This document shows positions 1 through 64,000 of a DNA stretch of 64,000 bases, in pieces. The DNA comes from Blautia sp. Lineage in GTDB: Bacteria; Bacillota; Clostridia; Lachnospirales; Lachnospiraceae. The stretch lies in contig JAPFCU010000037.1 in NCBI GenBank assembly GCA_026169535.1, positions 1 to 64,000 of the forward strand, given 5' to 3'. The notes beneath the pieces were generated by a model that searched no databases, was not told where the DNA came from, and saw only the letters and a program-made list of their open reading frames with translations. How positions within the stretch are numbered: position 1 is the stretch's first letter; each line of letters begins with the position of its first letter. Made by a program: the position numbers and the translations under genes.

Positions 1-1488
1 CTTGCTTTCCGGATTTTCAGCTGTGGAATCCTCATGGCAGCGCCAGTGATAAAGGATCTTCGGAATATGGCAGATTTCCTCCGGCTTCACCGCCTCGATA
101 CAGCGGAAAATAAAATCATAATCCTGAGCTCCGTCAAATTCACTGCGGAGCATTCCCACTTCCTGGATCACGTTTTTGTCCACCACGAAAAGATGGCAGA
201 TATAATTGACCGTACAGAGCAGATCCGGGTTGTAGTCCGGCTTGAAATGCGGCTGGAAAAACTTGTGTCCGTCCATAGACATTTTGTCCTCGTCCGAATA
301 AAGGATTCTCGTCTGTTTTTTCTCATTCAAAGCCTTCACGCACTCAAACAGAGCGTTTGGAGTCAGTTCGTCGTCATGGTCGGCAAATGCGATATATTCT
401 CCGGTTGCCGCCTGAATCGCCGCGTTGGTGTTCTCTGAGATCTGCAGCTGCTTTTCATTATGGATCACCCGGATTCTTTTATCAGACGCCTCCAGACTTT
501 CCAGAAGCTTCCGGATAGGAGAATTTTCTCCGCTTCCGTCAGAAAGACAAAGCTCCCAGTTAGTATAGGTCTGGGCTTTTACCGTGTCTACCAGCTGACG
601 GAGATATTTTTCCGGTGTCTTATACAGAGGGATCACAATTGAAATCTTTGGCTGATAGTCAAAAACTGTTTTTCTCTGCTTTTCCAGTTCTTTATTTCCC
701 GGCAGATGATGAAGGATCCATTTCTGATAAGGAATCTCTCTGGTAGACGCAGTCTTAACCTTGGAAACAATCTTTCCTACCATAGCGGCGCTTCCTTGGC
801 TCTTCCAGTAACGCAATCCCTTTTTTGCATATTTCTGAATCTTTTTGCGGAATACCACAGCCGGATTCAGATGGGCAATATGCACCGATTTTGTATTTCC
901 TGCGTAAAATACCACATAGACCAGCTTTCCGGTAAGGTTGGTCAGCTCAGCAAAAAAGCCTGTCTTGTCCTCATGATCCATTTCCTCATACATCTGCTCC
1001 ACATCTACTCTCTGGGTGCGAAGGATCTCTGCATGAAGCTTCTGTTTGTTTTCATCAAAAATCTGGATATTGACCGGTTCATCCGCAACAGCCCAGCCCC
1101 GGATCCGTAAAAATCCCTGCTGAACCTTTTCTTCCTCGATAAAAAACTGAGGCTTGCCCCGACGTTTTTCCAGTTCCTTTACGGAAACAGAAAACCAGCA
1201 CATGGTCTTATCCGGCATATCTGCATAAACGGACAGCTTCTGATGCCCTTCCAGAGATTCCGGAAGCTGCACAGCGGCAGTGATCCTCTCTCCCCGCATC
1301 AGATCCGGATCCTTAAACCGTTCCAGAGCGCTGACTACCTCCAGCTTCCGGATTTCCGACTTTATCTCAGAATCATCCAGACAGGCACGCATCTTTGCTT
1401 CCTTAGGCCAGGTTCCCTGCAGGATATACTGACAGGGATCCTTCAGATGGAACCGGTCCTTTGTTACCTCAAAAATCTCTCTTGACAT
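1..1488 (-). CDS. Glycosyltransferase family 2 protein (C-terminus beyond window edge)
   Basis: Open minus-strand frame from ATG at 1488 (MSREIFEVTKDRFHLKDP...) to the window edge; contains KISIVIPLYKTPEKYLRQLVDTVKAQTYTNWELCLSDGS and DHDDELTP GT2 motifs. Confidence 0.9.
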   Translation of the reverse strand, partial: MSREIFEVTKDRFHLKDPCQYILQGTWPKEAKMRACLDDSEIKSEIRKLEVVSALERFKDPDLMRGERITAAVQLPESLEGHQKLSVYADMPDKTMCWFSVSVKELEKRRGKPQFFIEEEKVQQGFLRIRGWAVADEPVNIQIFDENKQKLHAEILRTQRVDVEQMYEEMDHEDKTGFFAELTNLTGKLVYVVFYAGNTKSVHIAHLNPAVVFRKKIQKYAKKGLRYWKSQGSAAMVGKIVSKVKTASTREIPYQKWILHHLPGNKELEKQRKTVFDYQPKISIVIPLYKTPEKYLRQLVDTVKAQTYTNWELCLSDGSGENSPIRKLLESLEASDKRIRVIHNEKQLQISENTNAAIQAATGEYIAFADHDDELTPNALFECVKALNEKKQTRILYSDEDKMSMDGHKFFQPHFKPDYNPDLLCTVNYICHLFVVDKNVIQEVGMLRSEFDGAQDYDFIFRCIEAVKPEEICHIPKILYHWRCHEDSTAENPESK

Positions 1489-1503
1489 ATCCAACCTCGT
1501 TTC

Positions 1504-3921
1504 TCAGTTTTCTCTCAGGGAGCAGTCTCCTTCTGTTACAGACAGATTTGGACTGTAATATGGATCGCCTTTTTTCAGCTGATCTCCCCACTTTTCCTGA
1601 AATCTTTTTATTTCCTTTTCAAAACGGAACTGTTTTTCCGGTGTGTCCTCCAGACCTCTGGATTTGGATTCATAATGATACAGCTCTGCATAAGGAGTAA
1701 ACACCACCTTCTTACCAAGGGCTCCAGCCTTCATGCAGAGGTCTATATCGTTGAACGCCACCCGGAAGGTCTCGTCAAAGCCCTCCACCATCCGGAAGTC
1801 CTCTGTCTTCATCATCATACAGGCTGCTGTCACTGCGCTGATCTCCTGGACACTGATCATCCTTCCAAAATATCCTGCATCCTCTCTGGATGCGCGGCAC
1901 ATGATATGCCCGGCGATCCCGCCCAGCCCCATGACTACGCCCGCATGCTGAATGGTATCGTCCGGATAATAAAGCTTGGCTCCTACTATGGAAACCTCTT
2001 TCTGCTGACAGATCTGAAGCATCTCCTCCATCCAGTCAGGCGTCAGGATCTCCACATCATTATTCAGAAACAGCAGATATTCTCCTCTTGCCTGTTCTGC
2101 TGCAAAATTATTTATAGAAGAATAATTAAATTCTTTTTCCCAGGTAAGAACTCTCACCTTCGGGAAACGCTGCGGAAGCTTTTCATAATACGCAAAGGTG
2201 GTAGCCTCTTCACTGTTGTTTTCTACGATCAGTACCTCATAATTTTCGTAGGTGCTGCGCTCTGTCAGAGACGAAAGACACAACTCCAGATCGTCAATAT
2301 GGTCTTTATTGGGGATGATAACAGAAATCATTGGTGTTCCCTGAATCTCCACCCGGCTCCGGTACCATCCCGGCCTCTGCGTCATCTCCACCTTTGCAGG
2401 AATTTCCATTCTCCGATAATGCTCCTCCACGGCTTTTCTTCCGGCTTCAAACGCATATGCCTTGCTTTCCGGATCGGCAGCTGTGGAGTCCATATGGCAG
2501 CGCCAGTGATAAAGCACTCTGGGAATATGGATGATTCCGGCAGCATTTTCGCAGCAGCGGAAAATAAAGTCAAAATCCTGCGCCCCGTCAAATTCTTTAC
2601 GGAAATATCCGGCATTTTCCGCCACCTGCCTTTTCACCACAAAAATATGGCAGATATAATTATTTTCTCTCAACCGGAACAGATTAAAATCCGACTTGAA
2701 ATGAGGGTCGAAATAATGCCTGCCGTCCATGCTGATCTTATCCTCATCTGTATAGATCACATCTGCATGTTCATGGTCGTTGACCGCCTTTACAATTTCG
2801 TAAAGTGCGTCCGGCTCCAGTGTATCGTCATGGTCGCAGAGCATCAGGTATTCCCCTCTTGCAAGCTCTATGGCCTTATTGGTGTTCACGGAGATTCCCC
2901 CGTTTTCCTTCAGTTTTTTATAACTGATCCGAACCTCATGCCTGTAATTTTCCTTCAGAAATTCGTATACCTTATCATCCGGGCTTCCGTCAGCCAGACA
3001 CAGCTGCCAGTTCCCGTAAGTCTGTTTTCTTACAGATTCGATCAGTTCCTTCAGATAGGGAAGCGGCGTATTATATAACGGGATCACAATGCTGATCAGA
3101 GGTTTTTTTTCAAAATTTGCATGTTTCTGCTTCCACATCCGGGAACGGCTGACACTGTGACGCTTCAGCCACTGCTCATAATCTCCTGTCTTTTCTTCAG
3201 AATGTTGGAAAAGACGCTTCAGAATCCCCTTTGGCTTTCCATCCTTCAGAAGCTTCTGCACATCGATCTCATGATCTTTCCGGACAGAGGAACCTGTAAA
3301 CCGGAGAATGACTTTTTTCCCGGCAATCTCATCCATAGCAGCAGAAATACGGAATCCGATCTCCCGGTTTTTATATTCTTCGTCAAGCCCTCTCCGTTCC
3401 ACTACATCCGGTCTTCTTCCCCTGCTCATACGGCAGGGAACAGAAGTTTCATCCTCATTGAGAAGCTCTGCATCTGCATCGCCTCTCTGATCCATCGCCC
3501 AGCCCTGTATCTCCAGCATGGTATCATACAGAATCTCCACCCTGTCCATATGATATTCCAGCAGGCTTTCCTGCAGAAAGGCTTCCAGCTCTTCTCTGGA
3601 TTTTTTCCAAACAGAATGAGTCTCCGCGCCGTCAGTCAGGATCAGTTCCACTGTATGATATTTTTGTGCAAGCCTGTCCGCCTCCGGAATACATACTGTA
3701 AACCCCGGAAGAAACTCTCCCAGATCCCGGTCCAGAGCCTGAACCACATCAGGTCTGGGGTATCTTTCCGGAGCCGGAACGGCGATTTCCTCCCCGTCTC
3801 CCAGAAACCGGAATTCCGGAGTCTGTCCGTCTGCGGGCACATACCAGCCTGTAAGGCTCAGAACCTGCCCGTGCCTGTCATCATATTTTTCTTCGTCCAC
3901 ACTGAAGCGCAATTCTTCCAT
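1504..3921 (-). CDS. Large glycosyltransferase with two tandem GT2 domains and an N-terminal accessory region
   Basis: 805 aa; two GT-A starts (PLISIVIPLYNTPLPYL..., PMISVIIPNKDHIDDLELCL...) with DHDD and NNDVEI motifs. Confidence 0.92.
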   Translation of the reverse strand: MEELRFSVDEEKYDDRHGQVLSLTGWYVPADGQTPEFRFLGDGEEIAVPAPERYPRPDVVQALDRDLGEFLPGFTVCIPEADRLAQKYHTVELILTDGAETHSVWKKSREELEAFLQESLLEYHMDRVEILYDTMLEIQGWAMDQRGDADAELLNEDETSVPCRMSRGRRPDVVERRGLDEEYKNREIGFRISAAMDEIAGKKVILRFTGSSVRKDHEIDVQKLLKDGKPKGILKRLFQHSEEKTGDYEQWLKRHSVSRSRMWKQKHANFEKKPLISIVIPLYNTPLPYLKELIESVRKQTYGNWQLCLADGSPDDKVYEFLKENYRHEVRISYKKLKENGGISVNTNKAIELARGEYLMLCDHDDTLEPDALYEIVKAVNDHEHADVIYTDEDKISMDGRHYFDPHFKSDFNLFRLRENNYICHIFVVKRQVAENAGYFRKEFDGAQDFDFIFRCCENAAGIIHIPRVLYHWRCHMDSTAADPESKAYAFEAGRKAVEEHYRRMEIPAKVEMTQRPGWYRSRVEIQGTPMISVIIPNKDHIDDLELCLSSLTERSTYENYEVLIVENNSEEATTFAYYEKLPQRFPKVRVLTWEKEFNYSSINNFAAEQARGEYLLFLNNDVEILTPDWMEEMLQICQQKEVSIVGAKLYYPDDTIQHAGVVMGLGGIAGHIMCRASREDAGYFGRMISVQEISAVTAACMMMKTEDFRMVEGFDETFRVAFNDIDLCMKAGALGKKVVFTPYAELYHYESKSRGLEDTPEKQFRFEKEIKRFQEKWGDQLKKGDPYYSPNLSVTEGDCSLREN

Positions 3922-3934
3922 GTTTTACCTCATC

Positions 3935-6118
3935 CTACTTTTTCTTAATGCTTCTATATAATTTCCAGACCTTTGTATTTTCCATCTGGGTAATCTTTTC
4001 ATTCAGTCTGCGGATTTCCGCATCCTTTTCGGCAGATACTCTGGAAAAATTCTTCCAGAAATCTTCTCTTGCATCTGTTTCTTTCATGGTTCTGATCCGG
4101 ATGCGGAGCTTTGTCTTTCCGGAAACATCCCCGATTACAAACTGAGGGTCACCTCCGCCAAAGTAATATGCTCCCTCTCCCATGGGGAACCCGTTTGCAG
4201 TAAAATCTGCCGGCGTCCCATCCTCATAAGAAAGTTCCTTCAGAATCAGTCCTCCTGCCGCTTCTCCCGGATCCAGGCGCAGTCTGTGTACGCCTTCCGG
4301 AATCCTGATTTCCAGATCCAGTCCTTCCCTGCTCATAGGATAAACGACTGAATCCTCCTCATGGAAGCCTTCTCCCCGGTCAAAAAATACCTGAAGCCTT
4401 CTCTCCGCTCCTGCAAGCCGCATCTGCTCATAATATGGCAGAATCTCTACCTTACCCGGAGAAACCTCTTCATAAAGCTCCAGAAGGGGAACATGATTTC
4501 CTTTCATGTAGTTCTGGAAATTCCGTTCCATTTCCCCGTAAATCTCCATGTCTTTTTCCGTGATCCCGGCTTTTCCGTAAAAATCCCGGTTCTTCAGAAC
4601 GTGACGTTTGCCGTCGCTTTCCAGATAATAATGAATCATACGGTACTGGATGAAATCCGCAGGAATCGGAAAACGGAAGGTCCATTCATAATCAATGACT
4701 ACCTGTCTGTCTCTCTGAATCAGAAGGTTTGCCGGAACAAGATCAATATTGGACATGCCGGAGGCATCATATTCTCCCTCAAGAGGCGCGTCTCCAAATA
4801 CCCGGATAAACTCCGGTGTCTTTCTGAACTTTTCCTCGCTGTGAAGGCTGCGGATCTTTTTCAGATAAAAGAAAAACAAGTCTTCCAGTTCCTGATATTT
4901 TCCCTGTTCCAGAAGCATATCCAGTTTTTCCTCCAGAGTTACTCCCTCCAGATATTCCAGCTTTGCCGCCCCCTGCTCAAACCGGCAGTTATTCAGCTCA
5001 ATACCTTCTTTTTCATAAATTGTGTTCAGCTCTCTCTGGATCCGTTCCAGATTCTTTACATGCTCCTCTGCCTTTGGTACTACCGGAAGCTTCCGTACAT
5101 ATCTCTCATACCGTCCCGGCTCACAGATATCTGTCCGAAGGGCAAACTGCTGGTCTCTTTCATTGGAAAATTTAGAATAGACCACCTCCGGTCTGATCTC
5201 CTCTCTTCCGATCAGCAGAAGGAACGAGTTGGAAAATTCCGGAAACATATCGTTATCCAGAAGAGAGTCATATACCGAGGATTCCTGAAACAGCTGAAGC
5301 CTCAGTCTGTCGAAGTTTGTTTCCATCCGGTTCAGCTCTCCCTTCAGAGGAAGACGTCTGTCGGAATATATAGTCATGGGAAGCTTGTAATCCGGGAAAG
5401 GATAATACCAGCTTGCCTTGAGATTTCCCGCTTTTTCCAGAATATTCGTCAGTTCCTTTTTTGTAAAAGTCTTAACGCCTTTTGTGGAAGGATATCCTTC
5501 CAGTCCCTCAAATAAAGTGCCAAAATGATCCTCTGTGCAGCCTGCCCAGTATTTCAGTCCGAAACGATTTTCAATAGCAAGAATGATCTTTCCCTCCGGC
5601 TTCAGATGACGGGCAATAGTCCTGAGAAAATCCACATAAGGAGTTTCACTCTGAATATAATTTTCCCCATACTCAAAAACGCCGATCAGAGTAATGTAGT
5701 CATACTTCTCCGTCAGCGCAGGCTCGATCTCCTGGAAATTCCCCATGAGAATGGTCAGATTCTCACAGTCTCTGTGTCTCCAGGCATTGATCTCACTTCT
5801 TTTTTTTGAAAGCTCGATACAGGTGACCTTTTTTGCTTTTTTGCAAAGGGCGCCTGTAATCGCTCCACAGCCGGAACCAATCTCCAGCACACTTTCCTTT
5901 CCGGTAAAAGGAAGCCAGCTTAAAATGTTTTCTCTTACATGAGAGAAATGGTAAAGGATGGGCCAGCTTTTCCGCTCTGCGATTACCCGGTTCCATTCCT
6001 CCTCCGGATATGTTCTGGCAATCTGCAACATTTCATCCTCTACACTTCCGTCACTGTATAAATCCTGCCCTGGATAACAGGTATCATCCAGGGTCACCTG
6101 TCCGATCTTTTCTTTCAT
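3935..6118 (-). CDS. SAM-dependent methyltransferase with C-terminal kinase/APH-like region and short coiled coil (WbdD-like architecture)
   Basis: 727 aa; SAM motif VLEIGSGCGAITGAL near aa 77-91; kinase-like NIDLVPANLLIQ...VVIDYEWTF near aa 457-480; C-terminal EKDAEIRRLNEKITQMENTKVWKLYRSIKKK. Confidence 0.8.
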   Translation of the reverse strand: MKEKIGQVTLDDTCYPGQDLYSDGSVEDEMLQIARTYPEEEWNRVIAERKSWPILYHFSHVRENILSWLPFTGKESVLEIGSGCGAITGALCKKAKKVTCIELSKKRSEINAWRHRDCENLTILMGNFQEIEPALTEKYDYITLIGVFEYGENYIQSETPYVDFLRTIARHLKPEGKIILAIENRFGLKYWAGCTEDHFGTLFEGLEGYPSTKGVKTFTKKELTNILEKAGNLKASWYYPFPDYKLPMTIYSDRRLPLKGELNRMETNFDRLRLQLFQESSVYDSLLDNDMFPEFSNSFLLLIGREEIRPEVVYSKFSNERDQQFALRTDICEPGRYERYVRKLPVVPKAEEHVKNLERIQRELNTIYEKEGIELNNCRFEQGAAKLEYLEGVTLEEKLDMLLEQGKYQELEDLFFFYLKKIRSLHSEEKFRKTPEFIRVFGDAPLEGEYDASGMSNIDLVPANLLIQRDRQVVIDYEWTFRFPIPADFIQYRMIHYYLESDGKRHVLKNRDFYGKAGITEKDMEIYGEMERNFQNYMKGNHVPLLELYEEVSPGKVEILPYYEQMRLAGAERRLQVFFDRGEGFHEEDSVVYPMSREGLDLEIRIPEGVHRLRLDPGEAAGGLILKELSYEDGTPADFTANGFPMGEGAYYFGGGDPQFVIGDVSGKTKLRIRIRTMKETDAREDFWKNFSRVSAEKDAEIRRLNEKITQMENTKVWKLYRSIKKK

Positions 6119-7383
6119 ACTTTTTCTCCGTAGTGAATCTCTACTTTCGAGTTCATATCATAAAAACCAACGGTATTTTTATTGGAAACTACCGTAATGT
6201 TACATGCGTCATACAATCTGTGGAAAACGGTGAACTCCCCGTCCTTATACCCTGTACATCCAAAGGACAGAAGATATTCGCCTCCCTGAAGAAACATATC
6301 CTGCCGGAAGGTTACTGTGCAGGTATCGCCTGCTTCCGAATGCTCCACAGCCATTTTTTCAAAAAGAGTGTTGGTTCCTGTGATCTCTGTTCCTTTAATA
6401 TCCTTAAAGGTATAAGCCATGATAGGTTCCTGGATACTCTCATGAAAAACAACCTTCATTTTGATCTGGAAGGAACTTCCTTTTTCAATGGTATTTGTAC
6501 ACAGACCATTCTCATCCAGTACTGCAAAATCCACAATTTCTGCCAGCTTACTGCCATATTCCAGCATATTGGGGTTCACCTGGAACTGCTCGCTCCAATT
6601 CTCCTTCTGGGTTTCCTTATTTTCCTCTGCCTTTGCAGGATCCTGACCCACCAGAAGCTGTTTATACATATCCACCATCTGCTTTGGAGAGCCTTCCTCC
6701 ATTTTTACCCCTTTGTTAAGAAGAATAACCCTGTCGCAATAGCGGGAGATACTGCTGAGATCATGGCTGACAAAAAGAATGGTCCTGCCCATTTTTTTAA
6801 ATTCCTCGAATTTACGGTAACATTTGGCCTGGAAAAATACGTCGCCCACAGACAGAGCCTCATCTACGATCAGGATCTCCGGATCAATGTTGATGGCTAC
6901 CGCAAAAGCCAGACGGACAAACATGCCGCTGGAATATGCTTTTACCGGCTGGTAAACAAAATCTCCGATATCTGCAAAGTCCAGGATATCCTGAAGCCTT
7001 GCGTCTACCTCTTCTCTGGAAAATCCCATCATTGTTCCGTTGAGATAGATGTTTTCGATTCCGGTATATTCCATGTTAAAACCGGCTCCCAACTCCAGAA
7101 GGGCTGAAATCCTGCCGTTTACGGTCACCTCTCCGGCTGTAGGGTTCAGAACTCCGGTAATGATCTTTAAAATCGTAGATTTACCGGAACCATTGGTTCC
7201 GATAATTCCTACCGTCTCTCCCCTCTCCACCTGAAAGTTTACATCCCTGAGGGCATAATGTTCCCTTACAGGCACCTTAAGCCCCAGGGTTTCCCGGAGC
7301 CTGTCAGAAGGTTTGTTATATAGTTTATACATCTTATCCAGATGTTTTACCTGAATTGCAATTTCACTCATCTTACTCTCCAT
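6115..7383 (-). CDS. Polysaccharide ABC exporter ATP-binding protein, Wzt-like, with C-terminal domain
   Basis: 422 aa; Walker A GTNGSGKST, LIVDEALSVGD, plus ~160 aa C-terminal extension of Wzt_C type. Confidence 0.92.
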   Translation of the reverse strand: MESKMSEIAIQVKHLDKMYKLYNKPSDRLRETLGLKVPVREHYALRDVNFQVERGETVGIIGTNGSGKSTILKIITGVLNPTAGEVTVNGRISALLELGAGFNMEYTGIENIYLNGTMMGFSREEVDARLQDILDFADIGDFVYQPVKAYSSGMFVRLAFAVAINIDPEILIVDEALSVGDVFFQAKCYRKFEEFKKMGRTILFVSHDLSSISRYCDRVILLNKGVKMEEGSPKQMVDMYKQLLVGQDPAKAEENKETQKENWSEQFQVNPNMLEYGSKLAEIVDFAVLDENGLCTNTIEKGSSFQIKMKVVFHESIQEPIMAYTFKDIKGTEITGTNTLFEKMAVEHSEAGDTCTVTFRQDMFLQGGEYLLSFGCTGYKDGEFTVFHRLYDACNITVVSNKNTVGFYDMNSKVEIHYGEKV

Positions 7384-8235
7384 TTACATGACATCTGCAA
7401 AGTGTACCTGAAGCTTCTTAAACAGTCGTGTTCCCAGAACAAACAGCAAAATGGTAAATACCCAGAAGTACAGGGTCAGCCATGGATGCTGCCAGATTCC
7501 GATATGGTCGATCAGGGAATCGCGATATCCCTGTACCACATAGAACACAGGATTCAGTTTCAGGATTTTTGTCAGAATCCCTTCAAGACCAAGATCGCTG
7601 AAGTTCCACATGATGGGGGTCACCCACACACCTACCTGCAGACCGATGTTGATGATCTGACTGAGATCACGGAAAAATACCACCACTGCGCTGGAAAAAT
7701 AAGTCACTGCAAGAATCAGCATAAAAATACAGAAGCTGTAATAGATCAGCTGCAGCGCATACCAGGTAGGGGGATAGCCCATACAGGTGTAGATCACAAG
7801 TACGATCAGCACAAAAAAGCAGTGTACAAAAGCTGCTGAAATCACTTTTACCACCGGAAGGATCCGTATATTAAACACTACCTTTTTTACCAGATAATTG
7901 TATTCCAGAAGCGCGTTGGTACCGCCTACCAGTCCATCCTGAAAGAAAAACCAGGGAACCAGACCTGCCACCAGCCACAGCACAAAGGGTACTCCTCTGT
8001 CCGCTCCGCCTCTCAGGGCAAGTCCGAATACAAACCAGTACACACAGATAGTCACAATGGGCTGGATAAAAGCCCAGATGGTTCCGAAATAGGAACCTGC
8101 ATATTTTGTTTTAAAGTCGTTTTTTGCCAGGGAAAATACTAACCTTCTGTTCCGGTAAAGTTCCCCTGGCAGCCAGGTTTCTTTTTTCAATCCTTTTTGC
8201 TCCTGTTTGCGGAATATTCCTGAAAGCTTCCCCAC
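7384..8235 (-). CDS. Polysaccharide ABC exporter permease (Wzm/TagG-like)
   Basis: 283 aa membrane protein, LAKNDFKTKYAGSYFGTIWAFIQPIVTI, adjacent to Wzt-like ATPase. Confidence 0.92.
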   Translation of the reverse strand: MGKLSGIFRKQEQKGLKKETWLPGELYRNRRLVFSLAKNDFKTKYAGSYFGTIWAFIQPIVTICVYWFVFGLALRGGADRGVPFVLWLVAGLVPWFFFQDGLVGGTNALLEYNYLVKKVVFNIRILPVVKVISAAFVHCFFVLIVLVIYTCMGYPPTWYALQLIYYSFCIFMLILAVTYFSSAVVVFFRDLSQIINIGLQVGVWVTPIMWNFSDLGLEGILTKILKLNPVFYVVQGYRDSLIDHIGIWQHPWLTLYFWVFTILLFVLGTRLFKKLQVHFADVM

Positions 8236-8756
8236 TTCTGATCTTTTTCGGACATGATCAGTTCCATTCCCTCAGGAATCGGCCACTCCACTGCAATGTC
8301 CGGATCGTTGTATGCAAGACCGCCCTCATCATTCGGATGATAAAAATCTGTACATTTATAGGCAAATTCTGCGGAATCAGAAAGCACCAGAAAACCATGT
8401 GCAAAATTCTTCGGAATAAAGAACTGTTTTTTGTTCTCCGCAGAAAGCAGCACACCATACCACTGTCCATAGGTAGGAGATCCTTCTCTCAGGTCTACGG
8501 CAACATCAAACACCTCGCCGCTGACTACACGGACCAGTTTATCCTGCGGATAGTTGATCTGGAAATGAAGACCTCTTAAAACGCCTTTTCTGGAACTGGA
8601 CTGATTATCCTGCACAAACTCCTGATCAATTCCTGCCGCCTTATAATCATTATAATTATAAGTCTCCATAAAGTATCCGCGCTCGTCTCCGAACACTGCC
8701 GGCGTAATCACCTTCAGTCCTTCAATATGACAGGTTTCTACTGTGATTTTTCCCAT
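8187..8756 (-). CDS. rfbC: dTDP-4-dehydrorhamnose 3,5-epimerase family protein
   Basis: 189 aa; FGDERGYFMETYN, QDNQSSSRKGVLRGLHFQ, IPKNFAHGFLVLSD motifs. Confidence 0.93.
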   Translation of the reverse strand: MGKITVETCHIEGLKVITPAVFGDERGYFMETYNYNDYKAAGIDQEFVQDNQSSSRKGVLRGLHFQINYPQDKLVRVVSGEVFDVAVDLREGSPTYGQWYGVLLSAENKKQFFIPKNFAHGFLVLSDSAEFAYKCTDFYHPNDEGGLAYNDPDIAVEWPIPEGMELIMSEKDQKWGSFQEYSANRSKKD

Positions 8757-8757
8757 T

Positions 8758-9636
8758 TTATAAGCCCTCCGCTACTTCGATCATATATTTTCCATAAGCA
8801 GTTTTCAGAAGAGGCTGCGCCAGTTCCACAAGCTGCTCTTTTGTGATAAATCCACGTTTATATGCAATTTCCTCAATGCAGGAAATGTAAAGCCCCTGAC
8901 GCTTCTGGAATGCAGAAACAAAGTCAGCTGCATCAAGAAGAGAATCATGATTTCCGGTGTCAAGCCATGCAAAGCCTCTTCCCAGAGTTTCTACTTTGAG
9001 AGTACCTCTATTCAGATATTCGTTGTTAATGCTTGTGATCTCAATCTCCCCTCTTGCAGACGGTTTTACATTTTTGGCAATCTCCACTACATCATTATCA
9101 TAGAAATAAAGTCCCGGAACTGCATAATTAGACTTGGGATTCTCCGGCTTTTCTTCGATAGAAAGGGCCTTTCCGTTTTCGTCAAACTCTACTACTCCAT
9201 ACTCTCTCGGATCTCTTACATAATATCCAAAGATGGTAGCGCCTTTTTCTGTCTCTGTTCTCTGATATGCATTCTGGAGCACTCTGGAAAAACTCTGTCC
9301 ATAGAAAATGTTATCGCCCAGAACAAGAGCCACTGCATCGTTTCCAATAAATTCCTCTCCGATAATAAAAGCGTCTGCCAGCCCTCTCGGCTGCTCCTGC
9401 ACCGCATACTCAAATCTCATTCCCAGCTGTTTTCCGTCTCCAAGAAGTTCCTGAAATACAGGAAGATCTCTCGGTGTGGAAATGATCAGGATCTCACGGA
9501 TCCCTGCCAGCATCAATGTAGAAAGCGGATAGTAGATCATGGGCTTGTCATATACCGGCATGATCTGTTTGGAGATCGCCTTTGTTAATGGATATAATCT
9601 GGTTCCTGAACCGCCTGCTAAAATAATTCCCTTCAT
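8758..9636 (-). CDS. rfbA: Glucose-1-phosphate thymidylyltransferase
   Basis: 292 aa; [46 protein letters not shown]. Confidence 0.97.
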
Positions 9637-9648
9637 ATTTTCTTCTCC

Positions 9649-10932
9649 TTATCGTCTGGATCTGTACATTTTTTTCTCTTTGAAATGCAGTGCCACCATC
9701 AATATCACAAGTATCACTGCCATAACCGCCATTACCCCCAGAAGTATTTTGGAAGTATTGGATAAACCGCTTTCGCCTTCCGTGGACGCTTCAGCCGCTG
9801 CCTCACCGGCCGACTGTGCATTTCCTTCTGCAGATACAGTCTGTGTCACCTGCGGGGTAGGGGAAAATTTTGGAGTCATGAGATAGCCTACAAACTGACC
9901 GCTGTAATAAAACTGATTCATGATCTGTCCGTTTTTTTCTTTTGTTTTTACAGTAAGGTCATCCACAGTAACCCCTTTAGGTACTGTCATATTTTTTCCA
10001 TTTAAAGTTATTGTATCAAAATTATTAAATGCATAATCAAAAAGTGCAATCGTATCGGTACAGTTTGCTCCAAGATCCGGCGCCCGAAGCGTCACCGCTA
10101 TATACGTCCGTCCGTTTCTTTCTGCCGCAGTTACAAGCGTATGTCCGGCATCATTGGTATTTCCGGTCTTTCCGCCAATACATCCTTCATAATAAAGATT
10201 GGACTCCTTTGCCATTAAAGGCATATGAGTATGCATTCCTCTCGCTTCGCTGAGGTTTGTGGCCGGAATAGTATAATTGACTCCGCTGATCACCTGACGG
10301 AATCTGTGATTTCTAAGTCCTGCCCTCATGATCTTTGCCAAATCATGAGCGGTTGTATAGTGATTCGCATCCGGAAGACCGCTGGCATTGGCAAAATGTG
10401 TATTCTTACATCCAATCTCCTTTGCCCTCTGGTTCATCATCTCTATAAACTGGGCCTCTGTACCGCCTACATATTCTGCCATCTGGGCACAGACTTCATT
10501 GGCCGACTTAATGATAGCTGCAAACCAGCAGTCTTTCATGGTAATCGTCTCTCCCAGTTTCATCCCGATGTTTGAACTGTCCCAGGTTACATCTCTGACC
10601 CCGGTTTCTGTAAAAGTAACCGTATCTTTTGGTGAACTGTTTTCGATTGCCGTAAGCACAGTCATGATTTTTGTAGTACTGGCCGGATATCTGTATTCAT
10701 CCATTCCTTTATCATAAAGGACAGCTCCTGTGTCTGCGTCAATAAGCACAGCTGTCTCAGAAACTGTATCAGGACCTTTTGGCCAGCCCTGAATATTATC
10801 TGTAGCTACTGCTGCCGGTGTCCCAAAGTTTACAGTTACTGCCTGTACAGTGGATGCCGGCAGGATCAGGGATATCAGTCCCAGAACTGCAGCACCTGCA
10901 AATTTTTTTCTCATTCTTCTCTCCTCCGTCAA
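9649..10932 (-). CDS. D-alanyl-D-alanine carboxypeptidase (PBP5/DacA-like)
   Basis: 427 aa; signal peptide, PASTTKIMT (SxxK), KSANEVC (SxN), KTGNT (KTG), C-terminal TM helix. Start may be the Met at 10914. Confidence 0.93.
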   Translation of the reverse strand: MTEERRMRKKFAGAAVLGLISLILPASTVQAVTVNFGTPAAVATDNIQGWPKGPDTVSETAVLIDADTGAVLYDKGMDEYRYPASTTKIMTVLTAIENSSPKDTVTFTETGVRDVTWDSSNIGMKLGETITMKDCWFAAIIKSANEVCAQMAEYVGGTEAQFIEMMNQRAKEIGCKNTHFANASGLPDANHYTTAHDLAKIMRAGLRNHRFRQVISGVNYTIPATNLSEARGMHTHMPLMAKESNLYYEGCIGGKTGNTNDAGHTLVTAAERNGRTYIAVTLRAPDLGANCTDTIALFDYAFNNFDTITLNGKNMTVPKGVTVDDLTVKTKEKNGQIMNQFYYSGQFVGYLMTPKFSPTPQVTQTVSAEGNAQSAGEAAAEASTEGESGLSNTSKILLGVMAVMAVILVILMVALHFKEKKMYRSRR

Positions 10933-12056
10933 AACTCAAACGCAAGTATCTTTTCTGTAATATATTCTACATCAGACATAGACAGATTATAAAACATCGG
11001 AAGACGCAGAAGACGTTCACTTTCTTTTGTAGTGTAAACATCTTCGCCAGAAAATCTTCCAAATTTCTCTCCTGCCGGCGAGCTGTGCAGCGGTACATAG
11101 TGAAAGGCTGTGCAAATTCCGTTTTCCTTCAGGTAGGAGATCAGACGGCTCCTTGTTTCAAGGTCTTTTACTTTAATATAATACATATGAGCATTATGCT
11201 TGCATCCTTCCGGAACAACAGGTCTCTGGATCTTCTCCTGTTCCTCCAGACTCTTCAGGCCTTCATTATAATAATCATAGATCTGATGGCGCTTGCCATC
11301 GATCTTTTCTGCTTCCTCAAGCTGGGCATACAGATAAGCCGCATTCATTTCACTTGGAAGATAAGAGGATCCATAATCGATCCATCGGTATTTATCTACC
11401 TGTCCCCGGAAAAATTTACTTCTGTCCGTTCCTTTTTCTCTGAGGATCTCTGCTTTTTCCTGATATTCGTTGTTCTGGAATACCAGAGCACCTCCCTCTC
11501 CCATAGTATAATTTTTTGTCTCATGAAAACTGTAACATCCAAAATCGCCGATAGTTCCAAGAGCCTTTCCGTGGTAATAGGCTTCCACACCCTGGGCAGC
11601 ATCTTCAACTACTTTCAGATCATATTTTTTCGCCAGTTCCATGATCCGGTCCATTTCACAGGAAACACCTGCATAGTGAACCGGCACTATGGCTTTTGTT
11701 TTTTCTGTAACTGCCTGTTCGATCAGCTTTTCATCTATATTCATGGTATCCGGCCGGATGTCCACAAACACGATCTTTGCACCTCGAAGTACAAAAGCAT
11801 CTGCAGTAGATACAAATGTATAAGAAGGCATGATTACCTCATCTCCTGGCTGGATATCGCAAAGATACGCCGCCATCTCCAGTGCGTGTGTGCAGGAAGT
11901 GGTCAGAAACACCTGAGATGCCTGAAATCTTTCTTTCATCCACTGTGAGCAGAGTTTTGTATATTTACCGTCACCGCAGAGCATTCCCTGATCCACGGCA
12001 TCTTTAATATAATTCAGTTCTTTCCCTACAAGTGCAGGTCTGTTAAAATCTATCAT
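10929..12056 (-). CDS. wecE: dTDP-4-amino-4,6-dideoxygalactose transaminase (WecE/RffA-type, DegT/DnrJ/EryC1)
   Basis: 375 aa; IQPGDEVIMPSYTFVSTADAFVLRGAKIVFVDIRPDTMNIDE, YSFHETKNYTMGEGG, REKGTDRSKFFRGQVDKYRWIDYGSSYL closely match recalled E. coli RffA/WecE. Confidence 0.9.
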   Translation of the reverse strand: MIDFNRPALVGKELNYIKDAVDQGMLCGDGKYTKLCSQWMKERFQASQVFLTTSCTHALEMAAYLCDIQPGDEVIMPSYTFVSTADAFVLRGAKIVFVDIRPDTMNIDEKLIEQAVTEKTKAIVPVHYAGVSCEMDRIMELAKKYDLKVVEDAAQGVEAYYHGKALGTIGDFGCYSFHETKNYTMGEGGALVFQNNEYQEKAEILREKGTDRSKFFRGQVDKYRWIDYGSSYLPSEMNAAYLYAQLEEAEKIDGKRHQIYDYYNEGLKSLEEQEKIQRPVVPEGCKHNAHMYYIKVKDLETRSRLISYLKENGICTAFHYVPLHSSPAGEKFGRFSGEDVYTTKESERLLRLPMFYNLSMSDVEYITEKILAFEF

Positions 12057-13021
12057 TCTTTATTTCCCTGTTTTTCTTCATCCTTGTTGTCAGCTGCTTC
12101 AGAAATATTTTCTCTGTCCCGGATCACATACTGAGGTGTTTTGTTCACGTTCAGCATCAGCTTTCCCAGATATTCTCCCACAATACCAAGCATCAGGAAG
12201 CAAATGCCAAACAGTACCAGCATGGCACACATAAGAGAAGACCAGCCGATTGCTATAGAAGGATTCAGCAATTTACGGATAAATACTACTACTGCTCCAA
12301 TAAATCCGGCTGCCGAAAACAATGTTCCAAAAAAAGTTGCAAGCCGGAGAGGAATCACCGTAAAATTCAGACAGGACATAAAAAGCTTCAGCCCTCTCCT
12401 GAAATTATAATTGGAAGTCCCTACCTCTCTTTCAAAATGCTCGATCTCTATATTTGCAATATTGTGTGTGGTACGGAAAAACAGTACCTGAAGAAAGGTA
12501 TTGTACCCGTCATATTTTACAACCTCATCCCTGACATACTTCCGGCAGCACCAGAAACTGCTCATCTGGATATCCTTCGGACGATCCAGAAGATGCCACA
12601 AAAGGAAGCGGCTTACTGCTCCTGTCAGATTTTTAAACCAGGAAAATTTCCTTTGTTTAAAGACTCCAAACACAATGTCATAGCCTTCTTCCATCTTATC
12701 CAAAAACTGCGGAATCTGAGAAGGATGGTTCTGCATATCATCATCCATTCCCAGGATCAGATCTCCCTCTGCATAATTCATTCCTGCCATAATAGCATTA
12801 TGCTGGCCAAAATTTTTTGCAAGGTTGATTCCTTTTACATTCGGGTATTTCTCTGTCAGTCCATGTATGGACTTCCAGGTACCATCTCTGGAATAGTCGT
12901 TTACAAGCACAAACTCACATTCATAATCTTTTAATTTCTCGAACTCTTCTATTGCAAGCTCCACCACCTTGCCGATGGTGTGCTCCGAATTATAGCACGG
13001 TATGACAATCGATACCAGCAT
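12053..13021 (-). CDS. GT2 glycosyltransferase with C-terminal TM helices (ArnC/DPM1-like polyprenyl-phosphate glycosyltransferase)
   Basis: MLVSIVIPCYNSEHTIGKVVELA, ILGMDDDMQNHPSQIP; two C-terminal hydrophobic helices. Start placed at ATG 13021 after GAGGGAGAAAAG. Confidence 0.9.
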   Translation of the reverse strand: MLVSIVIPCYNSEHTIGKVVELAIEEFEKLKDYECEFVLVNDYSRDGTWKSIHGLTEKYPNVKGINLAKNFGQHNAIMAGMNYAEGDLILGMDDDMQNHPSQIPQFLDKMEEGYDIVFGVFKQRKFSWFKNLTGAVSRFLLWHLLDRPKDIQMSSFWCCRKYVRDEVVKYDGYNTFLQVLFFRTTHNIANIEIEHFEREVGTSNYNFRRGLKLFMSCLNFTVIPLRLATFFGTLFSAAGFIGAVVVFIRKLLNPSIAIGWSSLMCAMLVLFGICFLMLGIVGEYLGKLMLNVNKTPQYVIRDRENISEAADNKDEEKQGNKE

Positions 13022-13037
13022 CTTTTCTCCCTCGTTT

Positions 13038-13382
13038 CTATAGGTTAAATATAAAAATCCCTGCAAGGATCAGGGCAAATCCCATAAGTTTCCTTTTGCT
13101 GAATGTTTCTTTCAAAAAGAAATATCCCATCACCGAGACAAAAATATATCCTGTAGATTCCAGAATCGGTGACATAGAAAGCGGCAGATTCCGCAGCGCC
13201 AGCATAGTAAGGATCACAGAGCAGAAAAAAAGGCCGTAGGCTCCGATCACCATAGGATTCAGATATTCCTTCAGCGGGCTGTCATATATTTTATTTGCTG
13301 CTTTTTTGAGGATGATCTGAGAAACAGATGAGATAAATACCGATAAAAGCAGGATACATACAGATATCTGAAAACTGCTCAA
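13038..13382 (-). CDS. Small EamA/SMR-like 4-TM protein (ArnE/ArnF-like subunit)
   Basis: 114 aa, four hydrophobic segments, PILESTGYIFVSVMGYFFLKETFSKRKLMGFALILAGIFIF. Confidence 0.85.
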   Translation of the reverse strand: MSSFQISVCILLLSVFISSVSQIILKKAANKIYDSPLKEYLNPMVIGAYGLFFCSVILTMLALRNLPLSMSPILESTGYIFVSVMGYFFLKETFSKRKLMGFALILAGIFIFNL

Positions 13383-13762
13383 TGTTTCTCACCGCCCTTC
13401 TGCAAATTTTCTGATGTTACCAGATAGATCCCGGCAAAAATAATCACTGCTCCGACGATCATATTCCAGGTAATCTTTTCCTCAAAGATCAGAGCACCCC
13501 AAATAATGCCCCAGATCAGTGTCACAGGGCGGTTGGCATACGCCACCGTCAAGGGCATGCGCTTCAGGATCTGCTGCCAGATCACTGCATATCCGAACAT
13601 GATCACAAATACCAGCCCGAACCAGAAAATAAACTGCAGTGAAAAAATACGGTCGGTATATCCGGAAGCCATTTTAGAACAGACACCACTTAATGAGCTG
13701 AACAAAAGGCTGATATGAAGCAGCAGATATGTACTTTTTTTTGAGTCATGGTCATTTCTCAT
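13379..13762 (-). CDS. Small EamA/SMR-like 4-TM protein, partner of the adjacent gene
   Basis: 127 aa, four hydrophobic segments, IWGALIFEEKITWNMIVGAVIIFAGIYLV; 4-nt overlap with next gene. Confidence 0.85.
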   Translation of the reverse strand: MRNDHDSKKSTYLLLHISLLFSSLSGVCSKMASGYTDRIFSLQFIFWFGLVFVIMFGYAVIWQQILKRMPLTVAYANRPVTLIWGIIWGALIFEEKITWNMIVGAVIIFAGIYLVTSENLQKGGEKH

Positions 13763-13777
13763 GTTATTCTCTCACAA

Positions 13778-14965
13778 TCATACTGTAAATTCAATGTTAA
13801 TTTTCGACAAAATATCCTCCAGACGCTTTTCACATGCATCCAGATTTTCCCCTGTCAGGATCACCTGACCAATACGGTCTCTTCCATTTTCGTAACGGTT
13901 CACCTGATCTCCCGGCTGAATATTAAAAGAAAGATCAATAATATCCTCTGCCGGACTATTTGTATTATGGATTTCTTTTACAATACCGCTTCTGTCCGAA
14001 GTCAATATCCTGGAAAGACTGGACTGCTGCGATTTATGGCCGGCAAATAATTTCTCCGGCTCCATGTCCATGGCAAGCCGCACGATTGCCTCGTAATAAT
14101 TGATTCCGTAATATAAGCCTACTGTTTCTGGCAGGCAGGTTGCTCCCGCCCTTCCCGTAATCTCGATCACATAGATATTTCCATCTTTTTCGATCAGATC
14201 ACAGTTAACGGCACAATTATCAAGCCCTACTGCCTGAATGGCAAGCATTACCTGCTCTTCCACCCTGGCTCCCAATGTCTTCTGTTTTCTGTAAGGAACA
14301 GAATGCCCTATGGGCGTTGGTACATAGCTCTGAAAAGCGTCGATATTGTTGGGAAGGCAGTAAAGAAGCTTTCCATTGGAGATCATAGCTTCACAGCCAA
14401 GAGTTTCGCCCTCAATAAATTCCTCTGCCAGACAGTAATCTTTTCCAGTAGCCTTCATTGTATCTTCATATCGCTCAAATGCTTCTTCTTTTGTATTGCA
14501 CCGGAAGATCCCTCTGCTTCCCATCAGATCCACCGCCTTAAGGACCACAGGAAATTCCAGGCATTCCAGGGCCTCTGCAAGTTCCTGTCTGTTTCGGATG
14601 CAGATATGACGGGCGCAGTTTACCCCGCCTGCCATAAACGCTTCTTTCATTTTAAATTTATTACTGCTGATGTCTGCGGCTTTCGCACTGAGCCCTTTTA
14701 GCCCCAGATGTTCACAGGCATAACCCAGAGCTCTTACTCCGGTATCCAGGCAGCAGGTAGCGATCCCATCCACATGAAATCTTCTTGCCACTTCATATAC
14801 GGCAGCAGGATCTGATATATCTGTATAAGTAAATTCATCTGCTGCCTGAAATCCCGGCCAATCTCCCGGAATACTGGCAGCAACTGTAGAAATGCCAAGT
14901 TTTCCTGCCTCCTCATAAAGAGGCAGCTGAGAATAACTGGCGCCAAGAATCATTATTTTTTTCAT
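13778..14965 (-). CDS. ATP-grasp domain protein (carboxylate-amine ligase type)
   Basis: 395 aa; FPVVLKAVDLMGSRGIFRC, CLAEEFIEGETLGCEAM, NCDLIEKDGNIYVIEITGRAGATCLPE. Confidence 0.88.
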   Translation of the reverse strand: MKKIMILGASYSQLPLYEEAGKLGISTVAASIPGDWPGFQAADEFTYTDISDPAAVYEVARRFHVDGIATCCLDTGVRALGYACEHLGLKGLSAKAADISSNKFKMKEAFMAGGVNCARHICIRNRQELAEALECLEFPVVLKAVDLMGSRGIFRCNTKEEAFERYEDTMKATGKDYCLAEEFIEGETLGCEAMISNGKLLYCLPNNIDAFQSYVPTPIGHSVPYRKQKTLGARVEEQVMLAIQAVGLDNCAVNCDLIEKDGNIYVIEITGRAGATCLPETVGLYYGINYYEAIVRLAMDMEPEKLFAGHKSQQSSLSRILTSDRSGIVKEIHNTNSPAEDIIDLSFNIQPGDQVNRYENGRDRIGQVILTGENLDACEKRLEDILSKINIEFTV

Positions 14966-14967
14966 AA

Positions 14968-17136
14968 TTAAAGATCATTCTCCTCCAGGAAATCAAAAAA
15001 TAAAGGGGTTCCTCCCGTATGGAGAAACAGAATATTCTTATCATGGATCTGGTGTTCTTCCAGATATCTTACCATACCATAAAATGCCTTTCCTGTATAG
15101 GTCATATCAAGAGGTATTCCTTCTTCCCCGTATATTTTTCTGATAATATCCGCTGTTTTAGATGAATATCGTCCGTATCCGTCTCCCAGATATTCGTCCG
15201 TAAAATAAATATGCTCTTTCCAATCTTCCGGAAAGCTATAGCCAAACTTATCTGCATATGCATTAAGATCAGAGGCAATGACCTCTTTTCCCCTTTTTGC
15301 ATTTCGAGAAACAGAGATACCTATGATTTTCCTGTTGTCTCCTGCTTTCAGGCTTCCGGCAAGCAGGCCGGCCTGAGTGGCATTGGTGCTGGATGCCAGA
15401 AAAATATAGTCAAAATGAACTCCTTTTTCTTCTTCCTGGCGGCATATCTCCTCATATGCCTCTGCATAAGCCTCCACAGGAACCCATTCCCGTCCCTGAC
15501 CTTTTTTATTTCCATAAATATAATAAGGTCTGTATCCTTTTTCTGTCAGTTCATCCATAGCCTGCTGTACCGCATGCGCAATCCCTGTTTTTCCGCAGGG
15601 GATTTCCCTTACTCCCATAGCCCGGATCACCCGGCTGTTCTGTGTTTCTTTTTGTTCTTTTATATCTTCTGTATTATGAACCATATAGCAGGGCATTCCC
15701 AGCTTATGGCAAAGAGTTGACAGTATCCGGCAAAGATTAGAATGATAATTTCCATAAATGATCATACTGTCACAATATTCTCTTTTCATATCTTCCAGAA
15801 ATTTCTGAGCAAAGCGAACCTTGTTTCCTCCAAAGGAAAACGGCAGCAGATCGTCTCTCTTCATATAAAAATGATTGCAGGGGATATGTGCTGATGATAT
15901 CTGCCAGCCCGGAATCTCCGGTGCCTTCCAGCTGATTTCTCCTCCGGAAAATCCCAGCTTCTGTACAGGTGTTTCCGGAAGCCCTTCAAGAGGATTTTCC
16001 CATGGACCATGATGAAGCAGTTCTTCCATTTCTTTATGGGAGGCTGCCTGCAGGATAAAAAATCCCGGCCTGCTTCCACTGTCCACAATATCTGCCTTTT
16101 TTGCCTCTCCCTCTATTACCACTTTTCGCAGCTTATCCGGGTGTTTTTCCTGCAGTTCCGCAAGCAGTTTCTCATCATTTTCATTCATAAGAAAACGAAT
16201 GGCAGCCACATGTCTGTCCGCTTCTTTTAATACAGGTGGTTTTCCTGATGCTGTATCTACTACCATTCCCACAAAATCCTGGCCTGTAGAAAGAGGAACA
16301 AGATCTGAACCAATGCAGTCTCCGCCCATACGGGAACCGATCTCAATGATACGGATTTCTCCTTTTTTGCTGATCCGCAGTTCACTATGAGCAGCTCCAC
16401 AGACAATCCCCAACGCATCCAGTGCTCTGAAAACAAGTTTTTTCACTCGGTTTTCCATTTCCTCTGTTAAAGGAGCCGGCTGTATATGAGCCACTTCTAT
16501 ATAATTAGGACTTCCTGTTGTATATTTTTTGGTGACGGCAAGACAGGTGTGACAGCCATTATAGCTTATAGTCTCGACGCTGTACTCTGCCCCCTCTATA
16601 TATTCCTCTATGATCGCCTTTTTTTCAAAAGACTGCGATACGGCATTCATAACAGCATCTGCCAGATCTTCTTCTTTATATACTTTGGTAATTGCCCTAC
16701 TTCCAGAACGGTCTGTAGGCTTCACAATCACAGGATATGACTGTGGACTGTACTTTTCGCCCGCTTCTACTGTTTTAAAAAAGGGTACCGGAATACCGGC
16801 TTCCTGAAAAGCAAGACGCATAGACGCTTTATTGGTTGAATTCCGGATACACTCCCTGCTGTTCCCAGGAAGTCCTAATTCCTCTGCCAGATACTGAACT
16901 GTAATATTTGCCAGATCCGATCCTATGGTTGCCACTGCATCCGGCTGTATCTTTCTGCATATATCCAGAATCTGATCTTTTTCCGTAATACTGATCTCAT
17001 AAAAGAAATCTGCATCCTCTGCACCTGCAGCGCCTTCCCGCCAGGCAAACACATGGGTCTCATATCCCATTTCTTTTGCTTTTTGTATCAAAGGTTTCTG
17101 AAAATCATTGGCTCCAATGATCACGATCTTTTTCAT
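14968..17136 (-). CDS. Fusion: N-terminal ATP-grasp ligase + C-terminal PLP-dependent ACC deaminase/D-cysteine desulfhydrase-like domain
   Basis: 722 aa; ATP-grasp YPVIVKPTDRSGSRAITKV, AIIEEYIEGAEYSVET, IRIIEIGSRMGGDCIG; PLP half FYMKRDDLLPFSFGGNKVRF, IIYGNYHSNLCR, NILFLHTGGTPLFF. Confidence 0.88.
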   Translation of the reverse strand: MKKIVIIGANDFQKPLIQKAKEMGYETHVFAWREGAAGAEDADFFYEISITEKDQILDICRKIQPDAVATIGSDLANITVQYLAEELGLPGNSRECIRNSTNKASMRLAFQEAGIPVPFFKTVEAGEKYSPQSYPVIVKPTDRSGSRAITKVYKEEDLADAVMNAVSQSFEKKAIIEEYIEGAEYSVETISYNGCHTCLAVTKKYTTGSPNYIEVAHIQPAPLTEEMENRVKKLVFRALDALGIVCGAAHSELRISKKGEIRIIEIGSRMGGDCIGSDLVPLSTGQDFVGMVVDTASGKPPVLKEADRHVAAIRFLMNENDEKLLAELQEKHPDKLRKVVIEGEAKKADIVDSGSRPGFFILQAASHKEMEELLHHGPWENPLEGLPETPVQKLGFSGGEISWKAPEIPGWQISSAHIPCNHFYMKRDDLLPFSFGGNKVRFAQKFLEDMKREYCDSMIIYGNYHSNLCRILSTLCHKLGMPCYMVHNTEDIKEQKETQNSRVIRAMGVREIPCGKTGIAHAVQQAMDELTEKGYRPYYIYGNKKGQGREWVPVEAYAEAYEEICRQEEEKGVHFDYIFLASSTNATQAGLLAGSLKAGDNRKIIGISVSRNAKRGKEVIASDLNAYADKFGYSFPEDWKEHIYFTDEYLGDGYGRYSSKTADIIRKIYGEEGIPLDMTYTGKAFYGMVRYLEEHQIHDKNILFLHTGGTPLFFDFLEENDL

Positions 17137-17275
17137 TTTTTAACACCCTCGTTTCTGTTCTGTCTTATATTTTATCATTTTATCTCCCGTCTTTCCACAG
17201 GATTTTAAAGTCTCTCCAAATACGCTTTGCGTGTCATCCTCAGACAGTCTTATCCCTCATAAACAAAATAACAAA

Positions 17276-17317
17276 AACAATGCTGCAGTTCCGGCATTGC
17301 CTTAAACTGCAGCATAT
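17276..17317 (-). terminator. Rho-independent terminator downstream of rfbB
   Basis: Minus strand ATGCTGCAGTTTaaggcaatgccggAACTGCAGCAT followed by TGTTTTTGTTATTTTG. Confidence 0.85.
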
Positions 17318-17371
17318 AGACTTCTGTCAGGATTTCCGCCCTTATCCGGCCAGCTCCCTGTTCAGAAAACA

Positions 17372-18454
17372 TTATTTTGTTTTGTACATATCTTCGTAAT
17401 ATTTCTGGTAATCTCCACTGGTCACATTTTTCATCCAGTCCTCATTTTCAAAGAACCATTTAATGGTCAGACGGATACCGTCTTCAAAACAGGTTTCCGG
17501 ATACCAGCCTACTTCTTCTTTGATCTTATCCGGAGCAATGGCATAACGACGGTCATGACCCTTACGGTCTTCTACATAGGTGATCAGATTTTCACTGACA
17601 AGTTCTCTTCTTGGATCTCCTTCCGGAAGCATCTCCTGAAGAGTATCCAAAATAATATGGATAATCTGGATATTCTGCTTTTCATTATGTCCGCCGATAT
17701 TATAGGTTTCAAAAAGACGTCCTTTTTCCTGAACCATATCAATGCCTTTTGCATGATCCATAACATACAGCCAGTCACGGACATTTTTACCATCACCATA
17801 TACCGGAAGCTTCTTACCCTGAAGGGCATTATTGATGATAAGCGGAATCAGTTTTTCCGGGAACTGGTATGGTCCATAGTTGTTGCTGCAGTTTGTAATA
17901 TTCGCCGGGAATTTATAAGTATCCATATAAGATTTCACCAGCATATCTGAAGATGCCTTACTTGCTGAATAAGGGCTGTGTGGATCATAGGGAGTGGTTT
18001 CATAGAAAAATCCACCCTCATCCTCAAGAGAACCGTACACCTCATCTGTAGAAACATGAAGGAATTTTTTGTCCGGTTTAAAAGTTCCGTCCGGAAGCTC
18101 CCATGCAGATTTTGCTGCATTAAGCATAACCAGAGTTCCCAGTACATTTGTCTTTACAAACACTTCCGGATTACGGATACTTCTGTCTACGTGACTTTCC
18201 GCCGCAAAATGAACAACACGGTCAATATCATTTTCATCGAAAATCTTCATAATTGCTTCGCTGTCACAGATATCCGCTTTTACAAAGGTATAGTTCTCCC
18301 TGTTTTCAACATCTTTCAGATTTTCCAAATTTCCTGCATAAGTCAGCTTGTCCACATTGATAATGCGGATCTCATTGTCATATTTCTGAAACATGTAGTG
18401 GATATAGTTGGATCCAATAAATCCTGCTCCGCCTGTTACCAGATATGTTCTCAT
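17372..18454 (-). CDS. rfbB: dTDP-glucose 4,6-dehydratase
   Basis: MRTYLVTGGAGFIGSNYIHYM, DRSIRNPEVFVKTNVLGT, YSASKASSDM; start at second Met chosen for SD CAGGAGG. Confidence 0.96.
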   Translation of the reverse strand: MRTYLVTGGAGFIGSNYIHYMFQKYDNEIRIINVDKLTYAGNLENLKDVENRENYTFVKADICDSEAIMKIFDENDIDRVVHFAAESHVDRSIRNPEVFVKTNVLGTLVMLNAAKSAWELPDGTFKPDKKFLHVSTDEVYGSLEDEGGFFYETTPYDPHSPYSASKASSDMLVKSYMDTYKFPANITNCSNNYGPYQFPEKLIPLIINNALQGKKLPVYGDGKNVRDWLYVMDHAKGIDMVQEKGRLFETYNIGGHNEKQNIQIIHIILDTLQEMLPEGDPRRELVSENLITYVEDRKGHDRRYAIAPDKIKEEVGWYPETCFEDGIRLTIKWFFENEDWMKNVTSGDYQKYYEDMYKTK

Positions 18455-18554
18455 ATTATTTTCCTCCTGAGAAGAGGCTGTCACTTCTCCTGCAGCCTTA
18501 GATCGATATTAAGTGTCTCTCTTCGGAACAGTTTTGCAACAGCCTCCTTTTTAA

Positions 18555-21083
18555 TTAGTTATATTCCGGGTCCGTAGGATCGAAAGTTCCGCTTCCTCTC
18601 AATGGTGTCAGCGGATTCCTTCCAAGAGGTCCCTTAAAGGTTTCATTGGCATTGTACTTTCCGTCAAAAATCCTGATTCTGGATCCATTGCAGTTTTCCC
18701 AGATCCATTTTGCATCTGCCACACAGCAGCGGATACATCCGTGGGAAGCCGGATTGCCAAGCTTCAGATATTCTCCCGCCGGAAGATTGTTTCCATGTCT
18801 CTGACCACTTGCTACAGAATGGATATAAATACCGCCTCTTACATGAGTTCCATACTGACCCCAGGACGGTCCCATGAGAAGCTGCCAGCGGTCTGCACGA
18901 TCAATTCGTTCATTTGTCATCAGCGGTGTAGGAGTCCATGGATTACCTACAGAAACACGGATAGTCTTAATGGGCACATTTTTCTTGGAATTTGTATAAA
19001 TGGTCATAACACCATTGACACGGTCACATTCCAGATAATAAGAGCTCTGTCTGAACTCATTGGTTCTGTCGCTGACACGATTTCCATATTTGTCAAAACG
19101 ATAATTTACTCCGTCAATGATCTTGGTAGTGTTCTTTAACACATATCCTGTACTTGGATCCATATAGCGGGCACGGTTCTTTGCATCATCCATGATGATC
19201 CACTCTGTAGAATATCTTCCACGGGAATCCAGCCATCCCCATTTATTTGTAGACGGATCTTTTACTCTTTTATTAGTTACTGCTGTACAGTTCTGGAAAT
19301 AATATCTTCCGCCTTTGATGTTTCTCCATCCATCAGAAGCCAGAACGCCGTTGCTTGCCGCATAATAATATTTGTTATTATACTTGATCCAGGTTCCTTT
19401 ATATCTGTTTCCACGATATTTTGTAGTAGAAGAACGTTCGAAGAAATAATAATACTTGCCTACTTTTGTAACACCGCTTGCCATACGTCCGTCAGGAAGG
19501 AAATATCTGTCCTTGGACCAGTAGTTCTGAACATTATTGCCACCGGAAGTAAAAAGGAACCATCCAACAAATTTACCGTTAACAGTAACTTTCTGAATAC
19601 CTTTCTTTTCCTGCACACGTCCTGCAACACTTCCAAAGTAATAATACCTATTGTTGGTATTTGCTCCCAGACGTACCCAGCGGTTTTTCCAGGTTGCACG
19701 CTTTCCGCTGCTGGTAAAGTAGTATCTGTAGCCTTTGATCTTGATCAGGCGATCTGTATATACCTGACCAAATTTATTGGTATAGTAGTAATAACCATCG
19801 GCTCCTTTTGTCATTTTACTCTGAACAAGATATCCATTGGCATCTGCAAAGTAAAGTGCGTCTTTGTTGTTAAAGATCTTATATGCCCCTGCCGGCATTT
19901 TTTTATAACGGCCATTATCTCCAAAGTAACGGTACTGTGTTTTCTTATTCAGGTCACGGCCTACCCAGAAATCACTCTTCATCTGACCAAAGTCAGAGTT
20001 ATAAGGAGTCAGATTCTTTCCAGCTGCTGTATCCGGATTGGAAACACTGGTCTTATAAGACTCCATGAAATAGTATTCTCCATCACTGTTCTCAGTGTAT
20101 CCGGCTGTTCCTTTTCGCATCAGAAATCTTCCGGTTACCATGTTTCCGTTTCCATCAAAGTAATAAATACCTTTTGCGAGCTGATTTCCCTTGCTGTCTA
20201 CGGTTGTAACCTCTACCATGGTCTTTCTGTAATACTCTACCGCAGCTCCGGCGGTTTCAGCCGGCGTTTCCTCTGTCTGAGTCTCTGTCTCCGGTATTAT
20301 CTCAGGTACAGCTTCCGGATCTGCCGGTATCGTTTCCGGTACAACTGCTGCTTCATCTGAAAAATCTGCAGTGCCTTCATCTGCAGTTTCTTCCGGCATA
20401 ACTTCCACGGTTTTTGGAACCGCTGTATCCAGAACAACTTCCTCTCCCTGCATCTCTGGTTCTGTCATTTCTGCATCTGCTTCCGGCTGCTGCACATTGC
20501 CTGCATCCGGAACTGTATTTTCCTGTACTGTTTTTCCTTTTGGAAGTTTACTCAGTTTCCATGCTTTACCAAATTGTTTCCAGCGGGTATACAGAAGCGT
20601 GGCCTTATGCGTCTTTTCATCTGCTGATTCAAAAGAAGCTGCGGCGGCTTCGGTATTTTCTTCTTCCAGGACCGGATCCTGCTGTTCTGTTTCAGTCATA
20701 TTATCTCCTGAACTGAACAGACCATCAGAAAACTCCTCTTCCGGATAATCCATTTCCTCCTGAGGAGCCTGCATATCCGGAATCTCTCCTGTGTTATTAT
20801 CTGTAATCTCACCATCTGCATTGTCTGAAGTTCCATCCCCCGGTACTTCTCCTGCATTGGGATCTTCAATCGTTATACTTCCTCCATCGGATCCTTCAGG
20901 CTCTTCTGTCTGTACCTCACTGTTCCCATTCTGTTCTTCTGCATTATCAGATACTTCGTCTGAAAACACAGCATCAGATACTACTGCTGCAGAAGGGTCT
21001 GCTATTGCTGCTGCTCCGGTTTCTGCAACCATTGCTGAACACATTGTCAGGCTTAACAAAACTGCCACTACTCGTTTTTTCAA
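18555..21083 (-). CDS. Secreted L,D-transpeptidase (YkuD) with acidic low-complexity region and cell-wall-binding-type repeats
   Basis: 842 aa; signal peptide, long E/P/T-rich region, repeated YYYF/G-x-W units, catalytic HGNNLPAGEYLKLGNPASHGCIRC. Confidence 0.93.
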   Translation of the reverse strand: MKKRVVAVLLSLTMCSAMVAETGAAAIADPSAAVVSDAVFSDEVSDNAEEQNGNSEVQTEEPEGSDGGSITIEDPNAGEVPGDGTSDNADGEITDNNTGEIPDMQAPQEEMDYPEEEFSDGLFSSGDNMTETEQQDPVLEEENTEAAAASFESADEKTHKATLLYTRWKQFGKAWKLSKLPKGKTVQENTVPDAGNVQQPEADAEMTEPEMQGEEVVLDTAVPKTVEVMPEETADEGTADFSDEAAVVPETIPADPEAVPEIIPETETQTEETPAETAGAAVEYYRKTMVEVTTVDSKGNQLAKGIYYFDGNGNMVTGRFLMRKGTAGYTENSDGEYYFMESYKTSVSNPDTAAGKNLTPYNSDFGQMKSDFWVGRDLNKKTQYRYFGDNGRYKKMPAGAYKIFNNKDALYFADANGYLVQSKMTKGADGYYYYTNKFGQVYTDRLIKIKGYRYYFTSSGKRATWKNRWVRLGANTNNRYYYFGSVAGRVQEKKGIQKVTVNGKFVGWFLFTSGGNNVQNYWSKDRYFLPDGRMASGVTKVGKYYYFFERSSTTKYRGNRYKGTWIKYNNKYYYAASNGVLASDGWRNIKGGRYYFQNCTAVTNKRVKDPSTNKWGWLDSRGRYSTEWIIMDDAKNRARYMDPSTGYVLKNTTKIIDGVNYRFDKYGNRVSDRTNEFRQSSYYLECDRVNGVMTIYTNSKKNVPIKTIRVSVGNPWTPTPLMTNERIDRADRWQLLMGPSWGQYGTHVRGGIYIHSVASGQRHGNNLPAGEYLKLGNPASHGCIRCCVADAKWIWENCNGSRIRIFDGKYNANETFKGPLGRNPLTPLRGSGTFDPTDPEYN

Positions 21084-21129
21084 CGTACTTCCTCCTTATT
21101 TCTTTTCCACACCACTTGTTGCTCTTTGT

Positions 21130-21393
21130 TTATTCACCAAGGCCTCTGCTGATCGCATCAACCATAGCTTTCATTGCTTCCTCCTCATCTGCACCTTCGC
21201 AGACAAGTTCAATTTCATCTCCACACTTCACACAGGCTCCCAGTACACTGAGAACACTCTTGGCATTCGCAGTGCCTCCATCATACGTGAACGTGATCAG
21301 AGACTGATATTTAATTGCTGTATTGCACAAAATACCGGCAGGACGTAAATGCAGTCCCGACGGATTGTTGATTGTAATCTTCTGACTGAGCAT
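21130..21393 (-). CDS. HPr family phosphocarrier protein
   Basis: 87 aa; NPSGLHLRPAG, AKSVLSVLGACVKCGDEIEL. Confidence 0.93.
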   Translation of the reverse strand: MLSQKITINNPSGLHLRPAGILCNTAIKYQSLITFTYDGGTANAKSVLSVLGACVKCGDEIELVCEGADEEEAMKAMVDAISRGLGE

Positions 21394-21407
21394 AATTCCT
21401 CTCCTGT

Positions 21408-22691
21408 TTAACTATTCTCTTCCGCTTTTGAAATTTTTGAAACTTCTATATCTGCCCTGACTTCATCTACCAGTTCATAACCTTCCGGAATACTGATATC
21501 GACAGGTATTTCATAAACGCCTTCTTCAATATCCTTCAGATCTATAGATGCCTTAATTTCCTTATCCTGCAGATTTTCCAGTTCTTCTTTTGTTTTCTTG
21601 ACACGAACTTCGATTTGAGCTGCATCAAACGTAACCTGCATTTCCTCCGGCATATTTTCAACCTTGATATTCTTTGTGGGAATATCACATACAGTGCTCC
21701 CCTCCGGAAGAATATTCACATGTACAAATACATCTGAACTGGAATCACTTATAAGTTTTAACCCTTCCGGAAGATAGTCTGAAATGTTTATTTTTTCCTC
21801 GTAATCTTTCGTTTTTCCCGAAATATCAATTATATCTGCCGGTATGGAGATTGTATTGCCCTGTTCTGCCAATGCCATCAGAGTCTGATCGCTGCCTGAT
21901 ACACTGATCACATTTGGAGTAGTGGTAACACTTTCCACCTGGTATCCGTCCGCCGGTGTACCTGAGCATTCAGCACTGATCTTAACATCAGTACGCACCT
22001 TCCACAAACGTGCAGTTACATAAACCTTGGATACATTCAGATAGCTCATATCCTGAGCACTGAATTCCTCTCCATTCTTATCTATAACCGTAACCGCTGT
22101 TTCTCTTGTTACGTCCGAAGTTGCTCCATTCACGTCAACGGATGCTGTTACCTTATCTATTTTATTAATCAACGAGGTCGGTCCTGTAATTCTGATTTTC
22201 TCGGGACTTGACTCCAGTGTTCCGATCTCATAACCCTTTTCCGGTTTTGAATTATTTCCAACTGTTACATTTACAACAAATTCCTGAGTTTCTTTATCTT
22301 CAATATGAAGACTGAGATTCTGAGGGCTGACCTGGATATTTTCCGAAGGGATTCTGCCTATCGTGACAGAAATCGGAACCATTACCGGATTTGTATCCAG
22401 ACTTACTGCCTGCTGCAAATCTGCTGCAGCCCGTATGTCCATCACAGACAGATCATCAAGAACTTTTCTCTGCGCTTTGACTGTTACACGGATAGGCTCC
22501 TGCTCCTTGTCTCTCATGCACATTTTGCCGTCCGCATCAATATATGCTTCATTTAACAGCTGAACGTCTGTAACAACAAAAGATCGTGTCACAATGGGAT
22601 TGTCTACATTAATAACCAGAAGCCATACAAGAATTGCCACGATCAGAGAAAGAATCTTCAGAGAGAGATTATTTGTCAGTTTTTCCTTCAT
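21408..22691 (-). CDS. cdaR: YbbR-domain protein (CdaR-like regulator of diadenylate cyclase)
   Basis: 427 aa; N-terminal TM, repeated YbbR-like domains, directly downstream of cdaA. Confidence 0.9.
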   Translation of the reverse strand: MKEKLTNNLSLKILSLIVAILVWLLVINVDNPIVTRSFVVTDVQLLNEAYIDADGKMCMRDKEQEPIRVTVKAQRKVLDDLSVMDIRAAADLQQAVSLDTNPVMVPISVTIGRIPSENIQVSPQNLSLHIEDKETQEFVVNVTVGNNSKPEKGYEIGTLESSPEKIRITGPTSLINKIDKVTASVDVNGATSDVTRETAVTVIDKNGEEFSAQDMSYLNVSKVYVTARLWKVRTDVKISAECSGTPADGYQVESVTTTPNVISVSGSDQTLMALAEQGNTISIPADIIDISGKTKDYEEKINISDYLPEGLKLISDSSSDVFVHVNILPEGSTVCDIPTKNIKVENMPEEMQVTFDAAQIEVRVKKTKEELENLQDKEIKASIDLKDIEEGVYEIPVDISIPEGYELVDEVRADIEVSKISKAEENS

Positions 22692-23556
22692 GCTTTGACC
22701 TCCCCTTAAAAAACTGTCTCAGTCGATTATTGTCAATAATGGTTTTGTTTTGTGCTTTCTTAAGAATATCTCTAAGCTGAGTGGAAGTAATATCCCGCAC
22801 CAGTACTCCGTCCTGTGCTACAGAAACCTGTCCGGTCTCCTCTGAAACAATGATCGTTACCGAATCAGATACTTCACTGATTCCCACTCCCGCACGATGT
22901 CTGGTCCCCAGCTGTTTGCTCAGCTCCATATTATCAGATAAGGGCAGATAACAGGTTGCCGCAACGATCCGGTTTCCCCGCATAACCACTGCACCGTCGT
23001 GAAGAGGGGTATTGTGCTCAAAGATATTGATCAGAAGCTGGCTGGAAAGAACCGCATCCACAGTAATGCCCGTACGTACAAATTCATCCAGATGGTTAGT
23101 CTGTTCAATGACGATAAGCGCTCCTGTTTTTGCTTCTCCCATATCATAACAGGCCTTGATCAGCTCATTGATCGTCCTGTCGTTAAAACGTTCCTGTACT
23201 TCTTTTCCTACATCAAAAGGAATAATAGAAGCCATAATACGTTTTTGTCCAAGCTGTTCCACTACTTTGCGGAGCTCAGGCTGAAAAATGACGATAACTG
23301 CTGTGATCAAGGCACTGGCCAGTTTCGATACGATCCAGAGGATCGTATTCATCTTAAAAATATAGGCAACAAGCAGAAAAGCGCCAATAACCAGAAGACC
23401 CTTCAGGAGGGTATAGGCGCGGGTATACTTGATCCACACCATAAACTGGTATACAAAGACAGAGATCAAAAGGATCTCAATTACATCAATGATATTGACA
23501 CTGGGCATATTGATACGTGAAAGATGACCGTCCAATATGCTTATGATGTTCTGCAT
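22669..23556 (-). CDS. cdaA: Membrane diadenylate cyclase CdaA (DisA_N domain)
   Basis: 295 aa; three TM segments then NTPLHDGAVVMRGNRIVAATCYLPLS and GTRHRAGVGISEVSD (DGA and RHR motifs). Confidence 0.96.
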   Translation of the reverse strand: MQNIISILDGHLSRINMPSVNIIDVIEILLISVFVYQFMVWIKYTRAYTLLKGLLVIGAFLLVAYIFKMNTILWIVSKLASALITAVIVIFQPELRKVVEQLGQKRIMASIIPFDVGKEVQERFNDRTINELIKACYDMGEAKTGALIVIEQTNHLDEFVRTGITVDAVLSSQLLINIFEHNTPLHDGAVVMRGNRIVAATCYLPLSDNMELSKQLGTRHRAGVGISEVSDSVTIIVSEETGQVSVAQDGVLVRDITSTQLRDILKKAQNKTIIDNNRLRQFFKGRSKHEGKTDK

Positions 23557-23604
23557 AGCCTCTCCTTTCTATCCGACGCGTCCTCAGTCAGCAGATGGAT
23601 CCTG

Positions 23605-24717
23605 TTACAGATCTTTCAGTGATTCCTCCAGTTTTTTCTCAAAATCCACATCATCTACAATGGGTTTCCGCATCACTGTTTCCTCATCCTGTACCGGACT
23701 TTCTTTTTTTCTCTTTCTGGGAGCTTCTTCTCCCTGGAAGAGCGGTTCATTATATTTTACCACACGTTCTGTCTGCTTTCGCTCTTCTCTTGCAGGCTCT
23801 GCATTGATCTTCTTAATGCTTCTTTCAGAGGTTGTTACAAGAGCCTTCGGAACTGCTTTCACATAATAATAATACTCATCGTCCTCATATTCAAGTCTTT
23901 CTGTACGAGTATAATCTCCTCCATATACAAAAAACTCCAAAACAAGTCCGAGCAGAACCGCTACCACTGCAAAAATGATCATTGGCACTACGGAAATGGA
24001 AACTCCCATCATGCTGCTTCCTGCAAGCATAAGCACAACATAGATCACTCCGCCTGCTACAATAGCTGTATGCCATGCATAATCAAACGTTCTTGTTCTG
24101 ATCAGGTTTACTGCCAGAATAACAGCAACAAACGCAACCAGCGTAAGCCACATCTCACCATTCTTCATCAGACCATCTGCCAAAATAGTGATTCTGTCAA
24201 AAATCTGTGTGTCTGCACTCAGAAGGATCTGGGACTGTGTTCTGATGAATCTTATAAAATAATAAATGATCACTCCGCCTGCTGCCGGAAGAGCGGAAAG
24301 TGCATTTCCAAGCAGTCCGCATCCGATAGGCAAAAGTACCGGAAGATCAAACGCACATGCCATAGGCGTCAGGACCAGAACGATGTTCTGACCGGAGCTG
24401 AACCTGAGAAACATGATCAGCATGAACAGTATCAGAACAAGCATAAAAGCAGCCACATCAATACCCAGTACATAACTGTGAGCCACCATCAGTCCATAAC
24501 CGGTAAATATCATCATTGCAGATGGGAGTATCGAACAGATCAATGCCAGGATCAGGACAACAAAAATATTATCCAGAACTGTCATATACCCCATATTTGA
24601 ATTGATCCATACGAAATATATAAGCGCCAGAACAAATTTTATCAGCGGCTGCAGATACATCTCATATTTTGAATACAGGCTTTTGATCTTCTGTTTAAAT
24701 TCCAATAATGCTGTCAT
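23605..24717 (-). CDS. Uncharacterised multi-pass membrane protein with cytosolic charged tail
   Basis: 370 aa, many TM helices, C-terminal YEDDEYYYYVKAVPK and Lys/Glu-rich tail. Confidence 0.85.
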   Translation of the reverse strand: MTALLEFKQKIKSLYSKYEMYLQPLIKFVLALIYFVWINSNMGYMTVLDNIFVVLILALICSILPSAMMIFTGYGLMVAHSYVLGIDVAAFMLVLILFMLIMFLRFSSGQNIVLVLTPMACAFDLPVLLPIGCGLLGNALSALPAAGGVIIYYFIRFIRTQSQILLSADTQIFDRITILADGLMKNGEMWLTLVAFVAVILAVNLIRTRTFDYAWHTAIVAGGVIYVVLMLAGSSMMGVSISVVPMIIFAVVAVLLGLVLEFFVYGGDYTRTERLEYEDDEYYYYVKAVPKALVTTSERSIKKINAEPAREERKQTERVVKYNEPLFQGEEAPRKRKKESPVQDEETVMRKPIVDDVDFEKKLEESLKDL

Positions 24718-25229
24718 TTTCGATTACCTCCTGCTGTTCCTCTGCCAGCGCTTCTTTTTTCTTCCCGTGTATAGATCTTGCTTAATTCTGTAAGCTGTAT
24801 GTAATATTCTTTTACACTTTTTTTGGCTTTATAATATTTCACAGAATACTGTATATATGTCAGGATAGAATATCCCACAAGTGCTGCCACATAACCAACG
24901 ATTATGTAGATTCCCATAGAAACCAGATCCATCTTATGAAGATTCCCCATCAGATATTCACCAAAATAAACGGCCACAGCTGCAACAGCCATGATGTATC
25001 CGATAGTTACAAGAAAGAAATTCTTGATCAGTGCCAGACCGATATAATCACTCCTGTAGTATTTGCTGACCGGAAGGTATTTCCTGCCCTTGCCCTGCTC
25101 ATACATGGCAATCTTTGTCATTATCTTTACCTTTTCCTCATTGATCATAATCTGCTCCTCAATCAAACATACATTCTCAGACAGCCTGTCTGAACTCTCC
25201 TCTATTATCTGTTTTTCACAAACAGACAC
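24714..25229 (-). CDS. Uncharacterised membrane protein
   Basis: 171 aa with two hydrophobic helices; 4-nt overlap with downstream gene. Confidence 0.8.
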   Translation of the reverse strand: MSVCEKQIIEESSDRLSENVCLIEEQIMINEEKVKIMTKIAMYEQGKGRKYLPVSKYYRSDYIGLALIKNFFLVTIGYIMAVAAVAVYFGEYLMGNLHKMDLVSMGIYIIVGYVAALVGYSILTYIQYSVKYYKAKKSVKEYYIQLTELSKIYTREEKRSAGRGTAGGNRK

Positions 25230-25295
25230 AGATATTCATAATACTTTAATTGTATCATATATCACTATGCATGAAAAGTATTTTTATGGTTTTTC

Positions 25296-26003
25296 TCATC
25301 CCTGCCCCGTACATAGCGTAATACAGTACACCTTTTCAGCCCCTGCCGCTTTCAGACATGAAGCCGCAGCTTCCATCGTACTCCCTGTAGTGTATACATC
25401 ATCCACTACCGCCACAGTGAATCCTTGCAGGTCCTCTTTTACACAAAAGGCATCCTTCAGATTCTGTCTGCGCTGCACTGCATTCAGTTTTTTCTGAGAT
25501 CTGGTTTCATGGATCTTTTTCAAAATATCATGCGACACCGGGATTCCAAGTTTTTCCCCTATCCTTTCTGCCATATATTCTGCCTGGTTAAATCCCCTCA
25601 TTCTCAGTTTTGCAGAAGTAAGAGGTATCGGGATCAGCACATCCGGATCCCACCTCAGGATCTCATCTCCCACATACCTGCAGATTGATGCTCCATAAAA
25701 GTCTCCATACTCTCTGGCACCATAATATTTGTATCTTACCAGAGACTGTCTCAGCCTGCCATCATAAAGAAATACCGATCTGTTTCTGTCAAAGCTTCTT
25801 TTATGCCCCCTGCATTCTGCGCAGTATTCCTCCTGGGGTTTTACCGGTTTTCCGCACTTCAGGCAGTAATGACTCCCCACTCTGCTGAATCCGTCCTCAC
25901 ATTCCGGACATACAAGATCCGCCTGATTTCTCAGTATCCTGTGACAGACCGGACAATGTCTGGGATACAGAATATTTAAAAAACCATGAATAAGTTTTTT
26001 CAC
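25296..26003 (-). CDS. comF: ComF family phosphoribosyltransferase-like protein
   Basis: 235 aa; N-terminal CPVCHRIL...CPEC zinc-finger-like motif, VAVVDDVYTTGSTMEAA PRTase motif. Confidence 0.93.
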   Translation of the reverse strand: MKKLIHGFLNILYPRHCPVCHRILRNQADLVCPECEDGFSRVGSHYCLKCGKPVKPQEEYCAECRGHKRSFDRNRSVFLYDGRLRQSLVRYKYYGAREYGDFYGASICRYVGDEILRWDPDVLIPIPLTSAKLRMRGFNQAEYMAERIGEKLGIPVSHDILKKIHETRSQKKLNAVQRRQNLKDAFCVKEDLQGFTVAVVDDVYTTGSTMEAAASCLKAAGAEKVYCITLCTGQG

Positions 26004-26035
26004 TGGGCTTCCTTTCTCCCCGATGAAAAAGGATT

Positions 26036-28264
26036 CTACAGTTCCTCTTTCAGACGCACATCAAGAGAACTATAGCGTCTCTGCTGCTTTTCATTTTTGA
26101 TCATTTCTCGAAATGTCTCTTCGCTTCCTACTAATGTCACACATTTCCGTGCTCTGGTTACCGCAGTATAAAGCAGATTCCTGTTTAAAAGCATCCTTGG
26201 TCCGGACAAAAGAGGAATCACCACTGCCGGATATTCCGAGCCCTGGGATTTATGTATGGTCACCGCATAGGCAAGTTCCAGTTCCTCCAGCTGTTTAAAA
26301 GAATATTCAGCACATCGTCCATCTTCAAATTCTACTTCCGCTGTCTCCGAAAATTCATTAATAGATTTCAAAATCCCGGTATCACCATTAAAAACACCAA
26401 CTCCCTTATCAACAGGAATTCCGTATCTTCCCCTGATTTCCCATTCAAGCTGGTAGTTGTTGCGTATCTGCATTACCTTGTCTCCCTCCCGGAAGAGTCC
26501 CTGTCCCAGCTCTTTTTCCTTTTTAGAGGAATCCGGAGGGTTCAGATACCTCTGAAGGATCTGGTTCAGACGTTCTACTCCCAGAAGTCCTTTTCTCATA
26601 GGTGTCAGTACCTGGATGTCAAAAGGTTTTGCTTCTACATATCGGGGCAGTTTTTCCTGGATCAAAGCTATTACCACCCGGATGATAATATCTGCATCCT
26701 GTCTTTTAAGGAAAAAGAAATCCCTGCTTTTATTGCTGAGAGTAACCTGTTCCCCTCTGTTGATCTTATGTGCATTGACTACAATATCACTTTCTGATGC
26801 CTGGCGAAAAATTTTCTTCAGCTCGACCACGGAGAACTCTCTGCTTCGTATAATATCACGCAGAACGTTTCCAGGCCCTACACTGGGAAGCTGATTTTCA
26901 TCTCCCACAAGAATCAGCCTTGTACCTGCCGTCACTGCAAGAAGAAGCGAATGCATTAAATTGATATCTACCATAGACATTTCATCTATTATGATAACAT
27001 CTGCATCAAGAGGATTCTCTGCATTTCTTTCAAAATGAACTGCCTGTCCTTCCCTTTCTTCCTCCGGAAGTCCGTTCAGCTCCAGAAGCCTGTGGATGGT
27101 CTGTGCTTCATATCCGGTAGCCTCCGTCATTCTCTTGGCCGCCCGGCCTGTAGGCGCTGCCAGGCGAAGTTCAACACCTTCACCTTCAAAAAAGCGGATA
27201 ATAGCATTGATCGTCGTAGTTTTTCCGGTTCCCGGACCTCCCGTTAAAATAAACAGACCGTGGCTGGCGGCCTCGGTCACTGCCTTTTTCTGCATTTCAT
27301 CAAGGATGGTCCCTGTTTCCTTTTCAATCTGGCTGATCCGCCGCTGAACAAACCCTTCATCCTCAGGGCAGAGGATATTCAATTCTTTCAGCATCCTGGC
27401 TGTATTCAGTTCCAGATAATAAAAACGACTGGGATACACCAGCACAGAATCTCCCTCTTCTTTCAGTATAACTTTTCTTTCCATTGCAAGATCCATCAAA
27501 TGTTTCTCCATGTAAGAAGAGTCTACCCCCAGAAGCACTGATGCACGTCCAAACAACTCTTCCTGAGGAAGATACACATGTCCTTCTCCTGATGCCTGTA
27601 AAAGAGTATACATCATTCCGCTTCGAATTCTGTAATCCGAATCTGTATGGATACCGATCCTTCCTGCAATCTCATCTGCGATCTTAAATCCCACTCCACT
27701 GATATCATCTGCCAGACGATATGGATTCTCCTGAAGGACACTGTATACAGAGTCCCCATATTTCTGGTAAATCTTGGCTCCCAGATTCAGTGAGATCCCA
27801 TATTTCTGCAGGAACATCATCGCTTTGCGCATATCTGCCTTTTCAGATGTCTGTGCAGCGATCTCCCGGGCTTTTTTTTCACTGATCCCTTTTATCTCTG
27901 CCAGACGTTCCGGTTCCTCTTCCACAATTCTCAGGGTATCTTCTCCAAAATGACGGACGATCCTGGCTGCAAGAGCCGCACCGATGCCTTTAATGGCGCC
28001 GGAGCCCAGATATCTCTCCATCGCCAGCGTATCCTCCGGCATTTTTTCTACAAAAGAAGTGATCTGGAACTGCTTCCCGTAAATATGATGATTGATATAA
28101 CTTCCCGATGCTTCTATAGTGGCTCCCTGACTGAGCACCGGAAAATTCCCAACACAGGTCAGTTCCTCCTGGCCTTCCACTCCTTTCATCACAAAGACCG
28201 TATATCCATTGTCTTCATTTCTGAAGATAACATGGTCAATGTATCCGGTCACACATTCACTCAT
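26036..28264 (-). CDS. recD2: RecD2-type ATP-dependent helicase
   Basis: MSECVTGYIDHVIFRNEDNGYTVF; HhH region; GGPGTGKTTTINAI, DEMSMVD, AVTIHKSQGSEYPAVVIPL. Confidence 0.94.
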   Translation of the reverse strand: MSECVTGYIDHVIFRNEDNGYTVFVMKGVEGQEELTCVGNFPVLSQGATIEASGSYINHHIYGKQFQITSFVEKMPEDTLAMERYLGSGAIKGIGAALAARIVRHFGEDTLRIVEEEPERLAEIKGISEKKAREIAAQTSEKADMRKAMMFLQKYGISLNLGAKIYQKYGDSVYSVLQENPYRLADDISGVGFKIADEIAGRIGIHTDSDYRIRSGMMYTLLQASGEGHVYLPQEELFGRASVLLGVDSSYMEKHLMDLAMERKVILKEEGDSVLVYPSRFYYLELNTARMLKELNILCPEDEGFVQRRISQIEKETGTILDEMQKKAVTEAASHGLFILTGGPGTGKTTTINAIIRFFEGEGVELRLAAPTGRAAKRMTEATGYEAQTIHRLLELNGLPEEEREGQAVHFERNAENPLDADVIIIDEMSMVDINLMHSLLLAVTAGTRLILVGDENQLPSVGPGNVLRDIIRSREFSVVELKKIFRQASESDIVVNAHKINRGEQVTLSNKSRDFFFLKRQDADIIIRVVIALIQEKLPRYVEAKPFDIQVLTPMRKGLLGVERLNQILQRYLNPPDSSKKEKELGQGLFREGDKVMQIRNNYQLEWEIRGRYGIPVDKGVGVFNGDTGILKSINEFSETAEVEFEDGRCAEYSFKQLEELELAYAVTIHKSQGSEYPAVVIPLLSGPRMLLNRNLLYTAVTRARKCVTLVGSEETFREMIKNEKQQRRYSSLDVRLKEEL

Positions 28265-28268
28265 ATCA

Positions 28269-29258
28269 CTACTCATCCATTCTTGCCATGATCTCGGCAT
28301 ATTTTCCTGTCCCCACTGCAACCACATTCATAGCATTCTGTACAGTCAGTGTATTTACGCCTGTTTTTTGTTCTATCAGTACATCCATTCCTCTCAAAAG
28401 GGCACCGCCTCCGGTCAGAACGATTCCTCTGTCCACAATATCAGCAGCCAGTTCCGGAGGTGTTTTTTCCAGGACTCCATGTACCGTTTCCACAATCTGT
28501 CCGGTTGCATCTCTCAGTGCTGCCCGTACCTCCTCAGAAGTCAGTTTAATCTGCTTCGGAAGCCCGGTCATGATATTTCTTCCTTTTACTTCCATCACCT
28601 GAGGATTGGCCTCTTCCACTGCTGTTCCAATCTTGATCTTGATCTCTTCCGCCATATCCTCGCCAATAAAAAGACTATGTGTCTTGCGAACATACTCCAG
28701 GATTGCCTGATCAAATGCATCTCCTGCTACTTTTACAGAAGCAGAAACAACAACGCCTCCAAGAGAGATCACTGCCACATCTGTCGTACCGCCTCCAATA
28801 TCCACAATCAGATTTCCAAAAGGCTTTGTCACATCCACTCCGGAACCAATTGCCCCTGCAATAGGTTCCTCCACAAGGAATACCTGACGGGCGCCTGCCT
28901 GATAGGTAACCTCTTCTACTGCTTTTCTCTCAATTTCTGTAATTCCGCTTGGAACACAGATGCTGATGCGGGGTTTTCGAAAAGCCCGGCTGCCCATCGC
29001 CTTGGTGATAAAATACTTCAGCATTTTTTCTGTAACATTAAAGTCAACAATTACACCCTGACGGATCGGACGTATCACTTCCATGTTGGAAGTCACATGA
29101 CCAGCCATCTGGCGGGCCTCCTCACCTATGGCTCTGATTTTTTCCGTATCCTTATCATATACCACTATAGAAGGTTCCTGAAGTACAAGCCCCTTCCCTG
29201 TAGAATAGACCAGGCAGTTCTTTGTCCCCAGGTCGATACCAATATCACTTGCAGGCAT
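28269..29258 (-). CDS. mreB: Rod shape-determining protein MreB/Mbl
   Basis: 329 aa; DIGIDLGTKNCLVY, DIGGGTTDVAVISLGG, LTGGGALLRGMDVLI. Confidence 0.95.
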   Translation of the reverse strand: MPASDIGIDLGTKNCLVYSTGKGLVLQEPSIVVYDKDTEKIRAIGEEARQMAGHVTSNMEVIRPIRQGVIVDFNVTEKMLKYFITKAMGSRAFRKPRISICVPSGITEIERKAVEEVTYQAGARQVFLVEEPIAGAIGSGVDVTKPFGNLIVDIGGGTTDVAVISLGGVVVSASVKVAGDAFDQAILEYVRKTHSLFIGEDMAEEIKIKIGTAVEEANPQVMEVKGRNIMTGLPKQIKLTSEEVRAALRDATGQIVETVHGVLEKTPPELAADIVDRGIVLTGGGALLRGMDVLIEQKTGVNTLTVQNAMNVVAVGTGKYAEIMARMDE

Positions 29259-29329
29259 AATGCCCTCCTTTCCGATTATCTTCTGCTATTCCGGTATCTG
29301 CAGAAAAATCTATTTTCATGCTCATTCTA

Positions 29330-32182
29330 TTATTTCAGGTATTTTGCCACATACTGACCGGTATAGGATTCCGGTACCTTTGCAATCTCCTCCGGTGTCC
29401 CTCTGGCAATAACAGTACCTCCTCTGTCTCCGCCTTCCGGTCCCATATCTATAATATAATCCGCGGTTTTGATCACATCAAGGTTATGTTCGATCACAAC
29501 CACAGTATTGCCGCCCTCGGCCAGCCGTTTCAGAATATCCACCAGTTTATGGACGTCTGCAAAATGAAGGCCTGTGGTAGGTTCATCCAGAATATAAATG
29601 GTCTTTCCGGTGCTTCTCCGGCTCAGCTCTGAGGCAAGCTTGATACGCTGTGCTTCTCCGCCGGAAAGTTCTGTAGAAGGCTGACCCAGACGGATATAGG
29701 AAAGTCCCACATCATAAAGCGTCTGAATCTTTCTGCGGATAGAAGGAATGTTTTCAAAAAATGTAAGCGCTTCTTCCACTGTCATATTCAGAACATCATA
29801 GATATTTTTATCTTTATATTTTACCTCAAGAGTTTCACGATTATATCGTTTTCCCTTACATACTTCACAGGGAACATAGACATCTGACAAAAAGTGCATT
29901 TCGATTTTGATGATCCCGTCGCCGCTGCAGGCCTCACATCTTCCGCCTTTTACATTAAAGCTGAACCGGCCTTTTTTATATCCCCGGGCCTTTGCATCTG
30001 CAGTAGATGCAAAGAGATCTCTTATCTGATCAAAAACACCGGTATATGTGGCAGGATTTGATCTGGGCGTCCTGCCTATTGGCGACTGATCGATACTGAT
30101 CACCTTATCCAGCGCATCCAGCCCCAGTATCTCTTTATGTTTTCCCGGGATGACCCTTGCACGGTTCAGATCCCTTGCCAGAGTTTTATAAAGGACTTCA
30201 TTGATCAGGGAGCTTTTTCCCGATCCGCTGACACCTGTAATACAGGTCATGATCCCCAGCGGGATATCCACATTTACATTCTTCAGATTATTTTCTGAGG
30301 CGCCGCGGATCTTCAGCCAGCCTGAAGGCATCTTTCTCTCTGATGGTACTGGAATACTGCATTTTCCGCTGAGATAAGCGCCTGTAATGGACGCTTCATT
30401 TTTCATCAGATCCTCTGCTGTTCCCATGGCGACAAGTTTTCCACCGTGTTCTCCGGCCCCCGGCCCGATATCCACCACGCAGTCTGCCGCACGCATGGTA
30501 TCTTCATCATGTTCCACTACAATAAGACTGTTTCCAAGGTCCCTCAGACGCATCAGCGCTTTCAGCAGTTTGTCATTATCTCTCTGATGAAGTCCGATAC
30601 TTGGTTCATCCAGGATATAGGCTACCCCGACCAGACCAGAGCCAATCTGCGTTGCAAGACGTATCCTCTGAGCCTCTCCACCGGAAAGTGTAGAAGTTGC
30701 TCTTCCAAGAGAAAGATAATCCAACCCTACCTCCGCAAGAAATCCCACCCTGGCACGAATCTCCTTAAGGATCTGTCTGCCGATCAGTTCCTGCTGCTCA
30801 GTCAGTTTCAGTTCTTCAAGAAATTTTTTCAGATTTTCTATGGAAAGAGCTGTCAGTTCATAAATGTTCTTATCACCGACGGTAACTGCCAGTGCTTCCT
30901 TTTTAAGCCGCTGTCCTTTACATGTTTTACAAGGAGTGATCCTCATAAAAGATTCATACTCCTGTTTCATGGCATCTGATCCGGTTTCCCGGTATCTCTG
31001 TTCCACATTTTTGATCAGTCCCGGAAACGCCACATCATAGACGCCCTCGCCTCTCTGACCTTTGTAATAAACTTTTACAGAATGTCCTTCTGTACCATGA
31101 AGTAGCACATCCTTTATCCTCTGCGGATAATCCTGAAAAGGAGTGTCCAGGCTGAACTGATATTCTTTTGCAAGTGCATCCAGGATTGCTCTGGTAAAAC
31201 TTCCCTTATCTGTGCAGGACTGCCATCCGATCACAGCTATAGCTCCCTGCTGGATACTCAGGGATTTATCAGGTATCATCAGATCCTCATCAAACTCCAT
31301 TTTATATCCCAGACCAAAACAATCCGGGCAGGCTCCAAAAGGATTATTAAAGGAAAAGCTTCTCGGCTCAATCTCGTCAATGCTGATCTGACAATCCGGA
31401 CAGGAAAAACTCTGGCTGAAAGTCAGAACATTTCCATCCATTGTATCAACCATCAAAAGACCGTCTGCAAGATCAAGAACCGTTTCAATAGAATCTGCCA
31501 GTCTCTTCTCGATCCCCGGCTTTACCACCAGACGGTCAACAATAATTTCTATATTATGTTTAACATTTTTATCCAGTTTGATCTCTTCTGATAATTCATA
31601 CAGGCTTCCATCTATCTGCACACGGACATATCCGCTTCTTTTGGCATGGTCAAGAAGCTTTGCATGCGTTCCTTTACGCCCTCTGACCACCGGAGCAAGC
31701 AGCTGTATCCTTGTCCGTTCCGGAAGAGACATGATATGATCCACCATCTGATCCACCGTCTGCTTTTTGATCTCTTTCCCACATTTCGGACAGTGCGGGA
31801 TTCCGATCCGGGCATACAGCAAACGCATATAATCATAGATTTCTGTTACCGTACCTACGGTAGAACGCGGATTTCGATTGGTAGATTTCTGATCAATAGA
31901 GATTGCGGGAGGAAGTCCTTCAATCATCTCTACATCTGGCTTTTCCATCTGACCGAGGAACTGTCTCGCATATGAAGAAAGGGATTCCATGTAACGTCTC
32001 TGTCCCTCTGCATAGATTGTATCAAATGCCAGAGAAGATTTACCTGATCCGCTGACACCTGTGAGAACTACAAATTCATCTCTTGGAATATCTACACTTA
32101 GATTTTTCAGATTATTTACATTCGCTCCACGGATTTTGATAAACTTTTTTCCAGTGTTATGTTCAGCCATTTGTCCCTCCAT
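29330..32182 (-). CDS. uvrA: Excinuclease ABC subunit A
   Basis: 950 aa; ABC motifs ([39 protein letters not shown]), zinc [20 protein letters not shown]. Confidence 0.98.
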
Positions 32183-32208
32183 TTTTCTTTCCTGTATATC
32201 AGATCACA

Positions 32209-33366
32209 TCAGTCCTGCAGAAAATCTGACAGGATCTGGTTACTCACATGGATTCCCTGACGGGTAAATCGCCATAAATCCTTATTTTTTTCCATAAATC
32301 CCATAGATCTGTATTTTTCCAGCACTTCACCATAGACTTCTTCCATAGGAACATCAAACCTTTTATAAAATCCGGTTTCTGATACGCCTTCTGTCATCCG
32401 AAGCCCCAGGAACATAAATTCCTCCTCCTGTTCTTTCACAGACAGCAGGGTCTCATTCTTTCGTATTTTTTTCGGACAGCCGCTCCACTGCAGATACTCC
32501 TGCATATTCTCCGTATTATGGAATCGGAGTACGGCTCTGCTGCCTTTCCACGGCATCAAAGAGGCTGCACCAAGTCCCAGCCCCAGATACTCTGTCCGTT
32601 TCCAGTAACCGGAATTATGTCTGCATATATATCCATCTCTGGCATAATTAGATATCTCATACTGAGCGTATCCATACTCCTGAAGGATTCTGGACGTATC
32701 CTCATACATTTCATATTCTGTATCCTCATCCGGAAGATCCAGTTCTTTTTCTGCAAAAGGTGTTCCTTCCTCTATGATCAGACTGTAGGCAGAAACATGC
32801 TCCGGCTGCAGTTCGGCCACTGTTCTGAGATTATACTCCCAGCCTTTTCTGGTCTGACCGGGAACTGCAAATATGAGATCAACATTGATATTGTCAAATC
32901 CCGCTTTTCGGGCAAGCTCATAACTCTCCAGAAATCCCTGAAAATCATGGATTCTTCCCAACATACGAAGTTCATCATTATTCACAGACTGAAGCCCGAG
33001 ACTCAGTCTGTTTATCCCGGATTCTCTGTAAATCCTCAGCTTCTGCAATGTCAGTGTTCCCGGATTCGCTTCGATGGTAACCTCTGCCTGATCAGAAAAA
33101 ACAAATTTCTTTTTCAGCATCTTCATAATCTCGCTGATGTCTGATGCATCCAGCAGAGAAGGCGTTCCTCCTCCAATAAATACCGAAACGATTTCCCGGT
33201 CAGAATCATCCACACTTCCCTGTATTTCCTTTAAAAGAGCCTGCACATACGCTTTCTGTATCTCCTTCCCTGCCGGTCCGGAAAGGAAATCACAATACTC
33301 GCATTTTTTCACACAAAAAGGTATATGGACATATAGCTCCAAAGGAATTCTTTCTTTATTCCTCAT
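32209..33366 (-). CDS. hemW: Radical SAM coproporphyrinogen III oxidase-like (HemW)
   Basis: 385 aa; YVHIPFCVKKCEYCDFLS, FIGGGTPSLLDA. Confidence 0.95.
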   Translation of the reverse strand: MRNKERIPLELYVHIPFCVKKCEYCDFLSGPAGKEIQKAYVQALLKEIQGSVDDSDREIVSVFIGGGTPSLLDASDISEIMKMLKKKFVFSDQAEVTIEANPGTLTLQKLRIYRESGINRLSLGLQSVNNDELRMLGRIHDFQGFLESYELARKAGFDNINVDLIFAVPGQTRKGWEYNLRTVAELQPEHVSAYSLIIEEGTPFAEKELDLPDEDTEYEMYEDTSRILQEYGYAQYEISNYARDGYICRHNSGYWKRTEYLGLGLGAASLMPWKGSRAVLRFHNTENMQEYLQWSGCPKKIRKNETLLSVKEQEEEFMFLGLRMTEGVSETGFYKRFDVPMEEVYGEVLEKYRSMGFMEKNKDLWRFTRQGIHVSNQILSDFLQD

Positions 33367-33607
33367 CTGTACTTGCCTGCTTTGTCAGATATTCATTTAC
33401 CATTGTGATATTTCCATTTGTCACTACAGCATCCTGATTTACTTCTTCCGGCTTCGGAGTAGGAGACGGTTCCGGTGTGATACTGATCTTCAGAACCTGC
33501 TCTGCTGCCGGATCTTTTTTCTTCTTTCCACAGCCGCAGCCAGACAAAAAAACACAAAGGATCAGAACGGAAAGGACTGTAATCTTTTTTGCTGTAATTA
33601 TTTTCAT
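33356..33607 (-). CDS. Small putative lipoprotein
   Basis: MKIITAKKITVLSVLILCVFLSGCGCGKKKK: signal plus LSGC lipobox; Pro/Thr-rich linker. Start at internal Met. Confidence 0.7.
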   Translation of the reverse strand: MKIITAKKITVLSVLILCVFLSGCGCGKKKKDPAAEQVLKISITPEPSPTPKPEEVNQDAVVTNGNITMVNEYLTKQASTDEE

Positions 33608-33638
33608 CTTTTTACCTTCTTTATCCATCAGGGACTGC

Positions 33639-35447
33639 TTACTTTTCATCTAGTTTAAGAACACTCATAAACGCCTTCTGCGGAATCTCTACATTTCCTA
33701 CCTGGCGCATACGTTTTTTACCTTCTTTCTGTTTTTCAAGAAGCTTCTTCTTACGACTGATATCACCGCCATAACATTTGGCAAGTACGTCCTTACGCAT
33801 AGCTCTGACAGTCTCTCTGGCAATGATCTTGCTTCCCACCGCTGCCTGGATGGGGATCTCAAAAAGCTGTCTGGGGATTTCCTCCTTCAGCTTCTCGCAC
33901 ATCTTCCTTCCTCTCTCATAGGCAGTTTCTGCATGGACAATAAAGGAAAGCGCATCTACTTCTTCCTTGTTTACAAGGATATCCAGTTTGACAAGTTCAC
34001 TGCGTTCATAGCCGCAAAGATCATAATCCAATGAAGCGTAGCCTCTGGAACGTGATTTAAGAGCATCAAAAAAGTCATAAATAATCTCATTAAGAGGAAG
34101 CTTGTATTTCAGAAGAGCACGGGTTTCTTCCATATAATCCATACCGATATACTGTCCGCGGCGTTCCTGGCAAAGATCCATGATTGCACCGATAAACTCT
34201 GTGGTCACCATGATCTCTGCATTAACCATAGGCTCCTCCATATATTCAATTTCAGAAGGATCCGGAAGATTAGACGGGTTTGTAAGCTCAATCATATCTC
34301 CATTTGTTTTATACACTTTATAAATAACGCCAGGAGCTGTTGTTACAAGGTCAAGATTATACTCTCTTTCCAGTCTCTCCTGAATGATTTCCAGATGGAG
34401 AAGTCCCAGAAAACCACAACGGAAACCGAATCCAAGAGCCACTGACGTCTCCGGCTCATAGAAAAGAGAGGCATCGTTCAGCTGAAGCTTCTCCAGAGCA
34501 TCTCGAAGATCTCCATATTTTGCTCCATCCGCCGGATAAAGTCCGCAGTATACCATAGGCTGTACTTTCTTATAACCCGGAAGGGCTTCTGCACATGGAT
34601 TTGCCACATCTGTCACAGTATCACCCACACGGGTATCACTGACATTTTTGATACTTGCAGTAAAGTATCCTACCATACCTGCACTCAGCTCATCACATGG
34701 AATAAAACGTCCTGCGCCAAAGTATCCTACTTCCACCACTTCTGCTGTAAAGCCAGTAGCCATCATCTTAACAGTAGTTCCTTTTTTTATCCTTCCGTCC
34801 ATCAGTCTGCAAAATACAATGACGCCTTTATAAGAATCATAAATGGAATCAAAAATCAGAGCCTTCAGCGGAGCATCCACATCTCCATTGGGGGCCGGTA
34901 TCTTCTCTACGATCTGTTCCAGCACATCCTCGATATTCAAACCTGTCTTAGCTGAAATCCGTGGTGCATCCTGTGCTTCCAATCCGATCACATCCTCAAT
35001 CTCATTGATCACACGATCCGGCTCCGCACTTGGAAGGTCGATCTTGTTGATCACAGGAAGCACATCAAGGTTATGTTCCAGAGCCAGATATACATTGGCC
35101 AGCGTCTGCGCCTCTATTCCCTGAGCGGCATCTACAACAAGAATCGCGCCGTCACAGGCAGCAAGACTCCTGGACACCTCATAGTTAAAATCCACATGTC
35201 CAGGGGTATCGATCAGGTTAAAAATATATTCTTCCCCATCTTTTGCTCTGTATACAATCCGCACCGCCTGAGATTTTATCGTAATCCCGCGCTCGCGCTC
35301 CAGATCCATATTATCCAGGATCTGGGACTGCATCTCCCTCTGGGTCAGAAGCCCTGTTTTTTCAATAATACGGTCAGCCAATGTGGACTTACCGTGGTCG
35401 ATATGTGCAATAATGCAGAAATTTCGAATCTTGCTCTGATCTGTCAT
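33639..35447 (-). CDS. lepA: Elongation factor 4 (LepA)
   Basis: 602 aa; [43 protein letters not shown]. Confidence 0.98.
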
Positions 35448-35714
35448 TCCGCAGTCTTCCTCCTCTTATTTACTATATATTTCGCTGCTGTTCTCTCCGT
35501 CACAACAGCCATGTTTTCATGGCATTCGTGCCTCATTATAGCATAGATATCTGTATCAAGTCTATACATCCTCTCGTGTTTCCCGGGGTCCCAGCCCCGT
35601 TTTCAGAGTGTTTTTTGTATCTGTTTCCATTATACAAACGTATGTTCCAGCTTTCAAGCCTGTTTTTTATTTTATTAATCGAAAAAATACACAATGTCCT
35701 GTTTTCCAGTGAAT

Positions 35715-35763
35715 AAAAAGAGACAGACATCCACAGGCACTGTACCTCTGGTCTGTCTGTCTC
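35715..35763 (-). terminator. Intrinsic terminator at end of sugar operon
   Basis: Minus strand GAGACAGACAGAC...GTCTGTCTC followed by TTTTTATTC. Confidence 0.8.
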
Positions 35764-35795
35764 CTTTCATTGTAGAGCAGCTTTCCATTTCTTTC

Positions 35796-36752
35796 TCAGT
35801 CCATATCCTTACTTTTTTCCTGAGATATCAATCTTGCTCCGCCATAAATCCCTGCCTCACTTCCCAGTGAAGCCAGCCGGAATTCTACATTTTCACATGG
35901 AGGATAAGCATACTTATAATAATATTTTTCAACATAATCCAAAATAATATTCCCGGCCCGGGATACACCGCCGCCAATAACAATTCGCTCCGGATTTATA
36001 ATACAGGCACTTGCCGCCAAAGCTTTTCCAAGATAATATCCGAACTTTTCTGCAATCTGAACTGCCAGATGATCCTGATTACGGACTGCATCAAAGACAA
36101 TGCGTGCAGATATCTCCTGTCCGCGCAGAGCAGAATCTTCTGAAGAATTTTCCATAATCTGATTTCCCAGCCAGCAGATACCCGTTGCTGAGGCAAACTG
36201 CTCCAGACATCCATATTTTCCACAATTGCATTGTTTTTTCATATGATCTTCCACATGCATATGGCCTATTTCTCCTGCTGCTCCAGATACTCCGGAAAGT
36301 ATTTTATCATCGATCACTATACCACAGCCGATTCCTGTTCCCAGCGTAACAAAAAGCATACTGTGACAATTTTTTCCGCTTCCTTTCCATATTTCTCCCA
36401 ACGCAGCCAGATTTGCATCATTCTCTACTTTTATCTGGATTCCGGTAAGCTTTTTCAGCTCTCCAGCGACTGCTACCCTGTCCCATCCAAGATTTTCAGC
36501 ATGCAGAACAGTTCCATCTTCCATTACCAGACCTGGCACCCCCAGCCCTGCTCCTGCAATTTGTTCTCTTTCAAATCCCCATATCTTCAATTTTTTTTCC
36601 AGAGAAATCGCTATGTCTTCCAGAATATTTTTTCCGCTTTCCTGTGTTCGTGTTGGAATGCTCCATTTTTTCAGAAGCATTCCTTCCATATCAAATAGTC
36701 CAAATTTTACTGAGGTGCCGCCTATATCAATTCCCAAACACCACTTTTTCAT
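35796..36752 (-). CDS. ROK family sugar kinase (glucokinase-like)
   Basis: 318 aa; LGIDIGGTSVKFGLFD, GEIGHMHVE, CNCGKYGCLEQFAS zinc motif. Confidence 0.93.
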   Translation of the reverse strand: MKKWCLGIDIGGTSVKFGLFDMEGMLLKKWSIPTRTQESGKNILEDIAISLEKKLKIWGFEREQIAGAGLGVPGLVMEDGTVLHAENLGWDRVAVAGELKKLTGIQIKVENDANLAALGEIWKGSGKNCHSMLFVTLGTGIGCGIVIDDKILSGVSGAAGEIGHMHVEDHMKKQCNCGKYGCLEQFASATGICWLGNQIMENSSEDSALRGQEISARIVFDAVRNQDHLAVQIAEKFGYYLGKALAASACIINPERIVIGGGVSRAGNIILDYVEKYYYKYAYPPCENVEFRLASLGSEAGIYGGARLISQEKSKDMD

Positions 36753-36782
36753 TACGCACCTCCCTCTGCATTCTGATTCTGA

Positions 36783-37826
36783 TCAGGCTTTTTCTTTTTT
36801 CTGAAGCAGAACTGCTATAATAATAATCGCTCCTTTAAATGCCTCCCGCAAAAATGGCGGAACGCCCCACAGATTCAAGAGATTATTCATGATCGCAATT
36901 GTCATAACACCCATGACTGTTCCCTGAATACTTCCTTTTCCTCCGGAAAAGCTTGTACCTCCCACTACTACAGATGCAATAGCATCCAATTCATATCCGG
37001 CACCTGCATTGGCATAATCCATAGAGCCGATACGTGCGATTGTTAGAGTTGCCGTTAATGCTACAAGGAATCCCATGAGAATATAAACTTTACATTTTAC
37101 TTTATTTACATTCACACCAGAAAGCCGTGCAGTACGTTCATTACTTCCAACTGCATACACCTGTCGTCCAAAAACTGTTTTCTGTGCTACAATATAAAGA
37201 ATAACTGCCGTAATGATCCAATATACAATCGGAAGTATCATGTAACCTCCAATCTCTACGTTTGCCAGCTTACAGAACGGTGCAGGAACCTTCGGATTCA
37301 CACTCTGCATAAAATGCTGAGTGACAGAGCGAAAAATTTTCTGCGTTCCTAAAGTAACAATAAAAGGCGGAATCATTCCCCATGATGCAAGTGATCCTGT
37401 AAATCCGCCCAGTACAAGACCAACAAGAATCCCAACTGCAATTGCAATCAGATATGCCGGTACTCCGGTGATTCCAAATCTTGAGAGTGTTCCAATGGTG
37501 TTGGCATCCATGATCACCATCATAACTGCACCAACTGCTACAAGTGTAGAACCAACTGCAAGATCAATGCCTCCGGAAATAATAACAAATGTCATACCAA
37601 GAGAAATAATTCCAATACCTGCATTATTTCTCAATACATTTGTAAAGTTCCTGATCCAGAGTTCTACGCATTCTCCAAAGCTTCCGCACGCAGAATAATT
37701 TAATGCCAGAGTCTGAAGAACAACCATAAAAAGTAATACCAGACCAATGCTGAATAAAGAATTATTTTTCCACTGACTCACCAGCCAGCTCAGGACATTT
37801 TTATTTTGTTTTTCTTTACCGTTCAT
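36783..37826 (-). CDS. Sugar ABC transporter permease (RbsC-like)
   Basis: 347 aa multi-TM; GGIDLAVGSTLVAVGA, AIASVVVGGTSFSGGKGSIQGTVMG. Confidence 0.94.
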   Translation of the reverse strand: MNGKEKQNKNVLSWLVSQWKNNSLFSIGLVLLFMVVLQTLALNYSACGSFGECVELWIRNFTNVLRNNAGIGIISLGMTFVIISGGIDLAVGSTLVAVGAVMMVIMDANTIGTLSRFGITGVPAYLIAIAVGILVGLVLGGFTGSLASWGMIPPFIVTLGTQKIFRSVTQHFMQSVNPKVPAPFCKLANVEIGGYMILPIVYWIITAVILYIVAQKTVFGRQVYAVGSNERTARLSGVNVNKVKCKVYILMGFLVALTATLTIARIGSMDYANAGAGYELDAIASVVVGGTSFSGGKGSIQGTVMGVMTIAIMNNLLNLWGVPPFLREAFKGAIIIIAVLLQKKEKA

Positions 37827-37841
37827 TACTTACCCTCCTGA

Positions 37842-39326
37842 TTATTTGTGCCCGCCGGTTGCAAGCCTCATAATAGTTTCTTCTTTCATTTCATCTCCAT
37901 GAAGCTCGTCCTGGATTGTACCATGATACATAACCACTGCCCTGCTGCAGATTCGTATAATCTCCTGAGCCTCACTGGAAAGAATCACAACTGCAATCCC
38001 CTGTTTTGCAAGTTCCAGGATGATATTATAAATATCTTCTTTTGCTCCTACATCCACACCCTGAGTAGGATTGTCCAGGATCAATACCTTAGGATTTGCC
38101 ATCAGCCATTTCGCCAGCACCACTTTTTGTTGATTTCCGCCGGAAAGACTTCCGATTAGATCCGTACCTTTTCCCAGCTTAATCCTGAGATTTTCTACAA
38201 ACCCGTCAAATTCTCTCTTTTGTCTGATTTTGTCTATAATTCCATAACGCGTCATTTTAGGAAGTACTGCGATCGACGCGTTTTCCATAATATTCATATC
38301 CTTTATAATGCCATTTTCTTTACGATCTCTGGGAACATATCCGATTCCCTGATCCATAGCCTGCTGTACACTGGAAATCCTGCATTCCTGTCCTTCTACA
38401 AATATACGTCCGCTATATTCCGGCATACATCCGAATACTGTCTGGAACACTTCTGTTCTTCCATCACCCAGAAGACCTGTTACTCCAAGGATTTCCCCTT
38501 TATGTACTGCTAAAGAAATGTCTTTAAACTTCTTATCTAAAGACAAATTTTCCAATCTTAATACCTCTTCCCCATATTCCTGCTGCTGACGAAGAGATTC
38601 TGTCCTTACTTCATGCCCCACCATAAACTTTGCCAGTTCATTGATACTGGTATCGCTTACATTTCCATGTGCCACCATCTGACCATCCCGCAAAACGGTA
38701 TAACGATCACAGAATTCCATAACCTCTCGTAGTTTATGTGAAATAAATACAATTCCTACTCCCTGTTTTTTCAGAGTCCGCATCATAGTAAATACATGCT
38801 CAATCTCCGGCTCTGTCAGAGATGTAGTTGGTTCATCCATAATGATCAGCTTTGCATTCATCATTAATGCTCGTGCAATCTCTACAATCTGTTTATAAGA
38901 TGCATCCAGGTCTCTGACCATTGTTTTCGGATCAATCTCTACTTCTATTCGTTCAAATACTTTCCTTGTCTCCTCGCACATTGCCTCAATATCCAGAAGA
39001 CCATTTTTCTTTTTAATTTCTCTGCTGATAAACATATTTTCATATACAGCAAGATCATTGATCAGGTTCAGCTCCTGATGAATAAACCCAACACCTGCAT
39101 TCAAGGAATCCAGCGGAGTCGCAAATTCAACCAGCCTGTCATCAATGGAAATCGTTCCCTGATCTGCTTTCAGAACGCCACCAAGTATATTCATAAGTGT
39201 GGATTTTCCTGCTCCATTTTCACCTAACAGCGCGCAGATTTCACCACCGGAAAGCGTAAAATCAATTCCCTGCAGTACATTATTTGCGCCAAAAGATTTT
39301 GTAATCCCTTTCATCTTCAGATTCAT
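37842..39326 (-). CDS. Sugar ABC transporter ATP-binding protein with two ABC domains (RbsA-like)
   Basis: 494 aa; LLGENGAGKSTLMNILGG, IMDEPTTSLTEPE, SLSGGNQQKVVLAKWL. Confidence 0.96.
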   Translation of the reverse strand: MNLKMKGITKSFGANNVLQGIDFTLSGGEICALLGENGAGKSTLMNILGGVLKADQGTISIDDRLVEFATPLDSLNAGVGFIHQELNLINDLAVYENMFISREIKKKNGLLDIEAMCEETRKVFERIEVEIDPKTMVRDLDASYKQIVEIARALMMNAKLIIMDEPTTSLTEPEIEHVFTMMRTLKKQGVGIVFISHKLREVMEFCDRYTVLRDGQMVAHGNVSDTSINELAKFMVGHEVRTESLRQQQEYGEEVLRLENLSLDKKFKDISLAVHKGEILGVTGLLGDGRTEVFQTVFGCMPEYSGRIFVEGQECRISSVQQAMDQGIGYVPRDRKENGIIKDMNIMENASIAVLPKMTRYGIIDKIRQKREFDGFVENLRIKLGKGTDLIGSLSGGNQQKVVLAKWLMANPKVLILDNPTQGVDVGAKEDIYNIILELAKQGIAVVILSSEAQEIIRICSRAVVMYHGTIQDELHGDEMKEETIMRLATGGHK

Positions 39327-39356
39327 ATCTGACCTCCAGCTTTCCTTTCAAACAAG

Positions 39357-39378
39357 GCTGCCGTATACACGGCAGCCC
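39357..39378. other. Intergenic inverted repeat between binding-protein and ATPase genes
   Basis: GGCTGCCGT-atac-ACGGCAGCC, 9-bp perfect arms; no U-tract on minus strand. Confidence 0.75.
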
Positions 39379-39399
39379 TTCCAAATTTCATCATACTTA

Positions 39400-40362
39400 T
39401 CAGTATGGAGAAGATGGATCAAGAAATTCTTCATAATTTTCTTTATCTACAATCGTTGTTGGAATAATCAGTTTCTCTTCCACTGTTTCACCGTCCAGAA
39501 GCTGTACAGCCTCATCTACAGCAGTTTCAACCATTGCAGGAGAATAAGTAGCAGAAGCTACATTAATATTCTCATATTCCGGCATCATATTAAAATATTC
39601 CTGGCATCCGCCACCGCCTGTGATAACTTTGATATCGTCTCTTCCAGCTTCCTGGATTGCCTGCAGAACACCGATGGATGTTTCATCATCCAGGGAATAT
39701 ACTGCGTCAATTTTTGGATTATTTACAAGAACATCCGCAAAATCGGCGAGACCAGCTTCACGGGTAAACTCTGTTGCATACTCGATCACTTCCCAGTTCT
39801 GGTCAATTTTTTCCATCTGCTCATAAAATCCTTCCATACGAAGATCGTTTACAGATCCTGCTGTAGGCACTGTCAGAGCGATGACTGTTCCGTCCGGGCC
39901 AATCTTATCAAGAATATAATTTACTCCCTGTACACCCATATCCTTATTATCACCAGTTACCAGATAATAACCTTCAAGATCGAATTCAAGGTCAAAACAG
40001 ACCAGAGGAATGTCTGCATCAAGAATTTTCTGGAGTGGGGCTTCCATGCCGTCCCACTGTGGATATGCTACAATAGCATCCACATTCTGGGTAAGAAGGT
40101 CGTCAAGGTCTGCTGTCATATCTTCTGCATTTCCACTTGTTGCAATAATAAAGTCTTTGATCTTTCCTTCTTCTTTTAATTCTTCGCAGCGTTTTTCTGC
40201 ATGGTATGCTACTGCCGCAACCCATCCATGGGTTACTTCCGGTGCCAGTACACCGATCACGTACTCACTGGTCTCTTCTGCCGCTGAAACAGTTACTGCT
40301 GTTCCGGAAAGAGATCCTGCTGCTAACCCCAGTGCCAATACCATTGCCAATCTTTTTTTCAT
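39400..40362 (-). CDS. Sugar ABC transporter substrate-binding protein
   Basis: 320 aa; signal peptide, periplasmic-binding fold (VIGVLAPEVTHGWVAAVAYHAEKRCEEL). Confidence 0.92.
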   Translation of the reverse strand: MKKRLAMVLALGLAAGSLSGTAVTVSAAEETSEYVIGVLAPEVTHGWVAAVAYHAEKRCEELKEEGKIKDFIIATSGNAEDMTADLDDLLTQNVDAIVAYPQWDGMEAPLQKILDADIPLVCFDLEFDLEGYYLVTGDNKDMGVQGVNYILDKIGPDGTVIALTVPTAGSVNDLRMEGFYEQMEKIDQNWEVIEYATEFTREAGLADFADVLVNNPKIDAVYSLDDETSIGVLQAIQEAGRDDIKVITGGGGCQEYFNMMPEYENINVASATYSPAMVETAVDEAVQLLDGETVEEKLIIPTTIVDKENYEEFLDPSSPY

Positions 40363-40409
40363 GTTGATTCTCCTTTCACATGTACATTTTATAACTAAAG
40401 CGCCCTCGC

Positions 40410-41381
40410 TTATAGTTTCTTATTTATTTCCTCCAAATATCCCAGTACCCCCAGTATCTGATCATATTGGATCATATCCGAATCTTTGTCGTTTTGCAGA
40501 CATTCTACAAAATGCTCCAGTTCTTCAAGATAAACTCCGGTTGGAGGAATATTGATTCCGGTTGGAATTTTTCGTTTCTCTGATGTATCCAGTATTTGCG
40601 GCTCTTTTCCCTCCGGATACAGAATTGCCTTTCCCTCTCTGGATTCCAGAACTCCATGCTCAAAGCATACACGATAGCCTGCTGACCACGGATAATCTCC
40701 ATTGAACCACGAAGCTTCCGCACAGATATTTATTTTCTGTCCATTATACTCAAATTCATAAAGAAACCGATACTGCTGCGGCATACCGTCTTTTCCTGAC
40801 CAGGAACTGGTACAATACTGTTTTTCAGGAAGTCCCAATATACTGACCAGAAAATCCAGATCATGGATATGAAGATCAAATGGAAGAAGCCCACTTTTTG
40901 TTTTATCTGTCAGCCATCCTCCACTTGTCCATTTCGGCTTTGCAGATAATCTCCAAAAATAACCGTCCAGCATTTTTCCACAAGTCTGTTCTTCAATAAC
41001 TCGTTTCAGCACTTTATATTCCGGAAAAAACCGAAGGACCTGTCCCACATACAAATGATGTCCGTATTTTTTTGCAGTATTGATCAGTTCTTCTCCCTCT
41101 GCTCTGGTAAGAGACAGAGGCTTTTCACAGATCACGCTGCAGTATTTCAATGCCTCTTTTGCCTGTGTATAGTGAAGAAATGTAGGAGTACATATATCTA
41201 CAACATCTAAATGTTCGCTTTGTATCATTTCTGTAATATCGGAATAATCATTTACTCCCCATTTTTCAGCTTTTTCTCTGTTTCCACAGACTGCTACAAC
41301 CTGACATTCCTCTATATATTGGTAATTTGTATAATGCACAGTGCCCATACCGCCTGTACCAACAATGCCCACACGTATCAT
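40410..41381 (-). CDS. Gfo/Idh/MocA family oxidoreductase
   Basis: 323 aa; VGIVGTGGMGTVHYTNY, VDICTPTFLHYTQAKEAL, CEKPLSLT. Confidence 0.94.
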   Translation of the reverse strand: MIRVGIVGTGGMGTVHYTNYQYIEECQVVAVCGNREKAEKWGVNDYSDITEMIQSEHLDVVDICTPTFLHYTQAKEALKYCSVICEKPLSLTRAEGEELINTAKKYGHHLYVGQVLRFFPEYKVLKRVIEEQTCGKMLDGYFWRLSAKPKWTSGGWLTDKTKSGLLPFDLHIHDLDFLVSILGLPEKQYCTSSWSGKDGMPQQYRFLYEFEYNGQKINICAEASWFNGDYPWSAGYRVCFEHGVLESREGKAILYPEGKEPQILDTSEKRKIPTGINIPPTGVYLEELEHFVECLQNDKDSDMIQYDQILGVLGYLEEINKKL

Positions 41382-41395
41382 AGCTGCATCACCAC

Positions 41396-42313
41396 CTACA
41401 TCAAAGTGTGAAGATATCTATATGCTATGCCTATTCCTGCAAGGGTATCTTCTATGGAACCCTCAAATGCACGGTCTTCACATTCCAGACAGGCAGAGCT
41501 TCTATATCCGATTTCGTGCAGCCGGGTGATCAGTTTTGGAAAATCCACATCTCCATAGCCAGGAAGTTTTGGTGTGTGCCAGAGTCCCGGATAAGAAAAT
41601 CTTCCATACTCCTCTACTTTTTCCTGATCAATCTGAAGATCTTTAAAATGAATATGAAAAATACGATCTGCAAAATCCACCACAGGCTTCCATACATTCA
41701 TTCCCTGCAGGATCATATGAGACGGATCAAAGCATAAACCAATATTCGGTCCCATTGCAAACATTCTTCTCCATACCTGAGGACTGACAGCCAGATTATT
41801 ACCTCCCGGCCACTCATCCTTTGTAAAATACATCGGACAGTTTTCAATGGCTATTCTCACACCCCGTTCCTGTGCATATTTAAGAAGAGGAGGCCATACT
41901 TCTTCCATCAGATCCAGATTTTCTTCTACTGTTTTTGTTTTATCTTTACCAATAAACGTAGTAACCAGATTTACCTTCATTAACGCTGCTGCTTCAATAA
42001 CTTTTTTTAAATGCTCTCTGGACTTCTCTGCTGTCTCTGTATTATCCGACAGAGGATTCGGGAAGTAAGCCAGCGCTGCTATCTCAATTCCTTTTTCTTC
42101 AGCATAATCCAGATATTTCTTTGCGCTTTCTTCTGTCATTCCATCTACATCAATGTGTGATACTCCTGCATATCTGCGTGACGCCTTTTCTCTGGGCCAG
42201 CAGCACACCTCGAGAGACTGAAATCCTGTCTCGGCCGCAAAATCCACTACCTGCTCAAACGTATACTCAGCAAGAATCGCTGTATGTAAACCAAGCTTCA
42301 TCATAGTTTTCAT
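41396..42313 (-). CDS. Sugar phosphate isomerase/epimerase (AP endonuclease 2-like TIM barrel)
   Basis: 305 aa; GVRIAIENCPM, IGLCFDPSHM, FHIHFKDLQ metal-site-like motifs. Confidence 0.92.
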   Translation of the reverse strand: MKTMMKLGLHTAILAEYTFEQVVDFAAETGFQSLEVCCWPREKASRRYAGVSHIDVDGMTEESAKKYLDYAEEKGIEIAALAYFPNPLSDNTETAEKSREHLKKVIEAAALMKVNLVTTFIGKDKTKTVEENLDLMEEVWPPLLKYAQERGVRIAIENCPMYFTKDEWPGGNNLAVSPQVWRRMFAMGPNIGLCFDPSHMILQGMNVWKPVVDFADRIFHIHFKDLQIDQEKVEEYGRFSYPGLWHTPKLPGYGDVDFPKLITRLHEIGYRSSACLECEDRAFEGSIEDTLAGIGIAYRYLHTLM

Positions 42314-42323
42314 CCCCCTGTAT

Positions 42324-43463
42324 TCAGATTTTTACCCAGGCACGTTTCTGTGCAGATTCATAAACTTTTTCGTTCAGGATCATCTCTCTCAGACCGTCCT
42401 CAAAGCCGGCAAAATCTTTTTTTGATGTATCCTTATCTATTACTGCCTGATAAAATTTATCAAATTGTGCTTTAAATGTATCCGGAAATCCCTCTACATG
42501 ACCTCCTGGATATCCAATCACACCACATGCCTCTTCTGATAAGATAGAAGGATCTTTCGGCGCCTTCTGATTAAAGGTTTCCCGTCGTCCGATCCAGAGT
42601 TCCTGAGAATCTTCGCTGTCCCAATGAAGAGCACATTTGCTTCCGCTGATAGAAATGATCTGCTGGTTCTTACGTCCTGCAGTTACCTGGCTGACATTCA
42701 CACTTCCGATCGCTCCGTTTTCAAAGCGGAAAAGAATGCTGCACCAGTCCTCAGTTTCAATAGGAACATCCTCATAATCTTCTGGTCGAAACGCCATTCC
42801 GGAAAAAGTAGCTACTTCTTTCAAAGGTTTCTTTCTGGTCTTATGCATAATTTCAAATTCGGCAAGAAGCTCTACGGCTCTCTGACCAGTTATATCCTCA
42901 ACCATATCAATCCAGTGCGTACCTATGTCAGAAAATGCTCTTGTCTTTCCTGACATTTTAGGATCCAGTCGCCAGCTCCAGTCGCTTTCCAGAAACAGCC
43001 AGTCCTGCAGATAGCTTCCTGTGACCGCATAAATATCACCAACTTCTCCTCTCCTTACCATCGCCTTCATCTGCTGGACCTGCGGATTCATTCGCAGAGA
43101 ATGATTCACTCCTGTAACAATATGATGCTCCTTTGCATACAAACACAGTTTTTCTGCTTCTTCCACTGTCATAGTGAATGGTTTTTCCAGCATAACGCTC
43201 AATCCATGCTCCATAGCATACATTGCCATTTCAAAATGAGTATGATTTGGTGTACAGATATGAACTGCATCCAGATTCTCTTTCTGGATCATTTCCCGAT
43301 AATCATCATATCCATGAGCTACATAAAGCGCTTCTGCCTTTTCTGCTCCTCCTCCTGCATCTGCCACTGCAGCCACATCTACATACCCCAGTCTTCGCAG
43401 TGCTTCTACATGTGCGGTTCCAATAAAGCCAATTCCTATTACCCCAACTCTTAACTTCTTCAT
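42324..43463 (-). CDS. Gfo/Idh/MocA family oxidoreductase
   Basis: 379 aa; VGVIGIGFIGTAHVEALRRLG, VHICTPNHTHFEMA, LEKPFTMTVEEA. Confidence 0.94.
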   Translation of the reverse strand: MKKLRVGVIGIGFIGTAHVEALRRLGYVDVAAVADAGGGAEKAEALYVAHGYDDYREMIQKENLDAVHICTPNHTHFEMAMYAMEHGLSVMLEKPFTMTVEEAEKLCLYAKEHHIVTGVNHSLRMNPQVQQMKAMVRRGEVGDIYAVTGSYLQDWLFLESDWSWRLDPKMSGKTRAFSDIGTHWIDMVEDITGQRAVELLAEFEIMHKTRKKPLKEVATFSGMAFRPEDYEDVPIETEDWCSILFRFENGAIGSVNVSQVTAGRKNQQIISISGSKCALHWDSEDSQELWIGRRETFNQKAPKDPSILSEEACGVIGYPGGHVEGFPDTFKAQFDKFYQAVIDKDTSKKDFAGFEDGLREMILNEKVYESAQKRAWVKI

Positions 43464-43493
43464 TACCTTCTCCTTTTTATACAGATTTTCATT

Positions 43494-44306
43494 TTACAGT
43501 TCAAATCCTGCCTGCTGAAGATAAAGTGCAGATTTCTTTACTGCCTCATCAATCTCTTTTAAATCTCCTGGTCCTTTTTCGGTAAATTCAATTTCTATTG
43601 AAAACGGACACCTGTTTTCATTTTCTTTAAGAATCTCAAAAATCTCCGAAAAATCAATCTGTCCATCCCCCAGCGCCGGAAAATTCCATTCTTTCTGCTG
43701 TCCGGCTTTATCTTTCAGATGCATATATGCCACCTGGTCTACACAATTTCTCAGATCATCTGCTACATTGACCCCGCCATAAAAAATCGCATTAGCTGTA
43801 TCATAATTGATCTTTACTCTGGGATTTCCCACAAGATTTACGATTTCTTTCAGAATATTTCCGTTTCCGTGCTCCCCATGCACTTCCAGGACAAGAGTCA
43901 TATCAAACTCTTCCAAATAAGGAATAAAATCAGAAATATGCTGTGCAACCGTCTCATTGGAAGCCACTGCCTGATCCTTCAGGTGAGCCTCTCCTACAGA
44001 AGAAACAATGTAATCACATCCAAAAAAAGCAGCCAGCTTAATATTTTCAATAAAGTCCTCCATTCGTTCTCTATCCATAAGATTACAATGTCCGCTCATG
44101 GCAAATGGAGTCATGTTATACTCTTTTAAAAGTTTTTTTACTTCCAGAAGCCTGTGAAATGACTGATCCGGAAATACATGTTCTGTCCATCCTTTTGTAG
44201 CTGTCAGCTCTATATAATGAAACCCTGCCGCAGCAGCGCCTCTGACAGCCTCCTCAATAGAATATCCATGATAACAATTGGAATTTACTCCTATGATTCT
44301 TTTCAT
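43494..44306 (-). CDS. Sugar phosphate isomerase/epimerase (TIM barrel)
   Basis: 270 aa; LVLEVHGEHGN, VKINYDTANA, AYMHLKDKAG. Confidence 0.92.
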   Translation of the reverse strand: MKRIIGVNSNCYHGYSIEEAVRGAAAAGFHYIELTATKGWTEHVFPDQSFHRLLEVKKLLKEYNMTPFAMSGHCNLMDRERMEDFIENIKLAAFFGCDYIVSSVGEAHLKDQAVASNETVAQHISDFIPYLEEFDMTLVLEVHGEHGNGNILKEIVNLVGNPRVKINYDTANAIFYGGVNVADDLRNCVDQVAYMHLKDKAGQQKEWNFPALGDGQIDFSEIFEILKENENRCPFSIEIEFTEKGPGDLKEIDEAVKKSALYLQQAGFEL

Positions 44307-44323
44307 TTTCTTGATCCTCCATT

Positions 44324-45439
44324 TTAATCATCTGGATTTACCCTTATCGTAACATTCCCCAGCTTTGCACTTTTCTCTATAGAATGCCTTACGCACTCCT
44401 GTATCATTCCCTGAGCACAGCAGGTGCTGTCTGTATTAATCTGCAGTCTGGGAAGTACATCCTTTGGAAAATATGGACGAATCCTTTCTTCTATTATTTC
44501 AAGAGCCTCTTTATCAATATATTTTCCCTGTATCACTACAATTTCAGGAGCTGTAATACAGCCTACGCTGACAATACCTTTTGCAATAAGATCATAATAA
44601 TTTTCCAGCAATTTCTTACTGCCTGGATTCATCTGGATTTCCTGCTGAAGTTCCATTACACAATTTTCATAATCTCCACGGCCATTTACCGGCTCATGAC
44701 TGCTGTTCAGATCATCATGAAAGATCAGAAAACCCAGTTCTCCGGAAAAACTGTCTTTTCCTCTGTGGAGTCTTCCATCTATAATAATCCCCGCACTAAG
44801 AGCATCCTCCGCATAAATATATACCATATCCGAATACTGACCCTGAAGTTTGCTTTCATAATATCCAAGAGTCATCATCCTGGTATCATTTTCTACAAGA
44901 ACATCAATCCCAAACCGTTTCTGCAGTTCCTCCTGAAGATTATATTTTTCCCACTCCGGAATCTCCGGAATATGTTTTATAAGTCCACTGCTCCTTACCA
45001 CACCAGGAACTGTAATACCGATAGAAAGAACCGTACCTTCTACCTTTGCAATCAGTTCCTTGATACATCCGCATAAAAAATCCAGATAATTTTGTTCATA
45101 CTCCTTATGATAAACATATCTTTTTTCATACCGGATTTCTCCGGTAAGATCTACAAGAGCCGCCGAAAAACCGCCTGATTCATATAAAAGCAAAATCGTA
45201 TTATGAGAACGGTCCGCCTCATATTTTGCAGCTTTCCGTCCCACACCCTCACCACTTCTTCCAGTCTCCCGGATCCACCCCTCTTTTAAAAGGATATTGA
45301 CCCGTTTGGTAACTGTCGGGAGACTTAGTGCTGTCTGTTCTGCAATTTCAGGTTTTGAAATGGGACCTGATTTATAAATTAAATCCCGTACAATATCCGT
45401 ATTTAGATTTTTTAGCAATCTTGGCTGACCTAATAACAT
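44324..45439 (-). CDS. ROK family transcriptional regulator (NagC/XylR-like)
   Basis: 371 aa; N-terminal wHTH GPISKPEIAEQTALSLPTVTKRVNILLKEGWI; ROK-like C-terminus. Confidence 0.9.
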   Translation of the reverse strand: MLLGQPRLLKNLNTDIVRDLIYKSGPISKPEIAEQTALSLPTVTKRVNILLKEGWIRETGRSGEGVGRKAAKYEADRSHNTILLLYESGGFSAALVDLTGEIRYEKRYVYHKEYEQNYLDFLCGCIKELIAKVEGTVLSIGITVPGVVRSSGLIKHIPEIPEWEKYNLQEELQKRFGIDVLVENDTRMMTLGYYESKLQGQYSDMVYIYAEDALSAGIIIDGRLHRGKDSFSGELGFLIFHDDLNSSHEPVNGRGDYENCVMELQQEIQMNPGSKKLLENYYDLIAKGIVSVGCITAPEIVVIQGKYIDKEALEIIEERIRPYFPKDVLPRLQINTDSTCCAQGMIQECVRHSIEKSAKLGNVTIRVNPDD

Positions 45440-45487
45440 CTATGCCCTATCTCCATTTCATATTTTTAGCAGAATTTCCATATTTCT

Positions 45488-45751
45488 TTATTTTCCCAGA
45501 AAAAGTTCGATGGGATATTTTACTTTTGGCGGATTCTCCAGTGGAAGTTTTACTTTTTTACCTGTTCCGGCAGATATATAAGCCGCATAGATCATTTCAA
45601 GCACTGCCCGCCCGTCTTCACCGGTAACTACAGGTATCTTGTCTTCTCTGACACACTCTATAAAATGAGAAAGCTCCTGAGGATATCCCTGGTTAAATGC
45701 TTCCTCAAAAATAGTAAATGTCCATCCCTGAGTGGAACCAGCCTTTTCCAT
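45488..45751 (-). pseudogene. Truncated Gfo/Idh/MocA oxidoreductase: C-terminal 87 aa with intact start and SD
   Basis: QELSHFIECVREDKIPVVTGEDGRAVLEMIYAAYISAGTGKKVKLP matches C-termini of the family; Rossmann half absent; GGAGGAGG-GAACAA-ATG precedes. Confidence 0.75.
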
Positions 45752-45803
45752 TTGTTCCCTCCTCCATCCAATTAATTAATAAACTTTATTTATTATTTAT
45801 CTA

Positions 45804-45832
45804 AAAATAACATTTATTTTAATGTTTGTCAA
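45804..45832 (-). promoter_or_regulatory. Sigma-A-type promoter of the sugar operon
   Basis: Minus strand TTGACA (45827-45832), 17-nt spacer, TATTTT (45804-45809). Confidence 0.7.
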
Positions 45833-45912
45833 TATTTTTTGTGTATTTTGTCGTTTTCTTTTGTGCTTTTATGATTAAAAAGCCTGAAACCGTATTACTT
45901 TCTCAAATATTC

Positions 45913-47136
45913 TTATTTCTCTCCCCTCAGCACTCGATCCAGAATATCTGCAAAAGGTTCCATTGCATTTTTTACCTCCTGCACTGTATTTGTCTGTGCT
46001 CCTGCTTCCAGAAGAACCGATCTTTTTCTCAGATGCAGGTTATACCTCAGCCCGGACAGATAGATACCTCTGTAAAAATCCGGATAGTACTGTGCAGCCT
46101 GATATTCCATTTGAAAAGAAAAAGCAAGGTTGTCTTCTATATATGGATTCGGCAGATAATCTACAGTTCCCTGAGAGCGTGTATAGCTTAGACCATTATA
46201 AAACATAATCTGTGCCGTTGGTTTTCCATTAATCGTCGTAACCAGATGACGATCCTCCGGCACCCCGTCTCTGTGAAGATCTATGATCACTTCTATGGAC
46301 GGATTCTTTGCAAGAATTTTTTCTATATAAGGACGCGCGTAATCATAGGCCGCACTGCGGTCAAGCTGCCCGCCAGCCATATCAAACTGCTCTGTTATGT
46401 GAAGCACCTGATAACCATAGGTATCGGTAAGAATTTTTTCAAGATAGTCTCCTACTCCTACAATAGTGTCTGCAATTTCTCCTTCCCGGGAATCCGCAAA
46501 AGTTTCCTGCGTGTGACTGTGATAAATAAGGATCTGTGGATTATCAGGATCCTGATTTATAGTAAGATCCTTTTCCAGAAATCTTTTCGCATTCAGCTGC
46601 TCTGGATTTGTGTCAGTATTTTCATCTATAATAAAAAAATTATTCAACAGATAATCATAATCTGCAAGAATTTCCGGTGCCAGGTTTATCACCGGAGCCG
46701 GCTGGATCTGTGCCAGAACAGGAGCAGCTGTTACCGAAGGAGCTTCCGTTATTGCAGGTGTTTCTGTTACTGCAGGTGTTTCCGTTACTGCAGGTGTTTC
46801 CGTCTTCTTTTTATTTTCTGCCGGCTGAATATGCTCTTCTTTCTCCTGCTCCTGAGACAGCATGTCCTGATTTTCTGACACTGTCTCTGTACTCAGGTTC
46901 CTGTTTTCTTCAGCCATCTGCTTTGCCAGATATGCAGCGTTCCCCTCCATCAGCTTCTCATATGTTTCCGGGTCCTCTCTCTCCGGAACACTTCTGGCTT
47001 TCTTCTCCAGAAAACAATAAAGAGGAAACTGCCTGTATGCATTTCCTCTCATAAAAAAGGGATCTGGCATCACAGCCAGAACTGCCCAAAAACATAAACT
47101 CATGATAATACAGCATGCTTTCTGGAGCTTTGTCAT
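45913..47136 (-). CDS. spoIIP: Stage II sporulation protein P
   Basis: 407 aa; ILIYHSHTQETFADS, VIIDLHRDGVPEDRH, LLEAGAQTNTVQEVKNAMEPFADIL. Confidence 0.95.
   Translation of the reverse strand: MTKLQKACCIIMSLCFWAVLAVMPDPFFMRGNAYRQFPLYCFLEKKARSVPEREDPETYEKLMEGNAAYLAKQMAEENRNLSTETVSENQDMLSQEQEKEEHIQPAENKKKTETPAVTETPAVTETPAITEAPSVTAAPVLAQIQPAPVINLAPEILADYDYLLNNFFIIDENTDTNPEQLNAKRFLEKDLTINQDPDNPQILIYHSHTQETFADSREGEIADTIVGVGDYLEKILTDTYGYQVLHITEQFDMAGGQLDRSAAYDYARPYIEKILAKNPSIEVIIDLHRDGVPEDRHLVTTINGKPTAQIMFYNGLSYTRSQGTVDYLPNPYIEDNLAFSFQMEYQAAQYYPDFYRGIYLSGLRYNLHLRKRSVLLEAGAQTNTVQEVKNAMEPFADILDRVLRGEK
46733..46804 (-). repeat. 18-bp tandem repeat inside spoIIP linker (about 4 units)
   Basis: ACTGCAGGTGTTTCCGTT-like units encoding TETPAV/TETPAI repeats. 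Confidence 0.85.
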
Positions 47137-47195
47137 AGGATCACCTCTTTCAAAGTATCCTATGACGCAATATCAGCGATTATGCCTATACCTCT

Positions 47196-48098
47196 TTAAG
47201 AAAATGCCATATTCAACCCTTCCGATATTGTAAAGCTCAGATATTTGACTGTCTCATCCACATCCTTTGGCGTTACAAACATACTATACAGATTTGGTGA
47301 TATCATTTCCTCCAGAAATTCTTTCTGTTCCTGTTCTTCCAGTGTATCCAAAAGATGAGCCATGGAATCATGAACGATAGTTGCCGCATCCACCACCGTA
47401 GGAACTCCTATACCGATCACTTTTACCTGAAGATTCTCTTCTGTAAGCCCGTTTCTGTGATTTCCCACACCGGAACCCGGATGAATACCTGTATCCGTGA
47501 TCTGAACTGTCCTGTTCAGTCTTCGCACACTGCGGGCAGCCAGTGCATCTACTGCAATTACTACATCCGGTTTTGTTTCTGCCGTCACACCCTGAATGAT
47601 CTCCGATGTTTCCATCCCTGTCTGAGCCATTACCCCGGGTATGATCCCGCTGACCCTGTGTAAAATTTCTTTTCCGCTGCTTTTCAGTCCGTATTCCCGT
47701 ATAATATGCCGTGTCATACGAAGATTATCTATCACAAGAGGTCCCAGTGAGTCTGCGGTGATTCCCTGATTTCCCAGTCCCACTACCAGAACCGAAGTTT
47801 CCCTGTCCAGATTGATCAGTCTTTGAAGATGTTTGGCAATTTCCTCTGATATTTCCCTGTGATAATCTTCATCGGAAGCGGACAGATCAGGGGCTTCTAT
47901 AGTAATATAATTGCCCTGAGGGCGTCCCATGGCCTTAGCCCCGTTTTCTGTAGTGATTTTTACTATCGTCGTTCGAATATCCTTCTCTTCATTATAATCT
48001 TCCTGGATTTCCACGCCTCGAAGCTCTGTCTCCCTTTCTGCAAAGCTTTCTGTTGCCTCCAATGCCAGATCCGTTCTGATCCTGCTGTTACCCAACAT
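47196..48098 (-). CDS. gpr: GPR endopeptidase (spore germination protease)
   Basis: MLGNSRIRTDLALEA, VVGLGNQGITADSLGPLVIDNL, PGVMAQTGMETSEIIQGV; SD CCGGAGGAG before 48098. Confidence 0.95.
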   Translation of the reverse strand: MLGNSRIRTDLALEATESFAERETELRGVEIQEDYNEEKDIRTTIVKITTENGAKAMGRPQGNYITIEAPDLSASDEDYHREISEEIAKHLQRLINLDRETSVLVVGLGNQGITADSLGPLVIDNLRMTRHIIREYGLKSSGKEILHRVSGIIPGVMAQTGMETSEIIQGVTAETKPDVVIAVDALAARSVRRLNRTVQITDTGIHPGSGVGNHRNGLTEENLQVKVIGIGVPTVVDAATIVHDSMAHLLDTLEEQEQKEFLEEMISPNLYSMFVTPKDVDETVKYLSFTISEGLNMAFS

Positions 48099-48157
48099 TT
48101 TTTCTCCTCCGGATTGTCTTTTTATGTAGGATTTGTCTTTTTTATAGGAATTATGTA

Positions 48158-48186
48158 TTGACATTCAAAGATATGTGTAATAAAAT
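48158..48186 (+). promoter_or_regulatory. Promoter of rpsT
   Basis: TTGACA (48158-48163), 17 nt, TAAAAT (48181-48186). Confidence 0.75.
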
Positions 48187-48264
48187 ATATAAGCATGTTC
48201 ACAGAAGCGCCCGTGTCTGTTTCTGGAACAGATTATCAAAAACTCGAAATGGAGGTGTATCACA

Positions 48265-48528
48265 TTGGCTAACATTAAATCCGCAAAGAAAAGAATTTTA
48301 GTAAACAGAACTAAAGCTGCGAGAAACAAGTCTATCCGCTCTGCTGTTAAAACTTCCATCAAAAAGGTAGAAGCTGCAGTTCAGAACAACGATAAGGCTG
48401 CTGCACAGGTAGCACTCAACGAGGCGATCGCTACTATCAGCAAAGCAACATCCAAGGGTGTTTACCACAAAAACAACTGTGCAAGAAAAGTTTCCCGTTT
48501 GACAAAAGCCGTTAACAACATCGGCTAA
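48265..48528 (+). CDS. rpsT: 30S ribosomal protein S20
   Basis: 87 aa ANIKSAKKRILVNRTKAARNKSIRSAVKT; TTG start after GGAGG. Confidence 0.97.
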   Translation: MANIKSAKKRILVNRTKAARNKSIRSAVKTSIKKVEAAVQNNDKAAAQVALNEAIATISKATSKGVYHKNNCARKVSRLTKAVNNIG

Positions 48529-48566
48529 TAGAAAACGAACTTATTTTTAATTATAAGCTTATAATT

Positions 48567-48606
48567 AAAAAAGACAGTCACAACCGTCATGTGACTGTCT
48601 TTTTTC
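48567..48606. terminator. Bidirectional terminator between rpsT and nadA
   Basis: AAAAAGACAGTCAC-aaccgtcat-GTGACTGTCTTTTTT. Confidence 0.88.
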
Positions 48607-48617
48607 TGTTTTACCGG

Positions 48618-49532
48618 TCAGCCCAGCTCAACCATTCTTCTGATACATTTTTCTGCCCCGTCCATAATATCCTGAGAAAGCAGAATTTCTTCTCCTCCCT
48701 GTCCTTTCAGACAGTTATAAATATCCATCAGTGTGGTCACCTTCATATCCATACAGGTCAGAGCTACAGAAAGGGGATAAAATCTTTTTTCCGGATAAGA
48801 AAACTGAAGATGCTCCACAATACTGTTCTCTGTTCCAATAATAAATTCCTCTGCCTCTGATTTTTCCACATAGGACATAATTCCTGTTGTAGAACCGACA
48901 TAATCTGCATATGCCACAACCTCAGGCCGGCACTCTGGATGCATAAGGAGAAGAGCTCCCGGATGAGCAGCTTTCGCCTTTTCTGTCTCCTCCCCGGTAA
49001 CTGCCGCATGACGTGGACATCCTCCATTATAAAAAGCAAAGGTCTTTTCCGGAATCTGCTCTGCCACAAAATGTCCCAGATTAGGATCCGGAATAAAAAG
49101 AATCTTATCATGATCCAGACGACGGCAGATTTCTACCGCTGAAGCAGAAGTCACACACACATCACACTCTGTTTTCAGTTCAGAGGTTGTGTTGATATAA
49201 GCTACAACTGCATATCCGGGATATTTCTTTTTCAGTTCTCTCAGTTCCTCAACAGTGAGCTGCTCAGCCATAGGACACCCTGCTGTAGGATTTGGAAGCC
49301 ATACCTTTTTATCCGGACTTAATATCTTGCAAGTCTCTGCCATAAAACGTACGCCGCACATGAGAATGCCTTCACAGTCGCTTTTGGATGCCTGCACGCT
49401 TAATCCATAAGAATCTCCTGTATAATCTGCCACCTCCAGAATTTCATGGCCCTGATAAGCATGTGCCAGGATACAGATATTCTTTTCCTTTTTCAGACGG
49501 AGGATCTCCTCCTGTATCTCTGCGATCTTCAT
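48618..49532 (-). CDS. nadA: Quinolinate synthase
   Basis: ICILAHAYQGHEILEVADYTGDSYGLSVQA, HPECRPEVVAYADYVGSTTGI; start after GAGGAGAACAAATT. Confidence 0.96.
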   Translation of the reverse strand: MKIAEIQEEILRLKKEKNICILAHAYQGHEILEVADYTGDSYGLSVQASKSDCEGILMCGVRFMAETCKILSPDKKVWLPNPTAGCPMAEQLTVEELRELKKKYPGYAVVAYINTTSELKTECDVCVTSASAVEICRRLDHDKILFIPDPNLGHFVAEQIPEKTFAFYNGGCPRHAAVTGEETEKAKAAHPGALLLMHPECRPEVVAYADYVGSTTGIMSYVEKSEAEEFIIGTENSIVEHLQFSYPEKRFYPLSVALTCMDMKVTTLMDIYNCLKGQGGEEILLSQDIMDGAEKCIRRMVELG

Positions 49533-50101
49533 AATTTGTTCTCCTCTTTTTCTTTCTTTTCCCATGGCTGCAAAGGCGCCAGAAATCCAGCTTTTTCAAG
49601 CTGCTGTCTGATTAGATCCAGGCGTTCCGGACTGGAAGCCTCCACAAGGTGATAATGATAACCAGAAGTAGCATTGCTCAGAACAGTGGAATGACTGCTG
49701 TTTAAAGCCTCTACAAACTCTGTCACATCATGCCTGGACCGGATATCCATTTCTGCAGATACACGACCGTATACTCTGTGACTGATACTGATATTTTTTA
49801 TATGACCGCCGCAGTCTACAATCAGATTCAATTCTTCTGCCGCCTGCTCCTGTCTGTGACGCACCTTAAATTCTCTGGTAAAGCTGGTGTCCTGCTGGAT
49901 CGCATATCCCTTTGTAGTGGAAAGGATACCCGGCGTAGACGCACGGATCACCGCCATATCCTGAACGATCACCTGACGGCTTACGCCAAATTTTGCAGCA
50001 AGTTCTCTGGCCGCAACCGGCTCTTCCTCTCTCTGAAGAATCTGAAGGATTTCCTTTCTCCTCTCAGAGGTGTTCATGATATGCCTCCTCTCAGACCGCA
50101 T
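49529..50101 (-). CDS. niaR: NiaR-type NAD biosynthesis repressor (HTH_11 + 3H domain)
   Basis: 190 aa; HTH REEPVAARELAAKFGVSRQVIVQDMAVIRAS; H-rich C-terminus; lies within nad operon. Confidence 0.9.
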   Translation of the reverse strand: MRSERRHIMNTSERRKEILQILQREEEPVAARELAAKFGVSRQVIVQDMAVIRASTPGILSTTKGYAIQQDTSFTREFKVRHRQEQAAEELNLIVDCGGHIKNISISHRVYGRVSAEMDIRSRHDVTEFVEALNSSHSTVLSNATSGYHYHLVEASSPERLDLIRQQLEKAGFLAPLQPWEKKEKEENKL

Positions 50102-50942
50102 GAAGATTTTTCATGGAAATATCAAGGATCGGTGCAGAATGAGTCAGCGCCCCGCTGGAAACATAGTCCACACCAACGTCACGGATCTTTGCGATATTCT
50201 CTTTTGTCACATTTCCGGAACACTCTGTCTCTGCTCTTCCGTCAATAAGGGCAACTGCCTCTTTCATCTGTTCCGGTGTCATATTATCCAGCATAATGAT
50301 GTCTGCTCCTGCTTCTACAGCTTCTTTTACCTGATCCAGAGTTTCTACCTCAATCTCAATCTTACGTACAAAAGGCGCATATGCCTTTGCCATAGCCACT
50401 GCCTTTGCCACGCTTCCGGCAGCCCCGATGTGATTATCTTTCAGGAGTACTCCGTCCGAAAGATTATAACGATGGTTGCATCCTCCACCTACACGAACTG
50501 CATACTTTTCAAATACACGACAGTTTGGAGTTGTTTTTCTTGTATCCAGAAGAGTCAGACTGCTGCCCTCAAGAAGTCCTGCCACCTCTCTTGTATAAGT
50601 AGCGATTCCGCTCATTCTCTGAAGATAGTTAAGAGCTACTCTCTCGCCGGAAAGAAGTACACGTATATCTCCGTTTACTTTTGCCAGAAGCTGTCCATTC
50701 TTTACCTGGTCTCCATCCTTGCAGAAAAATTCAATTTCAGTCTTATCATCCAGAAGAGTAAATACCCTTGCATAAACCTGAAGTCCTGCGATCACACCAT
50801 CCTCCTTGGCGATCAGATCCACTGTTCCCTGCTGCGCTTCCGGCATTACAGCATTTGTAGAAACATCCTCACTTGTGATATCCTCCCTCAGAGCCATCAT
50901 GATCAGCTCATCTGCCTGCATTTTCATTGTAATCTCATTCAT
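50091..50942 (-). CDS. nadC: Nicotinate-nucleotide pyrophosphorylase (carboxylating)
   Basis: 283 aa; LNYLQRMSGIATYTRE, LLDTRKTTPNCRVFEKYAVRVGGGCNHRYNLSDGVLLKDNHI. Confidence 0.97.
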   Translation of the reverse strand: MNEITMKMQADELIMMALREDITSEDVSTNAVMPEAQQGTVDLIAKEDGVIAGLQVYARVFTLLDDKTEIEFFCKDGDQVKNGQLLAKVNGDIRVLLSGERVALNYLQRMSGIATYTREVAGLLEGSSLTLLDTRKTTPNCRVFEKYAVRVGGGCNHRYNLSDGVLLKDNHIGAAGSVAKAVAMAKAYAPFVRKIEIEVETLDQVKEAVEAGADIIMLDNMTPEQMKEAVALIDGRAETECSGNVTKENIAKIRDVGVDYVSSGALTHSAPILDISMKNLHAV

Positions 50943-52224
50943 GACTGTTTTTCATCCTTTCAATTTCATTTAATACATTTTTCCGATAGCCTGCCATCAG
51001 AGTTTCCCGGTCTTCATAGCATTTCCGATCAATGGCTCCGGCACGGCATGGCTCCGGCTTCTTTCCAAACAATATATCATCTGCGGCTCTTCTTGCAAAC
51101 ACCAGAGATTCCAAAAGAGAATTGCTGGCCAGACGATTTTTTCCATGAACTCCATTGCAGCTTGTTTCACCACAGGCATAAAGCCCTTGCATTGAAGTCC
51201 TGCTTCCCAGATCCACCTGAATGCCTCCCATAAAATAGTGCTGAGCCGGAACTACCGGAATCGGTTCCTTTCGTACGTCATATCCTTCCTCCAGACATCG
51301 TTTGAAGATATTTGGAAAATGTTTCATGATCATATCCTCACCCAATGGACGCATATCCTCCCACACATATTCGGTATCCTGTTTTTCCATCTGTGCGAAG
51401 ATTGCCTTGCTAAGAAGATCTCTGGGCTGCAGTTCATTTGTAAAACGCTGTCCGTCTTTATCACAAAGATGCGCACCCTCTCCTCGGACAGATTCCGAAA
51501 TCAGAAATCTCCTTCCTGGTTTTTCAGAATAAAGAGTTGTTGGATGAATCTGTATATAATCCAGATTCTCCAGATTAATCTGATGCTTCATGGCAATACC
51601 AAGTGCATCTCCTGTAATATGAGGAAAGTTGGTAGAGTTTTTATAAAGTCCGCCAAGCCCTCCGCAAGCCAGGACCACATAAGGCGCGCGGATATCATAA
51701 ATCTCATCCTGCTCATCCATAACCACCACTCCCCCGCAGATATTATCCCGGGAGATCAGATCTACCATGGTCATATATTCACAGATTTCAATATTTTCTC
51801 TTTTTTTTGCCTGTTCAAGAAGTTTAGAGGTGATTTCCTTTCCGGTAATATCCTCATGAAAAAGAATCCTGGGCTGAGAATGTGCCCCTTCTCTGGTAAA
51901 CAGAAGATCGCCTTCCTCACTCCGTTCAAAATCCACATTTCTCGTAAGAAGATCGCGGATAATACTGTTGGAGCTGCGAATCATCAGATCTACTGCTTTT
52001 TTATTATTTTCATAATGGCCGGCACGCATGGTATCCTCAAAATAATCATTGTAGTCAGCCTCTCCCCGAAGCATGCAGATTCCTCCCTGTGCCAGAAAAG
52101 AATCTGACTGATCTGCTTCTTTTTTTGTGATCATCAGGATCTTCTTCCTTTCCGGAAGATTCAGGGCACAGTACAGACCTGCGGCTCCTGTTCCCACAAC
52201 AATCACGTCATAACGTTCTTTCAT
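50935..52224 (-). CDS. nadB: L-aspartate oxidase
   Basis: 429 aa; VIVVGTGAAGLYCALNLPE, GEGAHLCDKDGQRFTNE, QHYFMGGIQVDLGSRTSMQGLYACGE. Confidence 0.95.
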   Translation of the reverse strand: MKERYDVIVVGTGAAGLYCALNLPERKKILMITKKEADQSDSFLAQGGICMLRGEADYNDYFEDTMRAGHYENNKKAVDLMIRSSNSIIRDLLTRNVDFERSEEGDLLFTREGAHSQPRILFHEDITGKEITSKLLEQAKKRENIEICEYMTMVDLISRDNICGGVVVMDEQDEIYDIRAPYVVLACGGLGGLYKNSTNFPHITGDALGIAMKHQINLENLDYIQIHPTTLYSEKPGRRFLISESVRGEGAHLCDKDGQRFTNELQPRDLLSKAIFAQMEKQDTEYVWEDMRPLGEDMIMKHFPNIFKRCLEEGYDVRKEPIPVVPAQHYFMGGIQVDLGSRTSMQGLYACGETSCNGVHGKNRLASNSLLESLVFARRAADDILFGKKPEPCRAGAIDRKCYEDRETLMAGYRKNVLNEIERMKNSHE

Positions 52225-52257
52225 GTTTTCTCCTCATATCCTTAACATTTTTTTGCA

Positions 52258-52295
52258 AGTATACCACTAGACTTAACAGGTGTCAAGACACCTGT
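52258..52295 (-). promoter_or_regulatory. nadB promoter with NiaR-type operator
   Basis: ACAGGTGTC-AA-GACACCTGT palindrome 52276-52295; minus-strand TTGACA (52281-52286)/17/TATACT (52258-52263). Confidence 0.88.
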
Positions 52296-52321
52296 AATGA
52301 TAAGAATAATAACTATAGGAC

Positions 52322-53305
52322 TTATCTTCCGGAACTATATTTCACGATCAGCAGTTCTACACTGAGCACATCCTGAAGCCGCCCGGTCTTGACCGCTTCT
52401 TCTGCATCCACAAAATCCTCTTCTGCTTTGCGAAGTTCCTCCGAACTATAAGATCGTGCACAAGCTGCTATATTTCTGGCAACAAAAGAGGGAACGCCCA
52501 AACGGGAGGCAATTTCCGGCTGGGCCACACCCTCTTCCGCCATTTTTTTTGCCAGAAAAAGCTGATGGAACTGTTTTGCAAGAAGAAACAGAATTCTCAT
52601 AGGAGGCTCCTTCAACGTCAACAGGTCATAATAAAGATCCAGTGCACGCTTCTGATTTTTTTCTGTTACCGCACGGACCATGTCAAAAATCTTGTTTGCT
52701 GTCTGCGTTGTACATACAGCTTCAATATCCTGAGCTGTCACAATATCTCTGCCTTCTGTATAGGCAATCAGTTTTTCCAGCTCCATACGGATATTTCCCA
52801 TATCTGTACCGGTCTTTATAAGAAAAAGTTCCATATCAGATGTTTTGATCTTACGACCTTCTCTTCCAAGTATACCTGCCGCCCAGCGCATCAGAGATTT
52901 TTCATCCTGACGGGAAAATTCTGTTACCCGTCCTATATTTTTCACTGCTTTATACATCCGGCTTCTCTTATCTACTTCTTCCTCTACAAAGATCATCCTC
53001 ACATAATCAGGAAGCGTTTTCATATAATCAGCAAGTTCTTCACATTTATTTTTAAAAAATCCGGAGTTTTCCACAAGGATTACCCTGTGATCTGCAAAAA
53101 ACGGCATCGTCTCACAGAGATCGATCATCTCTCTTATCTCGATTCCCTTTCCTTCATACCTGCTGAAATTCATTGTATCTCCATCTGGGTTTAATTCCTT
53201 CAGCAGCTTATCTTTATACTGTTGTCTAAGATAGGCTTCCTCCCCATATAAAAGATAGGCCGTTTTAAAATTTCCTGTTTTCAAATCTTCCTGTAAGCTT
53301 TTCAA
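52322..53305 (-). CDS. holA: DNA polymerase III subunit delta
   Basis: 327 aa; LLYGEEAYLRQQYKDKLL, HolA-like layout; adjacent to comEC. Confidence 0.92.
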   Translation of the reverse strand: MKSLQEDLKTGNFKTAYLLYGEEAYLRQQYKDKLLKELNPDGDTMNFSRYEGKGIEIREMIDLCETMPFFADHRVILVENSGFFKNKCEELADYMKTLPDYVRMIFVEEEVDKRSRMYKAVKNIGRVTEFSRQDEKSLMRWAAGILGREGRKIKTSDMELFLIKTGTDMGNIRMELEKLIAYTEGRDIVTAQDIEAVCTTQTANKIFDMVRAVTEKNQKRALDLYYDLLTLKEPPMRILFLLAKQFHQLFLAKKMAEEGVAQPEIASRLGVPSFVARNIAACARSYSSEELRKAEEDFVDAEEAVKTGRLQDVLSVELLIVKYSSGR

Positions 53306-53423
53306 GATCTAACTCCCTTTGCTGTTTCTTTTTATTTTTCTATTATACAAATATTCACTGCCTCCCGCAAGACAAATCCCCGCCTTCTGCCGCTTCCCCT
53401 GTTTCCCATAACCTGTCCGCTTT

Positions 53424-55625
53424 TTATTTTACAAAGTGTTCTGTCCATATGCGCGTACCATCTGTACGCAAAGTAATCGCACCGTTTTTCATAGTATATT
53501 CTACTTTTACCCCACTTTTTTTCATTCGAAGGGTAGTTTCCGGCGAAGGATGTCCATAAGTGTTGGAATCAGAACAGGATATCACTGCCAGTTCCGGTTT
53601 TACCTGATCCAGAAATTCCTGACAGGTGGAATGCCTTGAACCATGATGCGCTGTTTTTAAAAAATCCACATCTGAAAACTCTGACAGCAGTTTTTTCTCT
53701 GTATCTATACCGATATCTCCTGTAAAAAGTCCCTTGAACTTTCCAAATTTCAGTTCCATCACCATGCCTTCCTCATTGACATTTTCTCCTAATGATCCTT
53801 CTATAGGAGCAAGTATCTGGAATTTTGCCTTTCCACAGGAAAAAGAATTTCCCTGTTCCATATATAACACCTGGATTCCAGCTTCCTTTGCCAGCTTTTC
53901 CAGAAGCTGATATGCCTCCGGTTTTTCTTTCCACTGAGGAAGCATCAGCGTTCCGGCTTTCACAGAAGTCAGTCCCTTTGTCATGTATTCCATAAGCTCC
54001 TGTATACCGCTGATATGATCATTATCTGTATGTGAGACAAGGATACCGTCTATATAAGAGATTCCTCTGCTTTTCAAATATGGAAGAAGCTGATATGCTG
54101 CAATATTCTTCTTATTGCTGCTTCCGCAATCCATAAGAAAAACACCTTTTTCCGGCATTTCCAGAACGATGCCATCCCCCTGTCCAATATCCAGGCAGGT
54201 GATACGAAGCCCTTTTCGGGGCTGCCAGGAAAGAAGCAGGATTCCTGCCATAACGCTCAGTCCCCATAAAAAAATGCTGCCTGCTTTCTTCTTTTTTTCT
54301 GTCCTTCGCAGTCCCCAGAATATTCCCAGAGCCATCAGTCCATAGTAGATCCCCCACTGCCAGATTTCCGGTTTTCCTCCGATCCAGGTACAAAAGGGCA
54401 GCTTCCCTGCCAGCATACCCAGTTTTTCATAAAACCACAAAAGTACTCTTCCGGGAACAGCTGCCGCCGAAGCAGCCCCCTGGTTTATAAAGCCGATCAT
54501 ACTGCAGCAAAGACCACTGAGCAGTACACCACTTACTGTAGGAAGCACTGCCAGGTTCAGAACAATACCGGCAATAGATATTTCGCCAAAGGATGCCAGC
54601 ATGATCGGAAGTGTAGAAAGCTGCACCGCAACAGAGCCTGCCAGAGCTTTTCCTGCTTTGCCTCTTATATCCATAATTTTTATTATACAGGGAGATACAA
54701 AAGCCACACCTGTAACCGCCCCAAAAGACAGTAAAAAACTGCTGCTGTATAAATAAGCAGGAGAATCCAGAAGAAGCAGGATCGCAGATACTGCCAGAGC
54801 AGTCAGGATATCATAGGTCCTTCCCAGAATCTTTGCTCCTACAGAAAGCACAAACATGCATACAGCTCTCATGGAGGAAACACTTCCCCCTGTAAATATT
54901 CCATATTGAAGCATAACCATAAGAGACAGAAGTCCTGCAGTTCCATTTCCCAGTCCTATCTTTTTCAAAAGCGAAAAAAGACCCATTCCAAGAATACTGA
55001 TATGCAGTCCTGAAATAGCCAGAATATGGATCATACCCGCCATCTGGTAGCGCATTTTTACTTCCTGTTCCAGCTCCGTTTTTTCTCCCAGAAGCATTGC
55101 TTCAAAAACCGGAGAATCTTTCCCTGCCGCATTTCTCAGGATTTCAAGAACCTGCTCTTTCAGTTCCAGCAGTTTCTGACGATATCCGGAATATCCTGTA
55201 CTTTTCTTTTTCAGTACTGCTTTTTTCATAAAATAATAAATATGCTGGCAGGCATGATACTGGCGGGAATCAAATTCACCCGGATTCCTGGGATCTCCTA
55301 CTGATTCCAGCTGTCCTGAAAAAACAGCCTGTGTACCAGGCGGCAGGTCTTCTTCTTTTTTTAAAAATACTTTTACATTTTCAATGGGAATTTTTTCTGA
55401 TCGAACGATCAGAAAGACATGTTTTAAACAGACAGAAAAGGAGAACTCTGTGGTCTGACACTGCTGTACCTCCCCGCAGATTATAGCAGCCGGATGCTTT
55501 TCAATGTACGTCTGCACTGTGTCAGGCAGAGGAACACCACTTATCAGCGGTATCCCTGCCAGCTCAGCAATCCACATACACAGCATCAGGATCAGACACA
55601 CAAGACATAATGGACGTCTTGTCAT
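53424..55625 (-). CDS. comEC: DNA internalization competence protein ComEC/Rec2
   Basis: 733 aa; HILAISGLHISILG, metallo-beta-lactamase LDIGQGDGIVLE, SHTDNDHISGI, TAHHGSRHST. Confidence 0.95.
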   Translation of the reverse strand: MTRRPLCLVCLILMLCMWIAELAGIPLISGVPLPDTVQTYIEKHPAAIICGEVQQCQTTEFSFSVCLKHVFLIVRSEKIPIENVKVFLKKEEDLPPGTQAVFSGQLESVGDPRNPGEFDSRQYHACQHIYYFMKKAVLKKKSTGYSGYRQKLLELKEQVLEILRNAAGKDSPVFEAMLLGEKTELEQEVKMRYQMAGMIHILAISGLHISILGMGLFSLLKKIGLGNGTAGLLSLMVMLQYGIFTGGSVSSMRAVCMFVLSVGAKILGRTYDILTALAVSAILLLLDSPAYLYSSSFLLSFGAVTGVAFVSPCIIKIMDIRGKAGKALAGSVAVQLSTLPIMLASFGEISIAGIVLNLAVLPTVSGVLLSGLCCSMIGFINQGAASAAAVPGRVLLWFYEKLGMLAGKLPFCTWIGGKPEIWQWGIYYGLMALGIFWGLRRTEKKKKAGSIFLWGLSVMAGILLLSWQPRKGLRITCLDIGQGDGIVLEMPEKGVFLMDCGSSNKKNIAAYQLLPYLKSRGISYIDGILVSHTDNDHISGIQELMEYMTKGLTSVKAGTLMLPQWKEKPEAYQLLEKLAKEAGIQVLYMEQGNSFSCGKAKFQILAPIEGSLGENVNEEGMVMELKFGKFKGLFTGDIGIDTEKKLLSEFSDVDFLKTAHHGSRHSTCQEFLDQVKPELAVISCSDSNTYGHPSPETTLRMKKSGVKVEYTMKNGAITLRTDGTRIWTEHFVK

Positions 55626-55655
55626 TTGTCATCCCTTTCATAAAATCCTTACAGA

Positions 55656-56591
55656 TCAGGAATTGGAAGCTTCCTGTTCTACCAGGTCTTCATTTTTTTG
55701 ATAAAACGTATACAGCGGCATACTTGTTTTCAGATTTCCTTCCATGTTTCCTTCAATGGAAATCTGAACCTTATCCGCTTCACAGGAATCCAGAAGAGAA
55801 TTCACGACTGCATATACCTGGACATTTTCTGCTATATCAGGAGATTCTTCCTGAAAAGCCCGGTTCATATCTATATAACAGATTCTGTCTGCAATGATAG
55901 CACTGAGAGCCACCGAAGACTCAGAAATCACCGGATAATGCCCCTCCTCCATAGGTCCCTTTGCCAGCTGCTCCAGGACTACACTTTCTTTTGGAAGTGT
56001 TCTTCTGTAATAGATATTACGTTTTTCCTTTACCAGCTTCTGACCGCTTTTATCCGTAAAATATAAAGTAAAGGTATCATATCTGTAGCTGTCCATATTT
56101 TTTCTGGAAAGATTCAAAAAGCTCTGTCTTGTCATCTCCCCGATCTTATTGTTTCTGGAATCTGTTAATTCCTGTCCTTCTAAAGTAAAACGAACCCTTT
56201 CTATCTCCGGTATCTGGAGAAATGTCATGACAATACCGGCTCTCGTAAGCACCTCTCTTGCCCTGCTCATCTCCCGATATCCGCCTTTAAAATCAATCAC
56301 CAGGGTACTGTCCTGAAAATCATAAGAATTAAGAATCACATTTTCCGGCAGAAGCGGAATCCCGTCCTCCGGAGCCTTTTTGCTGCTGACATACTGCATC
56401 AGTTCCCTCAGCATATTTTCTCCGGTCTCTTCCTTCGGATTATAAGCTTCTTTCCTCAAAGATGTCTCTGACTGGTTCAGATAATAATAACTGTATTTAT
56501 CCGGCTCTTTTTCTTCTACCTCAATGCTGCATCCGGCAGCCGTAATACAGACAAAGACTGCCAGAAGAAGCATGCTGATTATTTTCTTCAT
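55656..56591 (-). CDS. GerMN domain lipoprotein
   Basis: 311 aa; lipobox AAGCS, two GerMN-like repeats (RRTLPKESVVLEQLAKGPMEEGHYPVI). Confidence 0.88.
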   Translation of the reverse strand: MKKIISMLLLAVFVCITAAGCSIEVEEKEPDKYSYYYLNQSETSLRKEAYNPKEETGENMLRELMQYVSSKKAPEDGIPLLPENVILNSYDFQDSTLVIDFKGGYREMSRAREVLTRAGIVMTFLQIPEIERVRFTLEGQELTDSRNNKIGEMTRQSFLNLSRKNMDSYRYDTFTLYFTDKSGQKLVKEKRNIYYRRTLPKESVVLEQLAKGPMEEGHYPVISESSVALSAIIADRICYIDMNRAFQEESPDIAENVQVYAVVNSLLDSCEADKVQISIEGNMEGNLKTSMPLYTFYQKNEDLVEQEASNS

Positions 56592-56601
56592 CCGGCACCT
56601 C

Positions 56602-58023
56602 CTATGGAATATATGACAGCGGGATCCTGACTGAGAAGGTTGTTCCTTCCCCTTCCCTGCTGAACACCTTGATCACACCATGATGCATGGCAATGGTACT
56701 TCTTGTTATAGCAAGCCCCAGACCTGTACCGCCGATCTCTCTGGAGTGAGATTTATCCACTCGATAAAATCTCTCAAAAATACGATCCAGCGACTCTTCC
56801 GGTATTCCCATACCGGAGTCTGCCACAGTAACATAAAAATATTTATGATCTGCATCAATAGAAACTCTTACCCATCCATCATCTACATTATATTTGATCG
56901 CATTCTCAACCAGATTGCTGATCGCAGAAGTAAATTTAATCTCATCCACATCTGCCTCCACTGGACGGAAACTATCAAGGATCAAATCAATACTTCTTTT
57001 ATCTGCAATAGGCCGGAGTCTCTTCAGTATTTCTTCAAGCAGATGATTAATATCCATATGCTGGATAGACAGATCTGCTGTCTTTTTATCCATTTTCACC
57101 AGGCTTAAAAGATCTGTGATAATACGGTTTTCCCTGTCTATCTCTGCAGTGATATCACGCATAAATTCCTGATAAAGTTCTTCCGGGACTCCTTCCTGTC
57201 CTACCAGGGAATCCGCCAGGACTTTCATAGAAGTCATCGGTGTCTTCAACTCGTGAGACACATTAGAAACAAATTCCGATCGGGATTCATCCAAAGTCTT
57301 CATCCGACTAAGCATTTTATTGAATGCATCTGTAATAAGCTCTGTTTCTGTGTAATCCGGAACAGAAATTTCATCATTCTGATATCCATCTGTCAGATCC
57401 TCAATGGATTTGGTAACACGTGCCAGCGGTTTCACAAGAACCGTAGACATGATGTATGCAAAAAATATAGAAAGAACAATAATGATCGCAAGAATCAAAA
57501 GTCCCTGATACTTCATATCCATCATAGTTGCTGTGATCTCGCTGCTTGAGACCGTAACCAGCATAGCTCCCTGCGTCTGGGGAACATCTGCACTTCTGAT
57601 GGGAATTGCTGTTTCCAGTACCTGACCGTTTCGCTGGTAATCTGTAGGCTGTCCGCTTTTGAAACAGCGAATAACCTTAGGGGAAATCAGAGTCTTTCCT
57701 TCATCTACATGATAAGTATCCTTTACAATCCTGAAATCCCGGTCCACGATCAGCAGTCTTCCGCCATAGATGTTAGACAATAACTCCAGCTTACCATTTA
57801 CTGTTTCAGAGCTGGAGTCATTAAGATAGTTTTCTTTGATAATCTGATCGCACAGAATACTGTACTGTGTGCTTATCGTTCCGGTTCTGGATGCGATTGC
57901 CTGTTTTTCATAGTTACTGAGCATCATCTGCGTAACGATCACACTGGGGACGATTCCCAGAATCACCAGAATGATCAGGATCCGAAAACGCAGGCTCTTA
58001 AAAAATCTTTTTTTCTTCTTCAT
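56602..58023 (-). CDS. Sensor histidine kinase (WalK/PhoR-like)
   Basis: 473 aa; HAMP, FVSNVSHELKTPMTSMK, NLVENAIKYN, GTGLGLAI. Confidence 0.95.
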   Translation of the reverse strand: MKKKKRFFKSLRFRILIILVILGIVPSVIVTQMMLSNYEKQAIASRTGTISTQYSILCDQIIKENYLNDSSSETVNGKLELLSNIYGGRLLIVDRDFRIVKDTYHVDEGKTLISPKVIRCFKSGQPTDYQRNGQVLETAIPIRSADVPQTQGAMLVTVSSSEITATMMDMKYQGLLILAIIIVLSIFFAYIMSTVLVKPLARVTKSIEDLTDGYQNDEISVPDYTETELITDAFNKMLSRMKTLDESRSEFVSNVSHELKTPMTSMKVLADSLVGQEGVPEELYQEFMRDITAEIDRENRIITDLLSLVKMDKKTADLSIQHMDINHLLEEILKRLRPIADKRSIDLILDSFRPVEADVDEIKFTSAISNLVENAIKYNVDDGWVRVSIDADHKYFYVTVADSGMGIPEESLDRIFERFYRVDKSHSREIGGTGLGLAITRSTIAMHHGVIKVFSREGEGTTFSVRIPLSYIP

Positions 58024-58026
58024 GGA

Positions 58027-58716
58027 CTACGCCTGGAAATAGTAGCCTACGCCCCATTTTGTGTGTACATATTTTGGCTCACTGGGATTTGCCTCAATTT
58101 TTTCACGAAGACGGCGGATATGTACGTCTACAGTTCTTACATCACCAGGATATTCATATCCCCACACAATATTCAGCAGGTTTTCACGACTGTAAACTTT
58201 ATTTGGATTAAACACCAGAAGTTCCAGCACATCAAATTCCTTGGCAGTAAGATTGATCTCCTTGCCGCCAATGAACACACGACGGCTCTCACAGTCAAGC
58301 TTCAGATCACCGCTTTCAATACTTTTTGCTTTTTCTTTTTCTTCGCTTTCAGAACGCGCACGACGCATGATCGCCTTGATCCTTGCTTTTACCTCCAGAA
58401 TATTAAATGGTTTGGTAATATAATCATCTGCACCGTATTCCAGACCAAGGATCTTATCCATATCTTCGCCCTTTGCAGTAAGCATTACAATCGGAACATT
58501 TGAAAACTCCCGAATCTGCTGGCAGACCTCAAGGCCGTCCATTTTTGGAAGCATCAAATCCAGAAGAATAATATCATAATGGTTCTCCTTGGCCTTCTCC
58601 ACAGCCTCTTCTCCATCGTAGGCGCAGTCCACTTCCATTCCGTCCTGTTCCAGATTAAAGCGAATTCCTTTTACGATCAGTTTTTCGTCATCTACCACTA
58701 ACACTTTCCTGCTCAT
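58027..58716 (-). CDS. OmpR/PhoB-type response regulator (WalR-like)
   Basis: 229 aa; receiver LLDLMLPKMDG, wHTH VDVHIRRLREKIEANPSEPKYVHTKWGVGYYF. Confidence 0.96.
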   Translation of the reverse strand: MSRKVLVVDDEKLIVKGIRFNLEQDGMEVDCAYDGEEAVEKAKENHYDIILLDLMLPKMDGLEVCQQIREFSNVPIVMLTAKGEDMDKILGLEYGADDYITKPFNILEVKARIKAIMRRARSESEEKEKAKSIESGDLKLDCESRRVFIGGKEINLTAKEFDVLELLVFNPNKVYSRENLLNIVWGYEYPGDVRTVDVHIRRLREKIEANPSEPKYVHTKWGVGYYFQA

Positions 58717-58727
58717 TTAATTTCTCC

Positions 58728-59345
58728 TTATTCTACTGCAATTTTATCTTTTATCTTTATAAAAGTATTTTCTTTTATCCCCGGGACATCCATCAGTTCC
58801 TCTATGGAAGAAAACCCTCCATGTTCTTCTCTGTATGCCAGAATTGCCTGCGCTTTAGACTCCCCAATACCACTGAGAGTCTGAAGAGCCGCTGCGTCTG
58901 CAGTATTCAGATTGACCTTTCCGCTTTCTTCCGGCTGACTGTTCTCCCCTGTCTCCGCCCCGGCAAAAGCATCATCTGCCAAAGCTTCTCCGTTTTTCTC
59001 CGCCTCTTCTTTTGTAGGTACATAAATCTGCTGACCATCATTTAAGGGCAGAGCCTGATTTACATAACTGCCCGCAGCCTCCGGAAGAAAACCTCCGGCA
59101 GCCTCTACAGCCTGAAACACTCTGCTGTCAAAGGGCATACGATAAACTCCGGGTTTCACCACAGCTCCACACACATCAACAAAAATGTCTTTCGGAGGTT
59201 TTGTAATCTCCGGTGTGATTTCCGATTCCGGGACACCTGTCACTTTTTCTGCATCTGCCCTCTGTTCTTCTTCCAACAGAATTTCCGGTTCCTGTCTGCC
59301 GCATCCGGGTAAAGCCAGACTGACAAAAAGCACCAGAAGCGCCAA
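58728..59345 (-). CDS. ComEA-like helix-hairpin-helix lipoprotein with SLBB domain
   Basis: LPGCGRQEPE lipobox, DVCGAVVKPGVYRM, VNLNTADAAALQTLSGIGESKAQAILAYREEHGGFSSIEELMDVPGI. Start uncertain (see findings). Confidence 0.88.
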   Translation of the reverse strand: MALLVLFVSLALPGCGRQEPEILLEEEQRADAEKVTGVPESEITPEITKPPKDIFVDVCGAVVKPGVYRMPFDSRVFQAVEAAGGFLPEAAGSYVNQALPLNDGQQIYVPTKEEAEKNGEALADDAFAGAETGENSQPEESGKVNLNTADAAALQTLSGIGESKAQAILAYREEHGGFSSIEELMDVPGIKENTFIKIKDKIAVE

Positions 59346-59483
59346 CAGAAGTCTCAGAGCATTTCTTTTCTGATCATTCTTTTGTTTTATGATTTGGGAT
59401 CACTCCTTATCTGTTCCCCCGATACTCATACTTGACCAATTCCTATTCTAACGAATTCCATCTGCTTTTACAATACCCAACTC

Positions 59484-59918
59484 TTATTTTTGCCATTTAA
59501 AGATCACTATACCAATAATGGCAACCGCCATTCCAACTGCTTTTCTCCACTGAAAGGCTGCCCTTTCCACACCAAACAGCCCCATCAATTCAATCACATA
59601 AGCGACCAGGAGCTGGGAAACCACGATCAGCATAGCGGCCCGTGCAGGTCCAAGTGCTCCCATGCTCTGGATAACCGTAACTGTAATAAACGCTCCGATC
59701 ACACCTCCAAGAAGTGTATATTTATTGTCCACCTGCCATAAAGCTGAGATATTTTCCCTTCCTGTAAAACACCATGCAGCCACACAGACCAAAAAAGCTG
59801 AAAGCTGTACCCACCCTGTGGACACCCAAAGGCTCGTCTGCTTTGTCACCTCTGTGTTAAAAACTCCCTGAATACTCATCAAAGCGCCGGAAATAAGAGC
59901 TGCCGCAAATCCCCACAT
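59484..59918 (-). CDS. DMT superfamily/DUF606 (YdcZ-like) membrane protein
   Basis: 144 aa, 5 hydrophobic segments, SGALMSIQGVFNTEV. Confidence 0.85.
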   Translation of the reverse strand: MWGFAAALISGALMSIQGVFNTEVTKQTSLWVSTGWVQLSAFLVCVAAWCFTGRENISALWQVDNKYTLLGGVIGAFITVTVIQSMGALGPARAAMLIVVSQLLVAYVIELMGLFGVERAAFQWRKAVGMAVAIIGIVIFKWQK

Positions 59919-59946
59919 AAAAATCCCTCCACATATAGTAGTAAAA

Positions 59947-59973
59947 GAGGCCGGTATTTTTAACCAGCCTCTT
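59947..59973 (-). terminator. Terminator downstream of the feo operon
   Basis: AGAGGCcGGT-attttta-ACCaGCCTCT; minus-strand tail CTTTTACT. Confidence 0.65.
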
Positions 59974-60032
59974 GTTTATACTATCATCATATACAGAAAT
60001 TCGATTTTTATACATTTCTGCTTTTTTGATTT

Positions 60033-60194
60033 TTATTTAAGTGTGTCGCTGCAATGACCGCTGCACTTACCGGAACAGCAGCCTCCTGATGAACAGCCGA
60101 TGCATGTTTTCCCACTTTTTTTTGCTTTTATAATATACGCTGCCGCAGCTCCTACGGCCAACAGCAGAATGCCTGCTATCACAAGATCTGCCAT
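60033..60194 (-). CDS. Small FeoB-associated Cys-rich membrane protein (53 aa, absent from supplied ORF track)
   Basis: Manual translation MADLVIAGILLLAVGAAAAYIIKAKKSGKTCIGCSSGGCCSGKCSGHCSDTLK*; one TM and Cys-rich tail, downstream of feoB. Confidence 0.9.
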   Translation of the reverse strand: MADLVIAGILLLAVGAAAAYIIKAKKSGKTCIGCSSGGCCSGKCSGHCSDTLK

Positions 60195-60215
60195 ATGAAA
60201 CATCTCCTTTCATTC

Positions 60216-62216
60216 TCATCCCTGGGCATGAAGTCCATATTCTGTGCTGAAATTTTTTCGTGTTCTTCTTATTAAGAATACCACAACAAGAACCATTGCC
60301 GCAACTGCTGCCAGCCCTGGAACAAATCCACTTCCCAGACTTCCTGTAGTTATCAGTGTTCCAATCTGATATACCATAAACGCAACAGCATACCCGGTTC
60401 CCAACTGTAAGGCAATGCCTCCCCACAGCCACTTTCTGTCCTGCATTTCTGAGTTCATCGCACCCAGCGCAGCAAAGCAGGGCGGTGTAAACAGATTGAA
60501 CATCAAATAGGCAAGCGCTGCTGCCTTTGTCAGTCCCATAACAGCCGCTACCTGGTTTCCGCTTCCTACAAGAGCAAAATCTTCATCAATAAAACTGGTA
60601 AGTCCATATACTACAGCCAGGGTACCTACTACATTTTCCTTGGCAATAAATCCTGTAATGGCTGCTGCTGCAAGCTGCCATACTCCAAATCCCAGAGGGA
60701 TCAGAAGCACTGCAAAAGGTGTTGCTATAGATGCCAGAATAGAAGTACTTTCCATTCCTTCTTCTACGACCTGAAGATGCCAGTTGAAGCTTTGCATGAT
60801 CTGTACTGCTGTATTGCACACCAGAATAATAGTACCTGCTTTTACAATATAAGCCTTTCCACGGGACAACATGGAAAACACGGCTCTTTTCAGGCTTGGA
60901 ATTTTATATTCCGGAAGTTCAATGATAAAAAATGATTTCCGAAATTTATATCCTGTAATCTGGTTAACCAGAAGTGCCCCAAGAAAAATCAGCACAATTC
61001 CTACCAGATACATTGTTGGACCTACCCATCCTGCATCAGAGAAAAATGCTCCTGCAAATAACGCGATCACCGGAAGCTTTGCTCCGCATGGCATAAAAGG
61101 TGTCAGCATTGCAGTAGCTCTTCGTTCTCTCTCATTACGGATGGTACGGCATGCCATAATTCCAGGAATAGCGCATCCGGTTCCAATCACCATAGGGATT
61201 ACAGATTTTCCTGAAAGACCGACTCTTTTAAAAATAGGATCAAGAACAACCGTAGCTCTTGCCATATATCCGCAGTCCTCAAGAAGAGCAATCAAAAAAT
61301 ACATAACCATTACCAGCGGCAGAAATCCTACAACAGCACCAACTCCGCCAATAATACCATCTACCAGAAGTGCCTGCAGAAACGGACTGGCAGATTCCAC
61401 ATGCCCGCCTACCCAGCTCTGGAAGGTTTCAATCCATCCCACCAGCCAGTCTGCGATCCAGGTTCCCACTGTAGATTGAGATATGTAAAATACCAGGAAC
61501 ATAACAGCCGCAAAAATAGGAATGCCTACAATTTTATTGGTAAGAACCGCATCAATCTGATCCTGACGGTTTTTATTTTTTGTAAAAACCTTTCTCTTTT
61601 CTACTGCTTTTACAATGTCATTTACAAAATCAAATCTTTTTCTGTCTGCAGCTTCTACCGCAGCTTTATTCTGAAGATTAATCTCCTCCTGCATATAAGG
61701 GGCTTTCTGTCCTTTTCCTTTTAAAGCAGCCGCATTGACAACCGCCTCCTTAAGACCCTTATGACCAGAAGAGGAGGCTACTGTGCGGATTACCGGACAC
61801 CCCAGTTTTTTTGATAAAAGCTCAATGTCAATCTCTGTTTTTTTCTTTTCTGTCACATCACTTTTATTTAACGCCACCACAACCGGTATTCCAAGTTCCA
61901 GAAGCTGCGTAGTAAAAAACAGACTTCTGCTGAGATTGGTTGCGTCCACAATATTGATGATAGCATCCGGTGCTTCATTTTTTACATAGCTACTGGTAAT
62001 GCTTTCCTCAGATGTAAAAGGAGACATGGAATAAGCACCTGGCAGATCCACTGCTACAAGTTCCTCATTTCCTTCATAATACCCTTTCCTGATTGGACTT
62101 TCCTTTCTTTCTACCGTAACTCCTGCCCAGTTTCCAACTTTTTCATTTCTTCCGGTAAGGGCATTATACATGGTAGTTTTACCACTGTTGGGGTTTCCTG
62201 CCAAAGCAATTCTCAT
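60216..62216 (-). CDS. feoB: Ferrous iron transport protein B
   Basis: ALAGNPNSGKTTMYNALTGRNEKVGNWAGVTVERKE, VDLPGAYSM, Gate/Nucleoside_recog TM regions; start placed at Met after GGAGGAGA. Confidence 0.97.
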   Translation of the reverse strand: MRIALAGNPNSGKTTMYNALTGRNEKVGNWAGVTVERKESPIRKGYYEGNEELVAVDLPGAYSMSPFTSEESITSSYVKNEAPDAIINIVDATNLSRSLFFTTQLLELGIPVVVALNKSDVTEKKKTEIDIELLSKKLGCPVIRTVASSSGHKGLKEAVVNAAALKGKGQKAPYMQEEINLQNKAAVEAADRKRFDFVNDIVKAVEKRKVFTKNKNRQDQIDAVLTNKIVGIPIFAAVMFLVFYISQSTVGTWIADWLVGWIETFQSWVGGHVESASPFLQALLVDGIIGGVGAVVGFLPLVMVMYFLIALLEDCGYMARATVVLDPIFKRVGLSGKSVIPMVIGTGCAIPGIMACRTIRNERERRATAMLTPFMPCGAKLPVIALFAGAFFSDAGWVGPTMYLVGIVLIFLGALLVNQITGYKFRKSFFIIELPEYKIPSLKRAVFSMLSRGKAYIVKAGTIILVCNTAVQIMQSFNWHLQVVEEGMESTSILASIATPFAVLLIPLGFGVWQLAAAAITGFIAKENVVGTLAVVYGLTSFIDEDFALVGSGNQVAAVMGLTKAAALAYLMFNLFTPPCFAALGAMNSEMQDRKWLWGGIALQLGTGYAVAFMVYQIGTLITTGSLGSGFVPGLAAVAAMVLVVVFLIRRTRKNFSTEYGLHAQG

Positions 62217-62245
62217 AACCTTTCTCTCCTCCATAACCTAATTAA

Positions 62246-62262
62246 TTAGTTCAGACTAACCT
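62246..62262. promoter_or_regulatory. DtxR/IdeR-like box upstream of feoB
   Basis: TTAGTTCAGACTAACCT (TTAG-N6-CTAA). Confidence 0.55.
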
Positions 62263-62275
62263 GTGGTCTGAAAAA

Positions 62276-62298
62276 AAATAGTGACAGAATCACTATTT
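62276..62298 (-). terminator. Hairpin with U-tract immediately after feoA, before feoB
   Basis: Plus AAATAGTGA-cagaa-TCACTATTT; minus strand followed by TTTTT. Confidence 0.75.
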
Positions 62299-62516
62299 TA
62301 TATCGAAATAGCCTGTGCCAGATCATGATCGATATTATATCTGGCATCTTTAATAGAGACTACACAGCCGCCCTTTCTGTGAGCAATCACTGTAATCGGT
62401 TCTCCACTGTAGCACCCCAGAGAAAAAAGAAAAGCATCCAGCTCTTCGTCATCTGTAACAATATCCTTTACGATATATTCTTCTCCTTCTCTCGCTTCTG
62501 ACAGATTCATAAGCAT
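62298..62516 (-). CDS. feoA: FeoA family protein
   Basis: 72 aa; MNLSEAREGEEYIVKDI, LGCYSGEPITVIAHRKGGCVVSI. Confidence 0.9.
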   Translation of the reverse strand: MLMNLSEAREGEEYIVKDIVTDDEELDAFLFSLGCYSGEPITVIAHRKGGCVVSIKDARYNIDHDLAQAISI

Positions 62517-62588
62517 ATAATTCTCACTTTCCCGGAATCCGTTTCACACATTGATCCGATCTTTTTGTTAGTATTAATAAACTTTATG

Positions 62589-62623
62589 TTAGTTAGTATA
62601 CGCTAACACAGTTAGTTTGTCAA
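62589..62623 (-). promoter_or_regulatory. feoA promoter overlapped by TTAG-N6-CTAA box
   Basis: Minus strand TTGACA (62618-62623)/17/TATACT (62595-62600); TTAGTATACGCTAA at 62593-62606. Confidence 0.8.
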
Positions 62624-62635
62624 CACTTTTATCGT

Positions 62636-62668
62636 AAAAAAAGTCCGGCATTACGCCAGACTTTTTTT
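62636..62668 (-). terminator. argD terminator overlapping the argD stop codon
   Basis: AAAAAAAGTCcGGC-attac-GCCaGACTTTTTTT; stop TTA at 62651-62653 lies in the loop. Confidence 0.85.
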
Positions 62669-63841
62669 CAGTTTCATGATCATCTCATCAATATCCTCTT
62701 TTTTTATAACCAGAGGAGGTACCATCCTCAGCACATCGTTGCCTGCTGAAATCACCAACAGCCTGTTTTCCAAGGCTTTCTTTACAACATTTCCTACCGG
62801 AATCCCCTGAATCACCAGTCCCTGCATAAATCCTTTTCCACGTCTCGCAGAAACACAGTCATACTTATCCACAATCTCATCCAGCTTTTCTTCCAGATAA
62901 GGCGTCAGCTCCTGCACATGATCCAGGATATGATTCTCTTCATAAATATCAAAAACCTTGCTTACAGCAGCGCAGACAAATGGATTTCCGCCATAAGTCG
63001 TTCCATGATCCCCCGGCTCCAGAGAAATTTCTGCAGCTTTCTCTCCAAGAACAAAAGCCCCCACCGGAACTCCATTGCCAAGAGCCTTGGCACAGGTCAT
63101 AATATCCGGCTTTACACCATATCCCTGCCATGCAAAATATTCTCCGGTGCGTCCCATACCACACTGGATCTCATCAAGGATCAGAAGGATATCTTTTTCA
63201 TCACAAAGGCTGCGAAGACCTTTCAGAAATTCCCTGTCTGCCGGATAAATACCTCCCTCACCCTGCACTGTTTCCAGCAGTATGGCACAGGTTTTATCTG
63301 TAATCTCTGCCTTTACACTTTCCAGATCATTAAACTGTGCAAACTTCACTCCACCGAGCAAAGGTTCAAAAGGCTCTCTGTAATGAGCCGTACCCGTAAC
63401 GGAAAGAGCTCCCATACTTCTTCCATGGAAAGAATGTTCCATTGCAATGACTTCATATCTCCCGCCGTTATATTTTTTAAATCCGTATTTCCTTGCTGCC
63501 TTCAGAGCTCCCTCAATGGCCTCTGTACCACTGTTTGTAAAAAACACCTTGCTCATACCACTGGCTTTTATCAGTTTCTCTCCGGCTCTGCTCATAGGCT
63601 CATTGTAATAAAGATTGGAAATATGAGTCAGCTTATGGATCTGCTCCATCAGCGCCTCATCATAGCCCGGATAATGATATCCCAGTGCATTTACTGCAAT
63701 TCCTGCTGCAAAATCAAGATATTCTTTTCCCTCTGTATCATAAAGCCGGCATCCCTCTCCCCTGTCAAACATCACCGGAAAACGGTTGTATGTATGAAGG
63801 ATACTTTTTTCTGCCTGGTCCATCTGTTCATGCATGTTCAT
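62651..63841 (-). CDS. argD: Acetylornithine aminotransferase
   Basis: 396 aa; [57 protein letters not shown]. Confidence 0.94.
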
Positions 63842-64000
63842 TGTAATATTTTTCGCCGTCCTCTCTTAAAATAGCAGTTCCGATTCCCTTGTTGGTAAAG
63901 ATCTCCAGCAGAAGACTGTGCGGAATCCTTCCATCCAGAATATGAACTCTGTTTACTCCGTTTTCTATGGCATCAATACAGTTTTTCAGTTTGGGAATCA
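63828..64000 (-). CDS. argB: Acetylglutamate kinase, C-terminal part (partial)
   Basis: Minus-strand translation ...[41 protein letters not shown]; overlaps argD start. Confidence 0.88.

Follow-up and report, generated by a model that had tools for sequence, protein, structure and literature searches.

A Candidate Pathway for an Acylated 4-Amino Sugar in Blautia, with an Exchangeable ATP-Grasp Cassette beside WecE

Gene Content and Layout of the Locus

The question raised by this Blautia sp. locus is which sugar is made by a run of tightly packed genes, and what the ATP-grasp ligases encoded among them would add to it. The window analyzed comprises the first 64,000 nucleotides of contig JAPFCU010000037.1. 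All six of the packed, co-directional genes described in an earlier, sequence-only reading were found on the minus strand at 10929–17136 in the same order, i.e., ATP-grasp/PLP fusion, second ATP-grasp (AG2), EamA1, EamA2, GT2 and WecE, with neighboring genes either 2–16 bases apart or overlapping by 4 bases (Table 1). The run extends past the limits set there, with RmlB upstream, and DacA, RmlA, RmlC, Wzm, Wzt and glycan-building genes downstream. In many relatives, RmlB is the first gene of the cassette, and the DacA-like gene is a common but inconstant neighbor, missing from cassette types B and F and from genome G002. Wzt likely marks the acceptor glycan.

Table 1. Predicted genes of the locus, listed in the order of transcription.
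Feature	Position	Strand	Basis and remarks
RmlB, dTDP-glucose 4,6-dehydratase	17372..18484	-	TIGR01181, 483 bits (cut-off 365); supplies the WecE substrate
ATP-grasp/PLP fusion, 722 aa	14968..17136	-	PF13535, 86 bits; PF00291, 95 bits
AG2, second ATP-grasp ligase with LAL_C2 domain, 395 aa	13778..14965	-	PF18603, 51 bits
EamA1, small 4-TM half-flippase, 127 aa	13379..13762	-	PF00892; predicted N-inside
EamA2, small 4-TM half-flippase, 114 aa	13038..13382	-	PF00892; predicted N-outside
ArnC/PgfS/GtrB-type polyprenyl-phosphate GT2	12053..13021	-	PF00535; two C-terminal TM helices
WecE, dTDP-4-keto-6-deoxyglucose transaminase, 375 aa	10929..12056	-	PRK11706, TIGR02379
DacA-like S11 D-Ala-D-Ala carboxypeptidase	9649..10932	-	PF00768, 172 bits; overlaps wecE
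RmlA, dTDP-glucose pyrophosphorylase	8758..9636	-	PF00483, 263 bits; neighbor kept in relatives
RmlC, dTDP-4-dehydrorhamnose 3,5-epimerase, rhamnose branch	8187..8756	-	TIGR01221, 255 bits (cut-off 156)
Wzm, ABC-2 polysaccharide exporter permease	7384..8235	-	PF01061
Wzt, exporter ATPase with glycan-binding C-terminal domain	6115..7383	-	PF14524, 148 bits; PF00005
Methyltransferase-containing 727-aa protein, glycan locus	3935..6118	-	PF13489, PF08242
Tandem GT2 glycosyltransferase, glycan locus	1504..3921	-	PF00535 twice

For the GT2 of the run, an ATG start at 13021 following GAGGGAG is more likely than the TTG at 13066 of the longer call (12053–13066). A second tandem GT2 gene of the glycan locus leaves the window at base 1 (open-ended ORF 1–1494), and the plus-strand ORFs 34–438 and 706–1110 were rejected as genes, as they lie antisense to a GT2 gene. 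Scans for promoters and terminators yielded weak consensus matches only, including a site at 17197–17169 ahead of the fusion gene.

Sugar Donor

WecE passes both curated cut-offs (PRK11706, 635 bits vs. 375; TIGR02379, 622 bits vs. 435), has WecE (4piw) as its structural match in the PDB, and carries a PLP lysine, K181, that is invariant in orthologs, while the enzymes supplying its substrate, RmlB and RmlA, are encoded within the same cluster. Since WecE scores above the family cut-offs, dTDP-Fuc4N is its expected product, and the proposal that RmlA, RmlB and WecE would make this donor is strongly supported, in line with the dTDP-4-amino-4,6-dideoxyhexose postulated earlier. The same three enzymes yield dTDP-Fuc4N in the RmlA-RmlB-WecE-WecD branch of enterobacterial common antigen (ECA) synthesis; however, the Blautia cluster is without the WecD acetyltransferase, and its Fuc4N would be passed to a polyprenyl monophosphate, not to ECA lipid II (PMC7439462).

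Lipid Loading, Flippase Pair and GT-C Transferase

The solved structures best matched by the GT2 protein, over its full length, are those of ArnC (9hwj, 9bhc) and sll0501 (GtrB-type). Counting of TM helices in its orthologs revealed two at the C-terminus, as in polyprenyl-phosphate GT2s. It is a predicted polyprenyl-phosphate sugar transferase of the ArnC/PgfS type, which would transfer the sugar onto polyprenyl phosphate; with ArnC as the best solved chains, the lipid loading suggested by the sequence-only reading stands. The best NCBIfam match of EamA1 is ArnE, and those of EamA2 are ArnF, EbrA and ArnE, each under its cut-off. By hand count, EamA1 has 7 K/R residues inside and 3 outside, and EamA2 has 8 inside and 1 outside; the positive-charge bias is opposite between the two, and a script run on the orthologs agrees for most of them. 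The topology script found just three TM helices in most EamA1 proteins. EamA1 and EamA2 are thus predicted to have opposite topology and to form an antiparallel, ArnE/ArnF-like pair that would flip the lipid-linked sugar, which supports the flippase role assigned to them earlier at the level of a prediction.

A GT-C transferase, expected by the sequence-only reading to be ArnT-like and encoded elsewhere, does lie outside the window, but belongs to the YfhO family. In relatives, the YfhO protein is encoded ~10 kb downstream of the run (PF09586, 211 and 217 bits), and this genome has its own copy, following RmlD, at the beginning of a different contig (G000:C44:536-3103), with 93% identity to the syntenic copy. 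Of the 26 genomes with YfhO, 25 also have AG2 (Fisher p = 8e-10, with no correction for phylogeny); in the remaining one, the contig breaks off at EamA1-EamA2-ArnC-WecE. ArnT/PMT_2 was rejected as the missing transferase, as PF13231 was not found in this genome (90% complete) and was present in only two of nine genomes searched; in genomes lacking YfhO, PMT_2, the other known GT-C family, can stand in, and it is present in G013. GtrA was likewise rejected as the flippase of the cassette, since the sole clear GtrA (C11:150065) adjoins another YfhO-like gene on C11. YfhO, encoded just past the contig end, would hand the sugar to the rhamnose-containing glycan exported by Wzm/Wzt.

Relation to Known Systems

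Similar to the E. coli Arn operon (ArnBCADTEF), the Blautia module combines a 4-amino sugar, an ArnC-type GT2 and a split small flippase resembling ArnE/ArnF. Unlike Arn, which has ArnB and a UDP pentose, it has WecE and a dTDP sugar, uses YfhO for ArnT, and adds ATP-grasp ligases; neither the ArnA formyltransferase/decarboxylase nor the ArnD deformylase was found in the cluster or its neighbors. The curated Arn cut-offs were not reached (ArnB, 208 bits vs. 631; ArnC, 166 vs. 529; ArnE, 36 vs. 92; ArnF, 31 vs. 99). Because GT2 and the EamA proteins fall below these equivalog cut-offs, the Arn-like character claimed for the module applies to its way of working, and not to its identity as an Arn operon.

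Multi-component (three-component) transmembrane glycosylation is exemplified by CsbB-GtcA-YfhO of B. subtilis and S. aureus (PMC8035078, PMC7389260), where C55-P is loaded by a membrane-linked GT2, and a YfhO/PMT_2 GT-C, together with a flippase, serves to modify a cell-wall polymer, as is proposed for Blautia. Of the components by which such systems are recognized, the polyprenyl-phosphate GT2 and a YfhO/PMT_2 GT-C at the same locus were found, and a GtrA-type or Wzx flippase was not; the EamA pair replaces GtrA, and the donor is dTDP-Fuc4N, probably acylated by the ATP-grasp ligases of the cassette. As YfhO takes the place of ArnT, the locus is best described as a Gram-positive system for multi-component transmembrane glycosylation in which an ArnE/F-like pair stands in for GtrA.

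ATP-Grasp Ligases and PLP Domain

The fusion protein consists of an N-terminal ATP-grasp ligase (residues about 1–375) and a C-terminal PALP domain, a fold-type II PLP enzyme (about 415–716), with L-amino acid ligase 3vot and D-cysteine desulfhydrase 4d8t as the nearest solved chains. Residues E252, E265 and R269 of its ATP-grasp half are invariant in orthologs; the PF18603 profile was not detected in the fusion protein. AG2, which matches PDB entry 4dim with 353 bits, has this C-terminal domain, together with invariant LAL-type residues D256, E268 and R272. In the ATP-grasp tree, AG2 forms one clade of 23 rows, found in cassette types A, B, C, D and F; an ortholog (41%) with other gene neighbors and without WecE occurs in G138.

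The type of the PLP domain, left open earlier, is PF00291, of the D-cysteine desulfhydrase/ACC deaminase kind and not an aminotransferase. Alignment to 4d8t and 1rqx identified K439 (PLP lysine), the Ser-Asn loop S466-N467, Y654 and Y680, all invariant. Although the domain remains below curated subfamily cut-offs (TIGR01275, 140 bits vs. 289; CuyA, 158 bits vs. 450), the PALP half is, judging by its sequence, a D-cysteine-desulfhydrase/ACC-deaminase-like enzyme with retained catalytic residues. Its closest relatives in other Clostridia lie beside ATP-grasp ligases in polysaccharide loci in 10 of 13 cases, compared to 1 of 20 generic relatives. PALP is fused to two different ATP-grasp clades in sister lineages, and is adjacent or fused to ATP-grasp in distant polysaccharide loci; cassette types B and F are without it. 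The structure model of the fusion protein (pLDDT 62, pTM 0.46) is too weak for the relative placement of the two active sites.

Conservation and Cassette Exchange

AG2 is present in 33 of 64 Blautia genomes, and in 27 of them lies at most 6 kb from WecE. The gene order is kept in many genomes across the genus, which excludes a chance grouping. The cassette is 42 kb from WecE in G451, and distant from it or on another contig in G433, G434 and G464. Ten genomes carry a substitute cassette at the same site, in which the ATP-grasp, the GT2 and the EamA pair are all different ones and a DegT-like PLP protein is present, next to a retained WecE (65–85% identical). Profile comparison failed to relate the 323-aa protein of type E to DegT (hhalign probability 0.7); its model of moderate quality (pLDDT 71) matches sugar aminotransferases (Foldseek E-value, 2e-9; TM, 0.55). 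Exchange of the cassette while WecE is kept suggests that the cassette, comprising the ATP-grasp, PLP-enzyme, GT2 and EamA genes, determines the N-acyl group on Fuc4N. In G003, G018, G019 and G438, WecE occupies the site, but the ATP-grasp, EamA and GT2 genes of a cassette are missing from its vicinity, indicating that Fuc4N is usable without it.

Proposed Acyl Group and Alternative Explanations

Based on gene linkage, intact ligase residues, the lack of an N-acetyl- or N-formyltransferase near the cassette, where none was found, and known glycans, the ATP-grasp ligases probably add an amino acid to the nitrogen of Fuc4N; aminoacylated 4-amino sugars are known in bacterial glycans (PMC3210612). 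In this scheme, the two ATP-grasp ligases (AG2 and that of the fusion protein) and PALP would ready an acid, either an amino acid or a related one, and join it to the 4-amino group. A variant with the same logic, in which the acid attached is not an amino acid but, e.g., a 2-oxo or hydroxy acid released by a deaminase-type PALP, is unlikely: the nearest relatives of PALP, D-cysteine desulfhydrase, D-cysteate sulfo-lyase and ACC deaminase, do release 2-oxo acids, and hydroxyacyl groups are frequent on Qui4N in bacterial glycans (PMC3210612), but the cassette ATP-grasps are nearest to L-amino acid ligases, and the GNAT acetyltransferase that adjoins or is fused to PALP in loci L092, L093, L125 and L126 would fit capping of an alpha-amine.

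The joint exchange of the ATP-grasp with GT2 and the EamA pair, seen in type E, bears on two further explanations. Peptidoglycan bridges are built by ATP-grasp ligases in some species, and the module is flanked by genes for YkuD and an S11 carboxypeptidase, so the ligase and PALP could have peptidoglycan as their substrate or produce a free peptide, with the L,D-transpeptidase and D-Ala-D-Ala carboxypeptidase as true partners and WecE, GT2 and EamA as mere operon-mates. This is improbable given that joint exchange; moreover, the carboxypeptidase is missing in types B and F and in G002, YkuD flanks even the cassette-free sites, and capsule-type loci that have neither YkuD nor S11 carboxypeptidase also combine PALP with ATP-grasp. 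The lipid-linked sugar could also be unmodified Fuc4N, its free amine giving a cationic surface like that made by aminoarabinose, with the ligases modifying another sugar of the same glycan. Arn logic and the Blautia that have WecE without ATP-grasp favor such a sugar, yet GT2 and the EamA pair change along with the ATP-grasp next to a constant WecE, which would fit a role of theirs in handling what the ligases make, and we give the free amine little chance.

We therefore consider the whole proposal, in which Fuc4N would be made, acylated by the ligases, lipid-loaded, flipped and transferred by YfhO to the rhamnose glycan, with the cassette exchanged beside WecE, to be reasonably probable. More tentatively, and with appreciable doubt, there may be a distinct clade of D-cysteine-desulfhydrase-like PLP enzymes devoted to surface polysaccharides. 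Each would produce or tailor a non-standard, possibly D-, amino acid for ligation to a 4-amino sugar by a partner ATP-grasp or one fused to the enzyme, and in Blautia the acyl cassette would be swapped as one block with its matching GT2 and small paired flippase, always at the same locus, thereby varying the group shown on the cell surface.

Searches of the available literature found no paper on ATP-grasp with cysteine desulfhydrase in a polysaccharide context, and nothing relevant on amino-acid ligases with Fuc4N. The TupA-like ATP-grasp Cj1438 of Campylobacter jejuni is also an amide ligase decorating a capsule sugar, with PLP enzymes in its pathway, but it is of a different ATP-grasp type and amidates the carboxylate of glucuronic acid, whereas the Blautia enzymes would acylate a sugar amine (PMC11800379). 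Polysaccharide operons of the CA_C2189 type likewise place an ATP-grasp aminoacyl ligase amid amino-sugar genes in a Clostridium, but no WecE-GT2-EamA cassette and no PALP partner are described for them (PMC4000134). The ATP-grasp and PLP-enzyme tagging step and its exchange between species appear to be undescribed, while the rest of the assembly line is recognizable.

Significance

Blautia is an abundant gut genus, and in the related Lachnospiraceae species R. gnavus, surface glycans drive strain-specific immune responses (PMC12413058). If correct, the proposal ties an aminoacylated amino sugar on the Blautia surface to genes that can be tested, offers a case of a flippase made of paired small transporters acting together with a YfhO transferase in a Gram-positive bacterium, and predicts a function for a clade of PLP enzymes and for the uncharacterized structure 4dim. 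With the cassette exchanged beside a constant WecE, different Blautia species would show different acyl groups, and such a swappable cassette would make surface chemistry readable from genomes.

Gene content of the locus

ORF and family searches of the window (bases 1–64000 of the 79,689-base contig C12; the source genome is 90% complete and, judged by its named relatives, belongs to Blautia) recovered all six genes of the run proposed in the sequence-only reading on the minus strand. The operon-like run extends beyond these genes: it is preceded by RmlB and followed by DacA, RmlA, RmlC, Wzm, Wzt, a methyltransferase and tandem GT2 genes. The window also encodes a YkuD protein, at a spot where more repeat-bearing wall proteins are inserted in relatives, and two proteins, encoded next to each other, that are kept beside CdaA-YbbR across Blautia.

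Coordinates of features at the locus and on other contigs
Feature	Location	Description
YfhO	C44:536-3103	contig of the source genome
Second YfhO-like protein	G000:C11:146457-150418	source genome (L123, L063, L064); 944 aa frame, adjoining GtrA flippase
YkuD	window 18555-21083	L,D-transpeptidase with choline- or glucan-binding-type repeats
370 aa protein	window 23605-24717	no Pfam family; ~7–9 TM helices in relatives
171 aa protein	window 24714-25229	no Pfam family
Type E 323-aa protein	L099:11268-12239	no Pfam family; conserved orthologs of 320–345 aa in L100–L107 and L149

The transaminase exceeded both curated WecE cut-offs and matched solved WecE structures, so that dTDP-Fuc4N is its expected product, in agreement with the dTDP-4-amino-4,6-dideoxyhexose proposed before; the reaction of WecE is established (PMC7439462). 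The best solved chains for GT2 are ArnC and GtrB-type sll0501, and by sequence it is a polyprenyl-phosphate transferase. Family alone cannot name its sugar, because in NCBIfam it tied with PgfS and missed the ArnC cut-off by far. EamA1 and EamA2 have opposite charge biases, counted by hand, and so do most of their orthologs; this is the pattern that an antiparallel transporter encoded by two genes should show. According to a review of small multidrug-type transporters, lipid flippases of such a type are found mainly in Proteobacteria (PMC9574504). Taken as a true Arn system, the module does not stand: it fell short of the ArnB, ArnC and ArnE/F cut-offs, and failed on ArnT as well.

Ligases and the PLP-dependent enzyme

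Both AG2, the second ATP-grasp, and the N-terminus of the fusion are amino acid ligase-type ATP-grasps with invariant acidic and Arg residues; AG2 is related to structure 4dim (353 bits), which has no known function. The PLP half of the fusion (PALP) is of fold-type II, near D-cysteine desulfhydrase and ACC deaminase, and scored under every family cut-off. Its PLP lysine and Ser-Asn loop are invariant, as are two tyrosines; by alignment, all of these presumably correspond to the catalytic residues of ACC deaminase.

Outside the cassette, a PylC-like ATP-grasp occurs in 10 of 13 loci with close PALP relatives (adjacent in nine), compared with 1 of 20 loci with generic ones (Fisher p 3e-5). The ATP-grasp profile was partly derived from six of the counted loci, but not from L091, L125, L126 or L127, which also belong to the ten. 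When the PALP tree is rooted at its midpoint, L127 is placed on the side of the generic relatives, and the PALP of L097 is truncated by a contig end. The ten loci are usually set amid glycosyltransferases and DegT transaminases. A GNAT acetyltransferase lies next to PALP in L092 and L125 (in L126 by position and length only), and in L093 such a domain is apparently fused to PALP, as read from the sequence. This would fit N-acetylaminoacyl groups, which are known on Qui4N and Qui3N (PMC3210612). A clade of D-cysteine-desulfhydrase-like enzymes adjoins PylC-like ATP-grasps in polysaccharide loci (L038, L042, L090–L093, L096, L125–L127).

In Campylobacter, ATP-grasp amide ligases are known to act on capsule sugars (PMC11800379); ATP-grasp aminoacyl ligases have already been noted in Clostridium polysaccharide operons (PMC4000134).

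The GT-C transferase

Two GT-C families, YfhO and PMT_2, have been named for multi-component transmembrane glycosylation systems (PMC8035078). Downstream of the glycan genes, relatives encode an 820–890 aa membrane protein of the YfhO family (PF09586), usually with RmlD in between. Because contig C44 begins inside RmlD, synteny suggests that it continues the locus past window base 1; the GT-C transferase sought beyond the left edge would thus be the YfhO of C44. YfhO was found in 26 of 64 Blautia genomes, 25 of which also carry AG2 (Fisher p 8e-10, kinship ignored); in the remaining one, the contig ends at EamA1 of an EamA-EamA-GT2-WecE run. PMT_2 takes the position of YfhO in G013, G435 and G458 (G432, G451, G457, G459 and G015 not assigned). 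On C11, the YfhO-like protein and its GtrA neighbour probably form a glycosylation system of their own, of the conventional three-component type.

Cassette swapping and proposed pathway

Of the 64 Blautia genomes, 33 have AG2, and in 27 its gene is at most 6 kb away from WecE. Six cassette variants were found at one site beside WecE: the fusion with AG2 (type A, that of the window), an ATP-grasp with AG2 and no PALP (B), AG2 fused to PALP (C), a separate PALP with GT2, an AG2-like protein and the EamA pair (D), AG2 without PALP (F), and type E (10 genomes), with another ATP-grasp clade, other GT2 and EamA proteins, and a 323-aa protein modelled as a DegT-like PLP enzyme resembling DegT sugar aminotransferases. 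In trees, the type A and type C PALPs group as sisters, yet they are fused to different ATP-grasp clades. Type E shares with the window about 30% identity in GT2, 34–41% in the EamA proteins and 65–85% in WecE. The best argument that GT2 and the flippase handle the ligase product is that the swap takes in the ligase, the PLP enzyme, GT2 and the flippase at once and leaves WecE in place. Against this, WecE stands at the site without a cassette in G003, G018, G019 and G438, and the cassette lies away from WecE in G451, G433, G434 and G464. In G451 (L115, L116), a ligase-EamA-GT2-DacA cassette is found 42 kb from WecE, which is still at its usual site with its own DacA. In G138 (L083), an AG2 relative (41%) occurs without WecE, among an MFS transporter, a sugar-transfer ATP-grasp, an octopine-dehydrogenase-like protein and a MatE protein.

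The sequence itself establishes which enzymes are encoded, that their key residues are intact, that their genes are linked and that a GT-C transferase exists. In the proposed pathway, AG2 and the fusion ligase would acylate the amine of Fuc4N with an acid supplied or tailored by PALP; the two ligases of type A may add two residues or use two alternative acids. GT2 would then load the sugar onto the lipid, the EamA pair would flip it, and YfhO would pass it to the Wzm/Wzt glycan, the acceptor suggested by gene position, in which RmlA, RmlB, RmlC and RmlD together imply rhamnose.

Follow-up and report, generated by a model that had tools for sequence, protein, structure and literature searches.

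We have identified, in an operon of a Blautia species, a single gene that encodes an ATP-grasp ligase joined in frame to a fold-type II PLP domain, and the coupling of this PLP enzyme to ATP-grasp ligases is both real and conserved. The gene lies in the window, by which we mean the whole stretch of 64,000 nucleotides that was analysed (contig JAPFCU010000037.1). The operon genes (Table 1) point to an undecaprenyl-phosphate-linked, amino-acylated 4-amino-4,6-dideoxy sugar, and the likeliest role of the PLP half is to make the amino acid used or to racemise it. In the reading that we favour, with a probability of roughly 0.55, the operon would make a dTDP-4-amino sugar, the ligases would aminoacylate it with an amino acid prepared by the PLP half, and the product would decorate a cell-wall glycopolymer.

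Table 1. Genes of the operon, the two halves of the fusion and flanking features, with positions in the window
Feature	Positions	Strand	Evidence
L,D-transpeptidase (YkuD) protein with repeat region	18555..21083		
rmlB, dTDP-glucose 4,6-dehydratase	17372..18484	-	TIGR01181, 483 bits (cut-off 365)
Fusion gene, ATP-grasp ligase + fold-type II PLP domain, 722 aa	14968..17136	-	complete frame, Pfam, AlphaFold, L055-L059
Ligase half (ATPg1 family), aa 1-378	16003..17136	-	phmmer 3vot, Foldseek, ligase tree
PLP half, aa ~388-722	14968..15975	-	alignment with dcyD and acdS, Foldseek 4d8t
ATPg2, second, separate ATP-grasp ligase with LAL_C2 domain	13778..14965	-	best solved relative 4dim, E 1e-104
EamA small membrane protein 1 (ArnE/ArnF-like)	13379..13762	-	EamA; weak ArnE/F matches below cut-off
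EamA small membrane protein 2 (ArnE/ArnF-like)	13038..13382	-	EamA; weak ArnE/F matches below cut-off
GT2 polyprenyl-phosphate glycosyltransferase (ArnC/PgfS-like)	12053..13066	-	ArnC and PgfS models, both 166 bits, below cut-off
WecE-type dTDP-4-keto-6-deoxy sugar 4-aminotransferase	10929..12056	-	634.6 bits (cut-off 375); TIGR02379, 621.6 bits (cut-off 434.85)
D-Ala-D-Ala carboxypeptidase	9649..10932		
rmlA, glucose-1-phosphate thymidylyltransferase	8758..9636	-	TIGR01207, 492.9 bits (cut-off 360.65)
Polysaccharide export cluster	1..8756		

The fusion is encoded on the minus strand (17136 to 14968) in a frame without an internal stop, while the plus strand at 14968-17136 is full of stops and holds no frame. 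Profile searches, which the initial annotation of this DNA had proposed as a check, matched Pfam ATP-grasp_4 in the ligase half (aa 133-275, E 2e-24, 86.4 bits against a cut-off of 27) and PALP in the PLP half (aa 415-708, E 9e-27, 94.6 bits against a cut-off of 35). Free-standing ligase homologues, which are open frames of about 370-440 aa, align to fusion residues 1 to ~377, and free-standing PLP homologues start at the 'TPIQKL' stretch, at aa ~388 of the fusion, so that the protein consists of two whole enzymes with a short linker. The annotation had thus correctly described one uninterrupted 722-codon frame joining two enzymes, and the motifs that it quoted are all present (SFGGNKVRF at 434-442, YHSNLCR at 464-470 and LHTGGTP at 705-711). 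Its two-domain layout stands, with the boundary moved from about aa 400 to about aa 378-388 by the ends of the free-standing homologues. Structure prediction, also proposed there, agreed: an AlphaFold model built from 15 fusion proteins gave two well-folded halves (mean pLDDT 80.5) and a loose linker at 400-419, at a pTM of 0.53 from which the mutual orientation of the halves is not readable. With TM scores normalised to the target, Foldseek related the ligase half to the L-amino-acid ligase 3vot (0.79) and the PLP half to Salmonella D-cysteine desulfhydrase 4d8t (0.81); those PDB chains among the best 50 that spanned both halves were large ATP-grasp carboxylases or synthetases with rmsd >20.

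We scanned 85,488 species genomes with the PLP half, and the counts below refer to the best 80 named loci of a longer list. The same fusion is found in five named genomes, namely a Lachnospiraceae MAG, Blautia caecimuris DSM 29492, Blautia SUG17, Blautia schinkii MSK.6.26 and a Clostridia MAG (L055-L059), as well as in genome G237; B. caecimuris (L056) and B. schinkii are cultured isolates. The junction is therefore not an assembly join, and the case that would have overturned the annotation, in which relatives always encode two proteins and the junction is an artefact, did not hold. In nine further loci of the best 80 (L060-L068) the same PLP domain is carried on a different, non-orthologous ATP-grasp ligase, which the ligase tree shows to be orthologous to the separate ATPg2 of the window operon. 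The count of fusion architectures that had been suggested thus gives 14 of the best 80 loci fused, with two non-orthologous partners.

In the PLP tree, a single clade (100/99.5) takes in every ATP-grasp-linked member tested and leaves out dcyD, acdS and the six ordinary family members; the fused PLP domains together make up a subclade (96/96). In the ligase tree, the two fusion partners fall in separate clades, each with free-standing members (100/100 each), the ligase half of our fusion lying inside a clade of free-standing ligases. Ligase partners in two clades mean that at least two junctions exist, and the idea of a single fusion event was set aside on this ground; the junctions may reflect either two fusions or a move of the PLP domain. 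An AU test gave p 0.48 for one clade of ATPg1 fusions. At locus L036 (genome G179, 5850-10128), ATPg1, ATPg2, the EamA pair and the GT2 gene stand together without a PLP domain; the ATPg1 of this locus is sister to the fused ones, and the arrangement may be the state before fusion or after loss.

The tie to ATP-grasp genes extends well beyond the fusions. In 76 of the 80 best loci the PLP relative is fused or adjacent to an ATP-grasp gene, adjacent meaning within 2.5 kb on the same strand; besides the fused loci there are 62 such neighbours, 50 of them PylC-like and 12 ATPg2, so that the ATP-grasp partners of the PLP clade belong to three families (ATPg1, ATPg2 and PylC-like). Of the remaining four, three lack an ATP-grasp gene in the stretch examined, and the other has one at a distance of 5.8 kb. 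No ATP-grasp neighbour was seen at any of six conventional DcyD-family genes of Lachnospiraceae (1.5 kb flanks), nor at dcyD of Salmonella or acdS of Pantoea. When neighbours of the best 80 loci were clustered, PylC-like ATP-grasp genes and sugar 4-aminotransferases were each found at 48 loci, PglC-like phosphosugar transferases at 34, polyprenyl-phosphate GT2 genes at 30 and ArnE/F-like EamA genes at 12-13; most fused loci have an ArnC-like glycosyltransferase, the EamA pair and WecE nearby.

In the window the genes follow one another on the minus strand in the order rmlB, fusion, ATPg2, two EamA genes, the ArnC/PgfS-like GT2, WecE, DD-carboxypeptidase, rmlA and rmlC. There is a gap of 235 bp between rmlB and the fusion, ATPg2 starts 2 bp past the fusion stop codon, and several of the frames have 4-bp overlaps. 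RmlA, RmlB and the WecE-type aminotransferase all score above curated cut-offs, and together they would produce a dTDP-4-amino-4,6-dideoxy hexose. The PLP half would first act on a free alpha-amino acid, giving the form used by a ligase of the operon. The ligase half may form the acyl phosphate of an amino acid (or of an aminoacyl group) and join it to an amine, and the ATP-grasp ligases would couple one or more amino acids to the 4-amino group of the sugar. The ArnC-like GT2 would load the product on undecaprenyl phosphate, the EamA pair would flip the loaded carrier, and the sugar would then decorate a cell-wall glycopolymer. What the analysis shows directly is the fusion with its two distinct kinds of partner, the conserved catalytic residues, the operon and the recurrent pairing; which sugar is the acceptor, how the steps follow one another, which amino acid is used and what the PLP half catalyses are parts of the pathway that we infer.

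Downstream of the operon lies a polysaccharide export cluster with a Wzm/Wzt-type ABC exporter, rmlC, a large protein with a methyltransferase domain and multi-domain GT2 enzymes. These export genes and glycosyltransferases suggest that the polymer being decorated is probably a polysaccharide of the wall or for export, with rhamnose among its sugars. The operon is also flanked by genes for a YkuD-type L,D-transpeptidase protein and a D-Ala-D-Ala carboxypeptidase, which hold the same place in the Blautia relatives (L055-L057).

Among solved structures, the ligase half is nearest to an L-amino-acid ligase (LAL), and it is a candidate for an ATP-dependent enzyme that joins amino acids. The best phmmer match is 3vot (E 4e-28), and Lys103, Lys139, Glu177, Glu265 and Arg269 are invariant in the 15 fusions; the fold, the ATP-binding Lys and the metal-binding Glu place it among the ATP-grasp ligases. 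It shares the ATP-grasp core of BL00235 (3vot), BacD/YwfE and RizA, its EIGSRMGG corresponding to EVGARIGG in 3vot. However, those enzymes are free-standing dipeptide or antibiotic ligases, whereas this one is joined to a PLP enzyme and stands among amino-sugar genes.

Which ligase the PLP half serves is a separate question. Among 250 Lachnospiraceae genomes, whose kinship makes the Fisher p values only indicative, the PLP subfamily occurs in 13, ATPg2 in 21 and ATPg1 in 20. The PLP subfamily occurs together with ATPg2 in 9 of its 13 genomes (p 2e-8) and with ATPg1 in only 3 (p 0.07), so the amino acid that it makes need not be the one used by its own ligase half. In 17 of the 20 genomes with ATPg1 the PLP subfamily is lacking, which counts against our main explanation in that the ATPg1 family does not need the PLP domain; ATPg1 also stands beside WecE without a PLP domain (e.g. 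L038, L039, L046 and L047). A refinement of the main reading is therefore that the PLP product feeds ATPg2, to which the PLP domain is itself fused in nine loci, that the ATPg1 fusion is a mere matter of gene order and that the two ligases add different groups. We give this a good chance, though one somewhat short of even, since the ATPg1 fusion has been kept across Blautia and beyond, which suggests a benefit of the covalent link. It seems likeliest that the two ligases add two groups, with the PLP-derived group added by ATPg2 or by either. The annotation had proposed that the PLP half supplies, racemises or edits the amino acid of its ligase; supply or racemisation fits best, and the supply idea holds in its general form, though the partner may be another ligase.

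The catalytic residues of the PLP half are kept. Residues Lys51, Ser78, Asn79, Tyr261, Tyr287, Thr288 and Thr315 of DcyD correspond to Lys439, Ser466, Asn467, Tyr654, Tyr680, Thr681 and Thr707 of the fusion. The Lys, Ser, Asn, both Tyr and Thr315 positions are conserved in all 48 of the clade members examined, and Thr288 in 42; the PLP lysine, Lys439, places the half in the fold-type II PALP family. In DcyD, Tyr287 abstracts the C-alpha proton, and Ser78 and Asn79 hold the substrate carboxylate (PMC3344862). The kept Ser-Asn carboxylate site suggests that the substrate would be a free amino acid, and this would place the PLP step before ligation. A possible reaction is racemisation between the L and D forms, carried out between Lys439 and Tyr680; another is beta-elimination or beta-replacement on a serine-like substrate. 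Although DcyD is not described as a racemase, its crystals show the C-alpha proton of D-Ser directed to Tyr287 and that of L-Ser to Lys51 (PMC3344862). The two bases would thus lie on opposite sides, and a two-base racemase with Lys439 and Tyr680 is, by analogy, geometrically possible. The protein could be a bifunctional racemase-ligase or synthase-ligase, the PLP half making a non-standard (e.g. D-) amino acid which the ligases put on the undecaprenyl-linked 4-amino-4,6-dideoxy sugar. We put this forward tentatively; if true, it would represent an undescribed class of pathway for amino-acylated cell-surface sugars, spanning Lachnospiraceae and, with unfused genes, other Bacillota and an E. 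coli plasmid.

The annotation had seen altered chemistry in the replacement, by Leu, of a His in a QSNH-type loop that it took as usual. That loop is usual for DcyD, but ACC deaminase has QSNQ, so the position after SN is variable anyway; in the clade it is Leu in 39, His in 7 and Phe in 2 of 48 members, with the catalytic residues kept. The change is clade-wide as well as variable; it gives no support for altered chemistry and is rejected as the key one. The PLP half shares with DcyD (4d8t), ACC deaminase (1rqx), CuyA and XcbE the fold, the PLP lysine, the Ser-Asn carboxylate site, both tyrosines and the terminal HTGG loop, but differs from them in its separate clade, its tie to ATP-grasp genes and scores far below curated cut-offs. 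The D-cysteate sulfo-lyase CuyA model gave 158.3 bits and XcbE 147.2 (450 needed for each), and the D-cysteine desulfhydrase models gave 139.9 against 289.4 (TIGR01275) and 116.3 against 429 (PRK03910.1-3). Compared with DcyD it has Leu for His80, Phe for Lys54, Asp for Ala323 and His for Gln77.

The last of these bears on function. In DcyD, Gln77 and Ser78 determine D-Cys specificity. Ser466 is kept, but in 13 of the 15 fused proteins a His (His465 in ours) stands where DcyD has Gln77; the Q77H change abolishes the D-Cys activity of DcyD, and a Pyrococcus homologue with His at this position uses D- and L-Ser (PMC3344862). With the low model scores, this disfavours D-cysteine desulfhydrase as the function. 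It also argues against the proposal that the PLP half works after ligation or alongside it, as an editing or detoxifying desulfhydrase which deaminates or beta-eliminates wrong or surplus amino acids and so protects the ligase rather than feeding it. This proposal draws on the fact that the nearest characterised enzymes, DcyD and CuyA, are degradative lyases and that the residues for alpha,beta-elimination are kept; the tie to biosynthetic sugar operons and ligases at nearly all of the best loci does not look catabolic, and we consider editing unlikely. ACC deaminase is disfavoured as well, on residues and scores (TIGR01274, 123.9 bits against 392): acdS has Glu at 288 and Leu at 315, where Thr681 and Thr707 are found here, so this activity is not expected.

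Bacterial polysaccharides are known to contain amides between amino acids and hexuronic acids, and 14 of the best 80 loci have, within six genes and mostly at +3, a gene that resembles a nucleotide-sugar dehydrogenase as judged by its N-terminal sequence only. That the ligases link an amino-acid amine to the carboxyl of a uronic-acid sugar, and not an amino-acid carboxyl to an amino sugar, is nonetheless quite improbable, as no such dehydrogenase was noticed among the operon neighbours in the window, where WecE, RmlA and RmlB are found instead, and as sugar aminotransferases are the commoner neighbour.

Fusions of MurF with alanine racemase in Bacteroidetes are a precedent for joining a ligase to an amino-acid-modifying enzyme. 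A fusion of ATP-grasp with argininosuccinate lyase (PRK02186) is another, matched here in its ATP-grasp part only; both have other folds and other partners, and their PLP or lyase parts are not homologous to ours. As a whole, the operon resembles the Arn pathway (ArnB, ArnC, ArnE, ArnF), which leads to undecaprenyl-phosphate 4-amino-4-deoxy-L-arabinose, in having a nucleotide 4-amino sugar, an ArnC-like GT2 acting on polyprenyl phosphate and an EamA pair. It differs in its dTDP-hexose made via WecE, its two ligases, its PLP domain and its Gram-positive host. No ArnA, ArnD or ArnT was seen among the operon neighbours, and the glycosyltransferase and EamA proteins stay below Arn cut-offs (ArnC 166 bits against 529, ArnE at most 36.2 against 92, ArnF at most 30.9 against 99). 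The operon is also similar to the CsbB-GtcA-YfhO system, in which a cytoplasmic C55-P-sugar glycosyltransferase, a small membrane flippase and a YfhO-type extracellular glycosyltransferase act together (PMC7389260); here the EamA pair replaces GtcA, and amino-sugar and amino-acid genes are added. A YfhO-type transferase is the usual last step of three-component glycosylation (PMC7389260), and genes of this type are present both close to relatives of the operon and at other places in the source genome.

Every part of the system belongs to a known family, and the whole is a variation on amino-sugar decoration pathways. Polysaccharide chemistry has revealed amino-acid substituents on amino sugars, but most of the enzymes involved are unassigned; the PLP-ligase pair, recurring as neighbours and in two fusions, supplies candidates that can be tested, both for the ligase and for the source of the amino acid. 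In the open-access literature searched we found no description of the fusion or of the PLP-ligase pair, and no biochemical paper on the pair; nor does that literature appear to describe the PLP clade or the way in which it is tied to amino-sugar ligation. Dozens of bacteria share the pairing, which suggests a route for surface-sugar decoration with a purpose-prepared amino acid and is relevant to surface chemistry in common gut bacteria such as Blautia. Such genes are probably mislabelled where they are annotated as 'ACC deaminase' or 'D-cysteine desulfhydrase'.

A second copy of the PLP half and ATPg2 is present on another contig of the same assembly (C52 of G000; L002, 1-2027). Its DNA is 97.6% identical to that of Blautia caecimuris and 78% identical to that of the window's nearest relative, which rules out a genomic duplication; C52 is probably a contaminant contig of the metagenome assembly.

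In 12 of the best 80 loci, mostly of capsule type, the gene immediately upstream of the PLP gene encodes a PseH-like GNAT acetyltransferase (L092, L095, L099, L103, L104, L106, L108, L113, L123, L125, L126 and L132). This enzyme may acetylate the sugar amine or the amino-acyl group; it could be the sugar-amine acylator in those loci, and this counts against our main explanation. E. coli O114, whose O-antigen contains N-acetyl-L-seryl-Qui3N, was followed as a lead and set aside, as neither an ATP-grasp gene nor a PLP lyase gene is named in the published account (PMC2905691). An E. coli IncR plasmid (L148, NZ_LR890610.1, 1965-10839) carries, beside insertion sequences, an O-antigen-like cluster of rmlB, rmlA, a VioA-like aminotransferase, a GNAT, a PLP gene (33% identical) and a PylC-like ATP-grasp gene. 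The trio of aminotransferase, PLP and ATP-grasp genes is thus found there too, in favour of our main explanation, and the cluster is present in four E. coli genomes.
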